Shown here: positions 1 to 64,000 of the stretch, in pieces | How the letters are laid out: the number at the start of each line of letters is the position of its first letter | Position numbering within the stretch: the stretch's first letter is position 1 | Source of the DNA: Methanobrevibacter sp. YE315 | GTDB lineage: Archaea > Methanobacteriota > Methanobacteria > Methanobacteriales > Methanobacteriaceae | DNA: 64,000 nt | Reading direction: 5' to 3' | Assembly: GCF_001548675.1 (NCBI RefSeq) | Contig: NZ_CP010834.1 | Coordinates: forward strand, 1,771,501-1,835,500 | Translations under genes and position numbers: made by a program | The notes under the pieces: model-generated | What the model was told of the DNA's origin: nothing | The model's input: only the letters and a program-made list of their open reading frames with translations | The model's database searches: none

Positions 1-225
1 TTAATTATTTTCAATAAAAATAAAAACATGCCACGTACCTCCTATGTATTATATTTATTACATTTAATATAAATAATTTAATATTCAAACCTTAATGTTA
101 CAATCTAACACCAAATAAAGAAATAAAACTAAATAAAAAGCACAATCATGATTAACAATACATTTTATCACTTCAAGACAATATTGATGAATGCTAATCA
201 TTGAAACGCGACTAAAATGAAAAGA

Positions 226-233
226 TTTATAAA
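226..233 (+). promoter_or_regulatory. Probable archaeal TATA box of the coiled-coil gene
   Basis: TTTATAAA lies 48 bases before the start codon at 281, with room for a transcription start near 255-260 and a short leader carrying GGTGA. The rest of bases 1-280 is AT-rich and I see no gene in it. Confidence 0.5.
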
Positions 234-280
234 CTACCATACATAAAAACCCAATTGTCTAATAAACTAATGGTGAAATT

Positions 281-793
281 ATGAGTTTAGAAGAAACAAA
301 AGAAAAACTTGTAGTAAAACATGATGAAAGAAAAGTAAAATTCGAAGAAAAAAAAGCACAAGCAAGAATTAACCGTGAAGAAAGAAAACTAAACTTAAAA
401 GAAGCATATACTGATAAAAAAATATCATCCCATATTGAAAAAGCCATTAAAAAAATCTATAAAGCTGAAGATAAAGCAGATAAGGACATTATTAGATTAT
501 TAGATGCAGTAGATAAAGAAATTGTAGAAGATGAAGAAAAACCTATTGAACTCATCTTATTCAAAGCAGAAAATAAATTCGAAGAAATCTTATTAAACAC
601 CGAATTAAAAATGCAAAAGGCTAAAAACGAGTTAATCAAAAATCTTGAAAAAGATATGGAAAAAGTAGCTGAATTAATAACAATTGAAGAAGATCTTGCA
701 GTTGTTAAAGATGAAATGGATGAAGTTTCAGCTCTTTTAGATGAAAGAATTGACATTGAAAAAGAAACTTTAGACATAAAAGCTAAAGAATAA
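281..793 (+). CDS. Lys/Glu-rich coiled-coil protein, function unknown
   Basis: A 170-residue protein built almost wholly of charged heptad-like sequence rich in Glu, Lys and Asp, with no Cys and no membrane segment, so a long soluble coiled coil is expected. The start is supported by GGTGA eight bases upstream. Its first 60 residues (repeated DERK, FEEKK, EERK blocks) resemble the N-terminal charged arm of the Hsp20-like gene at 55417, on the other side of the integrated element. I do not recognise a named family. A host gene, apparently transcribed alone from the TATA box at 226. Confidence 0.75.
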   Translation: MSLEETKEKLVVKHDERKVKFEEKKAQARINREERKLNLKEAYTDKKISSHIEKAIKKIYKAEDKADKDIIRLLDAVDKEIVEDEEKPIELILFKAENKFEEILLNTELKMQKAKNELIKNLEKDMEKVAELITIEEDLAVVKDEMDEVSALLDERIDIEKETLDIKAKE

Positions 794-932
794 TTAATTT
801 TCAAAGGAAATATTGTTGAAATTTTATTTCAATGATTTTCTTTCCTTATTTTTATAATATTTAAAGTTAAACCGACAAACCATTTCATTAGGTACTTTAT
901 TAAATAATCATTTTAAAAAAGGAGTTTTTACT

Positions 933-1736
933 ATGAAAAAGTTTTTAAGCATAAATGGTATTGAAATTTGTGTAGATGATACAGAAGAGGGTGAAAATGC
1001 ATTATTGCTGATTCATGGACTTACAGGTGATAAAACTACTATGTACCCAATAAGAGACATGTTTAAAGATGATTATCGGGTAATTACAATCGATACAAGA
1101 GGCCATGGTGAATCAACACGTCCTAAGGAATATACAATTGATGACCATGCAGATGACATTCATGAAATCATCAGTGAATTGAACTTGGAAAAAGCTGATG
1201 TCTTAGGCTATTCCATGGGGTCATACATTGCCCTTAGAGCAGCTGAAGTAAAATGTGATGATATAGATCATTTGGTTTTGGCATGCACTAAGCCAAACGG
1301 CAAAACTTCCTCTGTTGCAAGACTTTTAAAGGAAGCAAATCTTGACATCACCCAAGTTAGCCAGGAAGAAATGATGGGCGTCATATTAAAGGCCAGTCTT
1401 GCACCACAATCATATGAAAAAGCTCTTAATGGCGAATTTAATATTGATGAAATATTAAATGGTGAAGAAAGCTATGAATTGAATGAAGAGGAAAAGGCTG
1501 CAGAAGATGCATCTTTGGCCGACTTTGACAATTCAAATGATTATGATAAGGTAAAATGCAAGACATTGGTTATTGGTGGCGAATATGATGGCATTAATCC
1601 TCCTGAATTAGGTCGTGAAGTGGCAGATGGAATAGATGGTGCTGAATTCGAATTGATTAAAGATGCGGGCCATTTGGCTTTTGCAGAACAGAGTGAAGAA
1701 TTCCAAAAGGTTATTAAAGACTTCCTAAATCAATAG
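933..1736 (+). CDS. Alpha/beta hydrolase (esterase/peptidase-like)
   Basis: A 267-residue alpha/beta-hydrolase fold enzyme. The oxyanion-region HG is at residues 28-29, the nucleophile elbow GYSMGS has Ser94, the acid is probably Asp219 in GGEYDG, and the catalytic His is His247 in DAGHLAF. All three catalytic residues are present at normal spacing, and the length is typical of the single-domain family. AGGAG sits ten bases before the ATG. The family hydrolyses esters, amides or C-C bonds; the substrate cannot be told from sequence. No signal peptide, so cytoplasmic. It stands alone between non-coding stretches. Confidence 0.88.
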   Translation: MKKFLSINGIEICVDDTEEGENALLLIHGLTGDKTTMYPIRDMFKDDYRVITIDTRGHGESTRPKEYTIDDHADDIHEIISELNLEKADVLGYSMGSYIALRAAEVKCDDIDHLVLACTKPNGKTSSVARLLKEANLDITQVSQEEMMGVILKASLAPQSYEKALNGEFNIDEILNGEESYELNEEEKAAEDASLADFDNSNDYDKVKCKTLVIGGEYDGINPPELGREVADGIDGAEFELIKDAGHLAFAEQSEEFQKVIKDFLNQ

Positions 1737-1908
1737 ATTGATGTTTAAAACGAATGTTTGTACTGAAACATTCACTTCAACGAGATTTTGGCATTACTTG
1801 TCAATGATACGCCACTAATTAAAATGAAAAAAATTTATTAGCATAATATCACAATGACCGATTGGTTAGACTGATGAATGTTTTCATAATAAATCAAATA
1901 TGCTAATA

Positions 1909-2166
1909 CTAATTTTTAGATTTTGTTATCTTTGGATAAAAGAAAAATATTAGAATTGCCGCTGAAAAGACTATTGTAGTTATTAAACCTGATTCGGGTC
2001 CAAAAGCGTTTCCGGAAAATAGTGAATATTTTGTTTAGGTAAATGAGAATAAAGCAGGCATTCCGGTGTGTCCACTTACTTCAAAGCCAAAAATACATCC
2101 TTGAACATAGTTCCACATTGAATGAGCTGCTGAGCAGAACCAAATATTGTCAAACCTTAAAAGCAT
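1909..2166 (-). pseudogene. Decayed C-terminal piece of a CPBP (CAAX-like) intramembrane protease
   Basis: Read on the minus strand, this stretch encodes about 85 codons with one in-frame TAA. Before the stop it has a helix ending SMWNYVQG followed by CIFGFEVSG; after it come FGPESGLITT and a hydrophobic tail. The H-x3-WN-x2-QG-x2-FG-x2-VSG pattern with FGPE/GG-L downstream is the conserved C-terminal half of CPBP glutamic-type intramembrane proteases, common in methanogens. The N-terminal half with the EExxR motif is missing. The other parts of 1737-2578 are very AT-rich and I see no gene. Confidence 0.6.
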
Positions 2167-2578
2167 TTAAAATAAGTTAATTGTTTAACAATTCATTATT
2201 TTTTTAAATTTTAATCTTTTTAAATTATTATAATTTTACAGAGTCGTATTTTTCGGAATTTTTCATATCAGTCCATATATTTTATGAAAATTTTTTTGAT
2301 AGAATTTTATCAGTTGAAAATTTTTGAATTTATTTATAAAAGTATCAACAATTTTTAAAGATTATTTATTATTCTAAAAAATGTTTAATCGAATTATTTG
2401 CTAAAATATTATATATTTTAAAGAAATTTACTAATTTTTATAATTATTGAATTATATTTTATAATTATTTTGATTAAATGTATAATAAAATCAACATATT
2501 TATATATAATTCATTTCAAAAAAATATTCAAACAGGAAAAATGACACGTTATAGAATATATTATTGGAGTGAAACAAG

Positions 2579-3427
2579 ATGTCAAAATCATTGCTTGCAA
2601 AAATACTAGAAGCCGTTTTAAGGGCAACCAAACTGAAATATATGGATTCAAAAGAAGAAGCAGATAAGTTTATAGAAAATCCTCCGGAAACAAAAGTACC
2701 AAAACGCCCATTCAAAAGCAAAGACATGGAAGGATGTGAAGTTTTCACTTTTGGAGATGAAAACGCTGAAAACACTATACTATACATCCATGGCGGTGCG
2801 TATGTGCTTGAAATAAACATTTTCCAACTGTTACACTGCAGGAAACTTGCAAAGAAGCTTAATGCATATGTAGTTGCACCAGTTTATCCTCTTGCTCCAC
2901 ACAATAAGGCAAACCAAACTTATGACCTCTTAACTCCATTATATGAAAAGCTGAGTTCAAGAAAGAATTTGATATTGATGGGTGACTCTGCAGGAGGCGG
3001 CTTTGCCTACTCATTTTGCCAGTATATTAAAAACACGGATCTTCCTCAACCACATAGGATTATAACATATTCCCCCTGGGTTGATATTTCAATGTCCAAT
3101 ACCCCCTATAACAGCGAAGAGGATGCGACTTTAGGAGATGTCGGGCTTCGTGAAATCGGCAAAACTTGGGCAGGAGATTGGGATACTCAGGACTATAGGG
3201 TAAGCCCAATTTTTGGAGACAATACTGGTTTGCCAGACACATTGATTTTTGTAGGTGGTGCAGAACTGTTTTTAGATGACATTAAAAAATTTGCCGAGAA
3301 ACTGAAAAAAGACGGCATCGATGCGAAATTGAGCATCGGCGAAGAAATGTTCCACATCTATCCCGTATTTCCAATTTCTGAATCAAATCAGGTTGTGAAG
3401 GAAATACAGGAATATTTGAATGAATGA
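2579..3427 (+). CDS. Hormone-sensitive-lipase-type alpha/beta hydrolase (family IV esterase)
   Basis: A 282-residue esterase/lipase. HGGA at residues 71-74 forms the family IV oxyanion hole and GDSAGG carries nucleophile Ser137. The acid position reads Glu229 in GGAELFLDD, where most members have Asp. The base is probably His259. GGAG is ten bases before the ATG. Members cleave short acyl esters in the cytoplasm; substrate unknown. A monocistronic host gene. The 750 bases that follow, up to the integrase, hold no gene I can support. Confidence 0.88.
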   Translation: MSKSLLAKILEAVLRATKLKYMDSKEEADKFIENPPETKVPKRPFKSKDMEGCEVFTFGDENAENTILYIHGGAYVLEINIFQLLHCRKLAKKLNAYVVAPVYPLAPHNKANQTYDLLTPLYEKLSSRKNLILMGDSAGGGFAYSFCQYIKNTDLPQPHRIITYSPWVDISMSNTPYNSEEDATLGDVGLREIGKTWAGDWDTQDYRVSPIFGDNTGLPDTLIFVGGAELFLDDIKKFAEKLKKDGIDAKLSIGEEMFHIYPVFPISESNQVVKEIQEYLNE

Positions 3428-3948
3428 ATATCACTTAAATGAACTTTTAAAAATTCATTGAAAAAAATAGTCACTGCATTACTTAACGTTACACTCACAA
3501 CATTAATGGCAGACTATTAGAAAAAACGGGTAAAAATCATTAAAACAGTAATTAAAATATTAATCGCAACATTAATCCTAAGGATTCAAATGCGCTTAAA
3601 AGAAGTTGGATAAATTCAACAAAACCAATGATTTAAAACCTATTACAACATAAGTATTACATCATGTAACACTTTAACCATTAATTTTTTCAAAAGAAAT
3701 ATTCAAAAAATATAACTTACCCTATTTTAAAGCAATTTTAACAGAAAAATATGAAAAACATAATTTATCACCAAACATCAACAACCGATTAAAATAAATA
3801 TAATCCAATTTTAACTATTCAACAACCATTATTTACAACATCAATAAAATAATTTAGGAATTCAAAAAAATAAAGCATCATAACTATGAAAATTGAAAGA
3901 TTAAACAAAATTACTTTTTAATAACTTTTAGTGAATTTAATCGAAACC

Positions 3949-3969
3949 TTTATATAGTAACAAAAAGTA
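3949..3969 (+). repeat. Candidate left attachment repeat (attL)
   Basis: TTTATATAGTAACAAAAAGT(A) matches 55349-55369 at 19 of 21 positions. It lies about 200 bases before the integrase gene. It includes a TATA-like box, so the match could instead be two similar promoters. Confidence 0.35.
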
Positions 3970-4030
3970 GGTCATCGAAAAATTGTATAGTAACTATTTT
4001 TTGGTTAGTTAGGTACTACAAAATTTCATG

Positions 4031-4066
4031 TTGCAAGTAAGTATATTTTTAAAAATTTACTTACAA
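4031..4066. repeat. Inverted repeat upstream of the integrase, possible integrase or repressor site
   Basis: TTGCAAGTAA at 4031-4040 faces TTACTTACAA at 4057-4066, a ten-base inverted repeat with one mismatch and a 16-base AT spacer. The core TACTTAC/GTAAGTA also occurs singly near 4090 and 4150 on the left, and near 55355 and 55380 at the right end, as expected of integrase arm sites. A TATA box (CTATATAAAATA, near 4123) follows for the integrase. Confidence 0.4.
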
Positions 4067-4164
4067 TCGGTGAATATACAAAATTTTGAATACTTACCAA
4101 ATGCTCTCGCTAGAAGTTTTTACTATATAAAATACAGAAATATATAATATACTTACTGTATAGC

Positions 4165-4177
4165 GAGTTGACCAAAA
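4165..4177 (+). promoter_or_regulatory. Start-codon motif copy 1 (GAGTTGACCAAAA)
   Basis: Lies directly against the integrase ATG in place of a recognisable ribosome binding site. Related copies occur at 5735, 5943, 6198 and 10467. Confidence 0.5.
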
Positions 4178-5356
4178 ATGACAGATATAAATGAAATTTT
4201 AATAAGAGAGTATGTAGCCACCCGTGGACTCTCACAGAGTTCATACCATGGCATGAAATACACATTAGCTCATTATTGCAGATTTCAAGGCAAAAATCTA
4301 CAAGAGCTACTGGATGAAGCAGATGCTGAAGAAGAAGCAGGCGTTCGTTGGAAAAAAACAAAACTCAAAAAAAGATTAACAGCCTACATGAACTACTGCA
4401 AAGAAACACTAACATTAAACAGCGCTAAACATTACCTTAAACTGGTTAAACAATTCTATCATCACAACGATATAGAAATACATAAGCTGCCACCTTTCAA
4501 TGACAAGAATGCATTAATGAGAGAACCTATTACAGCTAAAGATCTTCCAACACGTGAAATATTACAACAAGCTGTTGAAATAGCTGAACCATTGATGAAA
4601 GCTTTAATATTATTTTTAGTAAGCAGCGGCATGAGTAAAGTAGATGCAAGAAATCTTACCATACAGAATTTCCTTGATGCAACAAAAAGATATCATGACG
4701 AAGATGATGATATAATGACCGCAATAGCCAAAATGAAAGAATTTGAAGGACAGCTGATTCCTACATGGAACAGCAGAAGAAGCAAAACAAAAAAATTCTT
4801 CATTACCTTCAATACCGATGAAGCAACACGATACATCATGGCATATCTTGAACTTAGAAATGAAAAGCTAAAAGATAACCCTGAAAATGGCCAAACAGAA
4901 TTAAAACCTCATGATAAGCTATTTAAAATATCTACACATTACTTTACAATGAAATTCGGCCAATTGAATGATGCTTTAAATTTAGGCACTGTTGGCGGAA
5001 GACCTGAGGAAGGCATTAAGGGATATAACCGTTTAAGAGGACACATGCTTCGTAAGTACCATGCAACCAATCTTAAAAAGCATGGAATGGATACATATTC
5101 AATCAATGTAATGCAGGGCAAAAGTAACGGTGCTGTCAATGATGTTTACTTTTTTGAGGATGAAGATGCATTATTCCGAGAGTACATTGAAGCTATTGAA
5201 GGTGTTTTGATAATGACTGACGTTAGAGAGTACAATATCTATTCACCCGAATATGTTCAAATGGAAGAGGAAAACAATGAATTAAGAAACGAATTGACAG
5301 ATATGAGAGCCGACCTGGACTTCCTTAAAAGGAAATATGAGGAAGGCTCATCATGA
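4178..5356 (+). CDS. Tyrosine recombinase / integrase
   Basis: A 392-residue site-specific recombinase that would integrate and excise the element. Residues 1-110 are an N-terminal SAM-like DNA-binding region. The catalytic domain follows, with HMLR at 289-292 (box II His and Arg) and VYF with nucleophile Tyr324. The box I region reads SGMSKVDARNL (150-160), where the canonical Arg after the Gly-hydrophobic pair is Ser153, with Lys154 next and Arg158 beyond; this form is seen in archaeal virus integrases but weakens the assignment of the first catalytic Arg. Residues 360-388 form a coiled coil. Its promoter region carries inverted TACTTAC repeats, and a hairpin-T terminator follows at once. 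Confidence 0.9.
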   Translation: MTDINEILIREYVATRGLSQSSYHGMKYTLAHYCRFQGKNLQELLDEADAEEEAGVRWKKTKLKKRLTAYMNYCKETLTLNSAKHYLKLVKQFYHHNDIEIHKLPPFNDKNALMREPITAKDLPTREILQQAVEIAEPLMKALILFLVSSGMSKVDARNLTIQNFLDATKRYHDEDDDIMTAIAKMKEFEGQLIPTWNSRRSKTKKFFITFNTDEATRYIMAYLELRNEKLKDNPENGQTELKPHDKLFKISTHYFTMKFGQLNDALNLGTVGGRPEEGIKGYNRLRGHMLRKYHATNLKKHGMDTYSINVMQGKSNGAVNDVYFFEDEDALFREYIEAIEGVLIMTDVREYNIYSPEYVQMEEENNELRNELTDMRADLDFLKRKYEEGSS

Positions 5357-5360
5357 TTTT

Positions 5361-5392
5361 TTTGTTGAATTTTATACATTCAACAATTTTTC
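5361..5392 (+). terminator. Hairpin-polyT terminator after the integrase
   Basis: TTGTTGAAT (5361-5369) pairs perfectly with ATTCAACAA (5377-5385) over a seven-base loop and runs into a T tract. A second weaker hairpin (AAACACC/GGTGTTT, near 5404-5432) follows, also before T-rich sequence. Confidence 0.6.
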
Positions 5393-5548
5393 TTATTTTT
5401 TTCTAAACACCAATTTTAAAAACATCGGTGTTTTATTTTTGATGGTGTACAATTTAATATACTTTAACTCTTTTTTCTGAATGTTATTCATTGAAATAAG
5501 AATAGTAATGTTTATATATTCAAAATACCAAAACTAATAATTGCCTTC

Positions 5549-5610
5549 ACCTAAGAAAATTGACCCCACTTCGTAAAATTGTTCTCATTGCGAAGAAAAT
5601 TTTTTTAGGT
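5549..5610. other. Long imperfect stem-loop in the integrase-downstream gap
   Basis: ACCTAA (5549-5554) pairs with TTAGGT (5605-5610), AATT with AATT inside it, and CTTCG (5569-5573) with CGAAG (5591-5595). This is the only clear structure in the gap 5357-5713. It could be a small RNA or a protein-binding site. Confidence 0.35.
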
Positions 5611-5713
5611 AAGGATCAAACATAGGCATTATAAAAAAAATGGTGTCTAAAAGGATGTGATTGAAAAGTCAAAAAAAATAGTAGTCTATAAGCATCAATT
5701 ATAGGGGTTAGTA

Positions 5714-5806
5714 ATGAATAATAAAAATAGTAAACGAGTCGACCAAAACATGTTTAAAATAATTACTGTTCAAAACTTAACCCAGTTATTTAATATATTT
5801 CAATAA
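5714..5806 (+). CDS. Possible 30-residue peptide carrying the repeated KRVDQNM motif
   Basis: ATG at 5714 has a good AGGGG ribosome binding site eight bases upstream and opens 30 codons ending in TAA. The peptide contains KRVDQNM, which recurs in frame in the next gene (KRVDQNM, and KRVDQSM at its start). The same bases form start-codon motif copy 2 before an internal ATG at 5750, so either a 30- or an 18-residue product is possible. Too short to assign; it could also be a leader. Confidence 0.35.
   Translation: MNNKNSKRVDQNMFKIITVQNLTQLFNIFQ
5735..5749 (+). promoter_or_regulatory. Start-codon motif copy 2
   Basis: CGAGTCGACCAAAAC directly precedes an ATG at 5750. Confidence 0.45.
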
Positions 5807-5942
5807 ATATATAAATATTACCACAAATTGGGCAATATTTATTTTACATTAAATATTCTGGTAATTGGACAGAATTCTATTTTTATTATTTAATTTTATA
5901 ACATTTCAACCCCCTTTGATTTTTGCATGGACTTTGAAAAAA

Positions 5943-5957
5943 AGAGTTGATCAAAGC
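5943..5957 (+). promoter_or_regulatory. Start-codon motif copy 3
   Basis: AGAGTTGATCAAAGC directly precedes the ATG at 5958, the most likely start of the next gene. Confidence 0.45.
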
Positions 5958-6332
5958 ATGTACGAATTAAGAAAATGGATATCAAAACCATTGCTGAAGG
6001 AAACCATCTACTCCCCGATGAGTTTTGAAAAACTGAGTGAAGTCATCGTTGAAGTATGTGAACAGGACAACATCAGCAATGAAAAAGATTTCTTCGAGAT
6101 GTATGAAATCGAAGAATTAGAAACGGGATTGAAAAATAAAGAAGTAAATATAATTTTTAATTCCTTAGACTGTCGAATTTCAAATAACAATACAAAACGA
6201 GTTGACCAAAACATGATAGAAAAAGAAATAAACGGTAAACCTCATGTAATAATCCCAAGAGAAGATTGGGAAATGATGTGGAGACTTCTTAGAAGAATTG
6301 ATGTATTAGGTGAGAAATATGGGAATCTCTGA
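5958..6332 (+). CDS. Hypothetical early protein
   Basis: A 124-residue acidic, Glu-rich protein of unknown family. The open frame runs back to a TTG at 5865, but that extension is a hydrophobic leader without a binding site; the ATG at 5958 follows motif copy 3. A second motif copy lies in frame at 6198 and precedes Met at 6213, so a 39-residue C-terminal product beginning MIEKEINGK may also be made. A TATA-like AATATATAAATATT near 5806 could drive it. It overlaps the next small gene by 14 bases, so the two are probably co-expressed. Confidence 0.5.
   Translation: MYELRKWISKPLLKETIYSPMSFEKLSEVIVEVCEQDNISNEKDFFEMYEIEELETGLKNKEVNIIFNSLDCRISNNNTKRVDQNMIEKEINGKPHVIIPREDWEMMWRLLRRIDVLGEKYGNL
6198..6212 (+). 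promoter_or_regulatory. Start-codon motif copy 4
   Basis: CGAGTTGACCAAAAC directly precedes an in-frame ATG at 6213 inside the preceding gene. Read in frame it encodes the KRVDQN of KRVDQNM. Confidence 0.45.
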
Positions 6333-6429
6333 TATTTCCATTTTTTATCCTGAAGCTGATTTGAATAACTGTGAAAACTGCACCTTTGACTGCAATTTTC
6401 ATGGATACTGTATAGACGATGTGGTATAG
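6319..6429 (+). CDS. Small Cys-rich protein (36 residues)
   Basis: ATG at 6319 has an excellent TTAGGTGAG site six bases upstream, inside the end of the previous gene. The product has four Cys in NCENCTFDC and HGYC, spaced like a small metal-binding knuckle. The gene at 10480 begins with a similar Cys cluster. Ends with TAG one base before the next ATG. Confidence 0.6.
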   Translation: MGISDISIFYPEADLNNCENCTFDCNFHGYCIDDVV

Positions 6430-6430
6430 T

Positions 6431-6733
6431 ATGTTTGAATCTCAAAATCAATTCAAAGAAAATTACCATGGCATCCTAACTCACAATGGTGAGATTAAAG
6501 TTGCCAAAGGAGATGTTGAACATGAAATCCTCTATATTGACGATGACGGTATCGTATTAGTGGATGGTGGAAAAAAAGCATACCAAACACTAATACACGA
6601 CAAGCTATTGTCATTAATCCAATATGCAACTGAAGGAGATACTGCATTCATCAAATTCATAAAAGGTGAATCATACATTGTTGGATTCAGGAAAAACAAA
6701 AGGGAGAAAAAATATGGAACAAACAATTCTTGA
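6431..6733 (+). CDS. Hypothetical early protein
   Basis: A 100-residue protein, mixed alpha/beta, with no recognised domain. Start alternatives are ATG 6419 and ATG 6431; the second is favoured because the previous gene stops at 6429. The last 20 residues are basic (FRKNKREKKYG) and overlap the next gene by 20 bases. Part of a tightly packed early operon leading to the replication genes. Confidence 0.6.
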   Translation: MFESQNQFKENYHGILTHNGEIKVAKGDVEHEILYIDDDGIVLVDGGKKAYQTLIHDKLLSLIQYATEGDTAFIKFIKGESYIVGFRKNKREKKYGTNNS

Positions 6734-6932
6734 GATGCAGCAAAATCTTGTTGATGGATTATTCATTGCATTTGCATCTATTGATGAAGAATGTTATTAT
6801 TCACTGACCAAATCTGATGAACTCAAATTCCTAGATGATAAAACAGTAGTCATACGTAGAAAAAGCGGAAGACATTCAATAATCAACTTGAATTGGATTG
6901 TTGACATCAGTATAAGGCGAGGATTGATTTAA
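6714..6932 (+). CDS. Hypothetical early protein
   Basis: A 72-residue protein. The frame is open further upstream, but AGGGAG eight bases before ATG 6714 fixes the start. The pattern of short beta strands (CYYSLTKSDELKFL, KTVVIRR) suggests a small beta-rich fold. No family recognised. Directly followed by the next start codon. Confidence 0.6.
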   Translation: MEQTILEMQQNLVDGLFIAFASIDEECYYSLTKSDELKFLDDKTVVIRRKSGRHSIINLNWIVDISIRRGLI

Positions 6933-7070
6933 ATGTCCAAACCAGCAAGACTATATCCAAAAGAAGAACCTATTAACCCTAATCCAAAAATGATTTTCAT
7001 CGGAAGCATTATATTTGCCATAGCTATTGGATGGATTGGAATTATAACCGCAAGCTTCGGAGTATTATAA
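6933..7070 (+). CDS. Small single-span membrane protein (45 residues)
   Basis: ATG at 6933 follows the previous stop without a gap. Residues 20-45 form one strongly hydrophobic helix, after a polar Pro-rich N-terminus (KEEPINPNPK). An early viral membrane peptide of unknown role. It ends one base before the AAGGTGA site of the next gene. Confidence 0.6.
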   Translation: MSKPARLYPKEEPINPNPKMIFIGSIIFAIAIGWIGIITASFGVL

Positions 7071-7081
7071 AAGGTGATAAA

Positions 7082-7645
7082 ATGGTAAAAGCAGAACTTA
7101 TAGAAAATCCAGAAGTTCCTAAAGAAACTGGATTAATAACCCAAGACAATGTCCCTAATGTCGATGTAGCTATTGAACAATGGGACGCTTATCAAAAACT
7201 ATGTAAAGGATTATTAAATGACACAGATTACCAAGAAATAATTGTTAAAGAAAAAGATGAAAGTGGAAACTACGTTAAAGTGAAAAGACACTTCAAGAAA
7301 AAGTCAGCATGGCAGAAACTCTCAAGAGCGTTCAATGTTGATACCGAAATAGTTGACCGTGACATTGAAAGAACAAAAACAGGTAGAATAAAAGAAGCCT
7401 ACTACTGCATTAGAGCAACATTACCAAACGGTCGTAGCGTAGAATCAGATGCATTATGCTCAAGGTCTGAAAAAGGAAAAGACAAAGTCTCAGACCACAC
7501 TATCATGTCCACAGCAAAAACACGTGCAACCAACCGTGCAATAGCTGAACTGATAGGAGCCGGAGAAGTGTCAGCAGAGGAAATGTCAGCTGAGAAAGTG
7601 ATAGCACCAACCCAGTCAAAATTTTTAAAAGAGGATAATAGCTAA
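7082..7645 (+). CDS. Conserved virus protein, candidate single-strand annealing/recombination protein
   Basis: A 187-residue protein started at ATG 7082, preceded by AAGGTGAT; the longer frame has no binding site. After a charged middle (HFKKKSAWQKL) it has an Arg-rich region, PNGRSVESDALC, then TAKTRATNRAIAELIGAG and EVSAEEMSAE at 150-172. This combination recurs in archaeal and bacterial viruses next to replication genes. I believe such proteins act in ssDNA annealing or recombination, but the assignment rests on context and pattern memory. It lies upstream of a helicase. Confidence 0.5.
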   Translation: MVKAELIENPEVPKETGLITQDNVPNVDVAIEQWDAYQKLCKGLLNDTDYQEIIVKEKDESGNYVKVKRHFKKKSAWQKLSRAFNVDTEIVDRDIERTKTGRIKEAYYCIRATLPNGRSVESDALCSRSEKGKDKVSDHTIMSTAKTRATNRAIAELIGAGEVSAEEMSAEKVIAPTQSKFLKEDNS

Positions 7646-7677
7646 ATCCTCTTTAATATTTTTAGGAGATAATTAAA

Positions 7678-8178
7678 ATGAGTTTCGAAAACACTAAACA
7701 AACTATATTTACAGGTACAGAACTAGATTATGAGGAAATTGTAGATATTCCAGACGGATATGAAAAAGCAGAATTGAAAGATTTCGAAGATGGAACATTA
7801 ATCACCGGCAGACCTGAAATGGCTTCAGTTTCATCATTCACTTTCGATGATGACGGTGAAGAAAAAACAGTTAACAGATTCAAACTATACATCTTCCAAG
7901 ATGCTGACCAATTATATGTTGAAATCAATGTTAATCTTAAAAATGATGGAGACATTCACAAAAACGTTAGAAAAGGAAGTGTGTTATTTGATTTCTTAAC
8001 CAGCATTCTTGAATTGGAAAATGCAGGTTCAGTTGGCAGATCCAATATTCTAAGAAATGTTGATCTTTCCGAATACCGTGAATTCGTAAACAGATTAAGT
8101 GAGATGACAATCCAAGTAAAAGAAAGATCTGGAACCTACACATTCTACAGTTTCATTGTGAGGGACGTTAAAGTATAG
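7678..8178 (+). CDS. Hypothetical replication-module protein, possibly OB-like
   Basis: A 166-residue acidic protein with a good GGAG site. Strand-rich segments (VNRFKLYIF, LYVEINVNL, YTFYSFIVRDVKV) around a helical stretch would suit an OB-type or similar beta barrel. Placed between a candidate annealing protein and the helicase, it may be the ssDNA-binding protein of the module. This is inference from position; no motif proves it. Confidence 0.45.
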   Translation: MSFENTKQTIFTGTELDYEEIVDIPDGYEKAELKDFEDGTLITGRPEMASVSSFTFDDDGEEKTVNRFKLYIFQDADQLYVEINVNLKNDGDIHKNVRKGSVLFDFLTSILELENAGSVGRSNILRNVDLSEYREFVNRLSEMTIQVKERSGTYTFYSFIVRDVKV

Positions 8179-8187
8179 GTAATTAAA

Positions 8188-10203
8188 ATGAGTGAAGGAA
8201 GTTCAGCTATACAAATCAAAAAAGCCATTGGTAATGTTTATAAACCAGATTATGAGTTTACATACTTTAAAAACATAATCAGTGCTTTCTATTTGCAGGG
8301 TACAGACCCCGATGTGGTTGAAAAGATTCTTAGAGAATTATACAACCACCTTCCTTCTCATGAGAAAACATTGGATGAAATCATTAAACTCTTCGAGGAC
8401 ATTTATCTTGGTGAAGAAAATCCAAACAGTGGAATTAAAGGCATTGAGAGATTCATATCAGATAACTATGACAAAAAGACCAGCATATTGGTAGGACGTG
8501 AATTGAACAGGGCAATCATACCATATGATACCAATAAGATTTACAAACTCCAAACTGGCTCCAACAAATATATCGTTATGGACTACAGAAAGAATGAAGT
8601 CACTACACAGACTATAGAATGGAAAAAAGGAAATGAAGTGGCTGATTATACAAGGGTATTGCTTTGTTATCCGTTGCAGATTATCATACATGACAATCCT
8701 ATAAGTGAAGCTGGAAGAACATTCAGCATTGAATGGAGAACAATAGAAGGAGGGCATTTCCACACTAAAGACATGAACATTGTTGAAATGGAACAATACT
8801 TAGTGGAACATGGTTATGTTCTCTCACGTTACCAATTCAAGGAAGTACTTCCAGGAATAATTCAAATAGCTATTGAAAACGATTTGGCAATAATCAAAAA
8901 CGAAATAGAAACACCAGGTTTCTACTATAACAACGAAACCAAAAGCCTGACAATAGTTGAATTTGAATTGAATGACACTGACATTAACAAAATGAATATG
9001 GCATTGGATTTGATTGAAGATTTAAGAAATTATTTCATAGGTCAAGAAGGAAAGCTAGCAACAACTTTAAAGCATGCAATGATAGTTCCTTTCGGATTTG
9101 CCAAAAAACAGATGGGGTTACCATTAGAGAACCTGATTCCTTATATGTTTCATTTTGGAAAGGGCGGAAGTGGTAAAACAACTCTTGCCCGTATTGGGAC
9201 TTACTTTTATGGTGAACCGGATAGTGAAACCGATATTGGAGGATCTGAATTCGATACCGTTCCAAGAATTGGTGCTCAAATATCCAAATCCACTTTTGGA
9301 AAGATCATCAACGAACCTGTTGGTGTGTTCAATTGCAAAAGCTGCACAGAAACATTGAAAACATGTGTGGAAAGGACAAATGCAAGACGCAGATATGAAG
9401 GAAGGAACTTAGCTATTATCCTTGCCTTATCTACCTTGTCATTCACATCCAATAGCCCACTTCCAAATGTTGAAGGGTTAACAAGAAGATTTGTTCAACT
9501 AATGTATACTCACAGTGAGAAAAAAACAGATGATGAAAAAAAGGAATTCATGGCACATTTCCAAATGGACTCTCCTAAAGATTGTCTGTTTCATCATTTG
9601 AAGTATCTTGCGGACTTTGTAGTGAATGAAATAAATGAGGATATAGAATTGTTGAGACTACCGTGGCAAGAACTAAGCAATAAATTAATCTTAAGAGCAT
9701 ACACAACCTGTGGCCGTGAATGTCCGGACTGGCTATTGACATTCACAGAATCAGTAACTCCTGAAGGATTGGATGAAGAAGAAATTGAATATCTAAGAAT
9801 GTTTTTCATTGAAGAGATTAACAAACACAACAAAAGCATTAAAGTATATTCAGCAGAAGACGGATATCCGATAAAATATCATGACTACTTCACTGATTCC
9901 GTTAAAGACTCAAATGACTTTTACGAACGTGTTTTTAACATTATCAATGAGCGTCTAATACCTTATATGGTGTTACATCATGGACGGGACGGCCTTGACT
10001 ATGTCTGCTTTACAAGCGGTCTTAGAAAGGCATTGGAAAATGCCAATGAAGTGTGCTATAACATAAAGAGTATTGCTGAATTGCTGGGTTGGGAATATAA
10101 AACTGTCAGAATACCCGAATCCACAAAGGTGATGGTTGTTAGGTTTGATAAGTTTTTAAATTTCCTATATCCTAATTTAAGTGAAAAGGAGGTCAATCAA
10201 TAA
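8188..10203 (+). CDS. AAA+ replicative helicase / primase-helicase-like protein
   Basis: A 671-residue protein with a Walker A GKGGSGKT near residue 324 in an AAA+/SF3-like core. Further features are an acidic Walker-B-like stretch, an Asn sensor in FTSNSPLPN and a likely arginine finger in LTRRF about 110 residues later. The N-terminal 300 residues have no clear zinc-binding primase motif, so priming activity is unproven. The C-terminal 200 residues may be a winged-helix DNA-binding region. This would be the element's replicative helicase, loaded at the iteron region that begins right after its stop codon. Ribosome binding site TAGGTAAT. Confidence 0.75.
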   Translation: MSEGSSAIQIKKAIGNVYKPDYEFTYFKNIISAFYLQGTDPDVVEKILRELYNHLPSHEKTLDEIIKLFEDIYLGEENPNSGIKGIERFISDNYDKKTSILVGRELNRAIIPYDTNKIYKLQTGSNKYIVMDYRKNEVTTQTIEWKKGNEVADYTRVLLCYPLQIIIHDNPISEAGRTFSIEWRTIEGGHFHTKDMNIVEMEQYLVEHGYVLSRYQFKEVLPGIIQIAIENDLAIIKNEIETPGFYYNNETKSLTIVEFELNDTDINKMNMALDLIEDLRNYFIGQEGKLATTLKHAMIVPFGFAKKQMGLPLENLIPYMFHFGKGGSGKTTLARIGTYFYGEPDSETDIGGSEFDTVPRIGAQISKSTFGKIINEPVGVFNCKSCTETLKTCVERTNARRRYEGRNLAIILALSTLSFTSNSPLPNVEGLTRRFVQLMYTHSEKKTDDEKKEFMAHFQMDSPKDCLFHHLKYLADFVVNEINEDIELLRLPWQELSNKLILRAYTTCGRECPDWLLTFTESVTPEGLDEEEIEYLRMFFIEEINKHNKSIKVYSAEDGYPIKYHDYFTDSVKDSNDFYERVFNIINERLIPYMVLHHGRDGLDYVCFTSGLRKALENANEVCYNIKSIAELLGWEYKTVRIPESTKVMVVRFDKFLNFLYPNLSEKEVNQ

Positions 10204-10351
10204 AGTAACGTGTGATGTAACTTTTGCAAAAAAATGTAACCTGAGACCCCAAGTTACTTCAGTGAAAAAATTCCAAGGATTTATAGCTCTTTATTTTTAA
10301 ATTAAAGCTATTAAAATTCATTTTATTTTTTTACATTTTGAAGTAACTTGA

Positions 10352-10368
10352 CCCTCTAGGTGAGAGGG
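10352..10368. other. Perfect 6-bp hairpin inside the iteron region
   Basis: CCCTCT-AGGTG-AGAGGG, a GC-rich stem in an otherwise AT-rich gap. Confidence 0.5.
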
Positions 10369-10401
10369 CCTATGGTAGTGAAAAGTAGTTGGGATTGTTA
10401 A

Positions 10402-10456
10402 GTTACAAGGTTACAAAGTTACTATATTTTGATAAGTTACTAGGTTACTAAGTTAC
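10402..10456. repeat. Two triads of GTTAC iterons with 8-bp period
   Basis: GTTAC begins at 10402, 10410 and 10418, then at 10436, 10444 and 10452. Within each triad the period is exactly 8 bases, and the triads start 34 bases apart. The full unit is close to AAGTTAC(A/T). Confidence 0.8.
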
Positions 10457-10466
10457 TTTAGAATAA

Positions 10467-10479
10467 CGAGCTGATAAAA
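10467..10479 (+). promoter_or_regulatory. Start-codon motif copy 5
   Basis: CGAGCTGATAAAA directly precedes the ATG at 10480; the most divergent copy. Confidence 0.4.
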
Positions 10480-10890
10480 ATGTTTAGATGTGATTGTTAT
10501 CCAAATCATGAAATCTGCAAAAACAAAAACACATGCGAGTTCTGGATACCATTAAATCAAAAACTCAAACAATTAAATCAACAGATATCTTATGAGTTGA
10601 ATACATTAGAAAGTCTAAATCAAAGAAAAAGAGACTACTTCAAGATACTGTCTGAAATACAACAGGAAAGATATACTGAAATAATAGCTATTGACAGAAG
10701 ATTAAAAAGAGTGCCAAAAAAGAATGCAAGAGGTGAACCTATATTAAATCCTGAAGATGTGCAGGTTGGATTGGATTTTAATGTAATATCTAAAGAGATA
10801 ACTGACACAGAAACAATAATTCATGAATTAAAAATTAGAGAAAACAATATATTAAAAATATTAAAGAAACGAGCAAAAAAATACGAATAG
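10480..10890 (+). CDS. Cys-cluster plus coiled-coil protein
   Basis: A 136-residue protein. Residues 4-20 hold five Cys (CDCYP, EICKNKNTC), probably a small metal site. From residue 27 on it is a long charged coiled coil split by a short basic turn near residue 75. No family recognised. It is the last plus-strand gene of the early module and faces the terminase operon. Confidence 0.6.
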   Translation: MFRCDCYPNHEICKNKNTCEFWIPLNQKLKQLNQQISYELNTLESLNQRKRDYFKILSEIQQERYTEIIAIDRRLKRVPKKNARGEPILNPEDVQVGLDFNVISKEITDTETIIHELKIRENNILKILKKRAKKYE

Positions 10891-10891
10891 T

Positions 10892-10972
10892 TATGTGGAG
10901 TACCATTTATCCACATTAACTTTCATATCCTCCTGCGAATGCCACTACACAATCATCATGAATAGCTTCATT
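10892..10972 (-). pseudogene. Duplicated, frameshifted 3' end of the terminase large subunit gene
   Basis: These 81 bases match 11879-11988, the end of the terminase gene, with about nine mismatches and a 29-base deletion. The minus-strand frame reads NEAIHDDCVVAF and then shifts at the deletion; the shifted frame ends VNVDKWYST as in the intact gene. The copy lies beyond the gene at 11024-11821, so that gene is bracketed by two terminase tails. Confidence 0.8.
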
Positions 10973-11023
10973 GAATATGTATTCATAGAAATACAGAATT
11001 AGATTATAATCCCAATAGACTAA

Positions 11024-11821
11024 TCAGAACCAAAAAGTATGTCCACATTGAGAACATTTTATAGCAACCATGTTTTTAGTCCCTTTACTTATTTCATTTC
11101 CACAATTAGGACATTCTCCAACAATTTCATTGGCTACAGTAGAATTTTCTTCAATGCATAATCCTTTAAGACGTTGTGCATATTCAATTACTGCATCTAA
11201 AATAATATTTTTTTCTTCATTATCAAAGGATTTATCCTGTACTAACCAAAATATGGGAATTGTAAGTTCTTGAATTTTTAGGTTAAAAGGATTGTTTCTA
11301 GGATCGTATTTACTTAAATCTATATTAGGAGCATAATCTGTTTCCCCATTATCATACCCTCGTAATTCATAATATATTTTTGCTTTAATTATATCTTCAT
11401 CTTTTGCATCTTTAAAATCGTGGAATGTTGTATCACCAGGTCCATGACCAGATGGGGGAGGTGATATTGTAAAATAACCATATTCTATATTTAAATCCTT
11501 ATCAAGATAAATTCCATATCCTGCAACACTGAATTTATATTTATCGTAGTATTCATCAGCAAATTCAGAAGTCTCAAGAACATCATCTTCACCAAATATA
11601 AAAGATGGTTCGTCCTCATAATAGTCATCATATCCAAAATCACCCATTGCTAAAAATATTTTATCATGTTCTTCTAATGCTTCTTTAAGAGAATTTAAAT
11701 CATTATTTACTGATTCTGTAGGTTCATCATTATCAAATACCGTAGAAGTAGATAATAAAGTTTCATCAATATCGCCAATGATTTCATCTAAGTATTCCAT
11801 TAGATTTATTGATTTTTGCAT
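11024..11821 (-). CDS. Cargo protein of the GYGIYLDKDLN family with C-terminal zinc ribbon
   Basis: A 265-residue acidic protein with TAGGTGATGAT before its ATG. Residues 80-140 contain DEYYDKY, GYGIYLDKDLNIEYGY and HDFKDAKDEDIIK, shared nearly word for word with the 487-residue gene at 19732 and more loosely with that at 29505. The C-terminus is a Cys4 zinc ribbon (CPNCG and CSQCG). No known domain otherwise. It sits between the terminase and a duplicated terminase tail, so it was probably inserted by recombination. Role unknown; the company of restriction genes elsewhere suggests host or virus competition. Confidence 0.6.
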   Translation of the reverse strand: MQKSINLMEYLDEIIGDIDETLLSTSTVFDNDEPTESVNNDLNSLKEALEEHDKIFLAMGDFGYDDYYEDEPSFIFGEDDVLETSEFADEYYDKYKFSVAGYGIYLDKDLNIEYGYFTISPPPSGHGPGDTTFHDFKDAKDEDIIKAKIYYELRGYDNGETDYAPNIDLSKYDPRNNPFNLKIQELTIPIFWLVQDKSFDNEEKNIILDAVIEYAQRLKGLCIEENSTVANEIVGECPNCGNEISKGTKNMVAIKCSQCGHTFWF

Positions 11822-11877
11822 ATCATCACCTAAATATTTATATTGTGTTTATTTCATAAATTCTTTGGGTTTGAATG

Positions 11878-13287
11878 TCATGTGGAATACCACCTATCAA
11901 CATTAACTCTTTGAGTTTGAACTTCAGAAACTATTTTTTCATATCCTCCTGTAAACGCTACCACACAATCATCATGAATAGCTTCATTAGGATAAGCTGT
12001 AATTTTTTCTAAAAATTCCATCGCCCACTTTTTCGTAAACCCTGTCCTATCCTTTCCAACCAGGAAAATTCCATTCTTTTGAATATCGGCCGAAACTCTT
12101 CTTGCCCTATCAATTTTATTTTCTCTTGAGTTACCAGCACCTGTAGTGAACCCTCTTCGGTTTAACTCATCAATTATCAGTAATCCAAAGTTTTTACCCG
12201 TACTTCCATCGAGTTCAATATATTGCACATCTGACTTGTCACGTGCTGCAGTATTGAGAATTTCATTGATCAAATTTCGTGACTCAAGCTGAAATTCATA
12301 TGAATCTAAGATGTAAATATTTCCAGATAGATCTTTAGCTAGCAATACTCCCGCAGTATAATCTGGGTCACTTCCTCTCAGTTTATCATCATTCAGCACT
12401 TCAGTTGCAGCAAGATCCCAATACCTAATAATTCTTATGATTGGTATTTTCATGTATTCATCATGAGAGATTATGTGGAAGTCTGATTCATCAAATAGCT
12501 GACCTTTAACTGAAGCATACCAGTTACCGTTCATTAACTGTTCTCTTGTGACTCTATCCAATCCCATTAAGTATTCTTCATAGTCTTTTCTATCCAAATA
12601 GATATTATCCAAATAGCTGGAACTGATGAATCTTATTTGTGATTTGTCCTGAATGTCAGTGTCTATTTTTTCTATGAATCTTTCACGTACCCATTTGTTT
12701 CCACGCTTACCAGGATTACTAGAGCACATTAACTGTGTAGGAAGTTTATTGTCCTTAGTTTTCCTTACCCTTGACCTCATATAGATATATTTGAATCTTT
12801 CAAGTTGTGTTAGCTCATCAATTCCAATGAATTGATATTCTGAACCTTGATATGTATCCAAGTCATTAATGTTACGTAAATATCCAAATGTTAATGAATT
12901 ACCGTTTGGAAATGTCCATGAATGTTCTGTTCCATCCCACTTTGGCCTAATAGCTGGGTCTCTTTGAATCTCTTTTCTGTTAAGCCATTGACTAGCTTTG
13001 TGAATTAAAGCTCCTTTACGCTTCAAGTCAGATAATGTACGTCTCAAGATTAACGCATGGTATTCATTGGCATCATCCTGAACATAGAACAATGCTCTCA
13101 TTAACAGACTTGTTGATTTGGAACCTCCTGCAGCACCCCCAATCAAGACTTCTTTTTCTGTGGCCAGTATCATCTCAGCCTGCTTTGGAAATGGATTGAA
13201 TGGTATGTATGGATTTTCATATACGCATTTCTGAAGAATAGCTTTATCTCTAGCATCTAAATAGAATTCATCATTTTCATTGTACAT
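11878..13287 (-). CDS. terL: Terminase large subunit (DNA-packaging ATPase-nuclease)
   Basis: 469 residues from ATG 13287 (a TTG at 13311 and ATG at 13296 are alternatives). Walker A GGAAGGSKST is at 50-59, Walker B FIGIDE at 153-158, and a C-motif-like SSNPG at 189-193. The RNase H-like nuclease has Asp291 in YWDLAATE, Asp360 in IELDGS and Asp439/Asp440 in IHDDC. It cuts and pumps DNA into the prohead. It overlaps the small subunit gene by 11 bases. Full length and intact. Confidence 0.92.
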   Translation of the reverse strand: MYNENDEFYLDARDKAILQKCVYENPYIPFNPFPKQAEMILATEKEVLIGGAAGGSKSTSLLMRALFYVQDDANEYHALILRRTLSDLKRKGALIHKASQWLNRKEIQRDPAIRPKWDGTEHSWTFPNGNSLTFGYLRNINDLDTYQGSEYQFIGIDELTQLERFKYIYMRSRVRKTKDNKLPTQLMCSSNPGKRGNKWVRERFIEKIDTDIQDKSQIRFISSSYLDNIYLDRKDYEEYLMGLDRVTREQLMNGNWYASVKGQLFDESDFHIISHDEYMKIPIIRIIRYWDLAATEVLNDDKLRGSDPDYTAGVLLAKDLSGNIYILDSYEFQLESRNLINEILNTAARDKSDVQYIELDGSTGKNFGLLIIDELNRRGFTTGAGNSRENKIDRARRVSADIQKNGIFLVGKDRTGFTKKWAMEFLEKITAYPNEAIHDDCVVAFTGGYEKIVSEVQTQRVNVDRWYST

Positions 13288-14089
13288 TGTTATCATCAAT
13301 TTGTTTAGCAAGGATTTCTATTTCATTCATGATGTCCTTCTGTGAGATTTCAATTTTTTTATCCTCTAACTCTAACACACGGTTTTTGAATAGTCTGTCC
13401 ATTTCATCTTTGAATAATCTGTTTTTAGCTTCAAATGCTTTGACTGACAATTCCAGATATCTGATTTTTAATTCTGTAAGATCAATTAAGTATCTGGCCA
13501 AACTTTTTTCATTGGCATTATGTCTTACTTCCTGATCCAGTTTTGCAAAGTCAATTTCAATACCTACAGCATTTTTGGTAATCTTGTCAAGATTGTCAAG
13601 TCCTGTTTTGATGTCAGTGACTTGTTGCTGAAGTATTGTATCAATAGCTAAATCAATATTGTCCTGATGAACGTTATTGTCAGTAATTTGTCTTTGAGTA
13701 ATAGCTCTGTCCGTTAATGCTTCCTTGTTTTTTGCTCTTGGGTCTTTTTCATTATCTGTTAGATGATATTTCTTTTTGAATCTGGAGAATGTTGCCCTAC
13801 TTACTTCAAAGTTGTGTTCATCGTCCAACCACCTTCTGACGCTTTCATCAGTAGCCCCTTGAGTTTTCATTACTTGGATTTCATCCAGAAGTGTTTCCAG
13901 GAAATCCACTTTAGTTAGTTTTAATCCTGCTTTGAATCTTCTAAAGGTAGTTTCCGGAACTTCAAAATCATATTTTGTTTTTAACATTTCTATGATTTCC
14001 TTGTTGCTCATTGCCTTCTTGCAGCAGTTTATTATTTCCCGTTCGTGCTGTTCTAAAAAGAAAATGACATCTGAATTTCCTCTCCCCAT
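13277..14089 (-). CDS. terS: Terminase small subunit-like DNA-binding protein
   Basis: A 270-residue protein. The first 120 residues hold two or three similar helix-turn-helix units (FEVPETTFRRFK and FEVSRATFSRFK), followed by a long coiled coil that would drive ring assembly. Position, overlapping the large subunit start, fits the recognition subunit. It is longer than most small terminases (about 150-200 residues) because of the repeated N-terminal HTH. The start has only a weak binding site. Confidence 0.72.
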   Translation of the reverse strand: MGRGNSDVIFFLEQHEREIINCCKKAMSNKEIIEMLKTKYDFEVPETTFRRFKAGLKLTKVDFLETLLDEIQVMKTQGATDESVRRWLDDEHNFEVSRATFSRFKKKYHLTDNEKDPRAKNKEALTDRAITQRQITDNNVHQDNIDLAIDTILQQQVTDIKTGLDNLDKITKNAVGIEIDFAKLDQEVRHNANEKSLARYLIDLTELKIRYLELSVKAFEAKNRLFKDEMDRLFKNRVLELEDKKIEISQKDIMNEIEILAKQIDDNNVQ

Positions 14090-14102
14090 GGTGACGGTTC
14101 TC

Positions 14103-14351
14103 CTATAAATCTTTTAATTCTTTTTCAAGCTCTTGTTTTCTAGCTTCAATTAATCTGTACTCTGTTTGTTTCATAATCTTTTGATAATTAGGATTGTTAT
14201 GTATTAGTGTTATTGTTTCCTGTGCATCACCGATGGCTATTAGCATGGCTCCAAGTTCGTATGCATCTTTGTGTGTAAAACTAGATTCTTCTACTATTTT
14301 TTTGAGTGTTATTTCAACTCTTGCACTGATGTTGGTTTTTTCTGGTAACAT
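14103..14351 (-). CDS. Small hypothetical protein, paralogue of the next gene
   Basis: 82 residues, helical, ending in a charged coiled coil. The core IVEESSFTHKDAYELG-x4-AIG matches IIKESNYTFRDALEVS-x4-EVG in the gene at 14486, so the two arose by duplication. It lies just upstream of the terminase pair and is probably co-transcribed. Upstream sequence is a pure AT tract with TATA-like sites. Confidence 0.6.
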   Translation of the reverse strand: MLPEKTNISARVEITLKKIVEESSFTHKDAYELGAMLIAIGDAQETITLIHNNPNYQKIMKQTEYRLIEARKQELEKELKDL

Positions 14352-14485
14352 AATAAATAATATATTATGTATTATATATAAAATTTTATTATAAAAAAAA
14401 TATAAAAGTAATAATAAATATTACTTTTGCTTATGAAAAATAGTTTTCTTTTAAGAGTTATATACGTGAGATTTATTTTTTGAAG

Positions 14486-14683
14486 TTATTCATCATCGCC
14501 CATTTCATCAAGTTCCTTTTGCAAGTCATGGATTTGCATTTCTTTGTAGAATCTTTCGAACTTGCCTACTTCAATAAGATAAGATGAAACTTCAAGAGCA
14601 TCTCTAAAGGTATAATTGGACTCTTTGATAATTTGCTTTTTATCTTCATCCATGTAGGATGATGTATTATTTATATTGGCCAT
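14486..14683 (-). CDS. Small hypothetical protein, paralogue of the gene at 14103
   Basis: 65 residues, helical and acidic at the C-terminus (LQKELDEMGDDE). It shares its central 25 residues with the neighbouring 82-residue protein. It is the first gene downstream of regulatory repeat copy A and of an ATAGCTACTTT motif at 14832, so it may head the packaging operon. Confidence 0.55.
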   Translation of the reverse strand: MANINNTSSYMDEDKKQIIKESNYTFRDALEVSSYLIEVGKFERFYKEMQIHDLQKELDEMGDDE

Positions 14684-14866
14684 AGCTATTACAACCTGTA
14701 TATAATAATTAATATAATATTTTATTATTTCAATTATATAAAATTATCACTATTAAATTCATAGAAAAATTATTAATTTTTCATTACCATAACCACCCAT
14801 AGAATAATGAATACTGTAGTCCATAAAATTAATAGCTACTTTTTTCTTTTAATTAAATGTGATGCT

Positions 14867-14926
14867 ATTAACATTAACGAACGCCATATTGGAAATTAAA
14901 TCTGATTTTAGACTGCGATATATATG
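14867..14926 (-). repeat. Three-copy regulatory repeat, copy A
   Basis: ATTAACATTAACG at 14867-14879 and GATATATATG at 14917-14926 (plus-strand reading), 50 bases apart, flanked by further similarity (CTGATTTTA before GATATATATG). On the minus strand CATATATATC could be a TATA box firing toward 14683, with CGTTAATGTTAAT just downstream as an operator or leader element. It lies in the gap 14684-15066, which otherwise holds no gene. Confidence 0.65.
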
Positions 14927-15066
14927 CGAGAGTTTAAAAAAGTAAATTTCGAATAGTTAAATGTTAATATTAGATAGATTGTTTTATTAACAAATTATAT
15001 ATCATTGCCAAGTCATAATTAATAGATAAGTGTATAAAATTATAAAGACAATTTCAGGAGTATTCT

Positions 15067-15603
15067 ATGTCAAAATTAAATAAACTCGCAAAAGCATTAA
15101 TTAAAGCTAGTGCAGGCAGTAAAAAACCAAATAATAACATTAATAACTCAAATATCCATCATAATCAATTTAGTTCTAAAAACTATATTGAAAGAGGAGG
15201 AATTTCATTAAATTATCCTGAGGGTTATTTAATTGCAAATATACCTCCTAATGCTCCTGATTGTGTTGTTGCACTTGCTAAAGATGATGGTTTATGTGAC
15301 ATAATGATTGAAGTTACACATTACAGTAGAATTAATTATCAAAAAGATATTTTTGAAAGAACATATGCAGAGTATATTAGAGGATTAGGTTTTTACGCTG
15401 TGAAATATATTGATGGTTTTGGACCAAAAAAAGTGTGTCTACAGGCATTAAATAATTCGCCGATGGGGATAATTAAATCAACAATATATTTTGATTTTAA
15501 TTTAAAAAAAGATATTCGAATAACTTTAAATACATTAAAACAAGTAGATTATGATTGTATTAATGATTTAAAAGTTATTGCGAATAGTATTCAATGTTAT
15601 TAA
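15067..15603 (+). CDS. Hypothetical cargo protein
   Basis: 178 residues with CAGGAG before the ATG. An Asn/Ser-rich basic N-terminus (1-40) leads to a soluble alpha/beta domain beginning ISLNYPEGYLI and containing CDIMIEVTHYS and IRITLNTLKQVDYDC. The layout resembles small PsbP/DUF1795-like lipocalin-type domains, but I cannot confirm this. It stands on the plus strand against the structural operon, like other cargo here. Confidence 0.5.
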   Translation: MSKLNKLAKALIKASAGSKKPNNNINNSNIHHNQFSSKNYIERGGISLNYPEGYLIANIPPNAPDCVVALAKDDGLCDIMIEVTHYSRINYQKDIFERTYAEYIRGLGFYAVKYIDGFGPKKVCLQALNNSPMGIIKSTIYFDFNLKKDIRITLNTLKQVDYDCINDLKVIANSIQCY

Positions 15604-15609
15604 TTAATT

Positions 15610-16824
15610 TTACATTTGTGTTAGTTGAATATATAATTCTGGATCAATAGACCTTGCTATATTCCTACATTGTTCCGCTTGAACATGGTCACCTATAAGG
15701 TCATAGTTCTTACCCATCCAATACCATGCGAACATATTATTCTCATCAATAGATAAAACTTGCTCAAAAGTCATTATTGCCATTTGACAATTACCCATTC
15801 TTCCATAGATAAATGCTTTATCATTTAATAGTTCTATATCATATGGATTTATACTGCTTGCTTTTTCGAAATAAGTTAATGCAGCATTATGATAGTTATC
15901 TTGTTCAACAGAACCATCTTCAGCAGCAAAACATAATTCCATAGAACATTTTCCTTTCATTTTCCAAGCATCAAAATCATTTGGATTTATTGCTAATGCT
16001 TTATCATAGCATTCAATAGCATTTTCATATTCTTCTTTGTCAATATAAACATTTCCTTTAGTTATTAACATGTCTAAAGTATATTCTGGTTTAATTTCCA
16101 TTACCTTATCCAAACATTTTATTGATTCGTCGTAATCCTTTAAAATAAAACACATATAAGATTTTTTTGTCCATAATTCATCATCATTAGGATTTGACTC
16201 TATTCCTTTTTCATAAAAATACAATGCGGTTTCATATTCTTCATCTAATTGATAATCATTAGCTATACGTTTTATTGTTTCAGCATCATTATTCTCTATT
16301 TCAAGCAGTTTACAAAAATGTTCTTTTGATTCTTCTATATTTCCTAAACCTTGATCTCCCCAACCTAATAATTTATATGCTTGTGGATTTTTTGAATCTA
16401 TATTCCTTATTGCCTCACCACATTTTTTAGCTTCATTATAATTTTTTAAAGCCATGAATGAAAGTCCTCTGTTATACCAATAATCAATATTTTCAGGTTC
16501 AAAAACAAATAGTTCATCAGTAGTTTTAATAATCTTTTCATTGTCTTCCATTATCACTGCTGTTGAAAATTTAAACTCCAACATTTCTTTATCATTTGTA
16601 ATTGTTGTATATTTGTCTAAATATTCATATGTCTCTCTATAATTGTTCATGCATGAATATTCCAGAGCAATACTTTTTAACAATTCCGGGTCATCTGGAT
16701 CGATTTCTAAAGCTTTTTTATACTCTTGTATTGCTTTAAAATGATTTCCACTATTAGAACTAGACAATGCTTTTTTAATAAATTTTAGTTTTTTTTCTTC
16801 AGGACTTTTACTAAATAATCCCAT
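15610..16824 (-). CDS. Tetratricopeptide-repeat protein
   Basis: 404 residues made of about eleven TPR units (for example AIQEYKKALEIDPDDPE, AIECYDKALAINPNDF and AIMTFEQVLSIDENN), giving a right-handed superhelix that binds partner proteins. Unlike the TPR proteins at 44726 and 49605 it has no zinc ribbon. GGGTG lies nine bases before the ATG. It follows regulatory repeat copy B, so it may share control with the lysis and packaging genes. Host-like TPR proteins are common in Methanobrevibacter; a recent capture is possible. Confidence 0.8.
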   Translation of the reverse strand: MGLFSKSPEEKKLKFIKKALSSSNSGNHFKAIQEYKKALEIDPDDPELLKSIALEYSCMNNYRETYEYLDKYTTITNDKEMLEFKFSTAVIMEDNEKIIKTTDELFVFEPENIDYWYNRGLSFMALKNYNEAKKCGEAIRNIDSKNPQAYKLLGWGDQGLGNIEESKEHFCKLLEIENNDAETIKRIANDYQLDEEYETALYFYEKGIESNPNDDELWTKKSYMCFILKDYDESIKCLDKVMEIKPEYTLDMLITKGNVYIDKEEYENAIECYDKALAINPNDFDAWKMKGKCSMELCFAAEDGSVEQDNYHNAALTYFEKASSINPYDIELLNDKAFIYGRMGNCQMAIMTFEQVLSIDENNMFAWYWMGKNYDLIGDHVQAEQCRNIARSIDPELYIQLTQM

Positions 16825-16916
16825 AATAACACCCTTGTAATTAGTATTTAAATATTTGATTATAATCTGTATTAAACATATGTGAATTGTTCTTATTTTA
16901 ATTTAATACATTAGAC

Positions 16917-16975
16917 ATTAACATTAACGCCAACGGTTTCATGAATCAATCTTGCTTTACCCTGCGATATATATG
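16917..16975 (-). repeat. Three-copy regulatory repeat, copy B
   Basis: ATTAACATTAACG at 16917-16929 and GATATATATG at 16966-16975, 49 bases apart, upstream of the minus-strand TPR gene. A hairpin GTTAGTT-TTTAAT-AACTAAC follows near 16993. Confidence 0.65.
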
Positions 16976-17097
16976 CAAGGAGTTCAGAAAGTTAGTTTTT
17001 AATAACTAACCCTCGACATCAAAATAAAAATGAATTAACACAGAAATAACATACTATTATACATATTTTAATATTAGTTTAGATATAACAATTATGT

Positions 17098-17256
17098 ATG
17101 TCAGAGTTGAATATTGAAGTTTTAAAAGAAATTGTTGAAAAATTACCTAATGATTTTATAGTTGAATTTAAAGATAGAAACGGTTCTACTGTTACTGTAT
17201 CTGATGATATTAATGTTAAAATATCTGAAAAGAAATTAGTATTGAGAACATACTAA
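17098..17256 (+). CDS. Small hypothetical protein (52 residues)
   Basis: An open frame of 52 codons from ATG 17098 to TAA, with a protein-like composition: a helix LNIEVLKEIVEKLP and then strands FIVEFKDRNGS, VTVSDD and INVKISEKK, a plausible alpha/beta mini-domain. The ribosome binding site is poor. TATA-like AATATTAG and AGATATAACA precede it, so it may be leaderless. No family recognised. Confidence 0.4.
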   Translation: MSELNIEVLKEIVEKLPNDFIVEFKDRNGSTVTVSDDINVKISEKKLVLRTY

Positions 17257-17304
17257 AATATTTGTTAATTTTTAAATAAAAAAGAAAAAGAGTTAACATT
17301 AACG

Positions 17305-18117
17305 TTAACTACTATACAAATCTGTGAATATCCAGGATGGATCATAAGCTATAAGATATCCATCTTCACACCAAATTGATCTAACATTTCCTGAAGTTGT
17401 ATCTGCTACTGCTGCAGGATCACGATTAATCCAATTACCTCCAGTATGTTTTTTATGCTTTAATCTTAATCTGATATGGCCTGTTCCACTTACCCGGCAT
17501 TTAACGTGGACAAATTGTACATCATATCCTAATGATTTAGCTATTCTATAATAGACTTGTCCCCAGTCTACACAATTGGAACCTTTTCCGGCTTTGGCAT
17601 CATTGATTGTTTTCTTGTCTGTTTTTTGTGAATCAAAGTATTTACTATATAATTTCTTCTTTGCTATAATAGCTAATGCTTCATCTATTGTATTTCCTTT
17701 GAAGTTAAATACATTGATAAACAACTTCATTGTGGAATCTTTGTAATCTGGAAGTTTGGACATCCTGTATACAATAGCTGGAAGTCTTTTATTTGCTCTA
17801 ATGTAGGCTTCTGTCCTTATGGCCATATCTACATATTCAGCTTTATCAATTTGTTCTCCGTTCTTTAATGTTACATAGTTTGGAAGGAAATCTAATGACT
17901 TGTTATCTTTGATTAAGGCCATTGTATACATTGATACCAGTTTATCGTTTCCTAATTTCTTTGCTTTCTTTTCTATATCGTTACAACTACCTTTTAATGT
18001 TAATATTTGGTAATGGTCACGTTTCTTATATTTCTTTTTGTTTTGGAGTAGCCAGTATGCTATGGAATTCATAGCTTGGCAGAAGTTTGTCCAACTAATA
18101 GATTTATTATCTGACAT
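17305..18117 (-). CDS. Pseudomurein endoisopeptidase-like lysin (transglutaminase fold)
   Basis: 270 residues. Residues 80-120 (EYVDMAIRTEAYIRANKRLP) match the pseudomurein-binding repeat that anchors enzymes to methanogen cell walls. The C-terminal domain has the papain/transglutaminase triad: Cys182 in GSNCVDWG, His214 in GTGHIRLRL and Asp233 in NRDPAA. Enzymes of this type (PeiW/PeiP of Methanothermobacter virus and prophage, PeiR of the Methanobrevibacter ruminantium prophage) cleave the peptide cross-link of pseudomurein to release virions. One binding repeat is visible where others have several. A possible holin is at 41912. AT-only upstream sequence suggests a leaderless start. Confidence 0.85.
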   Translation of the reverse strand: MSDNKSISWTNFCQAMNSIAYWLLQNKKKYKKRDHYQILTLKGSCNDIEKKAKKLGNDKLVSMYTMALIKDNKSLDFLPNYVTLKNGEQIDKAEYVDMAIRTEAYIRANKRLPAIVYRMSKLPDYKDSTMKLFINVFNFKGNTIDEALAIIAKKKLYSKYFDSQKTDKKTINDAKAGKGSNCVDWGQVYYRIAKSLGYDVQFVHVKCRVSGTGHIRLRLKHKKHTGGNWINRDPAAVADTTSGNVRSIWCEDGYLIAYDPSWIFTDLYSS

Positions 18118-18236
18118 ATTATATTATTTATATAAACAAGATAATAAATTTGTTGGAATGTATGGTGAAAGATAAAGAATCTGCAGAGTATAATGAAAAT
18201 AGTGGTGGAAAAACACTACAGAAACTTTTATAATAT

Positions 18237-18782
18237 CTATTCTTTATCTTCCACGGATTCTAGTATTTCATTCATCAATTTAACAGTGTCAATATTATTT
18301 TCAGCACCCACTTCATATTCAATAATAGAGCCAACTATTTTATCCAGTGATCTGTCTTGAATAGCGGATACGACTCTTAATTTTTTGTGAGTTTCAAAAT
18401 CTACTTTAACATTAATTCTTTTTCTTGGATTTCCTTTATCCAAAAGCTTATCGTTGATATCATAAGCGGTATTGTCAATGTCTACTCGTTTTAGCCACCC
18501 ATATATTTTTTCGGAATTATCAAATGACATTTTAACATATTTAACAATGTCCAAATCAGATATTTTATCACCTATGATTGCTGTAGCTACTTTTTCTATA
18601 GTAGTGTCTTTTGATGCAGCTATTACCTTTAATGCCCTATGAGTATTCGGGAATATCTTGACTGTTATTTGCTTTTTAGGAAGCTCCCCCATTTCATCAA
18701 GGAAATCTTCACGCACTTGTCTCATTTTGTTTTCACGTTCCACTTGCTTTTGAATTAACTCATCAAATTTATCATCTGTCAT
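18237..18782 (-). CDS. Tandem ribbon-helix-helix regulator
   Basis: 181 residues with two ribbon-helix-helix-like units. The first runs about 36-75 (KQITVKIFPNTHRALKVIAA...ATAI), the second about 121-160 (KRINVKVDFETHKKLRVVSA...GSII). Both have the strand then T/S-H-+-x-L-+-V helix pattern of Arc/MetJ-type repressors. One chain could therefore bind like a built-in dimer. A strong AAGGAGGT site precedes the ATG. With repeat copy C upstream it is a good candidate for the regulator of the three-copy repeat; this is inference. Confidence 0.7.
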   Translation of the reverse strand: MTDDKFDELIQKQVERENKMRQVREDFLDEMGELPKKQITVKIFPNTHRALKVIAASKDTTIEKVATAIIGDKISDLDIVKYVKMSFDNSEKIYGWLKRVDIDNTAYDINDKLLDKGNPRKRINVKVDFETHKKLRVVSAIQDRSLDKIVGSIIEYEVGAENNIDTVKLMNEILESVEDKE

Positions 18783-18888
18783 TTTAATACCTCCTTCTTA
18801 ACTAATTATGTAATTACATTTTATATGTACTTACATATAGTATGTTTTTATAAGTATATAAACATTATCATTGAATTAAAAATATGCC

Positions 18889-18933
18889 GTCCAACTCTCT
18901 TGGACATGTTGCGACGAACGAAGTGAGTCGCAA
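18889..18933. other. Pair of adjacent hairpins, GC-rich
   Basis: GTCCAA/TTGGAC (18889-18894 with 18900-18905) is followed by TTGCGAC/GTCGCAA (18909-18915 with 18927-18933). The loop GAACGAAGTGA resembles the loop of a hairpin near 52363 in the large hairpin array (GAGCGAAGCGA). Otherwise the gap 18783-19213 holds only repeat copy C and TACTTAC-like motifs near 18828. Confidence 0.5.
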
Positions 18934-19100
18934 TAGGTATATAGGGAGAAAATAAGTTGTAGTTTCGTTTATTTCTACATTAATATTAACAATTGCATCT
19001 CCGTTAATGAAATTATAATATTTTAAAAGTTGGTGGATTCTATGTTTCAGGTTAAATAATTTTAAAGTCCAATCAATAGCTATTAATTTAATGAACTCAC

Positions 19101-19160
19101 ATTAACATTAACGGAAGGGTTTTCACAATTCAATTCTGATTTTAAACTGTGATATATATG
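19101..19160 (-). repeat. Three-copy regulatory repeat, copy C
   Basis: ATTAACATTAACG at 19101-19113 and GATATATATG at 19151-19160, 50 bases apart, then TTTTTAATAGCTAA as in copy B. It lies upstream of the ribbon-helix-helix gene. Confidence 0.65.
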
Positions 19161-19213
19161 AAATAGTTTTTAAAAATAGGTTTTTAATAGCTAATGGTTA
19201 CCGTTAATGTCAG

Positions 19214-19612
19214 TTAATATTTATCAATGTCTCTGTTGTGAATCCACTCACGGTGTTTTCCAATAGCTACACTAACAATAACATCAATGAGATCCACTTC
19301 ATCAGTCTGTTTGAAATAATAATAAGCTGGCCCTTCCAACATTTGTCTTAAATCATAGAATGGCCTAGGTTTAACCGCATTAGGATTCATCAATCCGTAA
19401 TTCTTTAATATCTTTATATTATCTGTTTCGTATTTCTCCAGCTTAGCTTTCTGAACTTTACTTGCTACTGTCTTTTCTTTTTTGTCAAATATCATAGCTA
19501 TCTGTGATGAATCAATTAATACGCTGGATTCAATTAACAGCAGGTTTATTTCTTTACCTTTGACTGTTATTGTTGTTACATATGAATTTTCATTATCTAG
19601 AAATAATTTCAT
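19214..19612 (-). CDS. Hypothetical protein, possibly RhuM/antirepressor-like
   Basis: 132 residues. The middle (SSQIAMIFDKKEKTVASKVQKAKLEK) looks like a helix-turn-helix, followed by NAVKPRPFYDL and a C-terminal helical region. The strand-HTH-PxPFYDL order is reminiscent of the N-terminal domain of RhuM-type proteins, some of which act as phage antirepressors. The match is by eye only. GAGG precedes the ATG, and an ATAGCTACTTT motif lies 23 bases upstream. Confidence 0.45.
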   Translation of the reverse strand: MKLFLDNENSYVTTITVKGKEINLLLIESSVLIDSSQIAMIFDKKEKTVASKVQKAKLEKYETDNIKILKNYGLMNPNAVKPRPFYDLRQMLEGPAYYYFKQTDEVDLIDVIVSVAIGKHREWIHNRDIDKY

Positions 19613-19731
19613 TTTATAGCCTCATTTATATATTATAGCTACTTTGTTAAATATTTTTTTTAAAATCATGGTGTTATGCAATAACAAAAGTTTTATGAAT
19701 TGTATGTAATATATGTTAATTAGGTGACAGT

Positions 19732-21195
19732 ATGGAAAAACAGATTGACTTGAGAAAACTTGTTAAAAGGATAAATAATACTTATATCCACTTTAATGTA
19801 GGATTTAATAATGATGGATCTACATGGCCAATAACTGATAATTTATATTATATTAAAGAAGCATTGAATAAATATTGTAAATCATATTTTCAACTTGGAT
19901 TTTTTGTCTATAATGCTGATTCTGATGAACCCTGTTTTATATTTGATGATCCGAGTTTTATCAAAGGAATTGTAGGTAGAAACCCAAATGCAACTCCGCC
20001 AACATCAGTTGCATCACAAAATTTGAATGATGAATATTATGACAGATATAAAGGTTATATGGGAGGATATGGAATTTATCTTGATAAGGATTTAAATGTA
20101 GACTATGCATATACATTAAAAACTCAAACATCTGACGATAGGATTTATTTAACACATCATGATTTTAAAGATGCAATTGATGGAGATATAATTAAAGAAC
20201 ATATATTTTCATTAATAGATAATGCAGATATTCGAACAAGTAGTGTAAGCGAAGGATATGATAAAGAAGTGAGTTTGACAAAATTAGTTGATCTTAAAAC
20301 TGAGATATTATGTTTCGTAAATGACAAATGTTTTGATATCAGACAAGAAAAGGAAATTTTAAAGGAATTAAATAAAGAAAGAACTCCTTATTGGAGGCGA
20401 ATTTATAGCATTTTAAATATGGTTTTGAATAATGGAGGAAAATTATATTTTGAATTAGAAGAAGATGAAGGTATTTTTGTTATTAGAAAGAATCCTGATA
20501 AAGATGTTTCACAAGTTGGAATATACTCTCCTGAGGACGGAGAAGTTTTACTTGATAAAGAAAGTGATGAAGACATTTACATTAATACTCTTGAATTCAA
20601 ACCAAAATATACCAGTATGGATGATGTCAATCTAGAACTTAAAGATAAAAAAATAAACTTAGATAGCACTATGGCTCGTGTGAGTATGCCTGATTTTTAC
20701 GCTGGACCCACTGTTGAGAGTGAATATGATGGTATATACATACACACTGTATATGCACATAAAGGGTCTGTTGGCGGTGCGATTTATGAATATGAAATCG
20801 ATGACGATGACTTTGTAACTGTTGGAATACAATCTGGTTTAGGGGATTATAATTTAAGATTAAGTCCACAATGTTACACTGGAGATGAAGCTGGAGATTA
20901 TGGAATTGAGGTTGATGATGATGGTACAGTTTACTTATGTGAAAATACGGGAGGTATGTTTGGAGGAGTAAGGAGAATACGTGATTTATCAGAACCTCTA
21001 AATGCTTTTGTTGTTGAAATTTTGATGAATACAATTGTTTTTGAAGATCCTTTATTGGATGAAGGTGTGATGTATTGTCCAGATTGTGGAGAAGATTATC
21101 ATAATGGTGAAGAATCATGTCCTGATTGTGGAACAGAATTAGTCACAAAATTCGAAATGGACATGTTAGAATACAAAAATTTTATGATTTATTAA
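19732..21195 (+). CDS. Large cargo protein of the GYGIYLDKDLN family with C-terminal zinc ribbon
   Basis: 487 residues. Residues 60-165 are homologous to the gene at 11024 (DEYYDRY, GYGIYLDKDLNVDYAY, HHDFKDAIDGDIIK). Residues 220-290 form a new segment, and 330-440 repeat a related motif (GDYNLRL then DYGIEVDDDGTVYLC), so the fold may occur twice. The C-terminus has a Cys4 ribbon, CPDCG-x9-CPDCG. TTAGGTGA precedes the ATG. No catalytic motif stands out. It sits between lysis and capsid genes on the opposite strand, a typical cargo position. Function unknown. Confidence 0.6.
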   Translation: MEKQIDLRKLVKRINNTYIHFNVGFNNDGSTWPITDNLYYIKEALNKYCKSYFQLGFFVYNADSDEPCFIFDDPSFIKGIVGRNPNATPPTSVASQNLNDEYYDRYKGYMGGYGIYLDKDLNVDYAYTLKTQTSDDRIYLTHHDFKDAIDGDIIKEHIFSLIDNADIRTSSVSEGYDKEVSLTKLVDLKTEILCFVNDKCFDIRQEKEILKELNKERTPYWRRIYSILNMVLNNGGKLYFELEEDEGIFVIRKNPDKDVSQVGIYSPEDGEVLLDKESDEDIYINTLEFKPKYTSMDDVNLELKDKKINLDSTMARVSMPDFYAGPTVESEYDGIYIHTVYAHKGSVGGAIYEYEIDDDDFVTVGIQSGLGDYNLRLSPQCYTGDEAGDYGIEVDDDGTVYLCENTGGMFGGVRRIRDLSEPLNAFVVEILMNTIVFEDPLLDEGVMYCPDCGEDYHNGEESCPDCGTELVTKFEMDMLEYKNFMIY

Positions 21196-21246
21196 TTAGT
21201 TTATTAAAAGAGTATAGGAATTATTATAACATATAAAAATAGTTTG

Positions 21247-21357
21247 AAGCTGGGAGAGGGTCAAAATCCCAGCTTGCCAAGGAATTTTGAGTTAAAAACT
21301 CTTAGCAGAAGATGTTAGTGAAGAAAAGCAATTAAAACTCCACTAATCATAGTCCTT
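21247..21357. ncRNA. Candidate structured RNA or compound terminator between convergent genes
   Basis: AAGCTGGGA/TCCCAGCTT (21247-21255 with 21267-21275) is a perfect nine-pair stem. Beyond it AAGGA (21279) can pair with TCCTT (21353) and enclose two more stems, GAGTT/AACTC (21289 with 21297) and TTAGTG/CACTAA (21315 with 21341), a three-way junction. It lies between the cargo gene ending at 21195 and the capsid gene ending at 21432. Strand not determined. Confidence 0.4.
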
Positions 21358-21431
21358 TGAGATTTTATATTCTTTTATCCCTACACGCACCTCCTACGAA
21401 AGGGCAATATTTAGGAGATTAAATATGGTTT

Positions 21432-22358
21432 TTATGCTCTGAAATTACCTTTGATGATTCTGTTAGGCGCATTCATTAACACCCCCACACTTGAAAGTAT
21501 GAATAGCTTTGTATACATTGGCAATTCATCACGAATATCCTTTCTCATGAATTCAATCAAGGGATAGAAATCATACATCTCACCATCAGGACCTAAAGGT
21601 GCAACGGTTGTCCCAGTAGTTCTGGAGTATAATAATTTCATTCCAGGATTGATATAATCCATACCGATGTAGGTTTTGTCACCCATTTCAGAACCTCCAT
21701 CACATACAGCAGTTCCAAGGATATCAATGTTGTCTACTCCATAATAGCTTTGGATTAATTCTACCGGTTCGACTTTTCTGTTGCTTGAGAATATGTCTGA
21801 TTTCAAGGTTGTTAATGATTTGTAGCTTACTGCCATACTGTTTAAGTTAGCATAACTACCTGCTGACTCTTTGAATTTCTCTTGGGCTTTCAAGATAGTC
21901 ATACCAGTATCATCACCACTTTCAAAGTTGTAGGTAGCTACTTTAGATGAATTCATAATCATGTCAATAGCTGCCTTTTCAATACTCCTACCTATAAGAA
22001 TTCCTACGTCTTGTAACATGTCATTAACGCTTATTAAATTGGAATCAAGCATTTGGGCTGAAACGTTCAATACTCCACCTATAGTGTCGATACTGATAGT
22101 TTCACTGATTGGTTTTCTGACGTTTAATTCCTGAAGTGTTGCGCCAGGAGCAATATCTTTAGCCTCTCCAAGTACACCACTTTGAATAGCTTCTTCTATA
22201 TTGACTCTTTGAGACATGTAAGTGTAATATTGTGAGTTCTCTTGAATTTCTTGCTTTGGGAGCAATCTGGTGAATTTCATCCATTTAGCAGAAGTATCAG
22301 CAACAATTTGTGCCATTACTTCATTTTGTACTTTTGCATCATTTCCTTTGGTTAACAT
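21432..22358 (-). CDS. Major capsid protein, HK97-fold type, copy 1
   Basis: 308 residues with AGGAGG before the ATG. The pattern of an acidic N-terminal arm, a central region ending TISIDTIGGVLNVS and a C-terminal FYPLIEFMRKDIRDELP fits HK97-type major capsid proteins. It is closely related to the next gene over the full length (IAPGATLQELNVRKP against IAPGASLQELNIRKP). It forms the head shell, perhaps mixed with the paralogue. No protease-removed N-terminal delta domain is obvious. The assignment rests on gene order with the decoration protein, and on length and sequence pattern. Confidence 0.65.
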   Translation of the reverse strand: MLTKGNDAKVQNEVMAQIVADTSAKWMKFTRLLPKQEIQENSQYYTYMSQRVNIEEAIQSGVLGEAKDIAPGATLQELNVRKPISETISIDTIGGVLNVSAQMLDSNLISVNDMLQDVGILIGRSIEKAAIDMIMNSSKVATYNFESGDDTGMTILKAQEKFKESAGSYANLNSMAVSYKSLTTLKSDIFSSNRKVEPVELIQSYYGVDNIDILGTAVCDGGSEMGDKTYIGMDYINPGMKLLYSRTTGTTVAPLGPDGEMYDFYPLIEFMRKDIRDELPMYTKLFILSSVGVLMNAPNRIIKGNFRA

Positions 22359-22372
22359 TTAACATTTCCTCC

Positions 22373-23311
22373 TTATGGTCTGCAAGTACCTTTCAAAGCA
22401 AGTCCAGGTTTATTTAATAATATTCCCACTTTACTTTGTATAAATAATTTGGTATATTGAGGTAACTCATCATAGATGTCTTTACGCATGATTTCAATAA
22501 TAGGATAAAAGTCTGCAATGTTCTCATCACTTGTAATAGGTGCAACAGTAGTTCCAGAGGATTTGGAATACAATACTGTTAATGGAGCATTTCTAAGATC
22601 AAAACCAATATATTGTTTTTCACCTATTAATGATCCACCGTCAGCTTGTGTAGTTCCTAAAAGATCAATGTTATCAATACCGTAGTATTCTTTAATGTCT
22701 TCAACAGGTCGAACTAACTTGTTAGAACTGTATGCTAATTGTTTAACGTATGATAATGTTTTGTAAGACTCTGCCATTATTGTTAAATCAGCACCAGCCC
22801 CTGCGTTGCCTTTGAATGCTTCTTGTGCTTTAATGACAAAGTTACCGAAAGCATCCATAGTATCATCAGTTTGAGTAGTATTATATTGCGGAACATTTGG
22901 AGAGCTAATTATTGTATCGTAAATGTTATATTCAATACGATTTGCAATAACGGTAGCTACATCACCTAATAAATCTTCAAATGAAACAATATCAGAATCA
23001 AACACGTCTTTATTAACATTAAGGACACCACCAACAGTATCAATACTGATAGTGTCTGTTACTGGTTTTCTAATGTTTAATTCTTGCAGGGATGCACCTG
23101 GAGCAATGTCTTTGGCCTCGCCGAGCAATCCTTTTTTGATAGCTTCATCAAGATTGATGTTTTGTCTGAAATATGTGTAGTAATCGGAGTTCTCTTTGAT
23201 TTCTTGTTTAGGAAACAATCTAGCTAACTTCAATCTTTTTGCGGTTTCATCAGTAATGGTTTGAGCTATTACCTCGTTTTGCACTTTAGTATTATTTCCT
23301 TTTGTAATCAT
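22373..23311 (-). CDS. Major capsid protein, HK97-fold type, copy 2
   Basis: 312 residues, an end-to-end paralogue of copy 1 with identical blocks (AKDIAPGA, YYGIDNIDLLGT against YYGVDNIDILGT, SGTTVAP). AAGGTGAT precedes the ATG. Two tandem capsid genes suggest hexamer and penton specialisation, or a shell of mixed subunits. They are separated from each other by 14 bases and from the decoration gene by 11, so the three form one operon. Confidence 0.65.
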   Translation of the reverse strand: MITKGNNTKVQNEVIAQTITDETAKRLKLARLFPKQEIKENSDYYTYFRQNINLDEAIKKGLLGEAKDIAPGASLQELNIRKPVTDTISIDTVGGVLNVNKDVFDSDIVSFEDLLGDVATVIANRIEYNIYDTIISSPNVPQYNTTQTDDTMDAFGNFVIKAQEAFKGNAGAGADLTIMAESYKTLSYVKQLAYSSNKLVRPVEDIKEYYGIDNIDLLGTTQADGGSLIGEKQYIGFDLRNAPLTVLYSKSSGTTVAPITSDENIADFYPIIEIMRKDIYDELPQYTKLFIQSKVGILLNKPGLALKGTCRP

Positions 23312-23322
23312 TAATTATCACC

Positions 23323-23817
23323 TTAAGTTGAACCTGTGGTTCCAATATCGTATGGCCTGAATACTTCAATGTATTTGTAATCATCTGAGCTTGTTACTGG
23401 ATGCATTGCAATATATTCCCCATCATCGGATTTGATAGCTCCAGTAGATGTTAAAGCTATTCTATCATTAACAGCAATGTTGGATAATCCACTAGCTAAT
23501 TTTAATCTGAATAAATGACCTAATACAAGAATAGCTGTTTTTCTTTTTCCACCAGTCATTGTAACTGGATCGTTAACTGCAATACCTAAAATAATTTCAC
23601 CTTCTCCTCCGGAGAATTTTTTAACGGTAGGTTTTCCGATGTCTGAGTTTGCAGATAATGTAACTGCATCGTCAACTTTAATTTTAGTTCCTGCATATTC
23701 ATAACCAGGAGTTTCCCCAGTCGGGGTTGTTACGGTGGTTGCAGTGATTGTACCTTCATCTAGAAGGAAAGTTGTGACTTCTTTTCTTTCTTCAAGTAAA
23801 ACAATTGAATCTGGCAT
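23323..23817 (-). CDS. Head decoration protein-like, paralogue family member 1
   Basis: 164 residues, beta-rich, without Cys. The start (IVLLEERKEVTTFLLDEG) and centre (KTAILVLGHLFRLKLASG) match the N-terminal domain of the gene at 40394 (IVLLEQRKEVTTFLLDDG, SVLVLGQLYRLKLASG) and, more distantly, that at 42578. Position just before the capsid genes fits a capsid cement protein. GGAGG precedes the ATG. Upstream, an ATAGCTACTTT motif (23881) and TATA-like TTATATATAAATA mark the operon promoter. Confidence 0.65.
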   Translation of the reverse strand: MPDSIVLLEERKEVTTFLLDEGTITATTVTTPTGETPGYEYAGTKIKVDDAVTLSANSDIGKPTVKKFSGGEGEIILGIAVNDPVTMTGGKRKTAILVLGHLFRLKLASGLSNIAVNDRIALTSTGAIKSDDGEYIAMHPVTSSDDYKYIEVFRPYDIGTTGST

Positions 23818-24035
23818 AAATGTCCTCCACTTAATTTATTATATAATTTATTATTTATAATATATAAATATTTATATATAATAGCTACTTTTTTAAAAAT
23901 TTAATAACAACAATATTCCCTAACTTAAAAATTTCATCATTAAATTACAATTCAAATAAAAATAAACATAAATAGTGCATAACTTATAAATAGTAATATA
24001 TTAAGAAAATTTACTTCTAAACTAAGGGTGATAGA

Positions 24036-25898
24036 ATGGCAAATTCTTTAATTGAAGAACTACCGAAGATTATTAAAAAAGGTAGAAAAGAAGCAAATAA
24101 AATATTAGAAGGATTGTCCGATGATAGTAGATTAACTTTACAAACTAATGAGTTAGTGTTGCCATCAAAAGACCAAAGTGGATATTTTAAAGAAGAAATA
24201 AAAGAAATTAATGAAGACCAATGGTTTAATAAATTAATTTATGGAGATAACTTATTAGCCATGCAAGCATTACTAGCAGGCGATGAAACAACTCCTTCAA
24301 TGCGAGGAAAAGTAGACTTGATTTATATAGACCCACCCTATGACTCCAAAGCGGATTATAGGACAAAAGTACAACTCCCAAATACAGAAATTGAACAAAA
24401 ACCAACTGTTATTGAGCAATTTGCATATAAAGATACATGGAAAAATGGAACTGCTAGTTATTTGGAAATGATTTATCCTAGATTATTATTAATGAAAGAA
24501 TTATTAAGTCCAACTGGTTCCCTCATGGTTCATGTTGATTGGCACGTTTCACATTATGTTAAATTACTATTAGATGATATATTTGGTAAAGATCATTTTA
24601 AAAATGAAATTATATGGGGGTATGGCGGAGGAGGAGCTCCTAAATCCCATTATCCAAGAAAGCACGATAATATTTTATGGTATGTTAATGGAGATAAATG
24701 GACTTTTAATAAACAATATAGACCTTATTCTGAAAAAACATTACAAAGAGGATTAACTGCAGTTAAAGGTGATTCTTATTCACTTAGTGACGAAGGAGCA
24801 GGTCTAGATGATTGGTGGACAGATAGCAGCGTTCAAAAAATTTTAAGCCCCACTGCATATGAAAATCTTAAATATGCTACACAAAAACCCGAAAGTTTAT
24901 TGAAAAGAATCATACTAGGACATAGTAATGAAGGAGATATAATCGCTGATTTTTTCATGGGAACTGGGACTACTGGTGCTGTTGCTGAAAAAAATAATAG
25001 AAGATGGATTATGTCTGATTTAGGCAAACCTGCAACAATGATTACTCGTAAAAGATTGATTGACCAAGAAGCAAATCCATTCCTATACCAATCTATTGGT
25101 GATTATCAAAAAGAGCAATATGAACAATCAGAATTTAGAACTATACGTGATTTATCACATGTAGTTATGAGTTTATATGGTGCTTTACCATTTAATGATA
25201 ATGAATCTCGAACTAATTTAGGTTATATTAAAGATAAGAAAACATTAGTCCTTGTTGATTCACCATCTAAATTAACTGGTTATAATACTCTCATTAAAGC
25301 TCAAAAATTAAGAAATACTTATCAAGGTGGATGGGATAATGTTGTTGTTTTAGGGTGGAATTTTGTTCAAAACATCGGCCAAATAATATCTGATTTGAAT
25401 GATAAAAAATTAAATGTTTTAGTCATTCCTCCTGATTTATTAGAACAATTAAAAACTAAAACAAAAGCCAAACAGTTAATTAAAACTGGTAATTTGAGAT
25501 TTTCATCATTACAATATCTAACTGTTAAAGAACCAGTAGTTGAACATTATAATGATGAATTAGAAATATTAACTGTTGAATTAGATAATTATGTGTTGTT
25601 GTCCCCTGAAGCATTACCTTTAGATGATTCAAATAAAAAGAAACTATCAGAAATAATAGGTAATGATCCATTAGCATTAATTGAATATTGGAGTATTGAT
25701 CCGGATTATGATGGAAAAGTATTTAGGAGCAAATGGCAAGATTACCGTGAAAATACAGCTAATGATAATGATCCTTATAGAGTTATTAGACGTGCAAGAA
25801 TTAATGTTCCTAAAATAAATGCAAAAAGGACAATATGTGTAAAAGCTGTTGATGTGTTTGGATTTGAAAGTGCCACTACAATTAGAATAGGAGAGTAA
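24036..25898 (+). CDS. mod: Type III restriction-modification methyltransferase subunit (Mod)
   Basis: 620 residues. The catalytic DPPY is at 99-102 and the AdoMet motif [11 protein letters not shown] near 305-315, in the beta-class order of N6-adenine methyltransferases. The region between (about 190-290) is the likely target recognition domain. GGGTGATAG precedes the ATG. Mod recognises and methylates an asymmetric DNA site and is needed for cleavage by Res, the next gene, four bases downstream. It is complete and lies in the cargo island between capsid and fibre modules; the virus thus carries its own immunity to rival DNA. Confidence 0.92.
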
Positions 25899-25902
25899 TT
25901 CA

Positions 25903-28779
25903 ATGGCTAAAAAATCAAAAGGAACAGGAAGAACACCTTTAAAAATGGCAAAGTCATTAAGTGAAGAGGTTAATGAAGCTTGGAAAAATGGTACTTTTTA
26001 TGAAAAAGTATCACCTGTAACACAAGATTTATTAAGATATTGGTTTTTCCCCACATTCTGTGATATTAGAGATATTAATTTTCATGAAGGGCAAAAACAA
26101 GCTATTTTAAATGTTATTTATCTTCATGAAGTGTTATGTGTTAAAAATGTAAAAGATTTATATTTTAGCACTGATGAAGAATTACTTCAAGAACTAGATT
26201 TAGATGAATTAGGGGACGATAAATACCAACATCCCATGTATGCAGTGAAAATGGCAACTGGAACTGGTAAAACTTGGGTAATGCATGCATTATTGATTTG
26301 GCAATATTTAAATGCAAGTGATTATTTGAATGAAGGAAATTTTTCTAAAAACTTTTTACTCGTAGCACCAGGATTAATTGTTTATAATAGATTATTGGAT
26401 GCATTTCTCGGTAAAGAAAATGAAAATGGGATTCGAGAATTTGAAACATCTGATTTTAAAAGATTTCAAGAGTTATTCATACCTGAAGCATATAGAAACA
26501 AAATATTTGGTTTTTTACAATCTTCCGTTCTTAAAAAAGAAGAAATATCTAGCAAAGTCACTGGCGATGGAATGATAGCTATAACCAATTGGCATTTGTT
26601 TTTAAGAGATGAAAAAGATGATATAATAGTTGATAATCCCTTAGAAAATCCCACACAAGTTATACAAAATGTATTACCTGTTTCCCCTGGGAAAACTAGT
26701 GGAAATGACTTAACTGTATTGGACAATAATTTTATTAAAGGTGGAGAATTAGAATACTTGTCTGCATTAGATAATCTAGTTGTTTTTAATGATGAAGCAC
26801 ATCATATTTATAATTCTAAAAAAGAAAAAGAAAAACAATGGCAAAGAAGTTTAAAAAGAATTTCTAAGTCTAAAGGTCAAAAATTCATTCAAATTGATTT
26901 TACTGCAACTCCTTACAAAACAAATCGTGGAACACAACATTACTTCCCACATGTTATTGTAGATTTTGATTTAAAAACAGCAATTCATAATGGTTTAGTT
27001 AAGATGATTGCAATTGATAAACGTGAAGAAGTTGCAACTATAAAAGAATTAGACTTCAAAGCTGAAAGAGATGCTAATAAAAAAGTAATAGGACTTTCAA
27101 ATGGTCAAAGATTGATGCTTAGAGCAGGATATACAAAATTGAAAATATTAGAAAATGAATTTGTTGGGTTTGATAAAGACAAATATCCTAAAATGTTAGT
27201 TGTCTGTGAAGACACTAATGTAGCCCCCTTTGTTACCCAATTCTTTATAAATGAAGGATTAAAAGAGGAAGATATTCTTGAAATACATTCTAATAAACAA
27301 GGAGAAGTTTCAGAAGATGAATGGGAAAGAATAAAACAAAGATTATTCAATATAGATAGTTACCAAACACCAAAAATAATAATATCTGTTTTGATGCTTA
27401 AAGAAGGTTTTGATGTGAACAACATTTGTGTTATTGTACCTTTGAGATCAACTGAGTCAGACATTTTACTTGAACAAACTATTGGCAGAGGTTTAAGATT
27501 AATGTGGAGAGGTAGAGAATATGAAGACATCAAAGCTGAAAGTAGGCATAAACTTTTAAAGGAACATAGAGAACCTGATAATTACTTGGATTTATTAAGT
27601 ATTGTTGAACATCCAAGATTTATAGAATATTATGATAAATTAGAAGGACTTGTTGTTCAAGATACTGGAAGAGAGGGTAAACCAAGAGTATTAGGGGACA
27701 TGATTACTGTTGGCCTAAGAGAAAATTATGAAGAGTATGACTTTAATTGGCCAATAATCATCCAAGAAAGTGAAGAAATCTTAACTAATGATAAATTATC
27801 ACTAAACAATCTAGAACCATATGATGTGCCCCTATCTGAACTGCAAATTATTAAAGGTGAAGGTGGAGAGAAATTTAAATCACAAGAGATTACCGTAAGA
27901 ACAAAATTTGGACAATATAGGGTTAGTGCTGATATTTTTACTGTAGAAAATTATAATGAATTTTTATCTAAAATAATATCTAATGTTACTTCCATGTTCC
28001 AGAATATTGGTAAGAAAAACAAAGCTTTTCCTATGTTGCAAATAAACCAAGCAGAATTAATGGGATTGATTGATAATTACATTAGAAATAAATTATTTAA
28101 TGAACCTTTTAATCCAATGGAAAATGAAAACTGGCGTATTTTATTGATGTCTGAAAACAGTATAATTAGTCACATCATAAAACAAATTAGTAAATGTATC
28201 CAAGAGATTCATCAAAATGTTGATGTTACAAAAGCTATTGTGCAAGAGATTAAATTTTCTAGTGTTGATGAACTTCGTATGCGAGAAAATTATTCTATAG
28301 ATGTTACTAAGTGTATTTATAAAAGATTATCCTTCCCTTCACACGGTGGCGGATTAGAAAAAGCTTTCATTGAAACACTTGATATTGACGGTGAAGTTGA
28401 AGCTTTTACAAAGATTAATGAATATTACCATACTTTTGCAACTTTTACATATATTCGAGACGATGGCCTACTTGCAAGATATTATCCAGATTTCATTGTA
28501 AAAATTGGGGACGTGATTTATATTGTTGAAACCAAAGCAGATAAAGATAAAAATTCGCCAAATGTTCAAAGGAAGAGAATAGCTACACTGGATATGATAG
28601 AAAAAATTAATTTATTATCACCAGAAAATCGTATGTATTCTGAATGGAAATATGTTCTGTTAGGTGAAAACACTTTCTACACCCATAGCATTAATGGAGC
28701 TTCCGTTAAAGAAATTCTTGAATATACAATTGTAACTGAGCAAAAAGCAAAAGGATATTCAACATTAGATAATTTTTAA
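25903..28779 (+). CDS. res: Type III restriction endonuclease subunit (Res)
   Basis: 958 residues. The helicase core has Walker A ATGTGKTW near 117, DEAHH near 297, TATPY near 335 and the motif VI region QTIGRGLRL near 525. The C-terminal nuclease shows YYPDF...IVETKADKD near 860-880, the PD-(D/E)XK signature. It translocates or signals along DNA with Mod and cuts beside head-to-head unmodified sites. GGAGAG precedes the ATG and it forms a two-gene operon with Mod. All key motifs are intact. Confidence 0.92.
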   Translation: MAKKSKGTGRTPLKMAKSLSEEVNEAWKNGTFYEKVSPVTQDLLRYWFFPTFCDIRDINFHEGQKQAILNVIYLHEVLCVKNVKDLYFSTDEELLQELDLDELGDDKYQHPMYAVKMATGTGKTWVMHALLIWQYLNASDYLNEGNFSKNFLLVAPGLIVYNRLLDAFLGKENENGIREFETSDFKRFQELFIPEAYRNKIFGFLQSSVLKKEEISSKVTGDGMIAITNWHLFLRDEKDDIIVDNPLENPTQVIQNVLPVSPGKTSGNDLTVLDNNFIKGGELEYLSALDNLVVFNDEAHHIYNSKKEKEKQWQRSLKRISKSKGQKFIQIDFTATPYKTNRGTQHYFPHVIVDFDLKTAIHNGLVKMIAIDKREEVATIKELDFKAERDANKKVIGLSNGQRLMLRAGYTKLKILENEFVGFDKDKYPKMLVVCEDTNVAPFVTQFFINEGLKEEDILEIHSNKQGEVSEDEWERIKQRLFNIDSYQTPKIIISVLMLKEGFDVNNICVIVPLRSTESDILLEQTIGRGLRLMWRGREYEDIKAESRHKLLKEHREPDNYLDLLSIVEHPRFIEYYDKLEGLVVQDTGREGKPRVLGDMITVGLRENYEEYDFNWPIIIQESEEILTNDKLSLNNLEPYDVPLSELQIIKGEGGEKFKSQEITVRTKFGQYRVSADIFTVENYNEFLSKIISNVTSMFQNIGKKNKAFPMLQINQAELMGLIDNYIRNKLFNEPFNPMENENWRILLMSENSIISHIIKQISKCIQEIHQNVDVTKAIVQEIKFSSVDELRMRENYSIDVTKCIYKRLSFPSHGGGLEKAFIETLDIDGEVEAFTKINEYYHTFATFTYIRDDGLLARYYPDFIVKIGDVIYIVETKADKDKNSPNVQRKRIATLDMIEKINLLSPENRMYSEWKYVLLGENTFYTHSINGASVKEILEYTIVTEQKAKGYSTLDNF

Positions 28780-28843
28780 AATGAATAAATAATTTTTATT
28801 CATTTATTTTTATTTTTTCAGAGTTATATCTATTAATTCATCA

Positions 28844-29242
28844 TTACCAATTTTCAGCATCAATAATAGATTGTTCCGCTTCACCACTTTCAATCATTTT
28901 AATAGCCATATCAAAATTAATTTTAATATCACTCATTAACCTTAATTCAGAACCCCAAGTTTCATTTTCATGTTCTCTTGTGATTCCCCAGACACTAGCG
29001 TCCAGTTCACCTTCAATTAACTCTTCTTTGATTAAATCTTCATAGATTGAAAAATATTTTGCTTGAATCTCTTCACGTAATTTAATCAATGTTTCATAAT
29101 CATTAATTAAATCTTCAACCTGAATTCTATGATATTTGAATCTTGCATGATCATACAATAACTTCATTTGTCTGAAACTGTCAATCACTTCTTTTTCATC
29201 AACATCAAGTTCATCATATGTTCTTATTTTTTCGCTAGTCAT
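28844..29242 (-). CDS. Hypothetical helical protein
   Basis: 132 residues from ATG 29242 (a GTG three codons earlier is the alternative). Mostly helical and acidic, with no Cys or membrane segment (DELDVDEKEVIDSFRQMK...). No family recognised. It converges on Res with 64 bases between, and could be a small regulatory or accessory protein of the defence island. Confidence 0.5.
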   Translation of the reverse strand: MTSEKIRTYDELDVDEKEVIDSFRQMKLLYDHARFKYHRIQVEDLINDYETLIKLREEIQAKYFSIYEDLIKEELIEGELDASVWGITREHENETWGSELRLMSDIKINFDMAIKMIESGEAEQSIIDAENW

Positions 29243-29504
29243 AATAATCACTAGTTAATAGTTGATTAAAGAGACATAAAAGCTTTTTGATATAAATCTG
29301 AGGCATTATTGCTTTCAACTTGTAATTTTATGATTTTATAACAATATTGCATTTAACATGAACACAAATAATAACCATTATAACCTATTACACCAAAACC
29401 TATAATTAATATCACTCTTAGCTTACTTTAAAGTTGAGAGGAACAATATATAACATGAGATTAATTCGCAATTAAATATTATATCAAAGACTCGAGGTAT
29501 TCTA

Positions 29505-29915
29505 ATGTCAAAAAAGATTAATATATATGAAACAATCGATAATGTAATGCGTGAATGTCCTTATGACAGTGATGACGCTGTTGTAGGTCTAGGTAGAAAG
29601 GACAAAGATGGATTTATTGATTGTTATGAACTTTTTTACGAAAACGAAACAGATGACGATGAGGACGATGATTACATATTTGAAAAGAGAATTGAAGAAG
29701 CTTTAAATGATAATGGATTATATCTTGCTATTGCTTTTGGTGAAGATGGATTAGGTGATTATGGCATTACTATCGATAAAGATTTCAATATGCATTTTGC
29801 AAAAAGACATTTTGGTAGTTTTTCATCAGGCCAATATTGTGAAATAGCATTTGAAGAATTAGATGCTGAAGAATTAATTCTCAATTATTTATCAACAATT
29901 AAATATAATGATTAA
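29505..29915 (+). CDS. Small cargo protein related to the GYGIYLDKDLN family
   Basis: 136 residues, strongly acidic (eleven of twelve residues acidic near 49-60). The C-terminal half has GDYGITIDKDFNMHFAKRHFG, which lines up with GYGIYLDKDLN and the following strand in the genes at 11024 and 19732. It lacks their zinc ribbon. GAGGT precedes the ATG. It may be the minimal form of the domain. Function unknown. Confidence 0.55.
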   Translation: MSKKINIYETIDNVMRECPYDSDDAVVGLGRKDKDGFIDCYELFYENETDDDEDDDYIFEKRIEEALNDNGLYLAIAFGEDGLGDYGITIDKDFNMHFAKRHFGSFSSGQYCEIAFEELDAEELILNYLSTIKYND

Positions 29916-30121
29916 ATAATCCTGAATTAATCATATAACAAAGAGCATAACTTCTTTCCCATAAATATGATTATTATTTCTTTCAACCTTATTTTAAACA
30001 AAACTTAAAGAGGTTTGGTACTATTAGTGCAGAATCAAATATAAGATATATTGAAGATGATAATAGACTTTGTGTATTTTATGTTATTCATAAATTAGAT
30101 AAAGATATTTATTTTAGAGGC

Positions 30122-30385
30122 ATGATGGAAGCAACAGATTTTTATGAAGGTGTTGAAAATCCAATTCATTATCAGCACGAAAATGGCGAATGGAAACATG
30201 AACTCCCACCAAACCCTTATGAAAAAAATACAACTAACTACAAAAGATACCAAGAGTTAATTGAAAACTTTAATACTGAAGGGGACTTTAAAGACTGGTT
30301 ATACATGGCTGATGATGAAGAACCTGAAATTGAAGAATTTGAGAATTATATTCTTGAAATGGAGAGCATATATTATGGAGATTAA
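30122..30385 (+). CDS. Hypothetical protein, possibly missing its original start
   Basis: From ATG 30122 it gives 87 residues, acidic and rich in aromatic residues. The same frame is open back to 29951 with protein-like sequence (SAESNIRYIEDDNRLCVFYVIHK) but contains no ATG, GTG or TTG in that extension. GAGG at 30116 is too close to the first ATG but suits the second (30125). Either translation begins here, or this is a gene whose 5' end was lost. No family recognised. Confidence 0.4.
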   Translation: MMEATDFYEGVENPIHYQHENGEWKHELPPNPYEKNTTNYKRYQELIENFNTEGDFKDWLYMADDEEPEIEEFENYILEMESIYYGD

Positions 30386-30567
30386 TACAAAATTGATAAC
30401 TAGCATAATCATATAATAGTTTCATTTTCTGAATCCTCTACTTTTTTTAATTTTAATTTCATAAGTTTAATACATCATTTCTAGCTTAAAATAATATTTG
30501 GACCACATCGAAATCTTGTTCTCATTAAGAAAATATTAATGTCTTCATAATAATAATGTATTAAAAA

Positions 30568-30587
30568 CATAGTAATTATATACTATG
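30568..30587. promoter_or_regulatory. Palindromic operator candidate before the winged-helix gene
   Basis: CATAGTA (30568-30574) and TACTATG (30581-30587) form a perfect seven-base inverted repeat around ATTATA, overlapping the expected promoter 35-55 bases before the start at 30622. A good autoregulatory site for the encoded regulator. Confidence 0.5.
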
Positions 30588-30621
30588 AATTATATAATAA
30601 TGTATTATAAAAATATTAGAC

Positions 30622-30888
30622 ATGAAAAAAGAAATTATTGGAAAAGTCGCATATATTAAATCTTCAAAAAACAGATATAAAGTATTAGAAACATTATATG
30701 ATGATTTTAAACTTCCTTCTGAAATATCTAAAGAAACAGATATACGATTAAATCACGTCAGTGCTTTATTAAAAGATTTAAAAGAAAATGATTTTGTTTT
30801 ATGTCTAAATGAAGATGATGCAAAAGGTAGAATGTACGTTATAACTGAAACTGGAAAAGAAGTTATAAACATTTTACGTAAGGATTAG
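30622..30888 (+). CDS. Winged-helix regulator, possible restriction-modification controller
   Basis: 88 residues. The helix-turn-helix is about 30-55 (PSEISKETDIRLNHVSALLKDLKE), followed by a wing (GRMYVITETGKE), an ArsR/MarR-like layout. Its closest relatives in this window are the regulators at 35983 and 63704. It lies five bases before the first methyltransferase, in the position of a controller protein. No strong ribosome binding site, so probably leaderless from the palindromic promoter. Confidence 0.75.
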   Translation: MKKEIIGKVAYIKSSKNRYKVLETLYDDFKLPSEISKETDIRLNHVSALLKDLKENDFVLCLNEDDAKGRMYVITETGKEVINILRKD

Positions 30889-30893
30889 ATATA

Positions 30894-32033
30894 ATGAGAT
30901 TCATAGGTAATAAAACTGCGCTGTTAGAGAACATTGAAGATTTTATCAATGAGAATATACCTTATTATGAGGATATGGTTTTTTGTGATATCTTCTCAGG
31001 AACCGCATCAGTAGCAAGGTATTTTAAAAAAGATTATCAAATAATTTCCAATGATTTATTATTCTTTTCATATGTTTTACAAAGAGCAACAATTGACAAT
31101 AATAGCTTTCCTACATTCGATAATCTTAAAAATGAACTTAATTTAAATAATTATGACGATATTATTAATTATCTAGAAAATACTCCTACGGACATTCTTC
31201 AAAAAGAACATAATATCAAAGATGAGGAATTATTCATTTATAACAATTACACTCCATCATCTGATAATTGTGATAGAATGTATTTCAAACCTGAAACTGG
31301 AAAACGAATTGATTTAATCAGAATATTGTTAAATAAATGGTTTGAAAATAAAATTATTACTGAAGACGAATATTATTATTTATTAGCAGTATTAATTGAA
31401 ACCGTTCCTTATTATTCCAATATTGCCGGAGTTTATGGAGCTTATCTGAAAACATGGGATAAACGAACATATAATCCCTTTAAAATACAAAATCTAAACA
31501 TTTTAGATAACAAGAGAGATAATAAATCTTATAACCTAAATGCTCATGATTTAATAAGAGAAATTAAAGGAGATATCCTATATCTTGATCCTCCATATAA
31601 TACAAGACAATATCCTCCAAACTACCATGTTTTAGAAACCATTGCTAAATATGATTATCCTGAAATTAAGGGTGTTTCTGGAATGCGAAATTATAAAGAT
31701 CAAATTTCAATGTTCTGCCGTAAAAGAAACGTGTATGATGCTCTAGATGACATAATTGAAAATGCTGACTTCCAATACATTATAATGAGTTATAGTACTG
31801 ATGGAATATTAACTATTGAAGAAATAGAAGAAATATTCAGAAAGCATGGTAAATCAGAAACCTATAAATTAGCTAAACCTATTGAGTACCGTAAATTTAA
31901 AAGTCAGAAAAAACAATTAAAAAAAGATTTGCATGAATTATTGTTTTTTGTAGAAAAAGATGTTGAAAATCCTAGAATTAATGATAAGAATAAATTTAGG
32001 CGTAAAAAAGATATTCAAACTACTTTAGGGTGA
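30894..32033 (+). CDS. DNA adenine methyltransferase, D12 class (first of pair)
   Basis: 379 residues. An MRFIGNKTALL start, the AdoMet-binding DIFSGTASVARYF near 31-43 and catalytic YLDPPYNTRQY near 230 define a D12-class N6-adenine methyltransferase. MRFIGNK with DPPYNTRQY is the form found in methyltransferases of type II systems with asymmetric sites (FokI-like). It is followed four bases later by a second D12 enzyme, so each strand of an asymmetric target would have its own methylase. Confidence 0.85.
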   Translation: MRFIGNKTALLENIEDFINENIPYYEDMVFCDIFSGTASVARYFKKDYQIISNDLLFFSYVLQRATIDNNSFPTFDNLKNELNLNNYDDIINYLENTPTDILQKEHNIKDEELFIYNNYTPSSDNCDRMYFKPETGKRIDLIRILLNKWFENKIITEDEYYYLLAVLIETVPYYSNIAGVYGAYLKTWDKRTYNPFKIQNLNILDNKRDNKSYNLNAHDLIREIKGDILYLDPPYNTRQYPPNYHVLETIAKYDYPEIKGVSGMRNYKDQISMFCRKRNVYDALDDIIENADFQYIIMSYSTDGILTIEEIEEIFRKHGKSETYKLAKPIEYRKFKSQKKQLKKDLHELLFFVEKDVENPRINDKNKFRRKKDIQTTLG

Positions 32034-32037
32034 AATT

Positions 32038-33009
32038 ATGAAAACCGTTCAATCATCATTTGATTTAGAAAATAATTCTTTAAAAAAACCTAAAAATAAA
32101 TTAACTCCAATTGGAGATGTGAAATTCAAACAGAAGGATTTCTTAAAATGTCCTTTTAATTATATTGGTGGAAAACATAAAATACTTCCACAATTATTCA
32201 CAGCATTTCCTACAAACAATGATATTTTCCTAGACATGTTTGGAGGAGGATTTAATGTTGGAATAAATAGTGATGCTTCTAAAATCATCTACAATGATCA
32301 GCTAACTCCTTTAGTTGACTTATTTAAATATCTTCAAGACAATTCATGTGATGACATTATAAATTATATTGAAACTACAATTAAAGATAATAATATCAGA
32401 AAAGATGAAAAAGAGGGTTTCCTTAAATTTAGAGACAAATATAATCAATCTGAAGAAAAATTCCCTCTAGATTTATATGTATTAATTTCATTCTCATTTA
32501 ATTATCAGTTTAGATTCAATAATAGTGGAGAATACAATAATCCTCATGGAACTAATCGTAGCGCATTTACTAAAAACATGAAAGACAGATTAATACAGTA
32601 CATTAACGTAATTCATGAAAAAGACATCTGTTTTTTAAATAAAGATTTTACAAAACTAGATTATTCTATTTTAACAGAAAACAGTTTTGTTTATTGTGAT
32701 CCGCCTTATTTAATAACAACAGGTTCATACAATGACGGGAACAGAGGATTTAAAAACTGGACAATTAAAGAGGAAAAAAATTTATTAAAAGTATTGTCCC
32801 AACTGGACAATAATGGAATTAATTTTGCATTATCCAATGTTACAGTACACGATGGAAAACAAAATGAATTGTTATTAGATTGGATTGAAGTAAATGAGTT
32901 TACTGCATTAGATATCAATTCTGATTATAGTAATTCAAATTATCATAAAAAAAATAGAGAAAAAGAAAAAAATACAGAAGTATTAGTGATTAATTACCCT
33001 TTTGAATAG
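32038..33009 (+). CDS. DNA adenine methyltransferase, D12/Dam class (second of pair)
   Basis: 323 residues with GGGTGA before the ATG. FNYIGGKHKILPQL near 40-52, FLDMFGGGFNVG near 64-75 and VYCDPPYL near 219 give all D12 motifs. It transfers methyl to adenine N6. The end overlaps the end of the convergent endonuclease gene by 27 bases, a compact arrangement typical of type II systems. Confidence 0.88.
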   Translation: MKTVQSSFDLENNSLKKPKNKLTPIGDVKFKQKDFLKCPFNYIGGKHKILPQLFTAFPTNNDIFLDMFGGGFNVGINSDASKIIYNDQLTPLVDLFKYLQDNSCDDIINYIETTIKDNNIRKDEKEGFLKFRDKYNQSEEKFPLDLYVLISFSFNYQFRFNNSGEYNNPHGTNRSAFTKNMKDRLIQYINVIHEKDICFLNKDFTKLDYSILTENSFVYCDPPYLITTGSYNDGNRGFKNWTIKEEKNLLKVLSQLDNNGINFALSNVTVHDGKQNELLLDWIEVNEFTALDINSDYSNSNYHKKNREKEKNTEVLVINYPFE

Positions 33010-34386
33010 GTCGACTAACCATTTCGGAGCATTATCATTTAAAAGATAAGTTCCATTTTTATTTAAATGGAATAATACTTTTGGATTTAATCCATTTTGA
33101 TAAATGTTTTCTCCGAATGTGCTAACCCATCTAGTAATTGAATAGCTTGGATAATACTTCTTAATAAATTCATCTTCTATTGATTCAAAGTGTTTAATCT
33201 CTTCTAAACCTTGATTTAATGTGCCGGATTGTTTTCCTTCAATCAATAATATTTCTTTATTTTCATCATTCTTTAAAATTAAATCTGGTAAATAAAGATT
33301 AACTCCATTTTTATCTTTTTTAGGTAATGCAATAGCTTTTCTATCAGGTGTATAGAAGTATCCTCTTTCACAACCTGCATGATTCTCATATATTGCTTCA
33401 GTGCGAGGAGCGTCAGTAATTCCAATTAAATGGAGTAAGATTGTTCCATTCTTTTCGGAATTTCTTTCATAATGCCAATATTGTTTTAAGCTTACTTTAT
33501 TTTTACTTAAATTGATTCCTTCAAGTTGAAGGTCTAAAATTGATGCAATATTAAAGAATTTATTTGATCTTGCTCTATCAACATAATCCTGTTTAACTCC
33601 ATGATCAGTAATAATAATATCTTTATTCCAACCCAAACATCTCAATGTTTTACTAATAGCAGTTAATGCTCCAATATTTGGGTCATGCCCAATATTTCCA
33701 GCATCTGCTGGTTTTGACAATCGTCCAGATATTTTAATTGAATCATTTGTTTTAGTTATGAGAATTGGAACATTACCTTTTGGAGGGCGACGCATACCAT
33801 TTTTATAATTAATTAATTCGTCGATGCTATTGAATTTATTAAAATGTTTTAATGATTTACCTATAATTTCAACATTTTGTGTTAATAACATATTTGTTCC
33901 AAAAACACTTGTGTCAGAAGGTATTTTTTCATCATCACGTTCCGCAATATTGTATAACATGATTTTTGGAGTGTTAGGATAAAAATAATCTGCATAAACA
34001 AATTTACTCATTCTCTGATAAACTCCAGTATTCCTAGATTCTTTATCACTAGTTTTTGTTTCTTCTATAAGTAACTTCAAATTATTACCATCATTTTCAT
34101 TATTAACAGAACATTCTTTTGGTGCTGAAGATTGTTCAAAAACTAAAAAATCTACAAAGCTTGAATTACCTGAAGCTATTTTTAAGATAACTTTATCAAT
34201 ACCTCCAATTTCAACATTTTCAATTAAATATTCCTCATTAAAAACACTTCCAGAGTTAATATTTGGAATTATTTTTAATTGACCCTTTTTTAGTTGTTTA
34301 CCAAATTTATTAGAATAAATTTCTAGGATTCTGATTAATACATTTGGTTTTGCCCTTTCTTCTGTAAGTATGTACAAATTAGTCAT
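32983..34386 (-). CDS. Probable type II restriction endonuclease (PD-(D/E)XK)
   Basis: 467 residues from ATG 34386; the frame runs on to 34464 but that extension is hydrophobic and unlikely. PDLILKND then ILLIEGKQSG, about 365-387, is a PD-x(n)-E-x-K nuclease centre. The N-terminal 300 residues would recognise DNA. Partnered head-to-tail with two adenine methyltransferases, it is the expected cutter of that site, plausibly type IIS. Specificity cannot be read from sequence. Upstream lies an AT-rich divergent promoter shared with 34511. Confidence 0.72.
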   Translation of the reverse strand: MTNLYILTEERAKPNVLIRILEIYSNKFGKQLKKGQLKIIPNINSGSVFNEEYLIENVEIGGIDKVILKIASGNSSFVDFLVFEQSSAPKECSVNNENDGNNLKLLIEETKTSDKESRNTGVYQRMSKFVYADYFYPNTPKIMLYNIAERDDEKIPSDTSVFGTNMLLTQNVEIIGKSLKHFNKFNSIDELINYKNGMRRPPKGNVPILITKTNDSIKISGRLSKPADAGNIGHDPNIGALTAISKTLRCLGWNKDIIITDHGVKQDYVDRARSNKFFNIASILDLQLEGINLSKNKVSLKQYWHYERNSEKNGTILLHLIGITDAPRTEAIYENHAGCERGYFYTPDRKAIALPKKDKNGVNLYLPDLILKNDENKEILLIEGKQSGTLNQGLEEIKHFESIEDEFIKKYYPSYSITRWVSTFGENIYQNGLNPKVLFHLNKNGTYLLNDNAPKWLVDLFKRVINH

Positions 34387-34510
34387 ACTATTAATTCTTT
34401 TAAAAATAATCAAAATAATGATAAGACAATAATAATAAGCGATTAGTATGTTTTTAATATGCAATTAATAAGATTTAATAAATAAAACAGTAAAAATATA
34501 TGATTATAAG

Positions 34511-35071
34511 GTGATTAAAATAATTTTAAAAGACAAATATGAAATTCCTAAAGACTTATTTGATGAAGCATATGATTATGCAAATAAATCAAAAAGATAT
34601 ACATCTAATAGACATGATTTTCATAAAGGTGGTTTGAGTAATAAACGTCAAAAAATGTTTGAAGGCAAATTAGGTGAAAAAGCCGTTAAAATGTTTTTTA
34701 ATGACAATAACATTAACTATAAAGAAGATTCAACCAATTTTGATGAACGTGACGACTATGATTTTCTTTTAGAAAACAATACAATTTCTTTAAAGATAGA
34801 TGTTAAAACAAGAACTGAGGATTTCCATATTAGAACCTTAGAAATGGTTGAACAAGCAAAATCTCATCCTAAAGACATATTTATTTCTGTTAGATTATAT
34901 CGTGAAACTAACACAGTTGAATTATTGGGCTGGTTCACTTTTAAAGACATGATTGAAAAGAATCAAATTGAAAATCTTGGTTATTTAGATAATTATGTAA
35001 TGTATGATTCTGATTTGAGACCTATGGAAGATTTTGAAAAAATACTCACTAAATTTAAATCCACATCCTAA
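34511..35071 (+). CDS. PD-(D/E)XK nuclease-like protein
   Basis: 186 residues. GKLGEKAVKMFF (52-63), DDYDFLLE (81-88) and IDVKTR (96-101) line up as the Glu, Asp and D-x-K of a small PD-(D/E)XK nuclease. The GTG at 34511 overlaps the AAGGTGAT binding site itself; correct spacing points to ATA at 34520 as the initiator, which would be unusual. It may be a second endonuclease, a repair nuclease or an effector paired with the DUF1802 gene 35 bases downstream. Confidence 0.6.
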   Translation: MIKIILKDKYEIPKDLFDEAYDYANKSKRYTSNRHDFHKGGLSNKRQKMFEGKLGEKAVKMFFNDNNINYKEDSTNFDERDDYDFLLENNTISLKIDVKTRTEDFHIRTLEMVEQAKSHPKDIFISVRLYRETNTVELLGWFTFKDMIEKNQIENLGYLDNYVMYDSDLRPMEDFEKILTKFKSTS

Positions 35072-35106
35072 AATTAATTATACTTAGAAAATAATAAGTA
35101 TAAAAT

Positions 35107-35619
35107 ATGACAACTACAAAAAAATGTTTAAATGAATGGAACGCAACAGTCGAAGCATTAGGATCTGGAAAACAATCTATATTAATTAGATCATATAATA
35201 CATATGAAGATTCAGAATTCTTGTTATATCCTACCCATAGCTATGCTAACAAGAAAATAGTGCCTGATTGTTTTAGAGATGAATGTAAAGAATTCGTAGA
35301 TGAAAATTTATTACCTGAACGTGACGGTGAAAAAACTCTTGTTAAGTATTATGCTAAAGTAGTAAAAACTTCTGAGAAATCTAAATCAAGAATTGGTGCC
35401 TTAAATAAATTCCATATTTGGACTAGAGAACATGTCGTATCTCATATGGACAACAAAAAACCATATGTTTGGTTATTACGTGTATATAAATTAGATACTC
35501 CAATCATGTTAAAAAGAAGCAGAGGCATGGTATGGGCAACTGTTAATGAAGATGTTGAATTAAAAGGAACACCAGTTATTTCAGATAAAGAATTTAAAGC
35601 TATTGAAGATTCAATTTAA
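35107..35619 (+). CDS. DUF1802 family protein
   Basis: 170 residues. CLNEWNATVEALGSGKQSILIR at the start, FLLYPTHSY near 38-46 and the later VWLLRVYKL fit DUF1802 (ALKEWA-x-VEALG-x-G-x-Q-x-LLRKGG...FWLYPT). Function unknown. The family occurs mostly in bacteria and archaea, at times near restriction genes. The start lacks a binding site (TAAAATATG), so leaderless translation is likely. Its pairing with a nuclease-like gene is the interesting point. Confidence 0.7.
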   Translation: MTTTKKCLNEWNATVEALGSGKQSILIRSYNTYEDSEFLLYPTHSYANKKIVPDCFRDECKEFVDENLLPERDGEKTLVKYYAKVVKTSEKSKSRIGALNKFHIWTREHVVSHMDNKKPYVWLLRVYKLDTPIMLKRSRGMVWATVNEDVELKGTPVISDKEFKAIEDSI

Positions 35620-35736
35620 ATATATTATTTGAACCATCACCCATACTTTATTTTAACATATACTCCCTTAATTAGATTATTTAAAAAGTATTTATTAACT
35701 TAAAATTCAATATGTATATAATAGGAGTGAAATATT

Positions 35737-35976
35737 ATGGAAAATTTAGAAAATATCTATGATACAATAAACACAATTGCAGAAGACCCACGAATTGATA
35801 TTTCTAAAATAGACGATTACACTTTTGATGTGGTTATTAATGGTGAGTTAATGGATTCATTTGAAAAACTTGGAGAAATCCAAAAGAAGATTGAAGAAAG
35901 TTGTTCTGATGAATACCAACTTAAAACTGTTTATGGTGATGGGCAAGATGCAAGATTAATTCTAAAAAAGAATTAA
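35737..35976 (+). CDS. Small hypothetical protein
   Basis: 79 residues with AGGAGTG before the ATG. A helix-strand-helix-strand pattern (YTFDVVINGELM, KLGEIQKKIEESC, YQLKTVYGDGQDARLILKK) suggests a ferredoxin-like mini-domain. No family recognised. It ends the plus-strand island, facing the winged-helix gene. Confidence 0.5.
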   Translation: MENLENIYDTINTIAEDPRIDISKIDDYTFDVVINGELMDSFEKLGEIQKKIEESCSDEYQLKTVYGDGQDARLILKKN

Positions 35977-35982
35977 ATATTT

Positions 35983-36249
35983 TTATTCTAAATTTTTAAC
36001 TACTTGCTCACCTTTATCTGTATGCCTATACAATCTTCCTTTTCTAACTTCTGGATTAATGCATTCAACCAATTCATGTGCTTTTAGTTCAGATAATACT
36101 TTTGAAATATGATTTGTCATAATCCCTGAATCTTTAGCAATGGCCGTTGGTATTTTAACATCACCATCTAAAGATTTCATTACTTTTGTTCTATAAGTAG
36201 AAATTTTTACATAACTAATTTCTTTTAACATTTCATCTGATAATTCCAT
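35983..36249 (-). CDS. Winged-helix transcriptional regulator
   Basis: 88 residues. Helix-turn-helix about 32-56 (PTAIAKDSGIMTNHISKVLSELKA) and wing GRLYRHTDKGEQ. Same family as 30622 and 63704 (all share NHxS-x6-LK then a GR/RxYxxTxxG wing). It closes the fibre operon on the minus strand, nine bases downstream... that is, just before the fibre gene that ends at 36258 in map order, yet transcribed after it. Confidence 0.72.
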   Translation of the reverse strand: MELSDEMLKEISYVKISTYRTKVMKSLDGDVKIPTAIAKDSGIMTNHISKVLSELKAHELVECINPEVRKGRLYRHTDKGEQVVKNLE

Positions 36250-36257
36250 ACTATCAC

Positions 36258-38267
<2,010 letters not shown>

Positions 38268-38268
<1 letters not shown>

Positions 38269-39404
38269 TATATCACTCCCGCACCGTAGAATCTAAAGTT
38301 TCTGTATGAATATTGGTCTGGCATGTTGAATACTATTGAAGGATAGCAGGTTCCTGAAGGAAAGCCATCCCTTGAACAGTTCCAGTCCCCATGCCTTACA
38401 AATTGTGTAGGATACTCCACCGTTGGATCATCCGTGTATTCATCAATAACACATGGATGGAATGCCCAAGAACAATCTACAATATATAATTTTTTATTTG
38501 GAGACTCAGGATTTCCATTGGTTTGTGTTGACATGTATGAAGTATTTTCAAAACACTGGACATAGCCTGCACTTCCACTTCCGTCTCCATACCAATACTT
38601 ACCTGCACCACCCAATCCAAAATTAGCCCATGAATCAATATTGAAGGCCATTCCAAGAGCGATGAATCTGGTTTTAGTATCATTACCTAAGTCAGACGCT
38701 ATCATAAAAAACTTATGGCCGTCTAATGAGGATTTAGTATAGCTTCCAAGCCCGGGCAATGTAATTCCAAAATAGTTTCCTGAATATCCGCTGTGAGCTT
38801 CCAGTATTATATCAACTTGTCCTGGCTCATCATCATCAAATTCCATTATGTCAAAACCAGAACTGGCCCCTACTCCATTAGCACTAAATAAGTTACTTCG
38901 TAGAGATGACGAGCTTAAATCAGAACTGTTAATTGCCGTTGTACAGTATACTCCATAGTCGCCTCCAGAAATGTTTCCGTTTCTGGCCTGAACATAGAAA
39001 TATCCTTTATCATTAGGCATTGGCACATTGACATTAACACTACCATTACTGCCTGTTGTTACTGTTCCTAAAGAAACGGGATTTGGATAAGTAAACTCAT
39101 CTGGATCAAGTCTATATACAGTAATAACTGCATTTGGCATAGGGTCTCCATGATTGTCTGTAGCTGAAACAGTAGCTGTTAAGCTATTGCCTGTTGAGAA
39201 TTTATCCACAAGGTTTACTTTAATGCTTGCCAATTGTGGAACCGGCAATTTCCTAATCAATGGAATTACACCGTCGCCTTCTGTATATCCAATTTCTTCT
39301 TTTGTTAGAATAGCTCTTAAATCGTTTCTGCATATTGTTAATCTTGAATTCATTGTCTGTTCATTAGTCATGACCTCAGAAAGGTCGGGAGGGGTGAAAG
39401 TCAT
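38268..39404 (-). CDS. Ig-like fibre/adhesin protein, paralogous layout
   Basis: 378 residues. N-terminal 1-55 (RLTICRNDLRAILTKEEI...VIPLIRKLP) matches the adaptor of the previous protein. Residues 58-155 form an Ig-like domain (NAVITVYRLD, GSVNVNVPMP). The unrelated C-terminal 220 residues are rich in Gly, Ser and aromatics with six Cys. A shared adaptor and Ig stalk with a different tip suggests tip exchange for host range. GGGAG precedes the ATG weakly. Confidence 0.65.
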
Positions 39405-39409
39405 GTTAA

Positions 39410-40390
39410 TCAGCTCCCGAGTAAATTCAAGTTTGAAGTTTGGGTGGATGTTATTGTTCCAATAGCAGTTTGGATATTTTCAATAGCTATGGCTACCGGT
39501 GCGTTTTTAATGGCATTGGTAGTGTCTGTTGTATCTAGTGAGCTTGCAAGATTAACAGGGCCAGTGTCCCCCGTGTCTCCTTTTTGACCACTAGCTCCAG
39601 TATCACCTTTAGCACCAGAGTCTCCGGTATCTCCTTTAACTCCTTGTGGTCCTGTATCACCAGTATCACCTTTCAATCCCGCAAGTTGCTGCGGTGTGAA
39701 ATCTTGATATGTGAATGCATCACCAGTATCACCTTTTGGCCCTGCAGGTCCAGTATCTCCGGTGTCTCCTTTTTGACCACTAGCTCCAGTATCACCTTTA
39801 GCACCGGATGCGCCTGTATCGCCAGTAGCTCCCTTAGGTCCTTTCAAATCAAAGTATTGGTCAACTAATGCTTTACCGTCACTTATACATGCAATGTGAC
39901 ATATATTATATTCACTCCTTGTTATAACCCAATCTCCAAGGTTTACTTCTGTTGCCCAAGGATTATCTGCCAATAAATCAGATACATAAAACCCACCATA
40001 CAATGTTGGTTGAGCTGGACACTCTGCTGAAGATAAGCTGCTATTTCTACCACTATGATACATGAATATTTGAGCGCCTGCTTTACCTGCTGGACCAGTT
40101 TCTCCAGTATCTCCGTGAATACCTGTAGCTCCGGACATGTCTGTTATGAATGTGAATTCAGAATTTCCTCTGAGATATAATTTAGCGTTATCGGGGTCTT
40201 CAACGTTAGATTGGATTGCAACAAAGCTTCCGTCTGGAACGTTAGCAAAGTCAGCTTCCATTAATGCTATTGTTGCGTATGTTTTAAAAATTGTGAATGG
40301 TGCTCCAGCAGGGCCAGTATCACCAGTAGCTCCTTGAGGCCCTGTTGCTCCCATTTCACCTCTTAAGTTTCCAACATCTCTCCAAGTCAT
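39410..40390 (-). CDS. Collagen-like fibre protein, in frame with the preceding gene
   Basis: 326 residues. It begins TWRDVGNLRG, the second half of the module LYVW...W-x-x-VGN-x-(R/K)G seen whole at 36258. Three Gly-X-Y blocks alternate with two small globular modules (25-80 and 105-180). The ATG lies one codon after the in-frame TAA of the upstream gene and has GGGAGGAATAAG as binding site. A longer fused product would result from read-through. Confidence 0.78.
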   Translation of the reverse strand: MTWRDVGNLRGEMGATGPQGATGDTGPAGAPFTIFKTYATIALMEADFANVPDGSFVAIQSNVEDPDNAKLYLRGNSEFTFITDMSGATGIHGDTGETGPAGKAGAQIFMYHSGRNSSLSSAECPAQPTLYGGFYVSDLLADNPWATEVNLGDWVITRSEYNICHIACISDGKALVDQYFDLKGPKGATGDTGASGAKGDTGASGQKGDTGDTGPAGPKGDTGDAFTYQDFTPQQLAGLKGDTGDTGPQGVKGDTGDSGAKGDTGASGQKGDTGDTGPVNLASSLDTTDTTNAIKNAPVAIAIENIQTAIGTITSTQTSNLNLLGS

Positions 40391-40393
40391 TTC

Positions 40394-41038
40394 TTATTCC
40401 TCCCATACATAAAGTTCACCATCAATTAAGTAAGCATCACCTACTTGAGGATTTGGAACATGCTCTTCCAATTCTTCAAGACTACTGTATGAGCCTTTGA
40501 TTATTGTTGATATTCCTGCAGGACCAGTGACTCCCGTATCGCCAGTGTCTCCTTTTTCTCCTTTAGCACCACTAGCTAATTTAAAACAATTAACATACTT
40601 GTATTCATCAGAATCGTCCACCGGATGTAATGCTAAATATTCACCGGAAGAATCTTTAACTGCTCCGTTTTCACCTAGTTTGATTTTATCTGCTGGTGAA
40701 ATATCTGTAACACCACTGGCTAGTTTGAGTCTGTATAGTTGGCCTAACACTAACACACTAGCTTTTCTTTGGCCATTATCCATTACTGTCGGATCATTAA
40801 CGATAATGCCTATCGGTATTTCATCATTATCGCCAGTGAATTTCTTGACCATTTCTTTTCCGATTTCTGATTTGTCTGAGATTGTAACAGTGTCTTCAGG
40901 ATATAATTTGTTTGTATAGTCATAGCCTATGCTTTGGCCTGTTTCTGTAACGACATCTTTTGATGTTACATCTCCATCATCGAGTAAAAATGTTGTGACT
41001 TCTTTTCTTTGTTCCAATAAAACTATTTGGTCTTGCAT
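40394..41038 (-). CDS. Decoration domain fused to collagen-like stalk
   Basis: 214 residues. The first 155 are homologous to the decoration protein at 23323. Then comes [19 protein letters not shown] and the first half of the fibre module (GDAYLIDGELYVWEE). So a capsid- or tail-binding base carries a collagen stalk that continues in the next gene. GAGGTGAG precedes the ATG, whose A is shared with the upstream stop. Confidence 0.78.
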   Translation of the reverse strand: MQDQIVLLEQRKEVTTFLLDDGDVTSKDVVTETGQSIGYDYTNKLYPEDTVTISDKSEIGKEMVKKFTGDNDEIPIGIIVNDPTVMDNGQRKASVLVLGQLYRLKLASGVTDISPADKIKLGENGAVKDSSGEYLALHPVDDSDEYKYVNCFKLASGAKGEKGDTGDTGVTGPAGISTIIKGSYSSLEELEEHVPNPQVGDAYLIDGELYVWEE

Positions 41039-41638
41039 TAAACACTCACCTCATATATGTGATTGCCTTTAACGTGCGGATTGCATTTGATATTCATTCC
41101 GTATTTTCTAGCTTCTGTGCAGAAATACAAGTCCTCTGACAGTACTGTGTCATTGCCGTAGATTACATATTTGAAATATGGATATGGCATTTTCTTGAAG
41201 ACATTAACATTAACGAGAGCGATTCCAAGGCCACCACCTTTAACGTCGAATGGATCGTTAGCTTTCCATAATGTTTCGCCATAGATCATGTTTTTGTCAG
41301 TGTAGTCCTTGCCAAAATCAAAGATGACAGTTTGATCTGTTGTTGTTCTTTTCTTGTAGTACCAGCCTAAAGCAATGTCAGTTTCACATTCCAATAGCTT
41401 AACTACTGTATCTTTAGGTACACTGACATCTGAATCTATCATTAACACATAGTCAAAGTCATATTTAATTGCCAGCTTTGCTATTTCGTTTCTTGCACGT
41501 GCGCAGTCATAACCGTTCATATAATCAAAGAAGAGATTATACTTTTCCGGATTTCTCAATCCATAAATACTTTTAAAGCATTCTGGTTTGATATTCTCGA
41601 ATGTTGGAACGGCAATCAGAATTTTACCTTTCATCATT
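41038..41638 (-). CDS. Glycosyltransferase-like protein (GT-A fold)
   Basis: About 199 residues from ATG 41638 (ATG 41635 equally possible), with GGAGG just upstream. KILIAVPTF starts the nucleotide-sugar fold, LMIDSDV is the metal-binding D-x-D, and GGGLGIALVN and LSEDLYFCTEARKYG follow, a GT2-like set. It could glycosylate fibre or capsid proteins, or modify host surface. The only obvious enzyme in the fibre operon. It overlaps the upstream gene by 15 bases. Confidence 0.75.
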
Positions 41639-41887
41639 GCCCTCCAATTTCTTGATTCTATCTTCAAGTTCGTTCAAATTTATCTGGTCTTCACGCTCAC
41701 ATCTATATTCATAAATGTCAATTAATGCAACAATGACAATGGCTAATGCAAATGGCAATAGTCCTTCGATTAAACTATACTTTGTGGCGTTGGTCATTAT
41801 GATGTTGATAGCTATCGCTGTTAAAACGGCACTTGAAATTGTTTTGGTAAAGTTGCAAATAAATATCTTCTTTTTTATTTTGTTCAT
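41624..41887 (-). CDS. Two-helix membrane protein with coiled-coil tail
   Basis: 87 residues. Two hydrophobic helices (about 14-33 and 42-58) are followed by a charged coiled coil (INLNELEDRIKKLEG). Small size, two spans and position beside another two-span protein make it a holin or holin-partner candidate. No family recognised. Confidence 0.55.
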   Translation of the reverse strand: MNKIKKKIFICNFTKTISSAVLTAIAINIIMTNATKYSLIEGLLPFALAIVIVALIDIYEYRCEREDQINLNELEDRIKKLEGNDER

Positions 41888-41911
41888 GATAACAATATCC
41901 TCCAGAGAAGC

Positions 41912-42163
41912 CTATTGTTTTTCAGGATAACCCAAAACTCTTTTAGCTTTCTGTTTTGCGTCTTCAACATCTCCTTCGCCTCTTATCCTGCTTGCATAAT
42001 GGCTAGCTACACCCAATATTATCATAAGGATACAGTAAGGAATGGTATTCTCGTTAATACCTAATGCTTCTGAATATAACATGACGATTGGAATTATTGT
42101 GACCAGAAATGATGTCAATATGTCAATGTCCTTTCTATTCTTTTCTAAGAATTCATAAATCAT
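41912..42163 (-). CDS. Small two-span membrane protein, holin candidate
   Basis: 83 residues from ATG 42163, nine bases after AGGAGG (ATG 42169 is too close to it). Helices at about 14-32 and 41-57 flank a short loop, and the C-terminus is basic (KQKAKRVLGYPEKQ). This is the usual outline of a holin, which would open the membrane for the lysin at 17305. The gene is far from the lysin, so the call rests on form alone. Confidence 0.5.
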   Translation of the reverse strand: MIYEFLEKNRKDIDILTSFLVTIIPIVMLYSEALGINENTIPYCILMIILGVASHYASRIRGEGDVEDAKQKAKRVLGYPEKQ

Positions 42164-42323
42164 TCTCATTTACCTCCTCTTCATAATCTTTGTATGTATG
42201 GCTTAGAATAACGCCATCAACGCAAATCTTTTCTTCAGTTCTGTAAACTTCTTCAGCGTTTTCTTCTATGTTTATCCAGGATTCGTATTCTTCCAACGTT
42301 TCAAAGTATTTGATGTATTTCAT
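42153..42323 (-). CDS. Small acidic hypothetical protein
   Basis: 56 residues from ATG 42323, which overlaps the upstream TGA (ATGA) and has GGGAGG seven bases before. Acidic, aromatic-rich (FETLEEYESWI). No family recognised. Part of a chain of overlapping small genes in the fibre operon. Confidence 0.55.
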   Translation of the reverse strand: MKYIKYFETLEEYESWINIEENAEEVYRTEEKICVDGVILSHTYKDYEEEVNENDL

Positions 42324-42511
42324 TGTGCCTCCCAAGTTATTGAGTAGTATAAGATCCCATCTTCGATTTTAAATGATATTATGGGTTTAACAGCATAAGG
42401 ATAACCACTATCGACGTATCTAGTTCCATTCCAGTAAAACCAATGGCCTGTTGAAGCGTCAATGTATGGTCCTTTATTTTCCAAAGTTCCTACGAGTTTC
42501 CTTATAGTCAT
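42320..42511 (-). CDS. Small fibre-module protein
   Basis: 63 residues. GPYIDASTGHWFYWNGTRYVDSG is a beta module commonly linked to collagen-like stretches in phage fibres. Here it stands alone as a short gene, with GGGGGAA before the ATG. It may bind the fibre or be a fibre base segment. The gap upstream (42512-42577) is an AT tract with a TTTATATAAAATAA box. Confidence 0.6.
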   Translation of the reverse strand: MTIRKLVGTLENKGPYIDASTGHWFYWNGTRYVDSGYPYAVKPIISFKIEDGILYYSITWEAQ

Positions 42512-42577
42512 GTTATTCCCCCACCAATAATATTATATTTTTTATTATATATTTTATTATATAAATTATTATTTATT

Positions 42578-43354
42578 TTATATAAAATATACATTTTGGC
42601 CATCATCACAACCTTCCCATTCCATGTATAACTTGTTGTCTTCCCAAACGAACCTTACATTATTAACAATAGCTACATCCGGAAGCTCACAATAAGTAAC
42701 CCCATCTGCATCTTTAACATAATTGGCCTGCGCCATAATGTTGGATTCTGATGGTACAATCATATTAACAACATGAGTTATCTCATCCTGTTCGAAACTG
42801 CAATCTCCAAGATCAATACAGTTCTGAGATTCAGGATACATTTCAACCTCAGACATTTGTCTATAGACCCTAATATAATCCGTATGTTCATTTTCCGTTA
42901 GATTAACGATTGACAATAGCCTTAAGTCATGGCCTTCAATAGGATTACATTCACCGTCACTGTCAATGTAAATTCTTGTATTAGGCAATATATCTTCAGC
43001 CACTGGCCTTTTGAGTTTCAATCTGAAAACATCACCTAACACGGCCACAGCAACCAATGTTAATCCTGAAGTCTTAACCTGGACTTTACCTAAAAGATAA
43101 CCGAAAGCCAATTCACCTGCCTGAGCTTTCCTAACTATTGTATGCTCCATAGTCGAAGACATATCTAAAGTTACCATATCTCCGACTGCACATTGATTTG
43201 AACAAATCCAAGCAGTATGTTCATCATTAACATATGTTCTTTCGCCCTCATCAAGAAGGCAAGCTATTATATCCATTTTCTCTGTATGTTCTAGGCCTGT
43301 TGGATATCCACGACCATGTCCAATTGTTGAATTTACATCATAATCAATAATCAT
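42578..43354 (-). CDS. Decoration-like protein, paralogue family member 3
   Basis: 258 residues. The central LVAVAVLGDVFRLKLKRPV aligns with the VLVLG-x-L-x-RLKLASG motif of 23323 and 40394. The N-terminal 100 residues keep the same strand order (ACLLDEGERTYV against TFLLDEG). A C-terminal 80-residue addition ends in aspartates and aromatics (LYMEWEGCDDG). Probably a virion surface protein. GGGTGTT precedes the ATG. Confidence 0.55.
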   Translation of the reverse strand: MIIDYDVNSTIGHGRGYPTGLEHTEKMDIIACLLDEGERTYVNDEHTAWICSNQCAVGDMVTLDMSSTMEHTIVRKAQAGELAFGYLLGKVQVKTSGLTLVAVAVLGDVFRLKLKRPVAEDILPNTRIYIDSDGECNPIEGHDLRLLSIVNLTENEHTDYIRVYRQMSEVEMYPESQNCIDLGDCSFEQDEITHVVNMIVPSESNIMAQANYVKDADGVTYCELPDVAIVNNVRFVWEDNKLYMEWEGCDDGQNVYFI

Positions 43355-43355
43355 T

Positions 43356-44546
43356 TTAAAACACCCAATCCCAATTATGGTTAATTATTTTATCTGGAAT
43401 ATGAAGTCCAGTATCGTCCATGTCATTATCATTAGCGTTCCACATTAACATTGAGCCTTTGTAGGCCTTAGTGTATTCATGACTTCCTTTATATAGGCGA
43501 ATGCCAGTTTTATCTCTTTTTGTTACTGTTACTGTTGGAATGCAATTGGCTGCAAACAATGGAGATGGAAATACTAACAACCATTTTAGATCAACATAAT
43601 TGAAATCTTCGAAATCAGTTGTAGCATAAAACGTTGGTGAGATCTGAATTTCAGCATAATCAGTTTCATAAATCTTACCAGTATTGTTTCTGCTGAATCC
43701 TTCCAGATAATCTGAGCTGTTTGAGGTTCCAGTACCTACACGGCCGTGACGATGATATTGTTTATAATTTCCTTCCTCATCACTTCCTGAAGCATAAGCA
43801 TCAAATGAACTGGCCATTACTAAAGTCTTAGCACCATTAAACATACAATAGTCCTTTTCCTCATCGGCCCAGTAGCATATTGTGCCTTTCGTATCTACTC
43901 CATAAGTTGTGAGACTGCCATCAACTTGCATCATGACATTTCCAAAAGTTGAACCATGATATGTTGCATTATCATTAACATCAACATTACCACCAATGCG
44001 TTTAAATCTAGCAACAGTAACCCTATTGTTGCTTAAAGATTGACCTGAAGCAAATGTTGTGATTAAATCAGTTGGAGAGGTTCCGTCAAGGTTAGGGACG
44101 AATCTAGCTCTTAAAAAATGACCTCCATCTGTTGAGTCATTGTTGATACTTAAACCTGAGTAGTTCATGAAAAATTGTGAGTATGTATCAGAGTTTGCAT
44201 CAAACATTAACACTTCATTACCAGTTGATAATGTGCTACTGAAGGTTGTTGATGTGTCATAAACATCCAGCAATAGCTTTGTGGTTTGTGAGATTTGGCC
44301 AACAGGAACTCTTGCAAGTATCGCTGCGCCTTGTGATTCATAAGCAGAAATATATAATACCTGACATTCAGTACCATTAGTGGTTTTGATTTTCAGATTT
44401 TTCAAATCACTTCTGAAATAATTGGAGTATGCACTGCTGGCTAAATTATCCAAAAAGATATAATCATAACTGGATGAATAGCTACCGCTCCGTTGGTTGT
44501 AATTGCTCATGATAATATTGATTTGTAATTTTTTCTGTAATGTCAT
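43356..44546 (-). CDS. Virion surface protein, probable fibre or receptor-binding
   Basis: About 396 residues from ATG 44546 (ATG 44510 gives MSNYNQRSG and is a fair alternative). The open frame to 44606 runs through a TATA box (TTTATATAAA near 44570) and is not translated in full. Rich in Ser, Thr, Asn, Tyr; beta-rich throughout, ending GSMLMWNAND and NHNWDWVF. No domain named with confidence. First gene of the fibre operon. Confidence 0.55.
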   Translation of the reverse strand: MTLQKKLQINIIMSNYNQRSGSYSSSYDYIFLDNLASSAYSNYFRSDLKNLKIKTTNGTECQVLYISAYESQGAAILARVPVGQISQTTKLLLDVYDTSTTFSSTLSTGNEVLMFDANSDTYSQFFMNYSGLSINNDSTDGGHFLRARFVPNLDGTSPTDLITTFASGQSLSNNRVTVARFKRIGGNVDVNDNATYHGSTFGNVMMQVDGSLTTYGVDTKGTICYWADEEKDYCMFNGAKTLVMASSFDAYASGSDEEGNYKQYHRHGRVGTGTSNSSDYLEGFSRNNTGKIYETDYAEIQISPTFYATTDFEDFNYVDLKWLLVFPSPLFAANCIPTVTVTKRDKTGIRLYKGSHEYTKAYKGSMLMWNANDNDMDDTGLHIPDKIINHNWDWVF

Positions 44547-44725
44547 GATTAATATTTTATTATCCTTTTTATATAAATTATATAATAAAAAAAGTAATAT
44601 TGACATTAATGATAGTTATTTGAGATTTGAAAATTATTTTGGGAAATGTTATATACATATGATTTATACAAATTATATTATAATCACATTTATCTTAGCA
44701 GTAATTTTTAAAAAAGGTGAGAAAG

Positions 44726-45922
44726 ATGGTTGATTACTTTTGTCCACGTTGTGAAAACACAGATGTAAAAGTTATTGGGCCTCAATTAATATTTTGTCCA
44801 GATTGTGATTTAGAATTATTTGTATTTAATTTTAATACCATTGTAGAAGATGTAAATAGATTAAATGAAATTAATAGAAATTTAGCAATTGGTTCTGGTT
44901 TAGATTTGGATTTAATTAATGAAAAGATTGGCATTTTAGTTAATTTATATAGATATAAAGAAGCAACAGAGATGTGTGAAAATTTATTTGTTTTAGAAGC
45001 TCCTTCTATTATTCCAAACCACATTGATAATATTCTCATAAATGAAGATGTTCCTGACGATATTGTATGTAGATTAGAAATTTTAAAAGCTAAAACTTTA
45101 TTGTTTTTAAACACCGGCATTCATAAGCGCAATTTAGACAATGAAGATGAATTATTTGAAGCTGCACAATTATATATACAATCCCCCAACTTTGAAGAAG
45201 ATGCCCTTAGATGTTGTGATTTGCTGTTAAAAAGGGATGGAAATAAAACAGACTATTTAAATGTGATGGCGGAATTATACTTTAGAACATATGATTATGA
45301 ACTTGCATTAAACTATTATAATCAATCAGGCATAATGAAATATGATGATTTTTGGTTATGGTTTAACAAAACTAGAGTCTATTTAATTCTTAAAAATTAT
45401 GATAAAGCATTAGAATGTGGCGCCATAGCAATTAATACACAAAATGTTGATCATAAATATCTTCCAGAATTGTTTAACATGTTAGGATTGGAATTTGATC
45501 TTGACAACATTTCTTATTTAAACGAGCATTATAAAAAATATTCAATTTCTATTTCTGAAATGGACTCTCTATGTGATGATGCTGAAACTCTATTAGCTAA
45601 TAATAACTTGCAAGGAGCACTAGCTAAATATGATAAATGTATATTGCTTTTTGACTGCTTTTCTGATGTTTGGTTTAATAAAGGATTGATCCATTATCAT
45701 CTGCAACAATATGAACAAGCAATATCCTGTATGGAAAAAACAATTGGAATAAATGAACGTGCTTCTAAAGCTTGGGCATTAAAAGCCGCATCACTACTTG
45801 CAATTGAGAAATATCGTGATTCTAAATATTGTGCTAAAAAAGCATTAAACTATGATAAAAATGATTTAACTGCTAAAGGAGTATTAGAATTTTTTAAATC
45901 TAATCCATTAGCTGCATTATAA
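44726..45922 (+). CDS. Zinc-ribbon plus TPR protein (operon gene 1)
   Basis: 398 residues from ATG 44726 after AAGGTGA. Residues 6-29 are a ribbon (CPRCEN...FCPDCD). The rest is helical repeat with TPR units, clear at 170-260 and 300-375 (ALAKYDKCILLFDCF, AISCMEKTIGINERA). It heads a four-gene operon ending at 50954, all of whose products carry zinc ribbons. TPR plus ribbon suggests an adaptor that gathers partners, perhaps the helicase-nuclease of gene 3. Confidence 0.75.
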   Translation: MVDYFCPRCENTDVKVIGPQLIFCPDCDLELFVFNFNTIVEDVNRLNEINRNLAIGSGLDLDLINEKIGILVNLYRYKEATEMCENLFVLEAPSIIPNHIDNILINEDVPDDIVCRLEILKAKTLLFLNTGIHKRNLDNEDELFEAAQLYIQSPNFEEDALRCCDLLLKRDGNKTDYLNVMAELYFRTYDYELALNYYNQSGIMKYDDFWLWFNKTRVYLILKNYDKALECGAIAINTQNVDHKYLPELFNMLGLEFDLDNISYLNEHYKKYSISISEMDSLCDDAETLLANNNLQGALAKYDKCILLFDCFSDVWFNKGLIHYHLQQYEQAISCMEKTIGINERASKAWALKAASLLAIEKYRDSKYCAKKALNYDKNDLTAKGVLEFFKSNPLAAL

Positions 45923-45978
45923 TTAAAAAAGTATAAATACGGAATGATAAATTTTTATATTTAATAAACGTGATAAAT

Positions 45979-46248
45979 ATGGAAATTGAAAAGATATTAT
46001 GGATTCCTGATGAATGTCCTGCATGCGGGGTTAAACTTCAAAAAGGTTCAACTAAATGTCCAAATTGCAATTATGATTTATTCAATGAATTAAATAAAAG
46101 ATGTCCAAAATGTGGAAAAAGAATTCCTTTGGGATCTAAATTTTGTATAAGATGTGGAAATGATTTAAAAAAAAGTAAATGCAATAAATGCGGTTATGAA
46201 AATGAAAAAACTTCAAAATTCTGTATTAAATGCGGTAATGTATTATAG
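45979..46248 (+). CDS. Small triple zinc-ribbon protein (operon gene 2)
   Basis: 89 residues from ATG 45979. Five CxxC pairs and one C-x2-C-like end give about three ribbons: CPACG/CPNCN, CPKCG/CIRCG and CNKCG/CIKCG. No other domain. Ribbons of this kind bind zinc and mediate protein or nucleic acid contact. Nine bases before the helicase start. Confidence 0.72.
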   Translation: MEIEKILWIPDECPACGVKLQKGSTKCPNCNYDLFNELNKRCPKCGKRIPLGSKFCIRCGNDLKKSKCNKCGYENEKTSKFCIKCGNVL

Positions 46249-46257
46249 GGTGATTCA

Positions 46258-49200
46258 ATGGTGAAATTAAGTCCAAAACAAGAAAAAATTGTATACTATG
46301 ATGGTCCTAATCCATTAAGTGTTGAAGCAGGACCCGGTGCTGGAAAAACTAGAGTAATTATTGAAAGAGTAAAATATCTTTTAAATGAGAAAAAAGTTGC
46401 TCCTGAAAGTATGCTAGTAATCACTTTTACAAGAAAAGCAGCTGATGAACTTAAAGATAGGCTGTCAAAAGATGATATTGCAAAAAGTGACATTGATTTA
46501 ATGCAAATTTCAACCATCCACGGATTCTGTTCAAGAATCCTACAAGAAAGTGGAGCTATTGGTTTTGATGTTATTGATGATGATTTAAATGAGAAAAATA
46601 ACATGTTTATTTCAAAGCACCTGAAAGATTTAGGTTTTGTTGATGAATTTACTGTTAAACCACGTGATGTTAGAGATATTGTTAGAAAATATAATGAATA
46701 CACAACTTTTAAAGTTGATACAAGATGTTTAACTGAATACATTAAAGAAACTAGGCCAATGAGTGTTGAGTATCTTACTTTTGTAAAAAATTATATGGAA
46801 GAGAACGATGGAAAATTTCCATTTAATGAAATACATGATGATAAGGAGCTTAAAAAATCATATTATAATGCAAAATATTTAAAAATAGCTGAATCTTATC
46901 CTAAATATCTACAACTTCTTGAAGAAGAGAATTTGACTGATTTTTCTTTAATGCAAGTAAATACATTGAAACATTTAGAGTTAAATCCAAAAACTCAATT
47001 TACAAATGTTTTAATTGACGAGTTCCAGGATACTGACCCTGTACAGATGAAAATATTTGCCACATTAATGGAGAATGCAGATTCATTTATGGTAGTGGGA
47101 GATGTTGAACAAAGTATTTATGGATTTAGAGGTTCAATTGAAAACTACTTTAAGAAATTATATGACGATCACGGAGATAATGTTGAGAAAATGGATTTAT
47201 CAACCAATTATCGTTCAACTAATGAGATTATTGATTTTTCAGAAAAATATATTTACGACCAAAAGATTAAGCATTCCAGTAAAAGTGATGCTGATGGTGC
47301 GAGAAATGTTTCAAGAGATATTTACTATATGATAAGTGATGATAACAACTCAGAAGCAGAACAACTTGTTAGCTTAATTTTAAATTTAAAAAACACTAAT
47401 AAAATTGATGATTATTCTGAAATTGGAATTTTAGCCAGATCAGTTACAAGTGAAAATAACTGTATTAATCCATTAATTGAAAAACTTAAGGAAAATAATA
47501 TCCCATATCAAGTTAAAGGTAGAAGTGATTTACTTGAAAGAGATGAGATTAAATCAATATTAACTTTATTATATTACATTATCCAAGATGATGATGAACA
47601 TAGTCCTATTTTTAATGGTTGGGAACTTGATTGGTTAAATCTAAAAGCATTTACTGGTGAAAACTTCAATCAAACATTAGTTAACCTTTCCGATGAAACA
47701 AAAGACATTTTAAACTCTGTCCATGATAATTTTGAAGCAGAAGTTATTGCTACAGAAAAAGAAGTTTATTTAGAAATGACTGGTAAAAAAAGCAGAGTTT
47801 CTAAGTTTACAGGAGTACTAAATAGAGATGATGATATTAAAGCGGAAATATTTAGACGTGTTTCAAGACCTATGATAAATCATCAAAATCTCTTAAAATG
47901 GGGAGTTACAAATACTGATGATTTAACATTCTTTTATCTTTTGGAAAATATTAAAAATGACTACCTGAATGAAGATATTCCATGGGAAGAGAAACCAAGT
48001 ATTTTAAATTTATATCTGCAACTTCTAACAATTACTGATTATTTGGATGAAGAATTTATTAATGCTGATGAAAATAAACATCAAGTTGAAAATATTGCTC
48101 TTTTAAGCAATACATTATTTAATTATGAACAAGTTAGAAATCCTAAAGATTTAGCAGGTGCATTCTGGTTCTTATATCATAATATTGATGAATATGGTGC
48201 ATATGCTGAAGGTGAAGGGGTTCAAATAATGACAGTTCATAAATCTAAAGGTTTAGAATTCCCAGTCGTCATTGTCGCATCTTTAAGTGAGGGCAAGTTT
48301 CCAATGAAGTTTAAAGATCCTAATCCTCCAAGTGGTTATGCATTTATTGGTGGTAAAATAAGACCGGTTTATTATTCCCCGAATCCTTGTCTTGAATATA
48401 AACCATTTGGGAAAACATTAGATGAGAATGGTGTTTTAATTGATGAAAAGACACATGAACAAATGGCTCATGATGAAGAAGAAGAACGTATTGTTTATGT
48501 TGCAATAACAAGAGCAAAAGACACTTTAATCTTATCAAACATTTCTCCTGAGGGATCTGAGGATTTATTCGATAAAGCATTTAAATATCTTGATTCTAAT
48601 TTAGATATTAAAACTAAAAAACAATACTTTGACTTAGTTCCAAAGGGTAATGAAAAAATACAACATTTCATTGACTCCAATGATTATTGTAAACCGTTAA
48701 GAAATAATTTTGAAATCATTGAACCTACCGTGTGTGAAAAAGATGAAGTTGAAGAAGAACCCGTGCAATTAAGTTTCACATCTTTAATGAATTATCAAAC
48801 ATGTCCTTTAAAATATAGGCTTGCAAATGATTTTGGTCTTAAAACAACTGACACTCGCCGTATGAGTGATGGTATATTCATACATAAAGCATTTGAAGTA
48901 ATTAACAAACTCATTAAAGAAAATGACAATGTTTATATTGGTGATGAAAAGGTAATATCAACTGTAACTAATTTATTTAACAAATCTAAATTAGAAGAAA
49001 CTCCTAATGAAAATGATTCTCAGAAATTAGCTAGAATCACAGAAGATATTCTATATTACTACCACAACGAAGGAAAAGATTTAGAAATCATTGATTGTGA
49101 AGTTCCATTTTACATTAAAAAAGATAATTATAGTTTAAATGGAGTAATTGATTTAATATATAAAACCAAGGATGGAAAAATTGGAATTTTAGATTACAAA

Positions 49201-49608
49201 AACACTAAATCTGCTAACAAGTATCTTGAAAAGTATACCAAACAATTATATACCTATATTTTAGGGTTAAGTGATGAAAATCATAGATATGCTGGTTTAG
49301 ATATTGGGGAATTAAAAATTTATGCAATTAAATCCAAAGAAGCGAAACCTATTCCAATCAATCAAATTGAAATAGACGAACTTGCACAAGACATTAAAAC
49401 CACCGCTCAAAATATTGGAGATTGTAATTTTTCATCAGCAAAAGATAAACATTGTGATCAATGTCAATATGCCATGATTTGTAAAGGGAAAAAACCAGAT
49501 ATAAAATTACCTCCTAAACAAGAAAGTGGAGCCAAGTTTTGTTTTAATTGTGGAAATAAATTAGAGGCAGGTATGAAATTCTGTCCAGAGTGTGGTCAAA
49601 AATTATGA
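46258..49608 (+). CDS. UvrD-type helicase fused to RecB/AddB-type nuclease and zinc ribbon (operon gene 3)
   Basis: 1116 residues with GGGTGATT before the ATG. SF1A helicase: Walker A GPGAGKT near 25-31, TRKAADELK, LIDEFQDTDPVQ near 253, QSIYGFRGS, MTVHKSKGLEF near 660 and VAITRAKDTL near 745. The C-terminal nuclease starts SFTSLMNYQTCPLKYRL near 840, has GVIDLI...ILDYKN near 962-980 and CDQCQYAMIC near 1066, so four Cys could hold an Fe-S cluster as in AddB and Cas4. It ends in a Cys4 ribbon (CFNCG/CPECG). A single-chain DNA-end processing machine. Confidence 0.88.
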   Translation: MVKLSPKQEKIVYYDGPNPLSVEAGPGAGKTRVIIERVKYLLNEKKVAPESMLVITFTRKAADELKDRLSKDDIAKSDIDLMQISTIHGFCSRILQESGAIGFDVIDDDLNEKNNMFISKHLKDLGFVDEFTVKPRDVRDIVRKYNEYTTFKVDTRCLTEYIKETRPMSVEYLTFVKNYMEENDGKFPFNEIHDDKELKKSYYNAKYLKIAESYPKYLQLLEEENLTDFSLMQVNTLKHLELNPKTQFTNVLIDEFQDTDPVQMKIFATLMENADSFMVVGDVEQSIYGFRGSIENYFKKLYDDHGDNVEKMDLSTNYRSTNEIIDFSEKYIYDQKIKHSSKSDADGARNVSRDIYYMISDDNNSEAEQLVSLILNLKNTNKIDDYSEIGILARSVTSENNCINPLIEKLKENNIPYQVKGRSDLLERDEIKSILTLLYYIIQDDDEHSPIFNGWELDWLNLKAFTGENFNQTLVNLSDETKDILNSVHDNFEAEVIATEKEVYLEMTGKKSRVSKFTGVLNRDDDIKAEIFRRVSRPMINHQNLLKWGVTNTDDLTFFYLLENIKNDYLNEDIPWEEKPSILNLYLQLLTITDYLDEEFINADENKHQVENIALLSNTLFNYEQVRNPKDLAGAFWFLYHNIDEYGAYAEGEGVQIMTVHKSKGLEFPVVIVASLSEGKFPMKFKDPNPPSGYAFIGGKIRPVYYSPNPCLEYKPFGKTLDENGVLIDEKTHEQMAHDEEEERIVYVAITRAKDTLILSNISPEGSEDLFDKAFKYLDSNLDIKTKKQYFDLVPKGNEKIQHFIDSNDYCKPLRNNFEIIEPTVCEKDEVEEEPVQLSFTSLMNYQTCPLKYRLANDFGLKTTDTRRMSDGIFIHKAFEVINKLIKENDNVYIGDEKVISTVTNLFNKSKLEETPNENDSQKLARITEDILYYYHNEGKDLEIIDCEVPFYIKKDNYSLNGVIDLIYKTKDGKIGILDYKNTKSANKYLEKYTKQLYTYILGLSDENHRYAGLDIGELKIYAIKSKEAKPIPINQIEIDELAQDIKTTAQNIGDCNFSSAKDKHCDQCQYAMICKGKKPDIKLPPKQESGAKFCFNCGNKLEAGMKFCPECGQKL

Positions 49609-50954
49609 AATTCTGTTGGAGTTGCGGAGCAGAATTAAGGGGAACAAATCCCCAATTCTGCAGCGAATGTGGAATAAAATTAGATGATGGAAAACAAACA
49701 CCAACACCAACACGGACTGTTGGAGGAACAGGCAATGTTAATGTAACTATTACTAATAGTTTCCGAGAAGCTCAGAGATTATACCAAATTAATGAATATG
49801 AACTTGCATTAACATACATTGATGATGCAATTGAAGAAGATCCGGAAAACTACAATTATTATAATTTAAAGGCATTAATCTTAAAACAGTTGCATCGCTT
49901 TGATGAACATGCAAAAATGGTTGATAAATCATTAAAAATAAAAGAAAATCTTGAAGCAAGATACATGATTGCATTTGGATTGGCTATGGGTGAAGATAAA
50001 CTTGCTATTGAATTATATAGGGATGCTGAAAGCAATTATAATGGTAATGCCGAATATTATGCTAAATTGGCAAGCTTATATTACATAACCTCTGATTATA
50101 ATCAGGCGATTAAAGCAGCTGATAAATCATTGAGTATTGATTCTAATAATGGACTCGGACATTTTTATAAAGGTTGTGCAAATGCTGCTAAAGAAAATTT
50201 TAAAATATCAAATGAATCATTTGAACAAGCATTAAAATACTTAGACATATCAAGTGAAGAATATCCAGCAATTTACTTTTTTAGAACATATAACTTCATC
50301 GGAATGATGAATGAATTTTTGGAAAGAAATAATCAAAATATACTACCAATGCTTTCGCAAGCAGTAAAAGACTCACAAGAAGGATATAAAATATTTTCAG
50401 CACATTATAACAAGAATAAAGAATTCGTTTTCCTTAATTTTAGCCTTGATTTGATTCCATTAGTGTTAAATTACTTAGTTCAAAACAATTACTTCTTTGT
50501 AGATTTCCATACTGGATTTGGAATAAAAGTAGCACATAGTTTACAAGACATAACAGATGAATATGTAAAACTTAGAAGTCAAAACACAATTGTTTTAAAA
50601 ATGAAAGGTGACATTTACGGAAGATTAGGTTTTCATGATAAAGCAGTTGAATGCTTTGATGCAGTCCTAAAAACAAAAGATCCAGATTTCAGAGTATTAG
50701 GTTACAAAGGTCGTTCATTACTTGAACTAGGACGCATACAAGAAGCTGAAAATTGTTTAAAACAAATGTATATATTTTTAGAAGATGAAATTTCACGTGA
50801 CCCTAGAAATATCTATTTAATTCGTGAAAAGGCAGTAACATTGGCTCAATTGGGTAGAAAAAGAGACGCCTTAAAATGTTATGACGAAATCTTAAGAATT
50901 GATCCAACAGCCCCATTTGTGGAACAGGATAAAATAAATATTATGCGCCTTTAA
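49605..50954 (+). CDS. Zinc-ribbon plus TPR protein (operon gene 4)
   Basis: 449 residues. Its ATG overlaps the stop of the helicase gene (ATGA), so translation is coupled. A ribbon at 3-24 (CWSCGAEL...FCSECG) is followed by a Thr-rich linker and about ten TPR units (YELALTYIDDAIEEDPEN to ALKCYDEILRIDPTAP). Same plan as gene 1 of the operon, not close in sequence. Probably a scaffold or regulator of the helicase-nuclease. Confidence 0.78.
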   Translation: MKFCWSCGAELRGTNPQFCSECGIKLDDGKQTPTPTRTVGGTGNVNVTITNSFREAQRLYQINEYELALTYIDDAIEEDPENYNYYNLKALILKQLHRFDEHAKMVDKSLKIKENLEARYMIAFGLAMGEDKLAIELYRDAESNYNGNAEYYAKLASLYYITSDYNQAIKAADKSLSIDSNNGLGHFYKGCANAAKENFKISNESFEQALKYLDISSEEYPAIYFFRTYNFIGMMNEFLERNNQNILPMLSQAVKDSQEGYKIFSAHYNKNKEFVFLNFSLDLIPLVLNYLVQNNYFFVDFHTGFGIKVAHSLQDITDEYVKLRSQNTIVLKMKGDIYGRLGFHDKAVECFDAVLKTKDPDFRVLGYKGRSLLELGRIQEAENCLKQMYIFLEDEISRDPRNIYLIREKAVTLAQLGRKRDALKCYDEILRIDPTAPFVEQDKINIMRL

Positions 50955-51023
50955 TTATTTAATAGTAAATAATAATAGTTTAAATTGTCTGAATGTATTG
51001 TATCATCCAGAACTTAATCATTC

Positions 51024-51998
51024 CTAATAGCAATCACTCGCATAATAACTATCAACTGCACGTTCTACTAATTCCATTAAATAATATTTCACAGTTTCAT
51101 ACTCGTTTTGACCAATATAGTAAAAATTACCTGCTTCAAAAAAACCATCATCAATTATTCCTCGTCTTTTTAATTTGTCAGCAATATCAGATAATTCAAA
51201 ATTACCTAAATCAATGAAATAACTATTGCCAATTTTAATTTGATTATATCTACTTTCATCACCCATCATATCAATTTCAATTATTAATTTTTCTTGTGGA
51301 TTATCCCTTCCAAATAAATCAAATGCATTATAATCATAATGCATAACTACACCAAAAGCATAAGCCTTACCCTCTTTTAATACATATATTTGAGTATCAG
51401 GATCCAAATTATTAATTATTGTTTTAAATTCACCCACAGTAAAATCATATTTTCTTGACAAAGGCCTTGGAATTGATATTTCATTTGGAGTATTTGATTC
51501 ATTCCTAAAAGTGAGAGGTATTGAGCTACTTCTAAAGTTAGATCTTGAATTTCCTCTATTAAAATTATTTTCTTGATTAATTGATAAAAATATTTTTTTA
51601 GAATCATGAGACTTAAAAATATTTGTAACTTTATATTCCTTCCTATTTTGCTGAATATAAATTACAGAATTTGGATTAAAATTAAATTTAGTTAAATCTA
51701 AATGATTATACCCTTGGAAACTATCTATTATTGCAGGAGTGTTAGTATCATATTGTAAAATTTCAAAACCAAACTTTTTTTCAATAGCATTAACTTTATT
51801 ATAAAAATATTCATAATCTTCATTTGAAGATTGTTGACCTAATTCATACATTTCTTCAATATCATTAATTTCAAATCCTAATTGTAAACAAGTAATAAAA
51901 AGACTGCCCTTTTTTTCTAAAGTACTTAAAATAATATTCATAGGATTAATATAAACTTCACCTTCATTTATCACTCTTTCTTTGTCATTTAAAAACAT
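51024..51998 (-). CDS. Hypothetical cargo protein
   Basis: 324 residues with AGGTGAG upstream. Residues 1-90 are acidic and helical; 100-180 form a Ser/Asn-rich linker (NRGNSRSNFRSSS). The C-terminal 140 residues are an alpha/beta domain with FTVGEFKTIINNLDPDTQIYV and FGVVMHYDYN. No family recognised. It converges on the four-gene operon and may belong to the same cargo unit. Confidence 0.5.
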   Translation of the reverse strand: MFLNDKERVINEGEVYINPMNIILSTLEKKGSLFITCLQLGFEINDIEEMYELGQQSSNEDYEYFYNKVNAIEKKFGFEILQYDTNTPAIIDSFQGYNHLDLTKFNFNPNSVIYIQQNRKEYKVTNIFKSHDSKKIFLSINQENNFNRGNSRSNFRSSSIPLTFRNESNTPNEISIPRPLSRKYDFTVGEFKTIINNLDPDTQIYVLKEGKAYAFGVVMHYDYNAFDLFGRDNPQEKLIIEIDMMGDESRYNQIKIGNSYFIDLGNFELSDIADKLKRRGIIDDGFFEAGNFYYIGQNEYETVKYYLMELVERAVDSYYASDCY

Positions 51999-52161
51999 TG
52001 AAATCCCTTCTCACCTATGTTTATTGATTTGTAATTAAAACCAACATATTTATTAACAATATATTTACATTTTATTATTCTCAGATAATAAAAATTTCTA
52101 TGAAAATTGGCAAAATAATTAATTATTTGGATTAATTCAAACAGACATGCCCACGTTTTAA

Positions 52162-52243
52162 GCGAGCCAATTCGCCCAGGCCGACCCCACGCCGACCGAA
52201 GGGAGGCGTGTGTGGGAGGCCTGGGTGAATAGGATTGGCGAGC
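52162..52243. repeat. Large branched hairpin, first of the hairpin array
   Basis: GCCAAT (52166) pairs with ATTGGC (52234); CGCCCAGGCC (52173) with GGCCTGGGTG (52218, one G-T pair); CCCAC and GCC inside with GTGGG and GGC. It opens a GC-rich locus in AT-rich DNA. Confidence 0.75.
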
Positions 52244-52257
52244 ATATACTGTATGGA

Positions 52258-52283
52258 GGAACCGACCCTCGCCGGTCGGTTCC
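52258..52283. repeat. Hairpin type I, copy 1
   Basis: GGAACCGACC / GGTCGGTTCC, ten perfect pairs, loop CTCGCC. Same stem as 52557-52581 with a different loop. Confidence 0.85.
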
Positions 52284-52340
52284 GTAAGGCAAACAATGTA
52301 AAAACCATTTTTAAAATAATCAAGATTTTCATTATGTTCC

Positions 52341-52359
52341 GTCCGACCGAAGGTCGGAC
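52341..52359. repeat. Hairpin GTCCGACC-GAA-GGTCGGAC
   Basis: Eight perfect pairs, tri-loop. A weaker stem GCCTT/AAGGC over GAGCGAAGCGA follows at about 52364-52385. Confidence 0.8.
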
Positions 52360-52427
52360 TGGACGCCTTGAGCGAAGCGAAAGGCCAATACTATAGACCT
52401 AACAATAATAGCCATGTCAGGTTCCGA

Positions 52428-52452
52428 GGAACAGGGGCTTGTCCCCTGTTCC
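52428..52452. repeat. Hairpin type II (loop CTTGT), copy 1
   Basis: GGAACAGGGG / CCCCTGTTCC, ten perfect pairs. Flanked by TCCGA and by CGAGTTTATGGATTT, which recur at copy 2. Confidence 0.88.
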
Positions 52453-52491
52453 GAGTTTATGGATTTGAAAATATTAGTTTGTCGACTCCGA

Positions 52492-52516
52492 GGAATGGGG
52501 GCTTGTCCCCCATTCC
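52492..52516. repeat. Hairpin type II (loop CTTGT), copy 2
   Basis: GGAATGGGGG / CCCCCATTCC, ten perfect pairs. Relative to copy 1 two adjacent pairs have changed on both sides of the stem. Confidence 0.88.
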
Positions 52517-52556
52517 GAGTTCATGGATTTGGCATAGATGAATTTATCAAATTTAA

Positions 52557-52581
52557 GAACCGACCCTTTAGCGGTCGGTTC
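52557..52581. repeat. Hairpin type I, copy 2
   Basis: GAACCGACC / GGTCGGTTC, nine perfect pairs, loop CTTTAGC. Confidence 0.85.
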
Positions 52582-52632
52582 GTGGGTTAAGTTTTGTTAA
52601 CATCATTCGTCCTTGCATTGGCATTCGTGGGT

Positions 52633-52662
52633 AATTAAAGGGGGGCTTGTCCCCCCTTAATT
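52633..52662. repeat. Hairpin type II (loop CTTGT), copy 3
   Basis: AATTAA-A-GGGGGG / CCCCCC-TTAATT with one bulged A; same CTTGT loop as copies 1 and 2, new outer stem. Confidence 0.85.
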
Positions 52663-52690
52663 AGGCATTAAGGGTTTCAATGCAAGATTT

Positions 52691-52730
52691 TTAAGGGAGA
52701 GTGAAAACACACAAAACACTTCCCCCTTAA
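52691..52730. repeat. Last hairpin of the array
   Basis: TTAAGGG (52691) pairs with CCCTTAA (52724) and AGTG (52700) with CACT (52717), over an AC-rich loop. The remainder of 51999-52794 shows no gene. Confidence 0.65.
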
Positions 52731-52794
52731 TTATATAACGAGCGATTCAATGAAAGTATAGCTCCGGTGAAAAAGTAAGAAAACACCATCATAG

Positions 52795-53763
52795 CTATAT
52801 TCTAGTTCGGTTGAATCCCATATCCTTTAGAATTTTATTATATTCCTCACGTGTCGTGAAGGAAGGCGCATCCTCATCTCCAGTGCTGCCCGTAAATCCA
52901 GTTTCTTCTACATCACCAGAGTTTTCAGGATTTCTTCCTCCAGGAGTTGAACCATCATTACTAGCTTCAATTTTAATTCTTCTTTCAGCCAGTTTTTCCA
53001 TTAATTCCATATCAACATCACCAGATAATAGCTTATCAATTATCTCTTTATCCTGAGCGTTTTCATTATAATTAAAGTTATATTTAGTTTCGTACTCTTT
53101 TATTTTCCTTTCATTTTCAGCTTTTCTTAATTCAGATAATTCTTTTAGAATATCATCTTTAGAATCTATAAATTCCTTATTTTCTTCAATAGCTTTTTTA
53201 ATCTCATCATACTTCTTAGATTCTTCTTTCAAATTATTAATTTCATCCTGAAGCTTTCCAATCTCAGCATCCTTACCTTGCAGCTTTTCCAATAATAAAG
53301 TTGTAGCTACATTTGTATCTTTAGTAGGTGTTTGAGGTTGTGGCTGTGGAGCAGGCGGTTCAGGATTAGGATTTCCAGTTGCACTTCCATCACCAGCAAT
53401 ATCTGAATTTAACAAGGTAATTTTTCTTGGACTTTTAGTTACACCAACATCTATTAAGCTCATAGTATCAATTCCAAATGAATCTCCTTTATCTTTTAAT
53501 AAGACATCAACTTTAGGAGATAGACCTTTTCCTTCCATATCCAATTCGTCCGGAACTTCAATGAATAGCTTACCTTCTTCATATTCAATATTATTTCCAA
53601 TACCAACGTAGATATTGTCATGCTCTGAAGTTAGTGGAATTCCTCCACGGTAGTTTTCAGCTATTAGCTTAAGATCATCTTCAGTCCATTCAACAGGTTT
53701 GTCGAGTCTATCGTCCAGGTCGGAATAGTCATAGGATCCGACTTCAAAAAGTTCATGCCTCAT
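52795..53763 (-). CDS. Prohead protease/scaffold-like protein
   Basis: 322 residues from ATG 53763. The N-terminal 125 residues (VEWTEDDLKLIAENYRGGIPLTSEH...SFGIDTMSLIDVGVTKSPRKITLL) resemble the protease or protease-derived domain of Mu-like and tailed-virus prohead proteins. A Pro/Gln linker and a long coiled coil (155-260) typical of internal scaffolds follow. The gene is just downstream of the portal gene. I see a possible Ser/His pair but cannot confirm catalytic residues, so it may be scaffold only. Confidence 0.6.
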   Translation of the reverse strand: MRHELFEVGSYDYSDLDDRLDKPVEWTEDDLKLIAENYRGGIPLTSEHDNIYVGIGNNIEYEEGKLFIEVPDELDMEGKGLSPKVDVLLKDKGDSFGIDTMSLIDVGVTKSPRKITLLNSDIAGDGSATGNPNPEPPAPQPQPQTPTKDTNVATTLLLEKLQGKDAEIGKLQDEINNLKEESKKYDEIKKAIEENKEFIDSKDDILKELSELRKAENERKIKEYETKYNFNYNENAQDKEIIDKLLSGDVDMELMEKLAERRIKIEASNDGSTPGGRNPENSGDVEETGFTGSTGDEDAPSFTTREEYNKILKDMGFNRTRI

Positions 53764-53827
53764 TATTATCACATTTTTATTATATTATTTATTATATATT
53801 TTATTACTTATTTTATATAAATCTTTA

Positions 53828-55138
53828 TTATACTTCAACACCACTTTCAGTTACAATCCTTTCACCAACAGGCTGTTCCTCTTCAAAGTTACTTAGATAG
53901 TTCTTATAAATCTCATCACCTTCAGAAGACAGTTCCATAATGTATCTTAAAACATCATCTCTTGAATAGCTGAAATAAATATCTAAAGTTTCACTAATAC
54001 CCATTAACTCCAATTGCATATTCAATAGCTGATTGCAATACTTTAACACCCATTTCTGGTCGTTGGCCACATTAACAATAAACCCAGTGATAGCTGAATC
54101 GTTAATGTACTCGGCCACATTCTGATTAGACTTTTCATTACCTGCCTGAGACTGAGGAGTTACAAAAGTTCTTAAAATATTATTTCTAAAGATTTCAGTT
54201 TGCCTCGTATAGTCAGATTGGTAGTTGTTACCCCCTAAGATTTTAGATTCTATTCCAGGAGGCACAATAGCTACATTACTCCCAGCAGTAGTTCCATAAT
54301 CAGCATAAAGATTTTCCTTAGCAGTGGATGAAAGTTCAGTAATATAAGGCTGGCCATTCGCATCCATTGCAGGCTTAACTTCAATAATATTATCCTTATT
54401 AATTCTCTCTACTTGGTTTCTCTCCAAATTACATTTGTGATATATATCATCAAGGCAATTTAGGATAATACTTTGAGCTTCACAATAAATCTCATTATAC
54501 ATGAAGTTAATAACCTCTTCAGGTTCGTACTTGACCGTTAATGTTCCTTCTTCAACACTAACATAATTAGCGAACTCTTCAGGAGATCCCGCAACAACAT
54601 CTTCGGGCATCTTATGTAGATATAACTGTACTTCATTATCATCATTAAATTCTTTCTTTAATCCATAACCTTTAGCACCGATTTCCAAAAATATAGGTTT
54701 AATATATTTACCTATAGATTTATCCCAACGTTGCACAGGTTTAATTAGACCTTCCCCATCAACCATTCCACCTTGCAGAATATTTTTAGCAATTTGGCTG
54801 ATGTCAATTTTTCTTGCCCATAAGATTAAAGTTAATTTCTGCTCTTGAGATAACTTATTTTCCTTATCCACAAGAACCATATTAACATTAGCTTTATCAA
54901 TCCTATTTTTCAAAATTCCTGAAGTATAACCGTCAAGCTTTACAGCATAACGTGCATTAGCTATTGTCTTATTAATTACAGGTGGAAGTGCATCAGGCAA
55001 GTCAAGACCAGTATTTATCCCATCAGTTTTAGGCTGCCTTTCATCCTCCCCCCAATAGCTACGTTTTGTATTGTACTGCTCTACACGATTATTCAATAGT
55101 CTAGTTTTAATATAATCAGTAATTCCCATAATAATCAT
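53828..55138 (-). CDS. Portal protein
   Basis: 436 residues. The pattern of an alpha-helical wing, PPVINKTIANARYAVKLDGY, a GEGLIKPVQRWD strand region, a central helix ILNCLDDIYHKCN and VPPGIESKILGG...TRQTEIFRNNILRTFVTPQSQ is characteristic of SPP1/phi29-like portal proteins. It forms the dodecameric DNA entry ring. A TTTTATATAAAAAA box about 32 bases upstream suggests a leaderless transcript. Rightmost gene of the element. Confidence 0.78.
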   Translation of the reverse strand: MIIMGITDYIKTRLLNNRVEQYNTKRSYWGEDERQPKTDGINTGLDLPDALPPVINKTIANARYAVKLDGYTSGILKNRIDKANVNMVLVDKENKLSQEQKLTLILWARKIDISQIAKNILQGGMVDGEGLIKPVQRWDKSIGKYIKPIFLEIGAKGYGLKKEFNDDNEVQLYLHKMPEDVVAGSPEEFANYVSVEEGTLTVKYEPEEVINFMYNEIYCEAQSIILNCLDDIYHKCNLERNQVERINKDNIIEVKPAMDANGQPYITELSSTAKENLYADYGTTAGSNVAIVPPGIESKILGGNNYQSDYTRQTEIFRNNILRTFVTPQSQAGNEKSNQNVAEYINDSAITGFIVNVANDQKWVLKYCNQLLNMQLELMGISETLDIYFSYSRDDVLRYIMELSSEGDEIYKNYLSNFEEEQPVGERIVTESGVEV

Positions 55139-55348
55139 TCATATTTTTTATTATATTATTTATTATATTTTTTATATAAAATAAGTAATAAATTATTTGG
55201 TACATTATTTTAAAATAAATATTTTCGATTGGTAACTATACAAAACCAGTTCATTCGTTTTCATACGAACAATTGTAACATTTATTTGCCAAAAAGTTCA
55301 GATTATTAGTTGTAAAAATACAGCGAGAAAAGTAGTAACTATACAAAA

Positions 55349-55369
55349 ATTTATATACTTACAAAAAGT
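55349..55369 (+). repeat. Candidate right attachment repeat (attR)
   Basis: TTTATATACTTACAAAAAGT(A) matches 3949-3969 at 19 of 21 positions and is followed by TACTTACTG (near 55380) like that before the integrase. It overlaps the likely TATA box of the Hsp20-like gene, so integration would lie in that promoter. Confidence 0.35.
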
Positions 55370-55416
55370 AAATAAAACATACTTACTGATATTCATCAAG
55401 TAGGAGTGTGAAAAAT

Positions 55417-56019
55417 ATGGTAGACGAAGAAACTATTGATACCGAATTCACTGAAAAAGAAGAAGAAGAAGTTGAAGTTGACGAAAAAATCAACGAAGAA
55501 AAAACAAAATTTGATGAAAAGAAAGAAGAAACTAAAGAAAAGTTCGATGAAAGAAAAGAAAAAGGAAAAGCTTTTGCGGACAATGTTATTAATGAATTAT
55601 ACAAAAACATAGATGAATTCAAAGAAAACATCAAAAACATGCAAAAAACCGCAGATCAAAAATATAGTGATTACAAACAAGCAACAGTACAAACAATCGA
55701 CATTGATTTAGTAGAAACCAAAGACTTCTACCACATCAAAGCTGCAGTACCTGGTGTAGAAAAAGAAGATGTTTTAATCGAAGCAGGTGACAACGACATC
55801 ACTATCGAAACCACTTTCAAAGCATTCATTGATGAATTTGAAGAAGAAGACGAAGCTGAATCAATTGTATCTGCTATCAAATCCGGTAAATGCAGTAAAA
55901 CTGTAAGATTTGAGAACAGTATTGACCTTGAAAACATTACTGCAAAATTCTCAAGTGGAATTGTTACCATAACCATTCCAAAATTAATTATACCAAAACA
56001 TAAAGTAAATGTAGAATAA
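55417..56019 (+). CDS. Hsp20-family small heat-shock protein with charged coiled-coil arm
   Basis: 200 residues from the ATG after AGGAGTG (an in-frame GTG lies three codons earlier). Residues 1-85 are a Glu/Lys coiled-coil arm. Residues 92-190 are an alpha-crystallin domain with AAVPGVEKEDVLIEAG and SSGIVTITIPK, the latter matching the family's G-V-L-x-(I/V)-x-(I/V)-P-K ending. It holds unfolded proteins in the cytoplasm. The arm is much longer than in standard Hsp20 and recalls the protein at 281. Confidence 0.85.
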   Translation: MVDEETIDTEFTEKEEEEVEVDEKINEEKTKFDEKKEETKEKFDERKEKGKAFADNVINELYKNIDEFKENIKNMQKTADQKYSDYKQATVQTIDIDLVETKDFYHIKAAVPGVEKEDVLIEAGDNDITIETTFKAFIDEFEEEDEAESIVSAIKSGKCSKTVRFENSIDLENITAKFSSGIVTITIPKLIIPKHKVNVE

Positions 56020-56053
56020 ATTCTACATTTCATCTTTTTTTATTTTAAAAAAA

Positions 56054-57064
56054 TTAATATCTAACTTTACCAATGTGCCTTGTTGCACCTGGATCTTCAC
56101 CATTATAGTGTGCTAAATAATATACAAACCATTCTAGAGGAATTACAAAAATGAATGGGGATAATAATTTATCCACATCAGCAAAATCTTTTAATTCATA
56201 AATAATAGATTTTAGCTCTAGATTTGCTGAAAATTCGATGGCCTTATCAGTGATTTCATCTGATTCAAAACCGGACCTTAAAAATATTATTGGAACATCT
56301 TTTTCTGCTCTTTCGATTAAACCGTGCCTGAATTCCGCGGAATATTCAGGACAAGCATGCTTAATTGCACCTTCCATAAGCATGGTCATGGCCAATTTAT
56401 ACGCAAGACCGAAATTAGGTCCGCTGCCTAAACAATAAAAGATATCCTCATCTTTAAACTCATAAGCCAATTTTTTATTTTCATCTTCGGTTATGACAAG
56501 AAGTTTTTCCAACATCTTATACATTTCGGATAACTGGGATAACAGCTCTGTTTTATTTTCATAATCACTGGCTGAAAATAGAATCTGATAAAGGCAAGCC
56601 AATTGTGTTACATAAGTTTTTGTACCTAAAATTGCTGTTTCAGTTCCACCTCTTGTTATAATAGGAGTTTTTGCTTCTTTAATCATGGAACTATCCGGTT
56701 CATTTGAGATTGAAACTGTATGCAATCCATATTCATTTGCTTTTCTTAAAGATGCTAAAGTATCTGCAGTTTCACCGGATTGTGATGTGAAAATTGCTAT
56801 GGAATTTTCATTTTCAACCAATTTTTTATTATAATAAAACTCATAACCTGCATAAACTTCAATATCAAGATTTGTACTTGACATTCTAATTGCATCCCTA
56901 ACACTATAACAAGTTGAAATAGAACTGCCACAACCAATTAGATAAACTTTATCCGCACCGATAACCAACTTCGAAACATCATCCATTTTTGGAAGCTCAC
57001 TTTCAAAAGTTCTCTTAAGTGATTCTGGTTGCTCCATCATTTCATCATACATTTTATAGTTCAT
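56054..57064 (-). CDS. SIS-domain sugar isomerase/deaminase (GlmS isomerase-like)
   Basis: 336 residues with AAGGAG upstream. Two SIS domains: [10 protein letters not shown] near 43-52 and [12 protein letters not shown] near 92-103 in the first, CLGSGPNFG and [10 protein letters not shown] in the second. The tail [15 protein letters not shown] corresponds to the DPDxPRxLxKxVT tail of glucosamine-6-phosphate synthase. The glutaminase domain is absent, so it probably interconverts or deaminates amino sugar phosphates, a possible route to pseudomurein or glycan precursors. Confidence 0.85.
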
Positions 57065-57155
57065 GATTAAAACTCCTTAACATTTATAAACAATTATATT
57101 TATGTAATAAAATATATAAAAATGTTATTTAAACAAAAGGCTTAAAAATGATAAC

Positions 57156-57782
57156 ATGGAAATAGATTTAGCTTCATTAGGAATGGAAAAAGGAAGGCAG
57201 TACGAAACCGTAATTACAACTATTAATTCTGAAAATGTGAAAAATGCGGCGCCAATGGGTGTGATATGCTTAGATAAAAACATGATATTGAACAGGATTT
57301 TCAAGGGAAGCCACACTCTGGACAACATTCTCCTTCAAAAAGAGTTCATTGTTAATATTACCCATGATCCTGAAATATTTACCAAATCCACTCTTGGAAA
57401 TTTGCCTCCCGAATATTTCAATGAAGACAACTCTTTAAAATGTGCTGAAGCTTATTTTAAATGTGAATCAATCAAGTTTATTGAAGCCGTTAAACAAAGC
57501 GATCCCATTAAAAAGAAAGATGAAGCAATCGTCATTAAATCAAAGGTTAATGAGATTATAATTAATAAACCTACTAAAGCTATGAACAGAGGGTTTGGCT
57601 ATGTTATCGAATCCTTATCCAACTTAACACGTTTTGATATGGTCGGCGAAGAACAAAAGGAATATTATCTTAACAGATTTAGAGAAGCTAATCGCGTGGT
57701 AAAAAAAGTTGGCTACAAACAGGATATACAGGCCATGAAAGAAATAAAAAAAGAGTTAATAAAAAAAGGTTATGAACCTTAG
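57156..57782 (+). CDS. DUF447 family protein (flavin-reductase-like barrel)
   Basis: 208 residues. [22 protein letters not shown] at 15-36 and [15 protein letters not shown] near 62-76 match DUF447, an archaeal family with a split-barrel FMN-binding fold. Probably FMN-dependent; reaction unknown. A TATA-like AAATATATAAA (57110) sits 45 bases before the ATG and no binding site is seen, so the transcript may be nearly leaderless. It ends four bases into the convergent adenine deaminase gene. Confidence 0.8.
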
Positions 57783-59503
57783 TTTTTAATAACATCAATA
57801 AATTCAAATGAATCTCCATCAAATAAACCTTTATCTGAAATCTTAATTGATGGAATAACTAGTAATGCCATAAATGCCATTGTCATAAATGGAGATTGGA
57901 GTTCGCAACCTAAAGCGTTAGTCATTTGATGTAAAACACCTAATTTATGAGCAACATCATATACGTCCTCATTACTCATGAGTCCTGCAATCGGAAGAGG
58001 TAATGAATCACTGAAGTCTTCGCTCACAACGGCAATGCCTCCTTTATCATCAATAATTTGATTGACTGCTTTTGCCATCATGTCAGAACTATAACCAACA
58101 ACTATGATATTATGGGAATCGTGAGCAACAGATGATGCAATAGCTCCTTTTTTAAGACCAAATCCTCTAATGAATGCATTAGAAACTGTGTTTCCACCAT
58201 AACGCTCTACAACAGATATCTTTAAAACATCCTGAAAGATATCAGGTTGGACAATACCATCCTTAACATATAATTTTGCAGTCGCTTTTTTAGTTAATAA
58301 ATCACCATCGGAACACACAATAACATTGACTTCACATTCATCTCCATCATAATGCACATCAAAGTCACTAGGAAGCTTTTTAGATGCATTTATTGAATTG
58401 GAAGCTTCGATTTCAGGAACATCAAACAGAACATTTTCCCCATCAAACACACATTCGCCGCCAACATATGTTTTTAAGACATTGCAATCATATATGCTGT
58501 CTACAATTATAAAATCTGCTTGTCTACCTTCCCTTATAATACCGCAATTTAAATTATAATGATATGCAGGGTTGATTGTTACCATATCAATGGCTTTTAA
58601 GATATCAATTCCTAAATTAACTGCTTTTTTGATGGATAAATCCAAATGACCGTTGATTAAATCGTTTGGATGTTTATCATCACTAACTATAAAATCAAAG
58701 ATTGGAGAATATATTTTTCTTTCAAATATATCTTTGAAAATCCTACCCAAAGCATCCGGATTTTCAATGAGTAATTTGCCTTCATCTATATTGAAAAGGC
58801 CTTCCATATCCATAGCGGATGAACCGTCACGAACCATAATTTTCATACCTTTAATCTTTTTCTCGAGAGCTTCCAAAACATTGCTGCATTCGTGGTCAGT
58901 ACTTATACCATGTGCAATGTATTTATCCAAATCTTCACGAGAAAGCAATGGTGCATGACCATCAATCGGCTTTTCATACTTTTTCGCCAATTCCAATTTC
59001 TTTAGAACTTCTTCATCCCCATTTATAACACCCGGAAAATTCATCATTTCCCCTAATGCAACAATCTCATCTTTTTTAAGTAAATACTCAACATCAGAGG
59101 AATCTAAAATAGCACCGGAAGTTTCAAATGAAGTAGCAGGCACACAAGAAGGTGCAGTGAAATAGAAATTAAAAGGAACGGCATTTGCATTTTCAATCAT
59201 TGCTTCAATACCCTCAATTCCCAAAACATTAGCTATTTCATGAGGGTCGCATACAACAGAAGTAGTACCGTAACGTACGGCAATCTTAGCGAATTGTGCT
59301 GGTGAAACCATACTACTTTCTATATGAATATGAGAATCTATGAAACCTGGAAGCAGCAATCCCTTAACATCAACTAGTGTTTCCTCATTAACTGTAATTG
59401 GAGCTACTTCCGTAAAGATTCCGTTTTCTATTTTGATTCTAACAGGACGAATTGTGCTAGAGACAACATCATAGATATAAGCTGTAAATTCCTTCATTTT
59501 CAT
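57779..59503 (-). CDS. ade: Adenine deaminase
   Basis: 574 residues, full length. Metal-binding [16 protein letters not shown] near 56-71, [17 protein letters not shown] near 178-185, GISTDHEC and the late [16 protein letters not shown] are all diagnostic of the amidohydrolase family Ade. It converts adenine to hypoxanthine and ammonia in purine salvage. Its ATGA start overlaps the stop of the upstream TIGR00300 gene, so the two form an operon. Confidence 0.93.
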
Positions 59504-60720
59504 TCCCCATGTAAAGCATTATAAAGAAGTGGTAAAAATGTTCCAATATCAGTAACAATACCTACAACTTGAGCGCTTCCCCTATCAGATAATTTAGTTA
59601 CTGTGGATGGATTAATATCTACACAAATACTTTTAACTCTTGAAGGGAGCAAATTACCCATTGCAATTGAGTGAAGCATTGTTGCAATCATAATTACCAT
59701 GTCAACTTCTTGAGCATAATGTCTCATTAACTTTTGAGCTTCTGCAGTGTCGGTTATAACATCCGGAAGTGGTCCATCATCACGAATGGAACCTGCAAGA
59801 ACAAATGGAACATCTTTTTTAATACATTCATACATGATTCCGCCAGTCAATGTGCCATCTTCAACTGCATTTTTGATTGAACCTGATTGATTGATTCTGT
59901 TAATTGCCCTCATATGGTGAGTATGGCCATGAGCTACAATCTTACCTGTTTCAACTTCAATACCTAAAGAAGTTCCGAACAAATCTGACTCGATATCATG
60001 AGTAGCAAGAGCATTTCCAGCCAGGATTACATCAATGTAACCTTCCCTAACAAGTGATGCCAAGAATTTGCCAGAACCTGTATGCACAATAGCCGGCCCA
60101 CCAACAATTCCAATTTTTCCTCCTTTTGCCTTGATTTCCTTCATTTCCTTAGCAATACCATTAATCAAATTCATTAAAGGTTTTTCAGAGGATACCTCAC
60201 TGTTCATGAACTCAAATACTTGCTGTTCCTCTCTTGATCTGTGAGGTGGTGTAACTTTTACACCTTCAAGCCCGACAACTATTTTATCGCCTGCTTTAAC
60301 ATCAGCTATTGGTTTAACAAAAGCTCTTCTTTCATCTTCATCAACAACGACCAAACAATCCATCTCAATTTCTTCAACAGGAATCCAATCCCCATCATAG
60401 AAAATATGAGTAGTGTGATTAGATGATGAATAAAAACCTTCAGGAGCAACTTTATCTTTTGTTGATGCAACAAGTTTTACTTCTTTAATATCATCAATTG
60501 ATGCACCAAGTACTGATAATTCATCTAGAATAGACTCTAATAATTCGGGAGAACTGGCTGAAACTTCGATTTTTGCATGGCTTATATCTGATTTCTTACG
60601 TCCAACATCGATTTCCAATATATCAAATTCCCCGCCTTTGTCCATAATTATGCCCATTGTTTTAGTTAAAGTCAATGAGTCAATAATATGGCCTGAAAGC
60701 TCAATAATTCTTTTGTTCAT
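59500..60720 (-). CDS. TIGR00300 family protein (LOR/SDH-type, archaeal ornithine cyclodeaminase candidate)
   Basis: 406 residues from ATG 60720, eight bases after GGAG (the frame extends five codons more). [30 protein letters not shown] is the family's N-terminus; [38 protein letters not shown] is a Rossmann-type dinucleotide region. Members include NAD-dependent archaeal ornithine cyclodeaminase, which makes proline. It is translationally coupled to adenine deaminase; both release ammonia. Confidence 0.85.
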
Positions 60721-60808
60721 AACACTATGCTCCATTTTTTAGTTAATATTATAATTTTGGTTTCGGTGATATTTAATGATATTGTTATGATAAAAAAAGA
60801 GAAAAAAG

Positions 60809-61558
60809 TTATATCCAAGGAATGCCAATTTTCATAGCAATATCCATGATATACTCTTTAAAAAACACATTTGAAACATATGCAATGATTGCACCAATTA
60901 AAATTAAAATCAGAAAATGACCGCCGAAGAATCCTTCATAAAAACCGGCGACAAATGCACCGAACATCAATTCAACTAAAGGATTTTCGATTATTCCCAA
61001 AATGAGACCTACAATTAAACCTGAAATACAAGCATTGGCTTCATTATCAATTGTTCCAGCAAAAAATCCTACACTCAGAATAGTAGCTAAAATAAATGAA
61101 AACCATGAAAATCCAATTAATAAACCTATCAAGGACAAAATTATTGCAGCAACCAATGATACGATTGTTGGTAAAATTATTGCATTGAAATTAATTTTTT
61201 CTTTAAAATTATTATTGGCTTCAGCACCTTGCTTATATTCACCAATTTTACCTGTGAAAATATTTGCCCCACATTCTGTGCAGAATGTAGTCTCATCTTC
61301 AACGACATGACCACAATTTTTACAAACTTTTAAATCAGATTCTTTAGGTTTGGAAGGTTGAATCACTTTTGAACCACAAGATGGGCAAAATATAACATTT
61401 TCAGGCAAATCTGAATTACATTTTTCACATTTCCCATAAACCACATTCTGTGATTGTGATTCTTCATCCTCTTTTGAAATTTTCAGATTATTTCCACAAT
61501 TAGGACATAATTCAAAAGAGTCATCAACTTCAACTCCACATTTATCACATTTAACCAT
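60809..61558 (-). CDS. Multi-zinc-ribbon membrane protein
   Basis: 249 residues. Three ribbons: CDKCG/CPNCG (4-22), CEKCN/CPSCG (about 44-62) and CKNCG/CTECG (about 79-97). From 125 on there are four hydrophobic helices resembling DUF5518-type membrane domains with Gly-rich turns. Such proteins are numerous in Methanobrevibacter. GGGGTG precedes the ATG. Function unknown. Head-to-tail with the next ribbon protein, 13 bases apart. Confidence 0.78.
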   Translation of the reverse strand: MVKCDKCGVEVDDSFELCPNCGNNLKISKEDEESQSQNVVYGKCEKCNSDLPENVIFCPSCGSKVIQPSKPKESDLKVCKNCGHVVEDETTFCTECGANIFTGKIGEYKQGAEANNNFKEKINFNAIILPTIVSLVAAIILSLIGLLIGFSWFSFILATILSVGFFAGTIDNEANACISGLIVGLILGIIENPLVELMFGAFVAGFYEGFFGGHFLILILIGAIIAYVSNVFFKEYIMDIAMKIGIPWI

Positions 61559-61571
61559 GCGAAAACACCCC

Positions 61572-62531
61572 TTAATTAAATAGCAAATTTTGTTTTAATT
61601 GATTAAATTCATCTTGAGTAATTACCCCAGAATCAAGTAATTCTTGGAATTCTTTTAATTGTTGTGCTTTTGATGGTTCAGAAGTCTGATTCTGAACTAC
61701 AACAGTTTGTGGTTTTCCCCTTAAAGTTTCAAATAGATCAATTAAGTTTTGACCAAATTTATAACTTGGAAGTCTGATTTCATATGAAGTATTATCAACC
61801 AATTTTATTAATAATCTATCAAACATGTCTGCACTATCATTGTTTGTAATCATGTCCTTGAAACGTGTTGCTTTAAGTGATTGGATATCATTTTGAATAG
61901 CTCTTCTAATGTCATTTGGGGATGTCCAAGCTCTTTTGGTAATATCTTCGTATCTACTTTCATCACCAAGTCTTTTTGTCACTCTCATTGATACAATTTT
62001 ATCAAAGTAAAAATTGTTTATTCCTGCATTTACTTTTTCCCAATCACGATTATCAATTTCCATAAAGACAAATTTATCTTCCTTAATTAAGAAAAATCCA
62101 TCAATAATTGTTTCATTACCTAAATCTCTTCTAAGTAATCTATTTACTGGAATGCCGAATAAAGCAGTATCGACCACATCGTTTGTTAACTGGTGTTTTG
62201 TTGTTGTCTGTTCTAATTTGTTAAATCTTTTTACACTTGTCAAAAAGTAATCTTCATCTTTAATTCCGAATTCTTCAGCAAGCTTATCATATCTTTTAAT
62301 AATTTCATCATGCCTGGCTTGCCATTCTTTTTGTTTATAGGATACTCCTGCACCCCCGCCATTATTTAATTGATAACCACATTCTTTACAAAAAACAGTA
62401 TTTTGACCATTTTTAGTACCGCATTTTGGACAAATGCTAGAATCGCTTTCATATTTCTCCACTTTTTCACCGCAGCTGAAGCAAAAATCAGAACCAATAA
62501 CTTCTGCTCCGCATTTTTGACATTTAACCAT
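61572..62531 (-). CDS. Zinc-ribbon, PH-like and SHOCT domain protein
   Basis: 319 residues. Ribbons CQKCG/CFSCG and CPKCG/CKECG in the first 52, a middle domain (about 110-250) with IIDGFFLIKEDKFVFMEIDN that looks like a bacterial PH domain, and a C-terminal SHOCT motif (LKEFQELLDSGVITQDEFNQLK). SHOCT marks oligomerising or membrane-associated proteins. GGGGGTA precedes the ATG. Co-transcribed with its neighbours. Confidence 0.78.
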   Translation of the reverse strand: MVKCQKCGAEVIGSDFCFSCGEKVEKYESDSSICPKCGTKNGQNTVFCKECGYQLNNGGGAGVSYKQKEWQARHDEIIKRYDKLAEEFGIKDEDYFLTSVKRFNKLEQTTTKHQLTNDVVDTALFGIPVNRLLRRDLGNETIIDGFFLIKEDKFVFMEIDNRDWEKVNAGINNFYFDKIVSMRVTKRLGDESRYEDITKRAWTSPNDIRRAIQNDIQSLKATRFKDMITNNDSADMFDRLLIKLVDNTSYEIRLPSYKFGQNLIDLFETLRGKPQTVVVQNQTSEPSKAQQLKEFQELLDSGVITQDEFNQLKQNLLFN

Positions 62532-62534
62532 AAT

Positions 62535-63089
62535 TTACCCCCAGTTGTTTTGGTCAATTGACTTTCTAATCTTATTTCCCCATTTATTCTCTTCAATATC
62601 ATCAACGGCAGCCTGTAAATTATTAGAAACATTAGCTATTGATGAGTTAAGTGCATTGATTTTATTATCCATAATATCAATTTCCAACTTCATGAACCCT
62701 TTTTCAATATCTTTATATGTTTCGGAATTGTCTTCATTAATCTTTTCTACGCTATCCCCTTCGGTTAACATGTCCATTAACCTTAAAAATACATGTTCTT
62801 GGTGTTGTTTTTCATATTCCTTAATGTCAGACACGCTGTAAATTTTATCGAGCAACATTTTAATTACATTAATAAAATCTTCCCTATCTGCATGATTATT
62901 AACATTATGTGGAAGAATATCTGTTTTAAGTAAAAATACTGAATCGACTTCCCCATTTTCTTTTAATACTAGAGAATATCCTTTATTTTCAATATAAACT
63001 AAAGCGATTGATTTATTGTCATAAATTTCAATTTCCACTTTAGAAAACTCTTTTGGTATTGATAAAAAATCTAAATTACGAACTAACAT
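62535..63089 (-). CDS. Hypothetical protein of the zinc-ribbon operon
   Basis: 184 residues with AGGTGAT upstream. The first 80 residues are a beta-rich domain (VEIEIYDNKSIALVYIENKGYSLVL); the rest is helical and coiled-coil. No Cys. It ends three bases before the SHOCT gene start, so it is in the same operon. No family recognised. Confidence 0.6.
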   Translation of the reverse strand: MLVRNLDFLSIPKEFSKVEIEIYDNKSIALVYIENKGYSLVLKENGEVDSVFLLKTDILPHNVNNHADREDFINVIKMLLDKIYSVSDIKEYEKQHQEHVFLRLMDMLTEGDSVEKINEDNSETYKDIEKGFMKLEIDIMDNKINALNSSIANVSNNLQAAVDDIEENKWGNKIRKSIDQNNWG

Positions 63090-63097
63090 TTTATCAC

Positions 63098-63589
63098 CTA
63101 TCTGAATTCAACGGAATCCGCATATTTTTTTAAATCATCGAGCTGATGTCCACCAACAAAAACAACCTCATTCCCATCCTCGCTTACTTTACCAACAAGA
63201 TAAGGAGGAACAGCATTCATCCCAAGATCATTTTTTAATATGATTAAATTTCCATCATTTTGATATACATAATACAAATACGTTTTTGTTAAAACATTGA
63301 TTGCATGCTGGTATGCATTTGATTCAGTCTCATCAATTAATGAATTATTATAATAATAAACAACGACCTCATCCCCATTAATTTCACAACCTGCATCCTT
63401 TTCCCAGTATTCGTTTTTACAGCCCAATGCTCCATTATCATGACACCACGCCACATTCCAATACTCCCGGCCAGGAGGCAAATCGATTTCAAATATGCCC
63501 TCAAAATCGTAGGTTGAATTAATGGGCATTATAAAAATTAATGCAACAGCCACCAAAATGAGAAACAAGACAATTATCTTTTTGTTGAT
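63098..63589 (-). CDS. Secreted or membrane-anchored protein, apparent ATC start
   Basis: A TTG start at 63568 gives 156 residues, but GAGGTGAT sits three bases before an in-frame ATC at 63589 that would begin (M)NKKIIVLFLILVAVALIFI, a perfect signal or anchor sequence of 163 residues. Either a non-AUG start or a mutated start codon is implied. The outer part has four Cys (WCHDNGALGC, DAGC) and aromatic strands. The four genes 63589 to 60809 run in one direction. Confidence 0.6.
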   Translation of the reverse strand: MNKKIIVLFLILVAVALIFIMPINSTYDFEGIFEIDLPPGREYWNVAWCHDNGALGCKNEYWEKDAGCEINGDEVVVYYYNNSLIDETESNAYQHAINVLTKTYLYYVYQNDGNLIILKNDLGMNAVPPYLVGKVSEDGNEVVFVGGHQLDDLKKYADSVEFR

Positions 63590-63644
63590 TTTATCACCTC
63601 AATCGTATTGATAAATATGTTAGACACATAATATAAACATTGCT

Positions 63645-63675
63645 ATTAGCATGCTAATATCATATAGATATCTAT
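63645..63675. promoter_or_regulatory. Two perfect palindromes before the winged-helix gene
   Basis: ATTAGCATGCTAAT (63645-63658) and ATAGATATCTAT (63664-63675) lie between the divergent genes, 29-59 bases before the ATG at 63704. Likely operator sites. Confidence 0.55.
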
Positions 63676-63703
63676 TAAATAGCTAAAATTTAAATTCAAG
63701 AAC

Positions 63704-63982
63704 ATGGAGAAAAAAGATGATATGAGCATCATTTCCCTACTTGCACGTTCCAAAAAAAGGATAAAAGTTTTAAAGTCTTTAGAAAAAGAAAATAAGATTC
63801 CATCCAAAATCAGTAAGGATATTGATGACAATAGCAATCATGTATCAAAATATTTAAAGACATTGAAAGATGCGGAACTAGTGGAATGTCTTAATGAAAA
63901 AGATAAACGATACAGATTCTATAGCATTACAGATAAAGGCAAATATTACCTTGACAAAGTAGAAAAAGATTATAACGACTAA
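63704..63982 (+). CDS. Winged-helix transcriptional regulator
   Basis: 92 residues. Helix-turn-helix about 34-58 (PSKISKDIDDNSNHVSKYLKTLKD), wing YRFYSITDKGKYYL. Same small family as the cargo regulators at 30622 and 35983, which suggests that host and element share regulators. Palindromes upstream point to autoregulation, perhaps also of the divergent secreted-protein operon. No binding site seen; probably leaderless. Confidence 0.75.
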   Translation: MEKKDDMSIISLLARSKKRIKVLKSLEKENKIPSKISKDIDDNSNHVSKYLKTLKDAELVECLNEKDKRYRFYSITDKGKYYLDKVEKDYND

Positions 63983-64000
63983 TTTTAAAAAAATAAAAAA

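What the first reader, a model, noticed from the sequence alone, without database searches (positions are those of the whole stretch)
44726..50954. Four-gene zinc-ribbon/TPR/helicase-nuclease operon carried by a virus
Seen: four plus-strand genes with gaps of 56 and 9 bases and an ATGA overlap. Every product carries at least one Cys4 ribbon; genes 1 and 4 are ribbon plus TPR, gene 2 is ribbons only, and gene 3 is a UvrD-type helicase with RecB/AddB-type nuclease, possible Fe-S cluster and terminal ribbon. Known: UvrD/RecB nucleases process DNA ends, and UvrD-like helicases appear in defence systems such as Gabija. Inference: a ribbon-mediated complex in which TPR scaffolds recruit one helicase-nuclease, for defence against other viruses or for DNA-end processing. 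I know no named system with this composition.
Basis: partly seen in the sequence, partly recalled or inferred. Interest (0 to 1): 0.82.

Follow-up and report, generated by a model that had tools for sequence, protein, structure and literature searches.

The report
Archaeal provirus helicase-nuclease defence cargo
A tailed virus integrated in a methane-producing archaeon carries, at a site where its relatives swap unrelated cargo, four zinc-ribbon genes built round a DNA helicase-nuclease whose relatives sit beside known antiviral genes, so it is probably an antiviral kit that the virus gives its host.

Summary
In detail: four intact plus-strand genes (44726-50954), each with a Cys4 ribbon, two with TPRs. 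Gene 3 has complete UvrD-helicase and Fe-S PD-(D/E)XK nuclease motifs.

The operon plus one convergent gene form a 7.5-kb, 28% GC insert (44610-52145) in a Methanobrevibacter-type tailed provirus (portal 93% identical to vir323). Related proviruses carry unrelated cargo at exactly this site (GmrSD restriction, adhesin-like proteins) or almost none, so this is cargo, not virus core.

Gene 3 belongs to a helicase-nuclease family found in 65 of 152 genomes of the phylum. Its relatives neighbour LlaJI/McrBC, type I R-M, DRT and Zac genes, or are fused to TPR, caspase or DNA_alkylation domains. The closest relative (65% identity) is overlapped by a Csm6-like CARF-HEPN gene and faces a HIRAN gene. 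Ribbon genes within three genes: 27/54 loci against 44/286 controls (p about 1e-7).

The exact four-gene set was found nowhere else. Genes 1 and 4 are orphans.

Best reading: a virus-borne antiviral system in which a modular helicase-nuclease uses ribbon-TPR partners as sensor and scaffold. Defence is likely (about 0.65). Ribbon docking is inference. No named system fits.

The parts
44610..52145 (.). Cargo insert (7.5 kb, 28% GC against 36-38% in the flanks) in the provirus late region
   Evidence: DNA homology to nine related (pro)viruses stops at 44599-44661 and resumes at 52113-52155; the sister provirus in the same genome has only 0.8 kb here
44726..45922 (+). Gene 1: N-terminal Cys4 ribbon plus TPRs, 398 aa
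   Evidence: no homologue at E<=1e-12 in 152 genomes of the phylum
45979..46248 (+). Gene 2: small protein of ribbons only (six CxxC)
   Evidence: Zn_Ribbon_1 9e-21, three stretches; alternative GTG start at 45970
46258..49608 (+). Gene 3: UvrD-family helicase with Fe-S PD-(D/E)XK nuclease and C-terminal ribbon, 1116 aa
48766..49485 (+). Gene 3 nuclease domain (residues 837-1076) with Fe-S cysteines C849, C1066, C1069, C1075
49534..49605 (+). C-terminal ribbon of gene 3; absent from the other 30 relatives aligned and from its closest relative L354
49605..50954 (+). Gene 4: N-terminal Cys4 ribbon plus TPRs, about 450 aa
51024..51998 (-). Gene 5: 324-aa protein of unknown function, convergent, in the same insert; may or may not belong to the system
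   Evidence: no full-length match elsewhere in 67 genus genomes; shares a short motif with a small ORF just after the helicase of L046
43356..44606 (-). Left flank: conserved virus late gene
   Evidence: 62-95% identical in related proviruses
52795..53772 (-). Right flank: prohead protease
   Evidence: homologue annotated in vir323
53828..55138 (-). Portal protein of the provirus
   Evidence: 93% identical to vir323 portal; 38 of 67 genus genomes have a match
4178..5356 (+). Integrase near the left end of the provirus
   Evidence: PHROG integrase 1.8e-10
11878..13311 (-). Terminase large subunit of the provirus
52146..52483 (+). Conserved structured non-coding element at the edge of the insert
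   Evidence: no Rfam match

Best explanation
The operon is an antiviral (superinfection-immunity) cargo of a temperate archaeal tailed virus. Shown: it is an insert at a cargo-exchange site. Shown by homology: gene 3 is a helicase-nuclease with complete catalytic motifs, of a Methanobacteriaceae family whose members sit beside, or are fused to, interchangeable accessory modules in defence islands. Inferred: the ribbon-TPR proteins (genes 1 and 4) and the ribbon-only protein (gene 2) are this copy's sensor and scaffold modules. They hold gene 3 inactive or bring it to DNA ends or fork-like intermediates of competing viruses or plasmids, with the matching ribbon on the C-terminus of gene 3 as the docking tag. 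Gene 3 then loads at a DNA end, unwinds it and degrades it through its Fe-S nuclease.
For: Insert with sharp borders shared by nine related (pro)viruses, nearly empty in the sister provirus, with other cargo elsewhere including GmrSD restriction. The provirus also carries type III R-M. Helicase and nuclease motifs are complete. Relatives of gene 3 lie beside LlaJI-type R-M, DRT UG5-nitrilase, type I R-M, PDC-S37/Hhe, ZacC and McrC. The closest relative overlaps a Csm6-like Cas02710 gene and faces a HIRAN gene. HIRAN genes lie within 1 kb of 5/37 relatives against 0.11 expected. A TPR, a caspase and a DNA_alkylation domain are fused to relatives. Ribbon neighbours: 27/54 against 44/286, and 14/29 in the replicate set alone. 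The gene 3 ribbon was probably gained in this lineage.
Against: The exact quartet was found only here. The TPR association is weak statistically. Ribbon neighbours are scattered on the tree as chance would scatter them (19 changes against 19.4 in shuffles), and against HsdM neighbourhoods the excess is only p about 0.01. The same virus site also carries adhesin-like genes, so cargo is not always defence. No model of the complex; AlphaFold models of genes 1 and 4 were poor. No infection data.
Confidence: 0.6

Rival explanations
1. Viral DNA metabolism: the helicase-nuclease processes the virus's own DNA ends during replication, recombination or packaging, like a virus-encoded RecB/AddA, with ribbon-TPR proteins as assembly factors.
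For: UvrD/RecB-type enzymes process DNA ends; the genes lie inside the late region of a virus.
Against: The cargo is absent or replaced in every related provirus examined, including vir323, so it is not needed for the viral cycle; it is transcribed opposite to the late genes. Most relatives lie in cellular islands.
Confidence: 0.12
2. Gene 3 is a stand-alone defence enzyme; the ribbon and TPR genes are unrelated regulators or lysogenic-conversion genes that happen to share the transcript.
For: Ribbon genes are common in this genus and partners of relatives vary widely. Nhi is a known single-gene nuclease-helicase system (PMC12904381).
Against: All four genes carry ribbons, including an added ribbon on gene 3; genes 3 and 4 overlap by ATGA; ribbon neighbours are in excess in two sets of loci; one relative carries a fused TPR domain.
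Confidence: 0.2
3. Host takeover or anti-defence: the virus uses the helicase-nuclease against host DNA or to disarm host defence.
For: Virus-borne nucleases can degrade host DNA (general knowledge).
Against: The cassette sits in an exchangeable cargo site of a provirus with its own GGTGA leader; relatives lie in cellular defence islands, where an anti-host role makes little sense.
Confidence: 0.06

Closest known systems
Gabija (GajA + GajB)
   Same: UvrD-family helicase; gene 3's best PADLOC hit is GajB, 4e-61, over the helicase domain
   Different: No GajA ATPase-TOPRIM; gene 3 is about twice as long, with its own Fe-S nuclease; partners are ribbon and TPR proteins
AddAB / AdnAB / RecBCD helicase-nucleases
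   Same: UvrD motor plus RecB-family nuclease on one chain; nearest solved structures are UvrD/PcrA, then AddA, a UvrD/Rep helicase of the AdnAB kind (6ppj/6ppr/6ppu; that name is from memory) and RecB
   Different: No second helicase-nuclease subunit; NCBIfam addA and recB scores far below cut-off; mobile cargo rather than housekeeping
Druantia III / ARMADA (YprA-helicase hubs)
   Same: The same idea of a helicase-nuclease effector with a separate sensor protein, and a hub helicase that swaps partners, often on mobile elements (PMC13192584, PMC12458937)
   Different: UvrD-type SF1 helicase, not YprA; no DruH-like protein seen
LlaJI/McrBC-type restriction, CoCoNuTs
   Same: Several gene 3 relatives lie beside LlaJI or McrBC genes; ribbons, HEPN and CARF also recur in CoCoNuTs (PMC11090510)
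   Different: No McrB or McrC in the window operon
DRT systems with RT-associated helicase
   Same: Gene 3 matches the RTasHel model, 9e-59; two relatives neighbour DRT UG5-nitrilase genes
   Different: No reverse transcriptase in the insert

Membership tests
Gabija | GajB-type UvrD helicase | tested here: inconclusive
   Helicase domain matches GajB models up to 4e-61, but the match covers only the motor; the protein is a helicase-nuclease
Gabija | Adjacent GajA (ATPase-TOPRIM) | tested here: not met
   Genes 1, 2 and 4 have no GajA match; their Pfam hits are ribbons and TPRs
AddAB / RecBCD | Helicase-nuclease chain scoring above the family cut-off | tested here: not met
   addA_Gpos 143.9 bits against 707.65; recB 148.5 against 696.05
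AddAB / RecBCD | Partner AddB, RecC or RecD subunit beside it | tested here: not met
   Neighbours are ribbon and TPR proteins
Druantia III / ARMADA | YprA-family helicase | tested here: not met
   Pfam and PADLOC place gene 3 in UvrD/SF1
McrBC / LlaJI / CoCoNuT | McrB-like motor and McrC or LlaJI nuclease | tested here: not met
   None in the insert; present only beside some relatives
DRT with RTasHel | Reverse transcriptase gene | tested here: not met
   None among the insert genes
Nhi | Single-gene nuclease-helicase matching the Nhi model | tested here: inconclusive
   Nhi not among the 25 best of 54 PADLOC hits; the rest were not shown
Methanobacteriaceae helicase-nuclease family (unnamed, defined here) | UvrD core plus Fe-S PD-(D/E)XK nuclease with C-(~216)-CxxCx5C | tested here: met
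   Motif-by-motif alignment of 31 members; closest member 65% identical over 1040 columns
Antiviral defence system | Protects a host against viruses or plasmids | not testable with these tools
   Needs an infection assay

The most novel reading that the evidence does not exclude
Gene 3 is one edition of an unrecognised antiviral family in Methanobacteriaceae: a constant helicase-nuclease 'hub' that swaps sensor and killer modules (Csm6-like CARF-HEPN, HIRAN, caspase, TPR, DNA_alkylation HEAT, DUF4145, McrBC/LlaJI). In this virus-borne edition, matching zinc ribbons on all four proteins are the docking code of the complex.
Probability: 0.35. Interest if true: 0.8.

Novelty: new variant of a known kind. 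Interest (0 to 1): 0.62.

Why it matters
Antiviral immunity in gut methanogens is little explored, and searches of the held literature found no paper describing this system. If right, this is a defence hub in which one enzyme is kept and its triggers are exchanged, one edition of it carried by a widespread temperate virus (portal in 38 of 67 genus genomes). The natural fusions and the added ribbon make the sensor-effector pairing directly testable. The cargo site gives a defined place in which to look for further systems of methanogen viruses.

Tried and rejected
The search for related loci with gene 3 alone in genome and viral contigs found no relative by its method; with the alignment the patterns were too generic and returned distant UvrD helicases. 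Genes 1 and 4 gave nothing in viral contigs. A first TPR profile built in the box was too insensitive and was replaced; it still misses single-repeat proteins that Pfam finds. AlphaFold models of genes 1 and 4 had pLDDT 55 and 53 and were not searched for folds. No att repeat found: only a 13-bp A/T-rich match. Rejected: viral replication gene (absent from relatives); Gabija (no GajA); an apparent ribbon in L363, which overlaps the Fe-S cysteines and is not counted as a fusion.
Full report
What is there. Genes 1 and 4 are an N-terminal Cys4 ribbon plus TPRs, gene 2 is ribbons only, and gene 3 is a UvrD-type helicase with a PD-(D/E)XK nuclease and a terminal ribbon. An alignment of 31 family members shows helicase motifs I, II, III, V and VI, the nuclease residues and the four cysteines of a Cas4/AddB-like Fe-S nuclease intact in gene 3. 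The terminal ribbon is missing from all 30 relatives in that alignment and from the closest relative found later.

Where it sits. The window is part of a complete 2.27-Mb genome. The best named hits of gene 3's family are Methanobrevibacter MAGs. The operon is inside a tailed provirus with integrase, terminase, portal, protease and collagen-like tail-fibre genes. The portal is 93% identical to Caudoviricetes sp. vir323, host Methanobacteriales, and has matches in 38 of 67 genus genomes. The provirus also carries a type III R-M system.

It is cargo. In related proviruses the gene order portal, protease, [variable site], 416-aa gene and following late genes is conserved, and the variable site differs between proviruses. 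DNA homology to nine related (pro)viruses stops at 44599-44661 and resumes at 52113-52155. The sister provirus in the same genome has 0.8 kb there, and vir323 has only small ORFs. The insert is 28% GC against 36-38% in the flanks. Cargo at this site elsewhere includes GmrSD restriction (L127) and adhesin-like surface proteins (Ig-like domains in L139, beta-helix in L140; L142 judged by its signal-peptide-like start and length only), besides unknowns. So the site is for lysogenic-conversion cargo, not for defence alone. The insert also holds a fifth, convergent gene of 324 aa (51024-51998).

The gene 3 family. Full-length relatives (E<=1e-150) occur in 65 of 152 genomes of the phylum, all in the same family. 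A separate 1220-1240-aa class has lost the nuclease residues. Neighbours of the active-type relatives include LlaJI/McrB-like R-M (L040, L051), an AAA_21 ATPase with a second unknown gene (clusters 1 and 2), DRT UG5-nitrilase (L046, L049), type I R-M (L049), PDC-S37/Hhe (L045), ZacC (L047) and McrC (L046). Fusions are telling: a C-terminal TPR domain (L371), an N-terminal caspase domain (L378, 3e-16), a C-terminal DNA_alkylation domain (L358, 1e-21) and a weak DUF4145 match (L380). The TPR stretch fused in L371 resembles a separate gene downstream of the helicase in L043 (1e-7 in a two-sequence comparison).

Closest relative. The tree puts gene 3 with L354_9 (65% identity, support 100). That gene overlaps by one base a 415-aa Csm6-like protein (Cas02710 domain 2.2e-33; Csm6 structures at 0.001 over residues 83-377) and faces a HIRAN gene (1.1e-8). 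HIRAN genes lie within 1 kb of 5 of 37 active-type relatives against 0.11 expected, and of none of 18 nuclease-dead ones. The expected number uses an approximate genome total and an estimate of 190 HIRAN genes, of which 150 were entered; the 37 relatives were listed by hand. Human HLTF HIRAN binds ssDNA and fork-like DNA (PMC4666394), which points to recognition of DNA ends or forks. Genes 1, 2 and 4 showed no HIRAN match in Pfam.

Do ribbon and TPR genes travel with gene 3? Same-strand ribbon genes within three genes: 13/25 loci in the first set, 14/29 in a second set taken afterwards from other genomes and genera, 27/54 together against 44/286 in sampled background (p 1.3e-7). Against neighbourhoods of another defence gene, HsdM, the excess is smaller (13/25 against 3/20, p 0.01), and HsdM's own partner genes fill the adjacent slots. 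TPR genes alone are rare (4/54 against 2/286). Loci are related to one another, so the p values are guides only. Ribbon-plus-TPR partners are seen at L046 (183 aa) and L047 (ribbon-TPR and HIRAN pieces of an apparently broken gene), and TPR-HIRAN at L037. On the tree the ribbon label is scattered (19 changes against 19.4 in shuffles): partners come and go. The exact quartet was seen only here; gene 1 has no homologue at E<=1e-12 in 152 genomes and gene 4 only weak TPR matches.

Mechanism. Shown: intact catalytic motifs, cargo status and defence neighbourhoods of relatives. Inferred: genes 1 and 4 are sensor or scaffold proteins, gene 2 a ribbon adaptor, and the ribbon tail of gene 3 its docking tag; the complex loads gene 3 on ends or fork-like intermediates of competing DNA. 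Druantia III offers a worked analogue of a sensor plus helicase-nuclease effector (PMC13192584), and YprA helicases an analogue of a hub that swaps partners on mobile elements (PMC12458937).

Novelty. It fails a defining feature of Gabija, AddAB/RecBCD, Druantia/ARMADA, McrBC/LlaJI and DRT. It works most like a helicase-nuclease effector with dedicated sensors. I call it a new variant of a known kind. Searches run in the held papers found no description of it, but that library is partial.

Noticed in passing
window 52146-52483 (+); L132, L126, L127, L133, L134, L138, L144, L145, L327: A conserved, GC-rich, about 340-nt structured non-coding element at the edge of the cargo insert, present in all ten sequences aligned: 70 pairs, 12 with changes on both sides (0/500 shuffles; slid controls 0-3), no Rfam match. 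G-U pairs favour the plus strand, opposite to the late genes. In several proviruses (L131, L137, L139, L141, L143) only one half matches, split at its A/U-rich middle, as if cargo had inserted there.
   Followed up: partly
window 14865-41215, e.g. 16915, 19099, 41201: Motif ACATTAACATTAACG occurs nine times (up to 2 mismatches) against 0.36 expected, all within the provirus; possible operator. Variants also lie in the empty site of L132.
   Followed up: no
window 23817-36258 and the matching part of L132, L134, L138, L144, L145: A second variable site in the same proviruses, holding type III R-M in the window and R-M-like genes in L132.
   Followed up: no
window 42531-42591, 44538-44618, 53758-53832, 55119-55197: A repeated stretch of about 45 bp upstream of several late genes, perhaps a shared late promoter or leader.
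   Followed up: no
L139, L141, L135: Fragments related to the provirus integrase (28-29% identity) lie near adhesin-like cargo, in L139 and L141 at the same site; they may bear on how cargo is exchanged.
   Followed up: no
L378:6280-12246 (-): A 1988-aa protein joins a caspase domain to the helicase-nuclease core and a long C-terminal region shared in part with L376 and L377.
   Followed up: partly
L055-L058 and similar loci: A 1220-1240-aa class of the helicase has lost the nuclease residues but keeps the Fe-S cysteines, with a fixed gene of about 282 aa just upstream and, in L055-L057, a TPR gene of about 300 aa downstream.
   Followed up: no
genus genomes G013, G028, G043, G046: HIRAN and Cas02710 genes also lie within a few kb of each other on contigs where this helicase family was not listed.
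   Followed up: no

What the first reader, a model, noticed from the sequence alone, without database searches (positions are those of the whole stretch)
52162..52730. GC-rich hairpin array with compensatory base changes
Eight or more hairpins lie in 570 bases of otherwise gene-free DNA. Type II stems share loop CTTGT three times. Between copies 1 and 2 the stem changes C-G and A-T (52432-52448, 52433-52447) to T-A and G-C (52496-52512, 52497-52511) on both strands, so pairing is being kept. Type I stem occurs twice with different loops. The locus sits between cargo and the portal/scaffold genes. It could be a packaging or recombination site, an RNA cluster, or mobile palindromes of the REP or MITE type.
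Basis: seen in the sequence. Interest (0 to 1): 0.74.

Follow-up and report, generated by a model that had tools for sequence, protein, structure and literature searches.

The report
Structured RNA element in methanogen viruses
The hairpin cluster is a conserved element of about 620 bases, most likely one large folded non-coding RNA, that sits beside the prohead-protease gene in integrated viruses of gut Methanobrevibacter and matches no RNA family in Rfam.

Summary
The hairpins belong to one element, about 52146-52797. It recurs in about 30 genomes of the genus, two genomes of sister genera, and the archaeal virus vir323. In 42 loci its 3' hairpin abuts or overlaps the stop codon of the prohead protease, and it points towards that gene. 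Upstream lies a variable cargo slot.

Three modules show compensatory changes that beat all 500 shuffles and every slid register. Full-length copies fold 23-91 kcal/mol below shuffles; two relics that have lost the virus genes fold only about 10 below. A recurring arm (tandem G-A pairs, two base pairs, short loop) occurs about 80 times on the plus strand of the copies and never on the minus strand. A diverged copy of one module stands alone at 18877-18945.

Rfam has no match. The CTTGT hairpin occurs nowhere else in the 2.27-Mb genome, so REP/MITE palindromes are rejected.

Best reading: a large structured non-coding RNA on the plus strand, comparable in kind to GOLLD and ROOL but unrelated. 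Weak points: transcription is undemonstrated, no fixed promoter was found, G-U versus A-C counts do not resolve the strand, and several viruses keep only a shortened element.

The parts
52146..52797 (+). whole conserved element (putative structured non-coding RNA)
   Evidence: nucleotide conservation from 52146 in 30+ genomes and vir323; folding
52162..52243 (+). M1: long 5' arm with three tandem G-A steps, 3'-side bulges AAUAG and UGU, and a short tip loop
   Evidence: covariation 89.9% paired, 21 two-sided cells, 0/500 shuffles; model R2
52329..52399 (+). M2: two hairpins, 52341-52359 and 52365-52385 (GA-GC-GAA-GC-GA cap), followed by the AATACTATAG motif
   Evidence: covariation 87.6% paired, 16 two-sided cells, 0/500 shuffles; model R1
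52428..52452 (+). M3a: CTTGT hairpin copy 1
52492..52516 (+). M3b: CTTGT hairpin copy 2, two compensatory pair changes relative to M3a
52557..52581 (+). M4: GAACCGACC/GGTCGGTTC hairpin (type I stem, copy 2), kept in most reduced elements
52614..52684 (+). M5: compound stem TGCATTG/CAATGCA enclosing the third CTTGT hairpin (52632-52663)
   Evidence: covariation 95.4% paired, 10 two-sided cells, 0/500 shuffles
52691..52730 (+). M6: hairpin GGGAGAGTG/CACTTCCCC
   Evidence: not tested by covariation
52740..52797 (+). M7: 3' hairpins GAGC/GCTC and GGTG/CACC, overlapping the stop codon of the protease gene; the most widely retained module
   Evidence: alignment A4; 92.5% paired but covariation not significant
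18877..18945 (+). solitary diverged relative of M2 (stems changed, G-A steps and GAA loop kept), same strand as the element
   Evidence: model R1 hit, 19.8 bits, E 7e-4
52795..53772 (-). adjacent convergent gene, prohead protease by similarity to vir323
   Evidence: 92% identical to the vir323 gene annotated prohead protease, DBA35514.1; no Pfam or PHROGs match
53828..55138 (-). portal protein gene by similarity to vir323
   Evidence: 93% identical to the vir323 portal
51024..51998 (-). nearest gene of the variable cargo slot upstream of the element
   Evidence: ORF; slot content differs between copies

Best explanation
The element is the gene of a large structured non-coding RNA of head-tailed proviruses of Methanobrevibacter, read from the plus strand, towards and convergent with the prohead protease gene. 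It folds into a chain of arms: a long 5' arm (M1), the double-hairpin M2, several CTTGT-loop hairpins, M4, the compound stem M5 and a 3' hairpin pair. Many arms end in the same small motif: tandem G-A pairs, two base pairs, short loop. Shown: conservation, fixed position, compensatory changes, decay in two relics, one-sided occurrence of the G-A motif. Inferred: that it is transcribed, that the plus strand is the RNA, and its role. I think it most likely that it works late in infection as a structural RNA, binding proteins or itself through its repeated arms, as GOLLD and ROOL are thought to do in bacterial phages. The variable number of arms (one or two M2, one to three CTTGT hairpins) fits a scaffold with repeated binding modules better than a catalyst or a riboswitch.
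For: Homologues in about 30 genomes of the genus, two sister genera and vir323. Two-sided changes on M1, M2 and M5: 0/500 shuffles reach the observed covariation scores; slid registers reach at most 0.011 against 0.090 (M2), 0.058 against 0.134 (M1) and 0.026 against 0.072 (M5). Thirty-one of 33 copies with both ends recognised fold 23-91 kcal/mol below dinucleotide shuffles, whereas the two relics without virus genes (L078, L097) fold only 12 and 9 below. The G-A arm occurs 79 times on plus and 0 on minus strands of the copies, 0.3 expected, and outside the elements only AT-rich chance matches occur in 655 kb. Its two inner pairs vary as CC/GG, CU/AG, GC/GC, AU/AU and AC/GU with the G-A steps kept. 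Several tetraloops are GNRA on the plus strand. Shuffle-corrected energy favours plus by 4.4 kcal/mol, 23 of 33 copies. R1 recovers a strongly diverged M2 at 18877. M2 and its replacement M2' never occur in the same copy.
Against: No transcript data. No TATA-like site at a constant distance upstream, although upstream DNA is swapped between copies. G-U and A-C wobbles are about equal in simple hairpins (28 to 33), so those hairpins do not tell strands apart. Related provirus loci keep only a 190-250 nt version (L061, L067, L068, L085, L087, L098, L100), one has a degraded remnant (L200) and one lacks it (L199), so the full form is dispensable. Perfect palindromes can gain paired changes by template switching. 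The sequences are related, so shuffle counts overstate independence. M7 covariation is not significant.
Confidence: 0.62

Rival explanations
1. The structure acts on the minus strand as the 3' untranslated or intercistronic region of the late operon: it stabilises or ends the protease mRNA and separates head genes from the cargo slot.
For: The 3' module M7 starts at the protease stop codon and is the part kept in almost all shortened elements. Minus-strand folding is nearly as stable. A conserved A-C position in one helix would be G-U on the minus strand. No plus-strand promoter was found.
Against: The G-A/short-loop arm is plus-strand only. A terminator would not need 600 conserved nucleotides with internal loops. 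The shuffle-corrected energy favours plus.
Confidence: 0.17
2. A DNA-level site: a recombination hotspot or packaging/replication site whose palindromes act as cruciforms, explaining the cargo slot at its 5' edge.
For: Sharp 5' boundary with unrelated upstream DNA and variable cargo; partial copies ending abruptly within the element in non-viral contexts; equal G-U and A-C counts; module duplication.
Against: Unpaired internal loops and G-A steps are as conserved as the stems. The arm motif is strand-asymmetric. M2 also occurs alone at 18877. The site is 2.5 kb from the provirus end and far from the terminase genes.
Confidence: 0.15
3. Mobile palindromes of REP or MITE type accumulated at one place.
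For: Hairpins occur in variable copy number.
Against: GGGGCTTGTCCCC occurs six times in the genome with at most one mismatch, all inside the two elements. M2 is absent elsewhere in the genome at E up to 1. The element is nearly always at the same gene.
Confidence: 0.03
4. Chance hairpins or an assembly artefact.
For: None found.
Against: Recurrence in independent assemblies and a virus record; energies; covariation.
Confidence: 0.01

Closest known systems
ROOL RNA (rumen-originating, ornate, large)
   Same: Large multi-hairpin RNA of prophages and phages, unknown function (PMC12286853); similar length (ROOL's size from my own knowledge).
   Different: Bacterial; often near tRNA islands; conserved multi-pseudoknot fold. 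No Rfam match here, archaeal host, protease-adjacent position, repeated arms in variable number.
GOLLD RNA
   Same: [quoted passage not shown] Here too the 3' module is the most widely kept.
   Different: Over 800 nt in many members, bacterial, near tRNA islands; no sequence or model match here; expression untested.
OLE RNA
   Same: Large ornate RNA.
   Different: A bacterial RNA class (PMC12286853); no Rfam match here; this element is in proviruses of an archaeon.
REP/MITE palindromes
   Same: GC-rich hairpins in multiple copies in an intergenic region.
   Different: Not dispersed in the genome; fixed order, fixed position, one composite structure.

Membership tests
GOLLD, ROOL, OLE or any other Rfam 15 family | Match to the family covariance model at the gathering score | tested here: not met
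   No gathering hit in the window. Best sub-threshold hits in the element are chance level, e.g. GA-cis 16.1 of 34.7 bits; none in eight further loci.
Large phage-encoded structured ncRNA (as a kind) | Hundreds of nucleotides of conserved, covarying secondary structure without a conserved reading frame | tested here: met
   Reading frames of 70-140 codons occur in varying frames; their conservation was not tested formally.
Large phage-encoded structured ncRNA (as a kind) | Encoded in viruses or proviruses at a recurrent place | tested here: met
   42 loci next to the prohead protease, including vir323.
Large phage-encoded structured ncRNA (as a kind) | Transcribed as RNA | not testable with these tools
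   No expression data; promoter scan inconclusive.
GOLLD/ROOL-like | Location near tRNA islands | tested here: not met
   No tRNA in the 64-kb window.
REP/MITE | Many dispersed copies in the host genome | tested here: not met

The most novel reading that the evidence does not exclude
A previously undescribed family of large structured RNAs in archaeal head-tailed viruses, built from repeated arms capped by a tandem G-A/short-loop motif, forming a virus RNA scaffold or RNA-only assembly: an archaeal counterpart of the phage RNAs GOLLD and ROOL.
Probability: 0.4. Interest if true: 0.82.

Novelty: new variant of a known kind. Interest (0 to 1): 0.62.

Why it matters
Large structured RNAs of unknown function are known from bacterial phages, and two of them form RNA cages. 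My literature searches returned no report of one from an archaeal virus, in an open-access library only. A family with many natural variants, reduced forms and solitary modules in gut methanogens would let one ask which parts are needed, and whether such RNAs arose independently in viruses of two domains.

Tried and rejected
Rfam at gathering and relaxed thresholds: nothing. tRNA search: nothing. Plasmid collection: no match. Two DNA-pattern scans of viral contigs with element patterns found nothing and two found only the one 34-kb contig L022, whose element sequence agrees with vir323; a scan with an M2' pattern found nothing. Strand test by G-U versus A-C: inconclusive. RNAalifold on a rough alignment: similar on both strands. 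TATA-box search: no fixed position. CRISPR-spacer idea for the G008 hit and several 26-44 nt hits in sister genera: short AT-rich matches or remnants, not pursued as evidence. Hits in MAGs labelled Acholeplasmatales and Bacilli: judged mis-binned methanogen provirus contigs. Pairing between the 5' GTTAT and 3' ATAAC ends: considered by eye, not consistent across copies.

Full report
Observation. Nine or ten stem-loops lie between 52162 and 52797. The plus strand folds at -250 kcal/mol against -185 (sd 8) for shuffles and the minus strand at -242 against -177.

Relatives. A DNA search of relatives found a second copy in the same genome (G000:C1:432143-432732, 90% identical) and copies in other genomes of the genus. 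A search of 138 genomes of the family found matches in 40; setting aside short AT-rich hits this is about 30 genomes of the genus, one of g15 and one of g18. Covariance models of two modules gave the same distribution in 150 genomes of the order. The phage collection holds it in vir323 (BK063679.1), a circular head-tailed virus assigned to Methanobacteriales. An exact-pattern scan of GTDB contigs named the carriers: mainly Methanobrevibacter MAGs from rumen and gut. Two contigs filed under Acholeplasmatales and Bacilli appear mis-binned: one is 99.7% identical to a Methanobrevibacter locus over its whole length and the other carries the provirus protease and portal.

Context. In 42 loci the element's 3' end abuts or overlaps the stop codon of the same protein (76-93% identical to the window gene; prohead protease by the vir323 annotation), followed in most by the portal gene where the contig reaches that far, with the plus strand of the element pointing towards these genes. 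A protein search found one clearly related protease locus without the element (L199) and one with a degraded remnant (L200). Upstream lies a slot with differing content: helicase-nuclease plus TPR protein here, elsewhere large adhesin-like proteins, an ArsR-like protein, a MATE-like protein or a PIN-like protein (these labels beyond the window are read by eye from sequence). Seven short elements of 190-250 nt keep M7, and most of them M4 and an alternative module M2'. Copies away from virus genes exist (L078, L097, L089, L082, L101, L099). L078 and L097 retain a few dozen bases of protease tail and look like relics.

Structure. Three alignments were tested with a named structure. M2 (25 sequences): 87.6% of cells paired, 16 two-sided cells against 6.3 shuffled, covariation score 0.090 against at most 0.011 for slid registers. 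M1 (21 sequences): 89.9%, 21 cells against 7.0, 0.134 against at most 0.058. M5, with the third CTTGT hairpin (22 sequences): 95.4%, 10 cells against 3.6, 0.072 against at most 0.026. No shuffle of 500 reached the covariation score in any of the three. M7 was not significant. These counts do not correct for relatedness.

The arm motif. Arms in M1, M2 and M2' end in GA-NN-loop-NN-GA where NN/NN pair. The pairs include CC/GG, GC/GC, CU/AG, AU/AU and AC/GU while the G-A steps stay; loops include GAA, GUAA, GCAA, GAAA and GUGA. The motif was found 79 times (22 unique) on the plus strand of 54 copies, never on the minus strand, with 0.3 expected in shuffled sequence. In 655 kb of context the matches outside elements are AT-rich chance matches. 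In the first hairpin of M2 the G-A step alternates with Watson-Crick pairs, even between the two copies of this genome. The R1 model also finds 18877-18945, where both stems differ but the G-A step and GAA loop remain (19.8 bits, E 7e-4).

Selection on folding. Of 33 copies with both ends recognised, 31 fold 23-91 kcal/mol below dinucleotide shuffles, while the relics L078 and L097 fold only 12 and 9 below. The relics are sister copies, so this is one or two independent cases.

Strand. For plus: the arm motif, GNRA loops, and a shuffle-corrected energy difference of 4.4 kcal/mol (23 of 33 copies; Wilcoxon p 7e-4 on related sequences). Undecided: G-U 28 against A-C 33 in simple hairpins. Against or silent: no constant TATA-like box upstream, and the 3' module sits on the protease stop codon, which also suits a minus-strand 3' region.

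Known families. Rfam release 15 has no match. GOLLD and ROOL are large phage RNAs, often near tRNA islands, and form RNA-only cages (PMC12286853). Here there is no tRNA in the window, the host is an archaeon, and the arm number varies. I therefore place it beside them as a kind, not as a member. REP or MITE palindromes are rejected.

Verdict. A real, conserved, structured element, very probably functional at the RNA level. The function as a late structural or scaffold RNA is an inference by analogy. Transcription must be shown first.

Noticed in passing
window 18877-18945 (+): Solitary diverged copy of module M2 between two minus-strand virus genes; vir323 has a homing endonuclease gene in roughly the corresponding interval (20764-21702).
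   Followed up: partly
window 44717-51998: Cargo slot upstream of the RNA: a UvrD-like helicase with a PD-(D/E)XK nuclease domain (46258-49608), TPR proteins and zinc-ribbon proteins; slot content differs between relatives.
   Followed up: partly
window 24036-34464: Apparent restriction-modification cargo (type III-like pair 24036-28779, two adenine methyltransferase-like genes, further nuclease-like gene), judged by eye from the translations.
   Followed up: no
window 36258-41038: Tail-region proteins with collagen-like GDTGPAG repeats.
   Followed up: no
window 21432-23311: Two tandem paralogous genes matching the arrangement of the two HK97-like major head protein genes in vir323.
   Followed up: no
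window 4178-5356 and 53828-55408: Integrase near the left end and portal at the right end next to a small heat-shock-like gene: the provirus is permuted, with its right end just outside the portal gene.
   Followed up: no
L213 and L220: Contigs in MAGs labelled Acholeplasmatales and Bacilli that carry this methanogen provirus: probable mis-binning.
   Followed up: yes
L207:1516-1580 (-), L208:1456-1520 (+): Two further weak M2-model matches (23 bits) outside full elements, with a GAGCG-AA-GCG core.
   Followed up: partly
L078, L097, L089: Three relics share the same upstream gene (a cysteine-rich C_GCxxG_C_C-like protein, by eye) plus the RNA element without virus genes: cargo and RNA kept together after the virus was lost, or moved as a unit.
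   Followed up: partly
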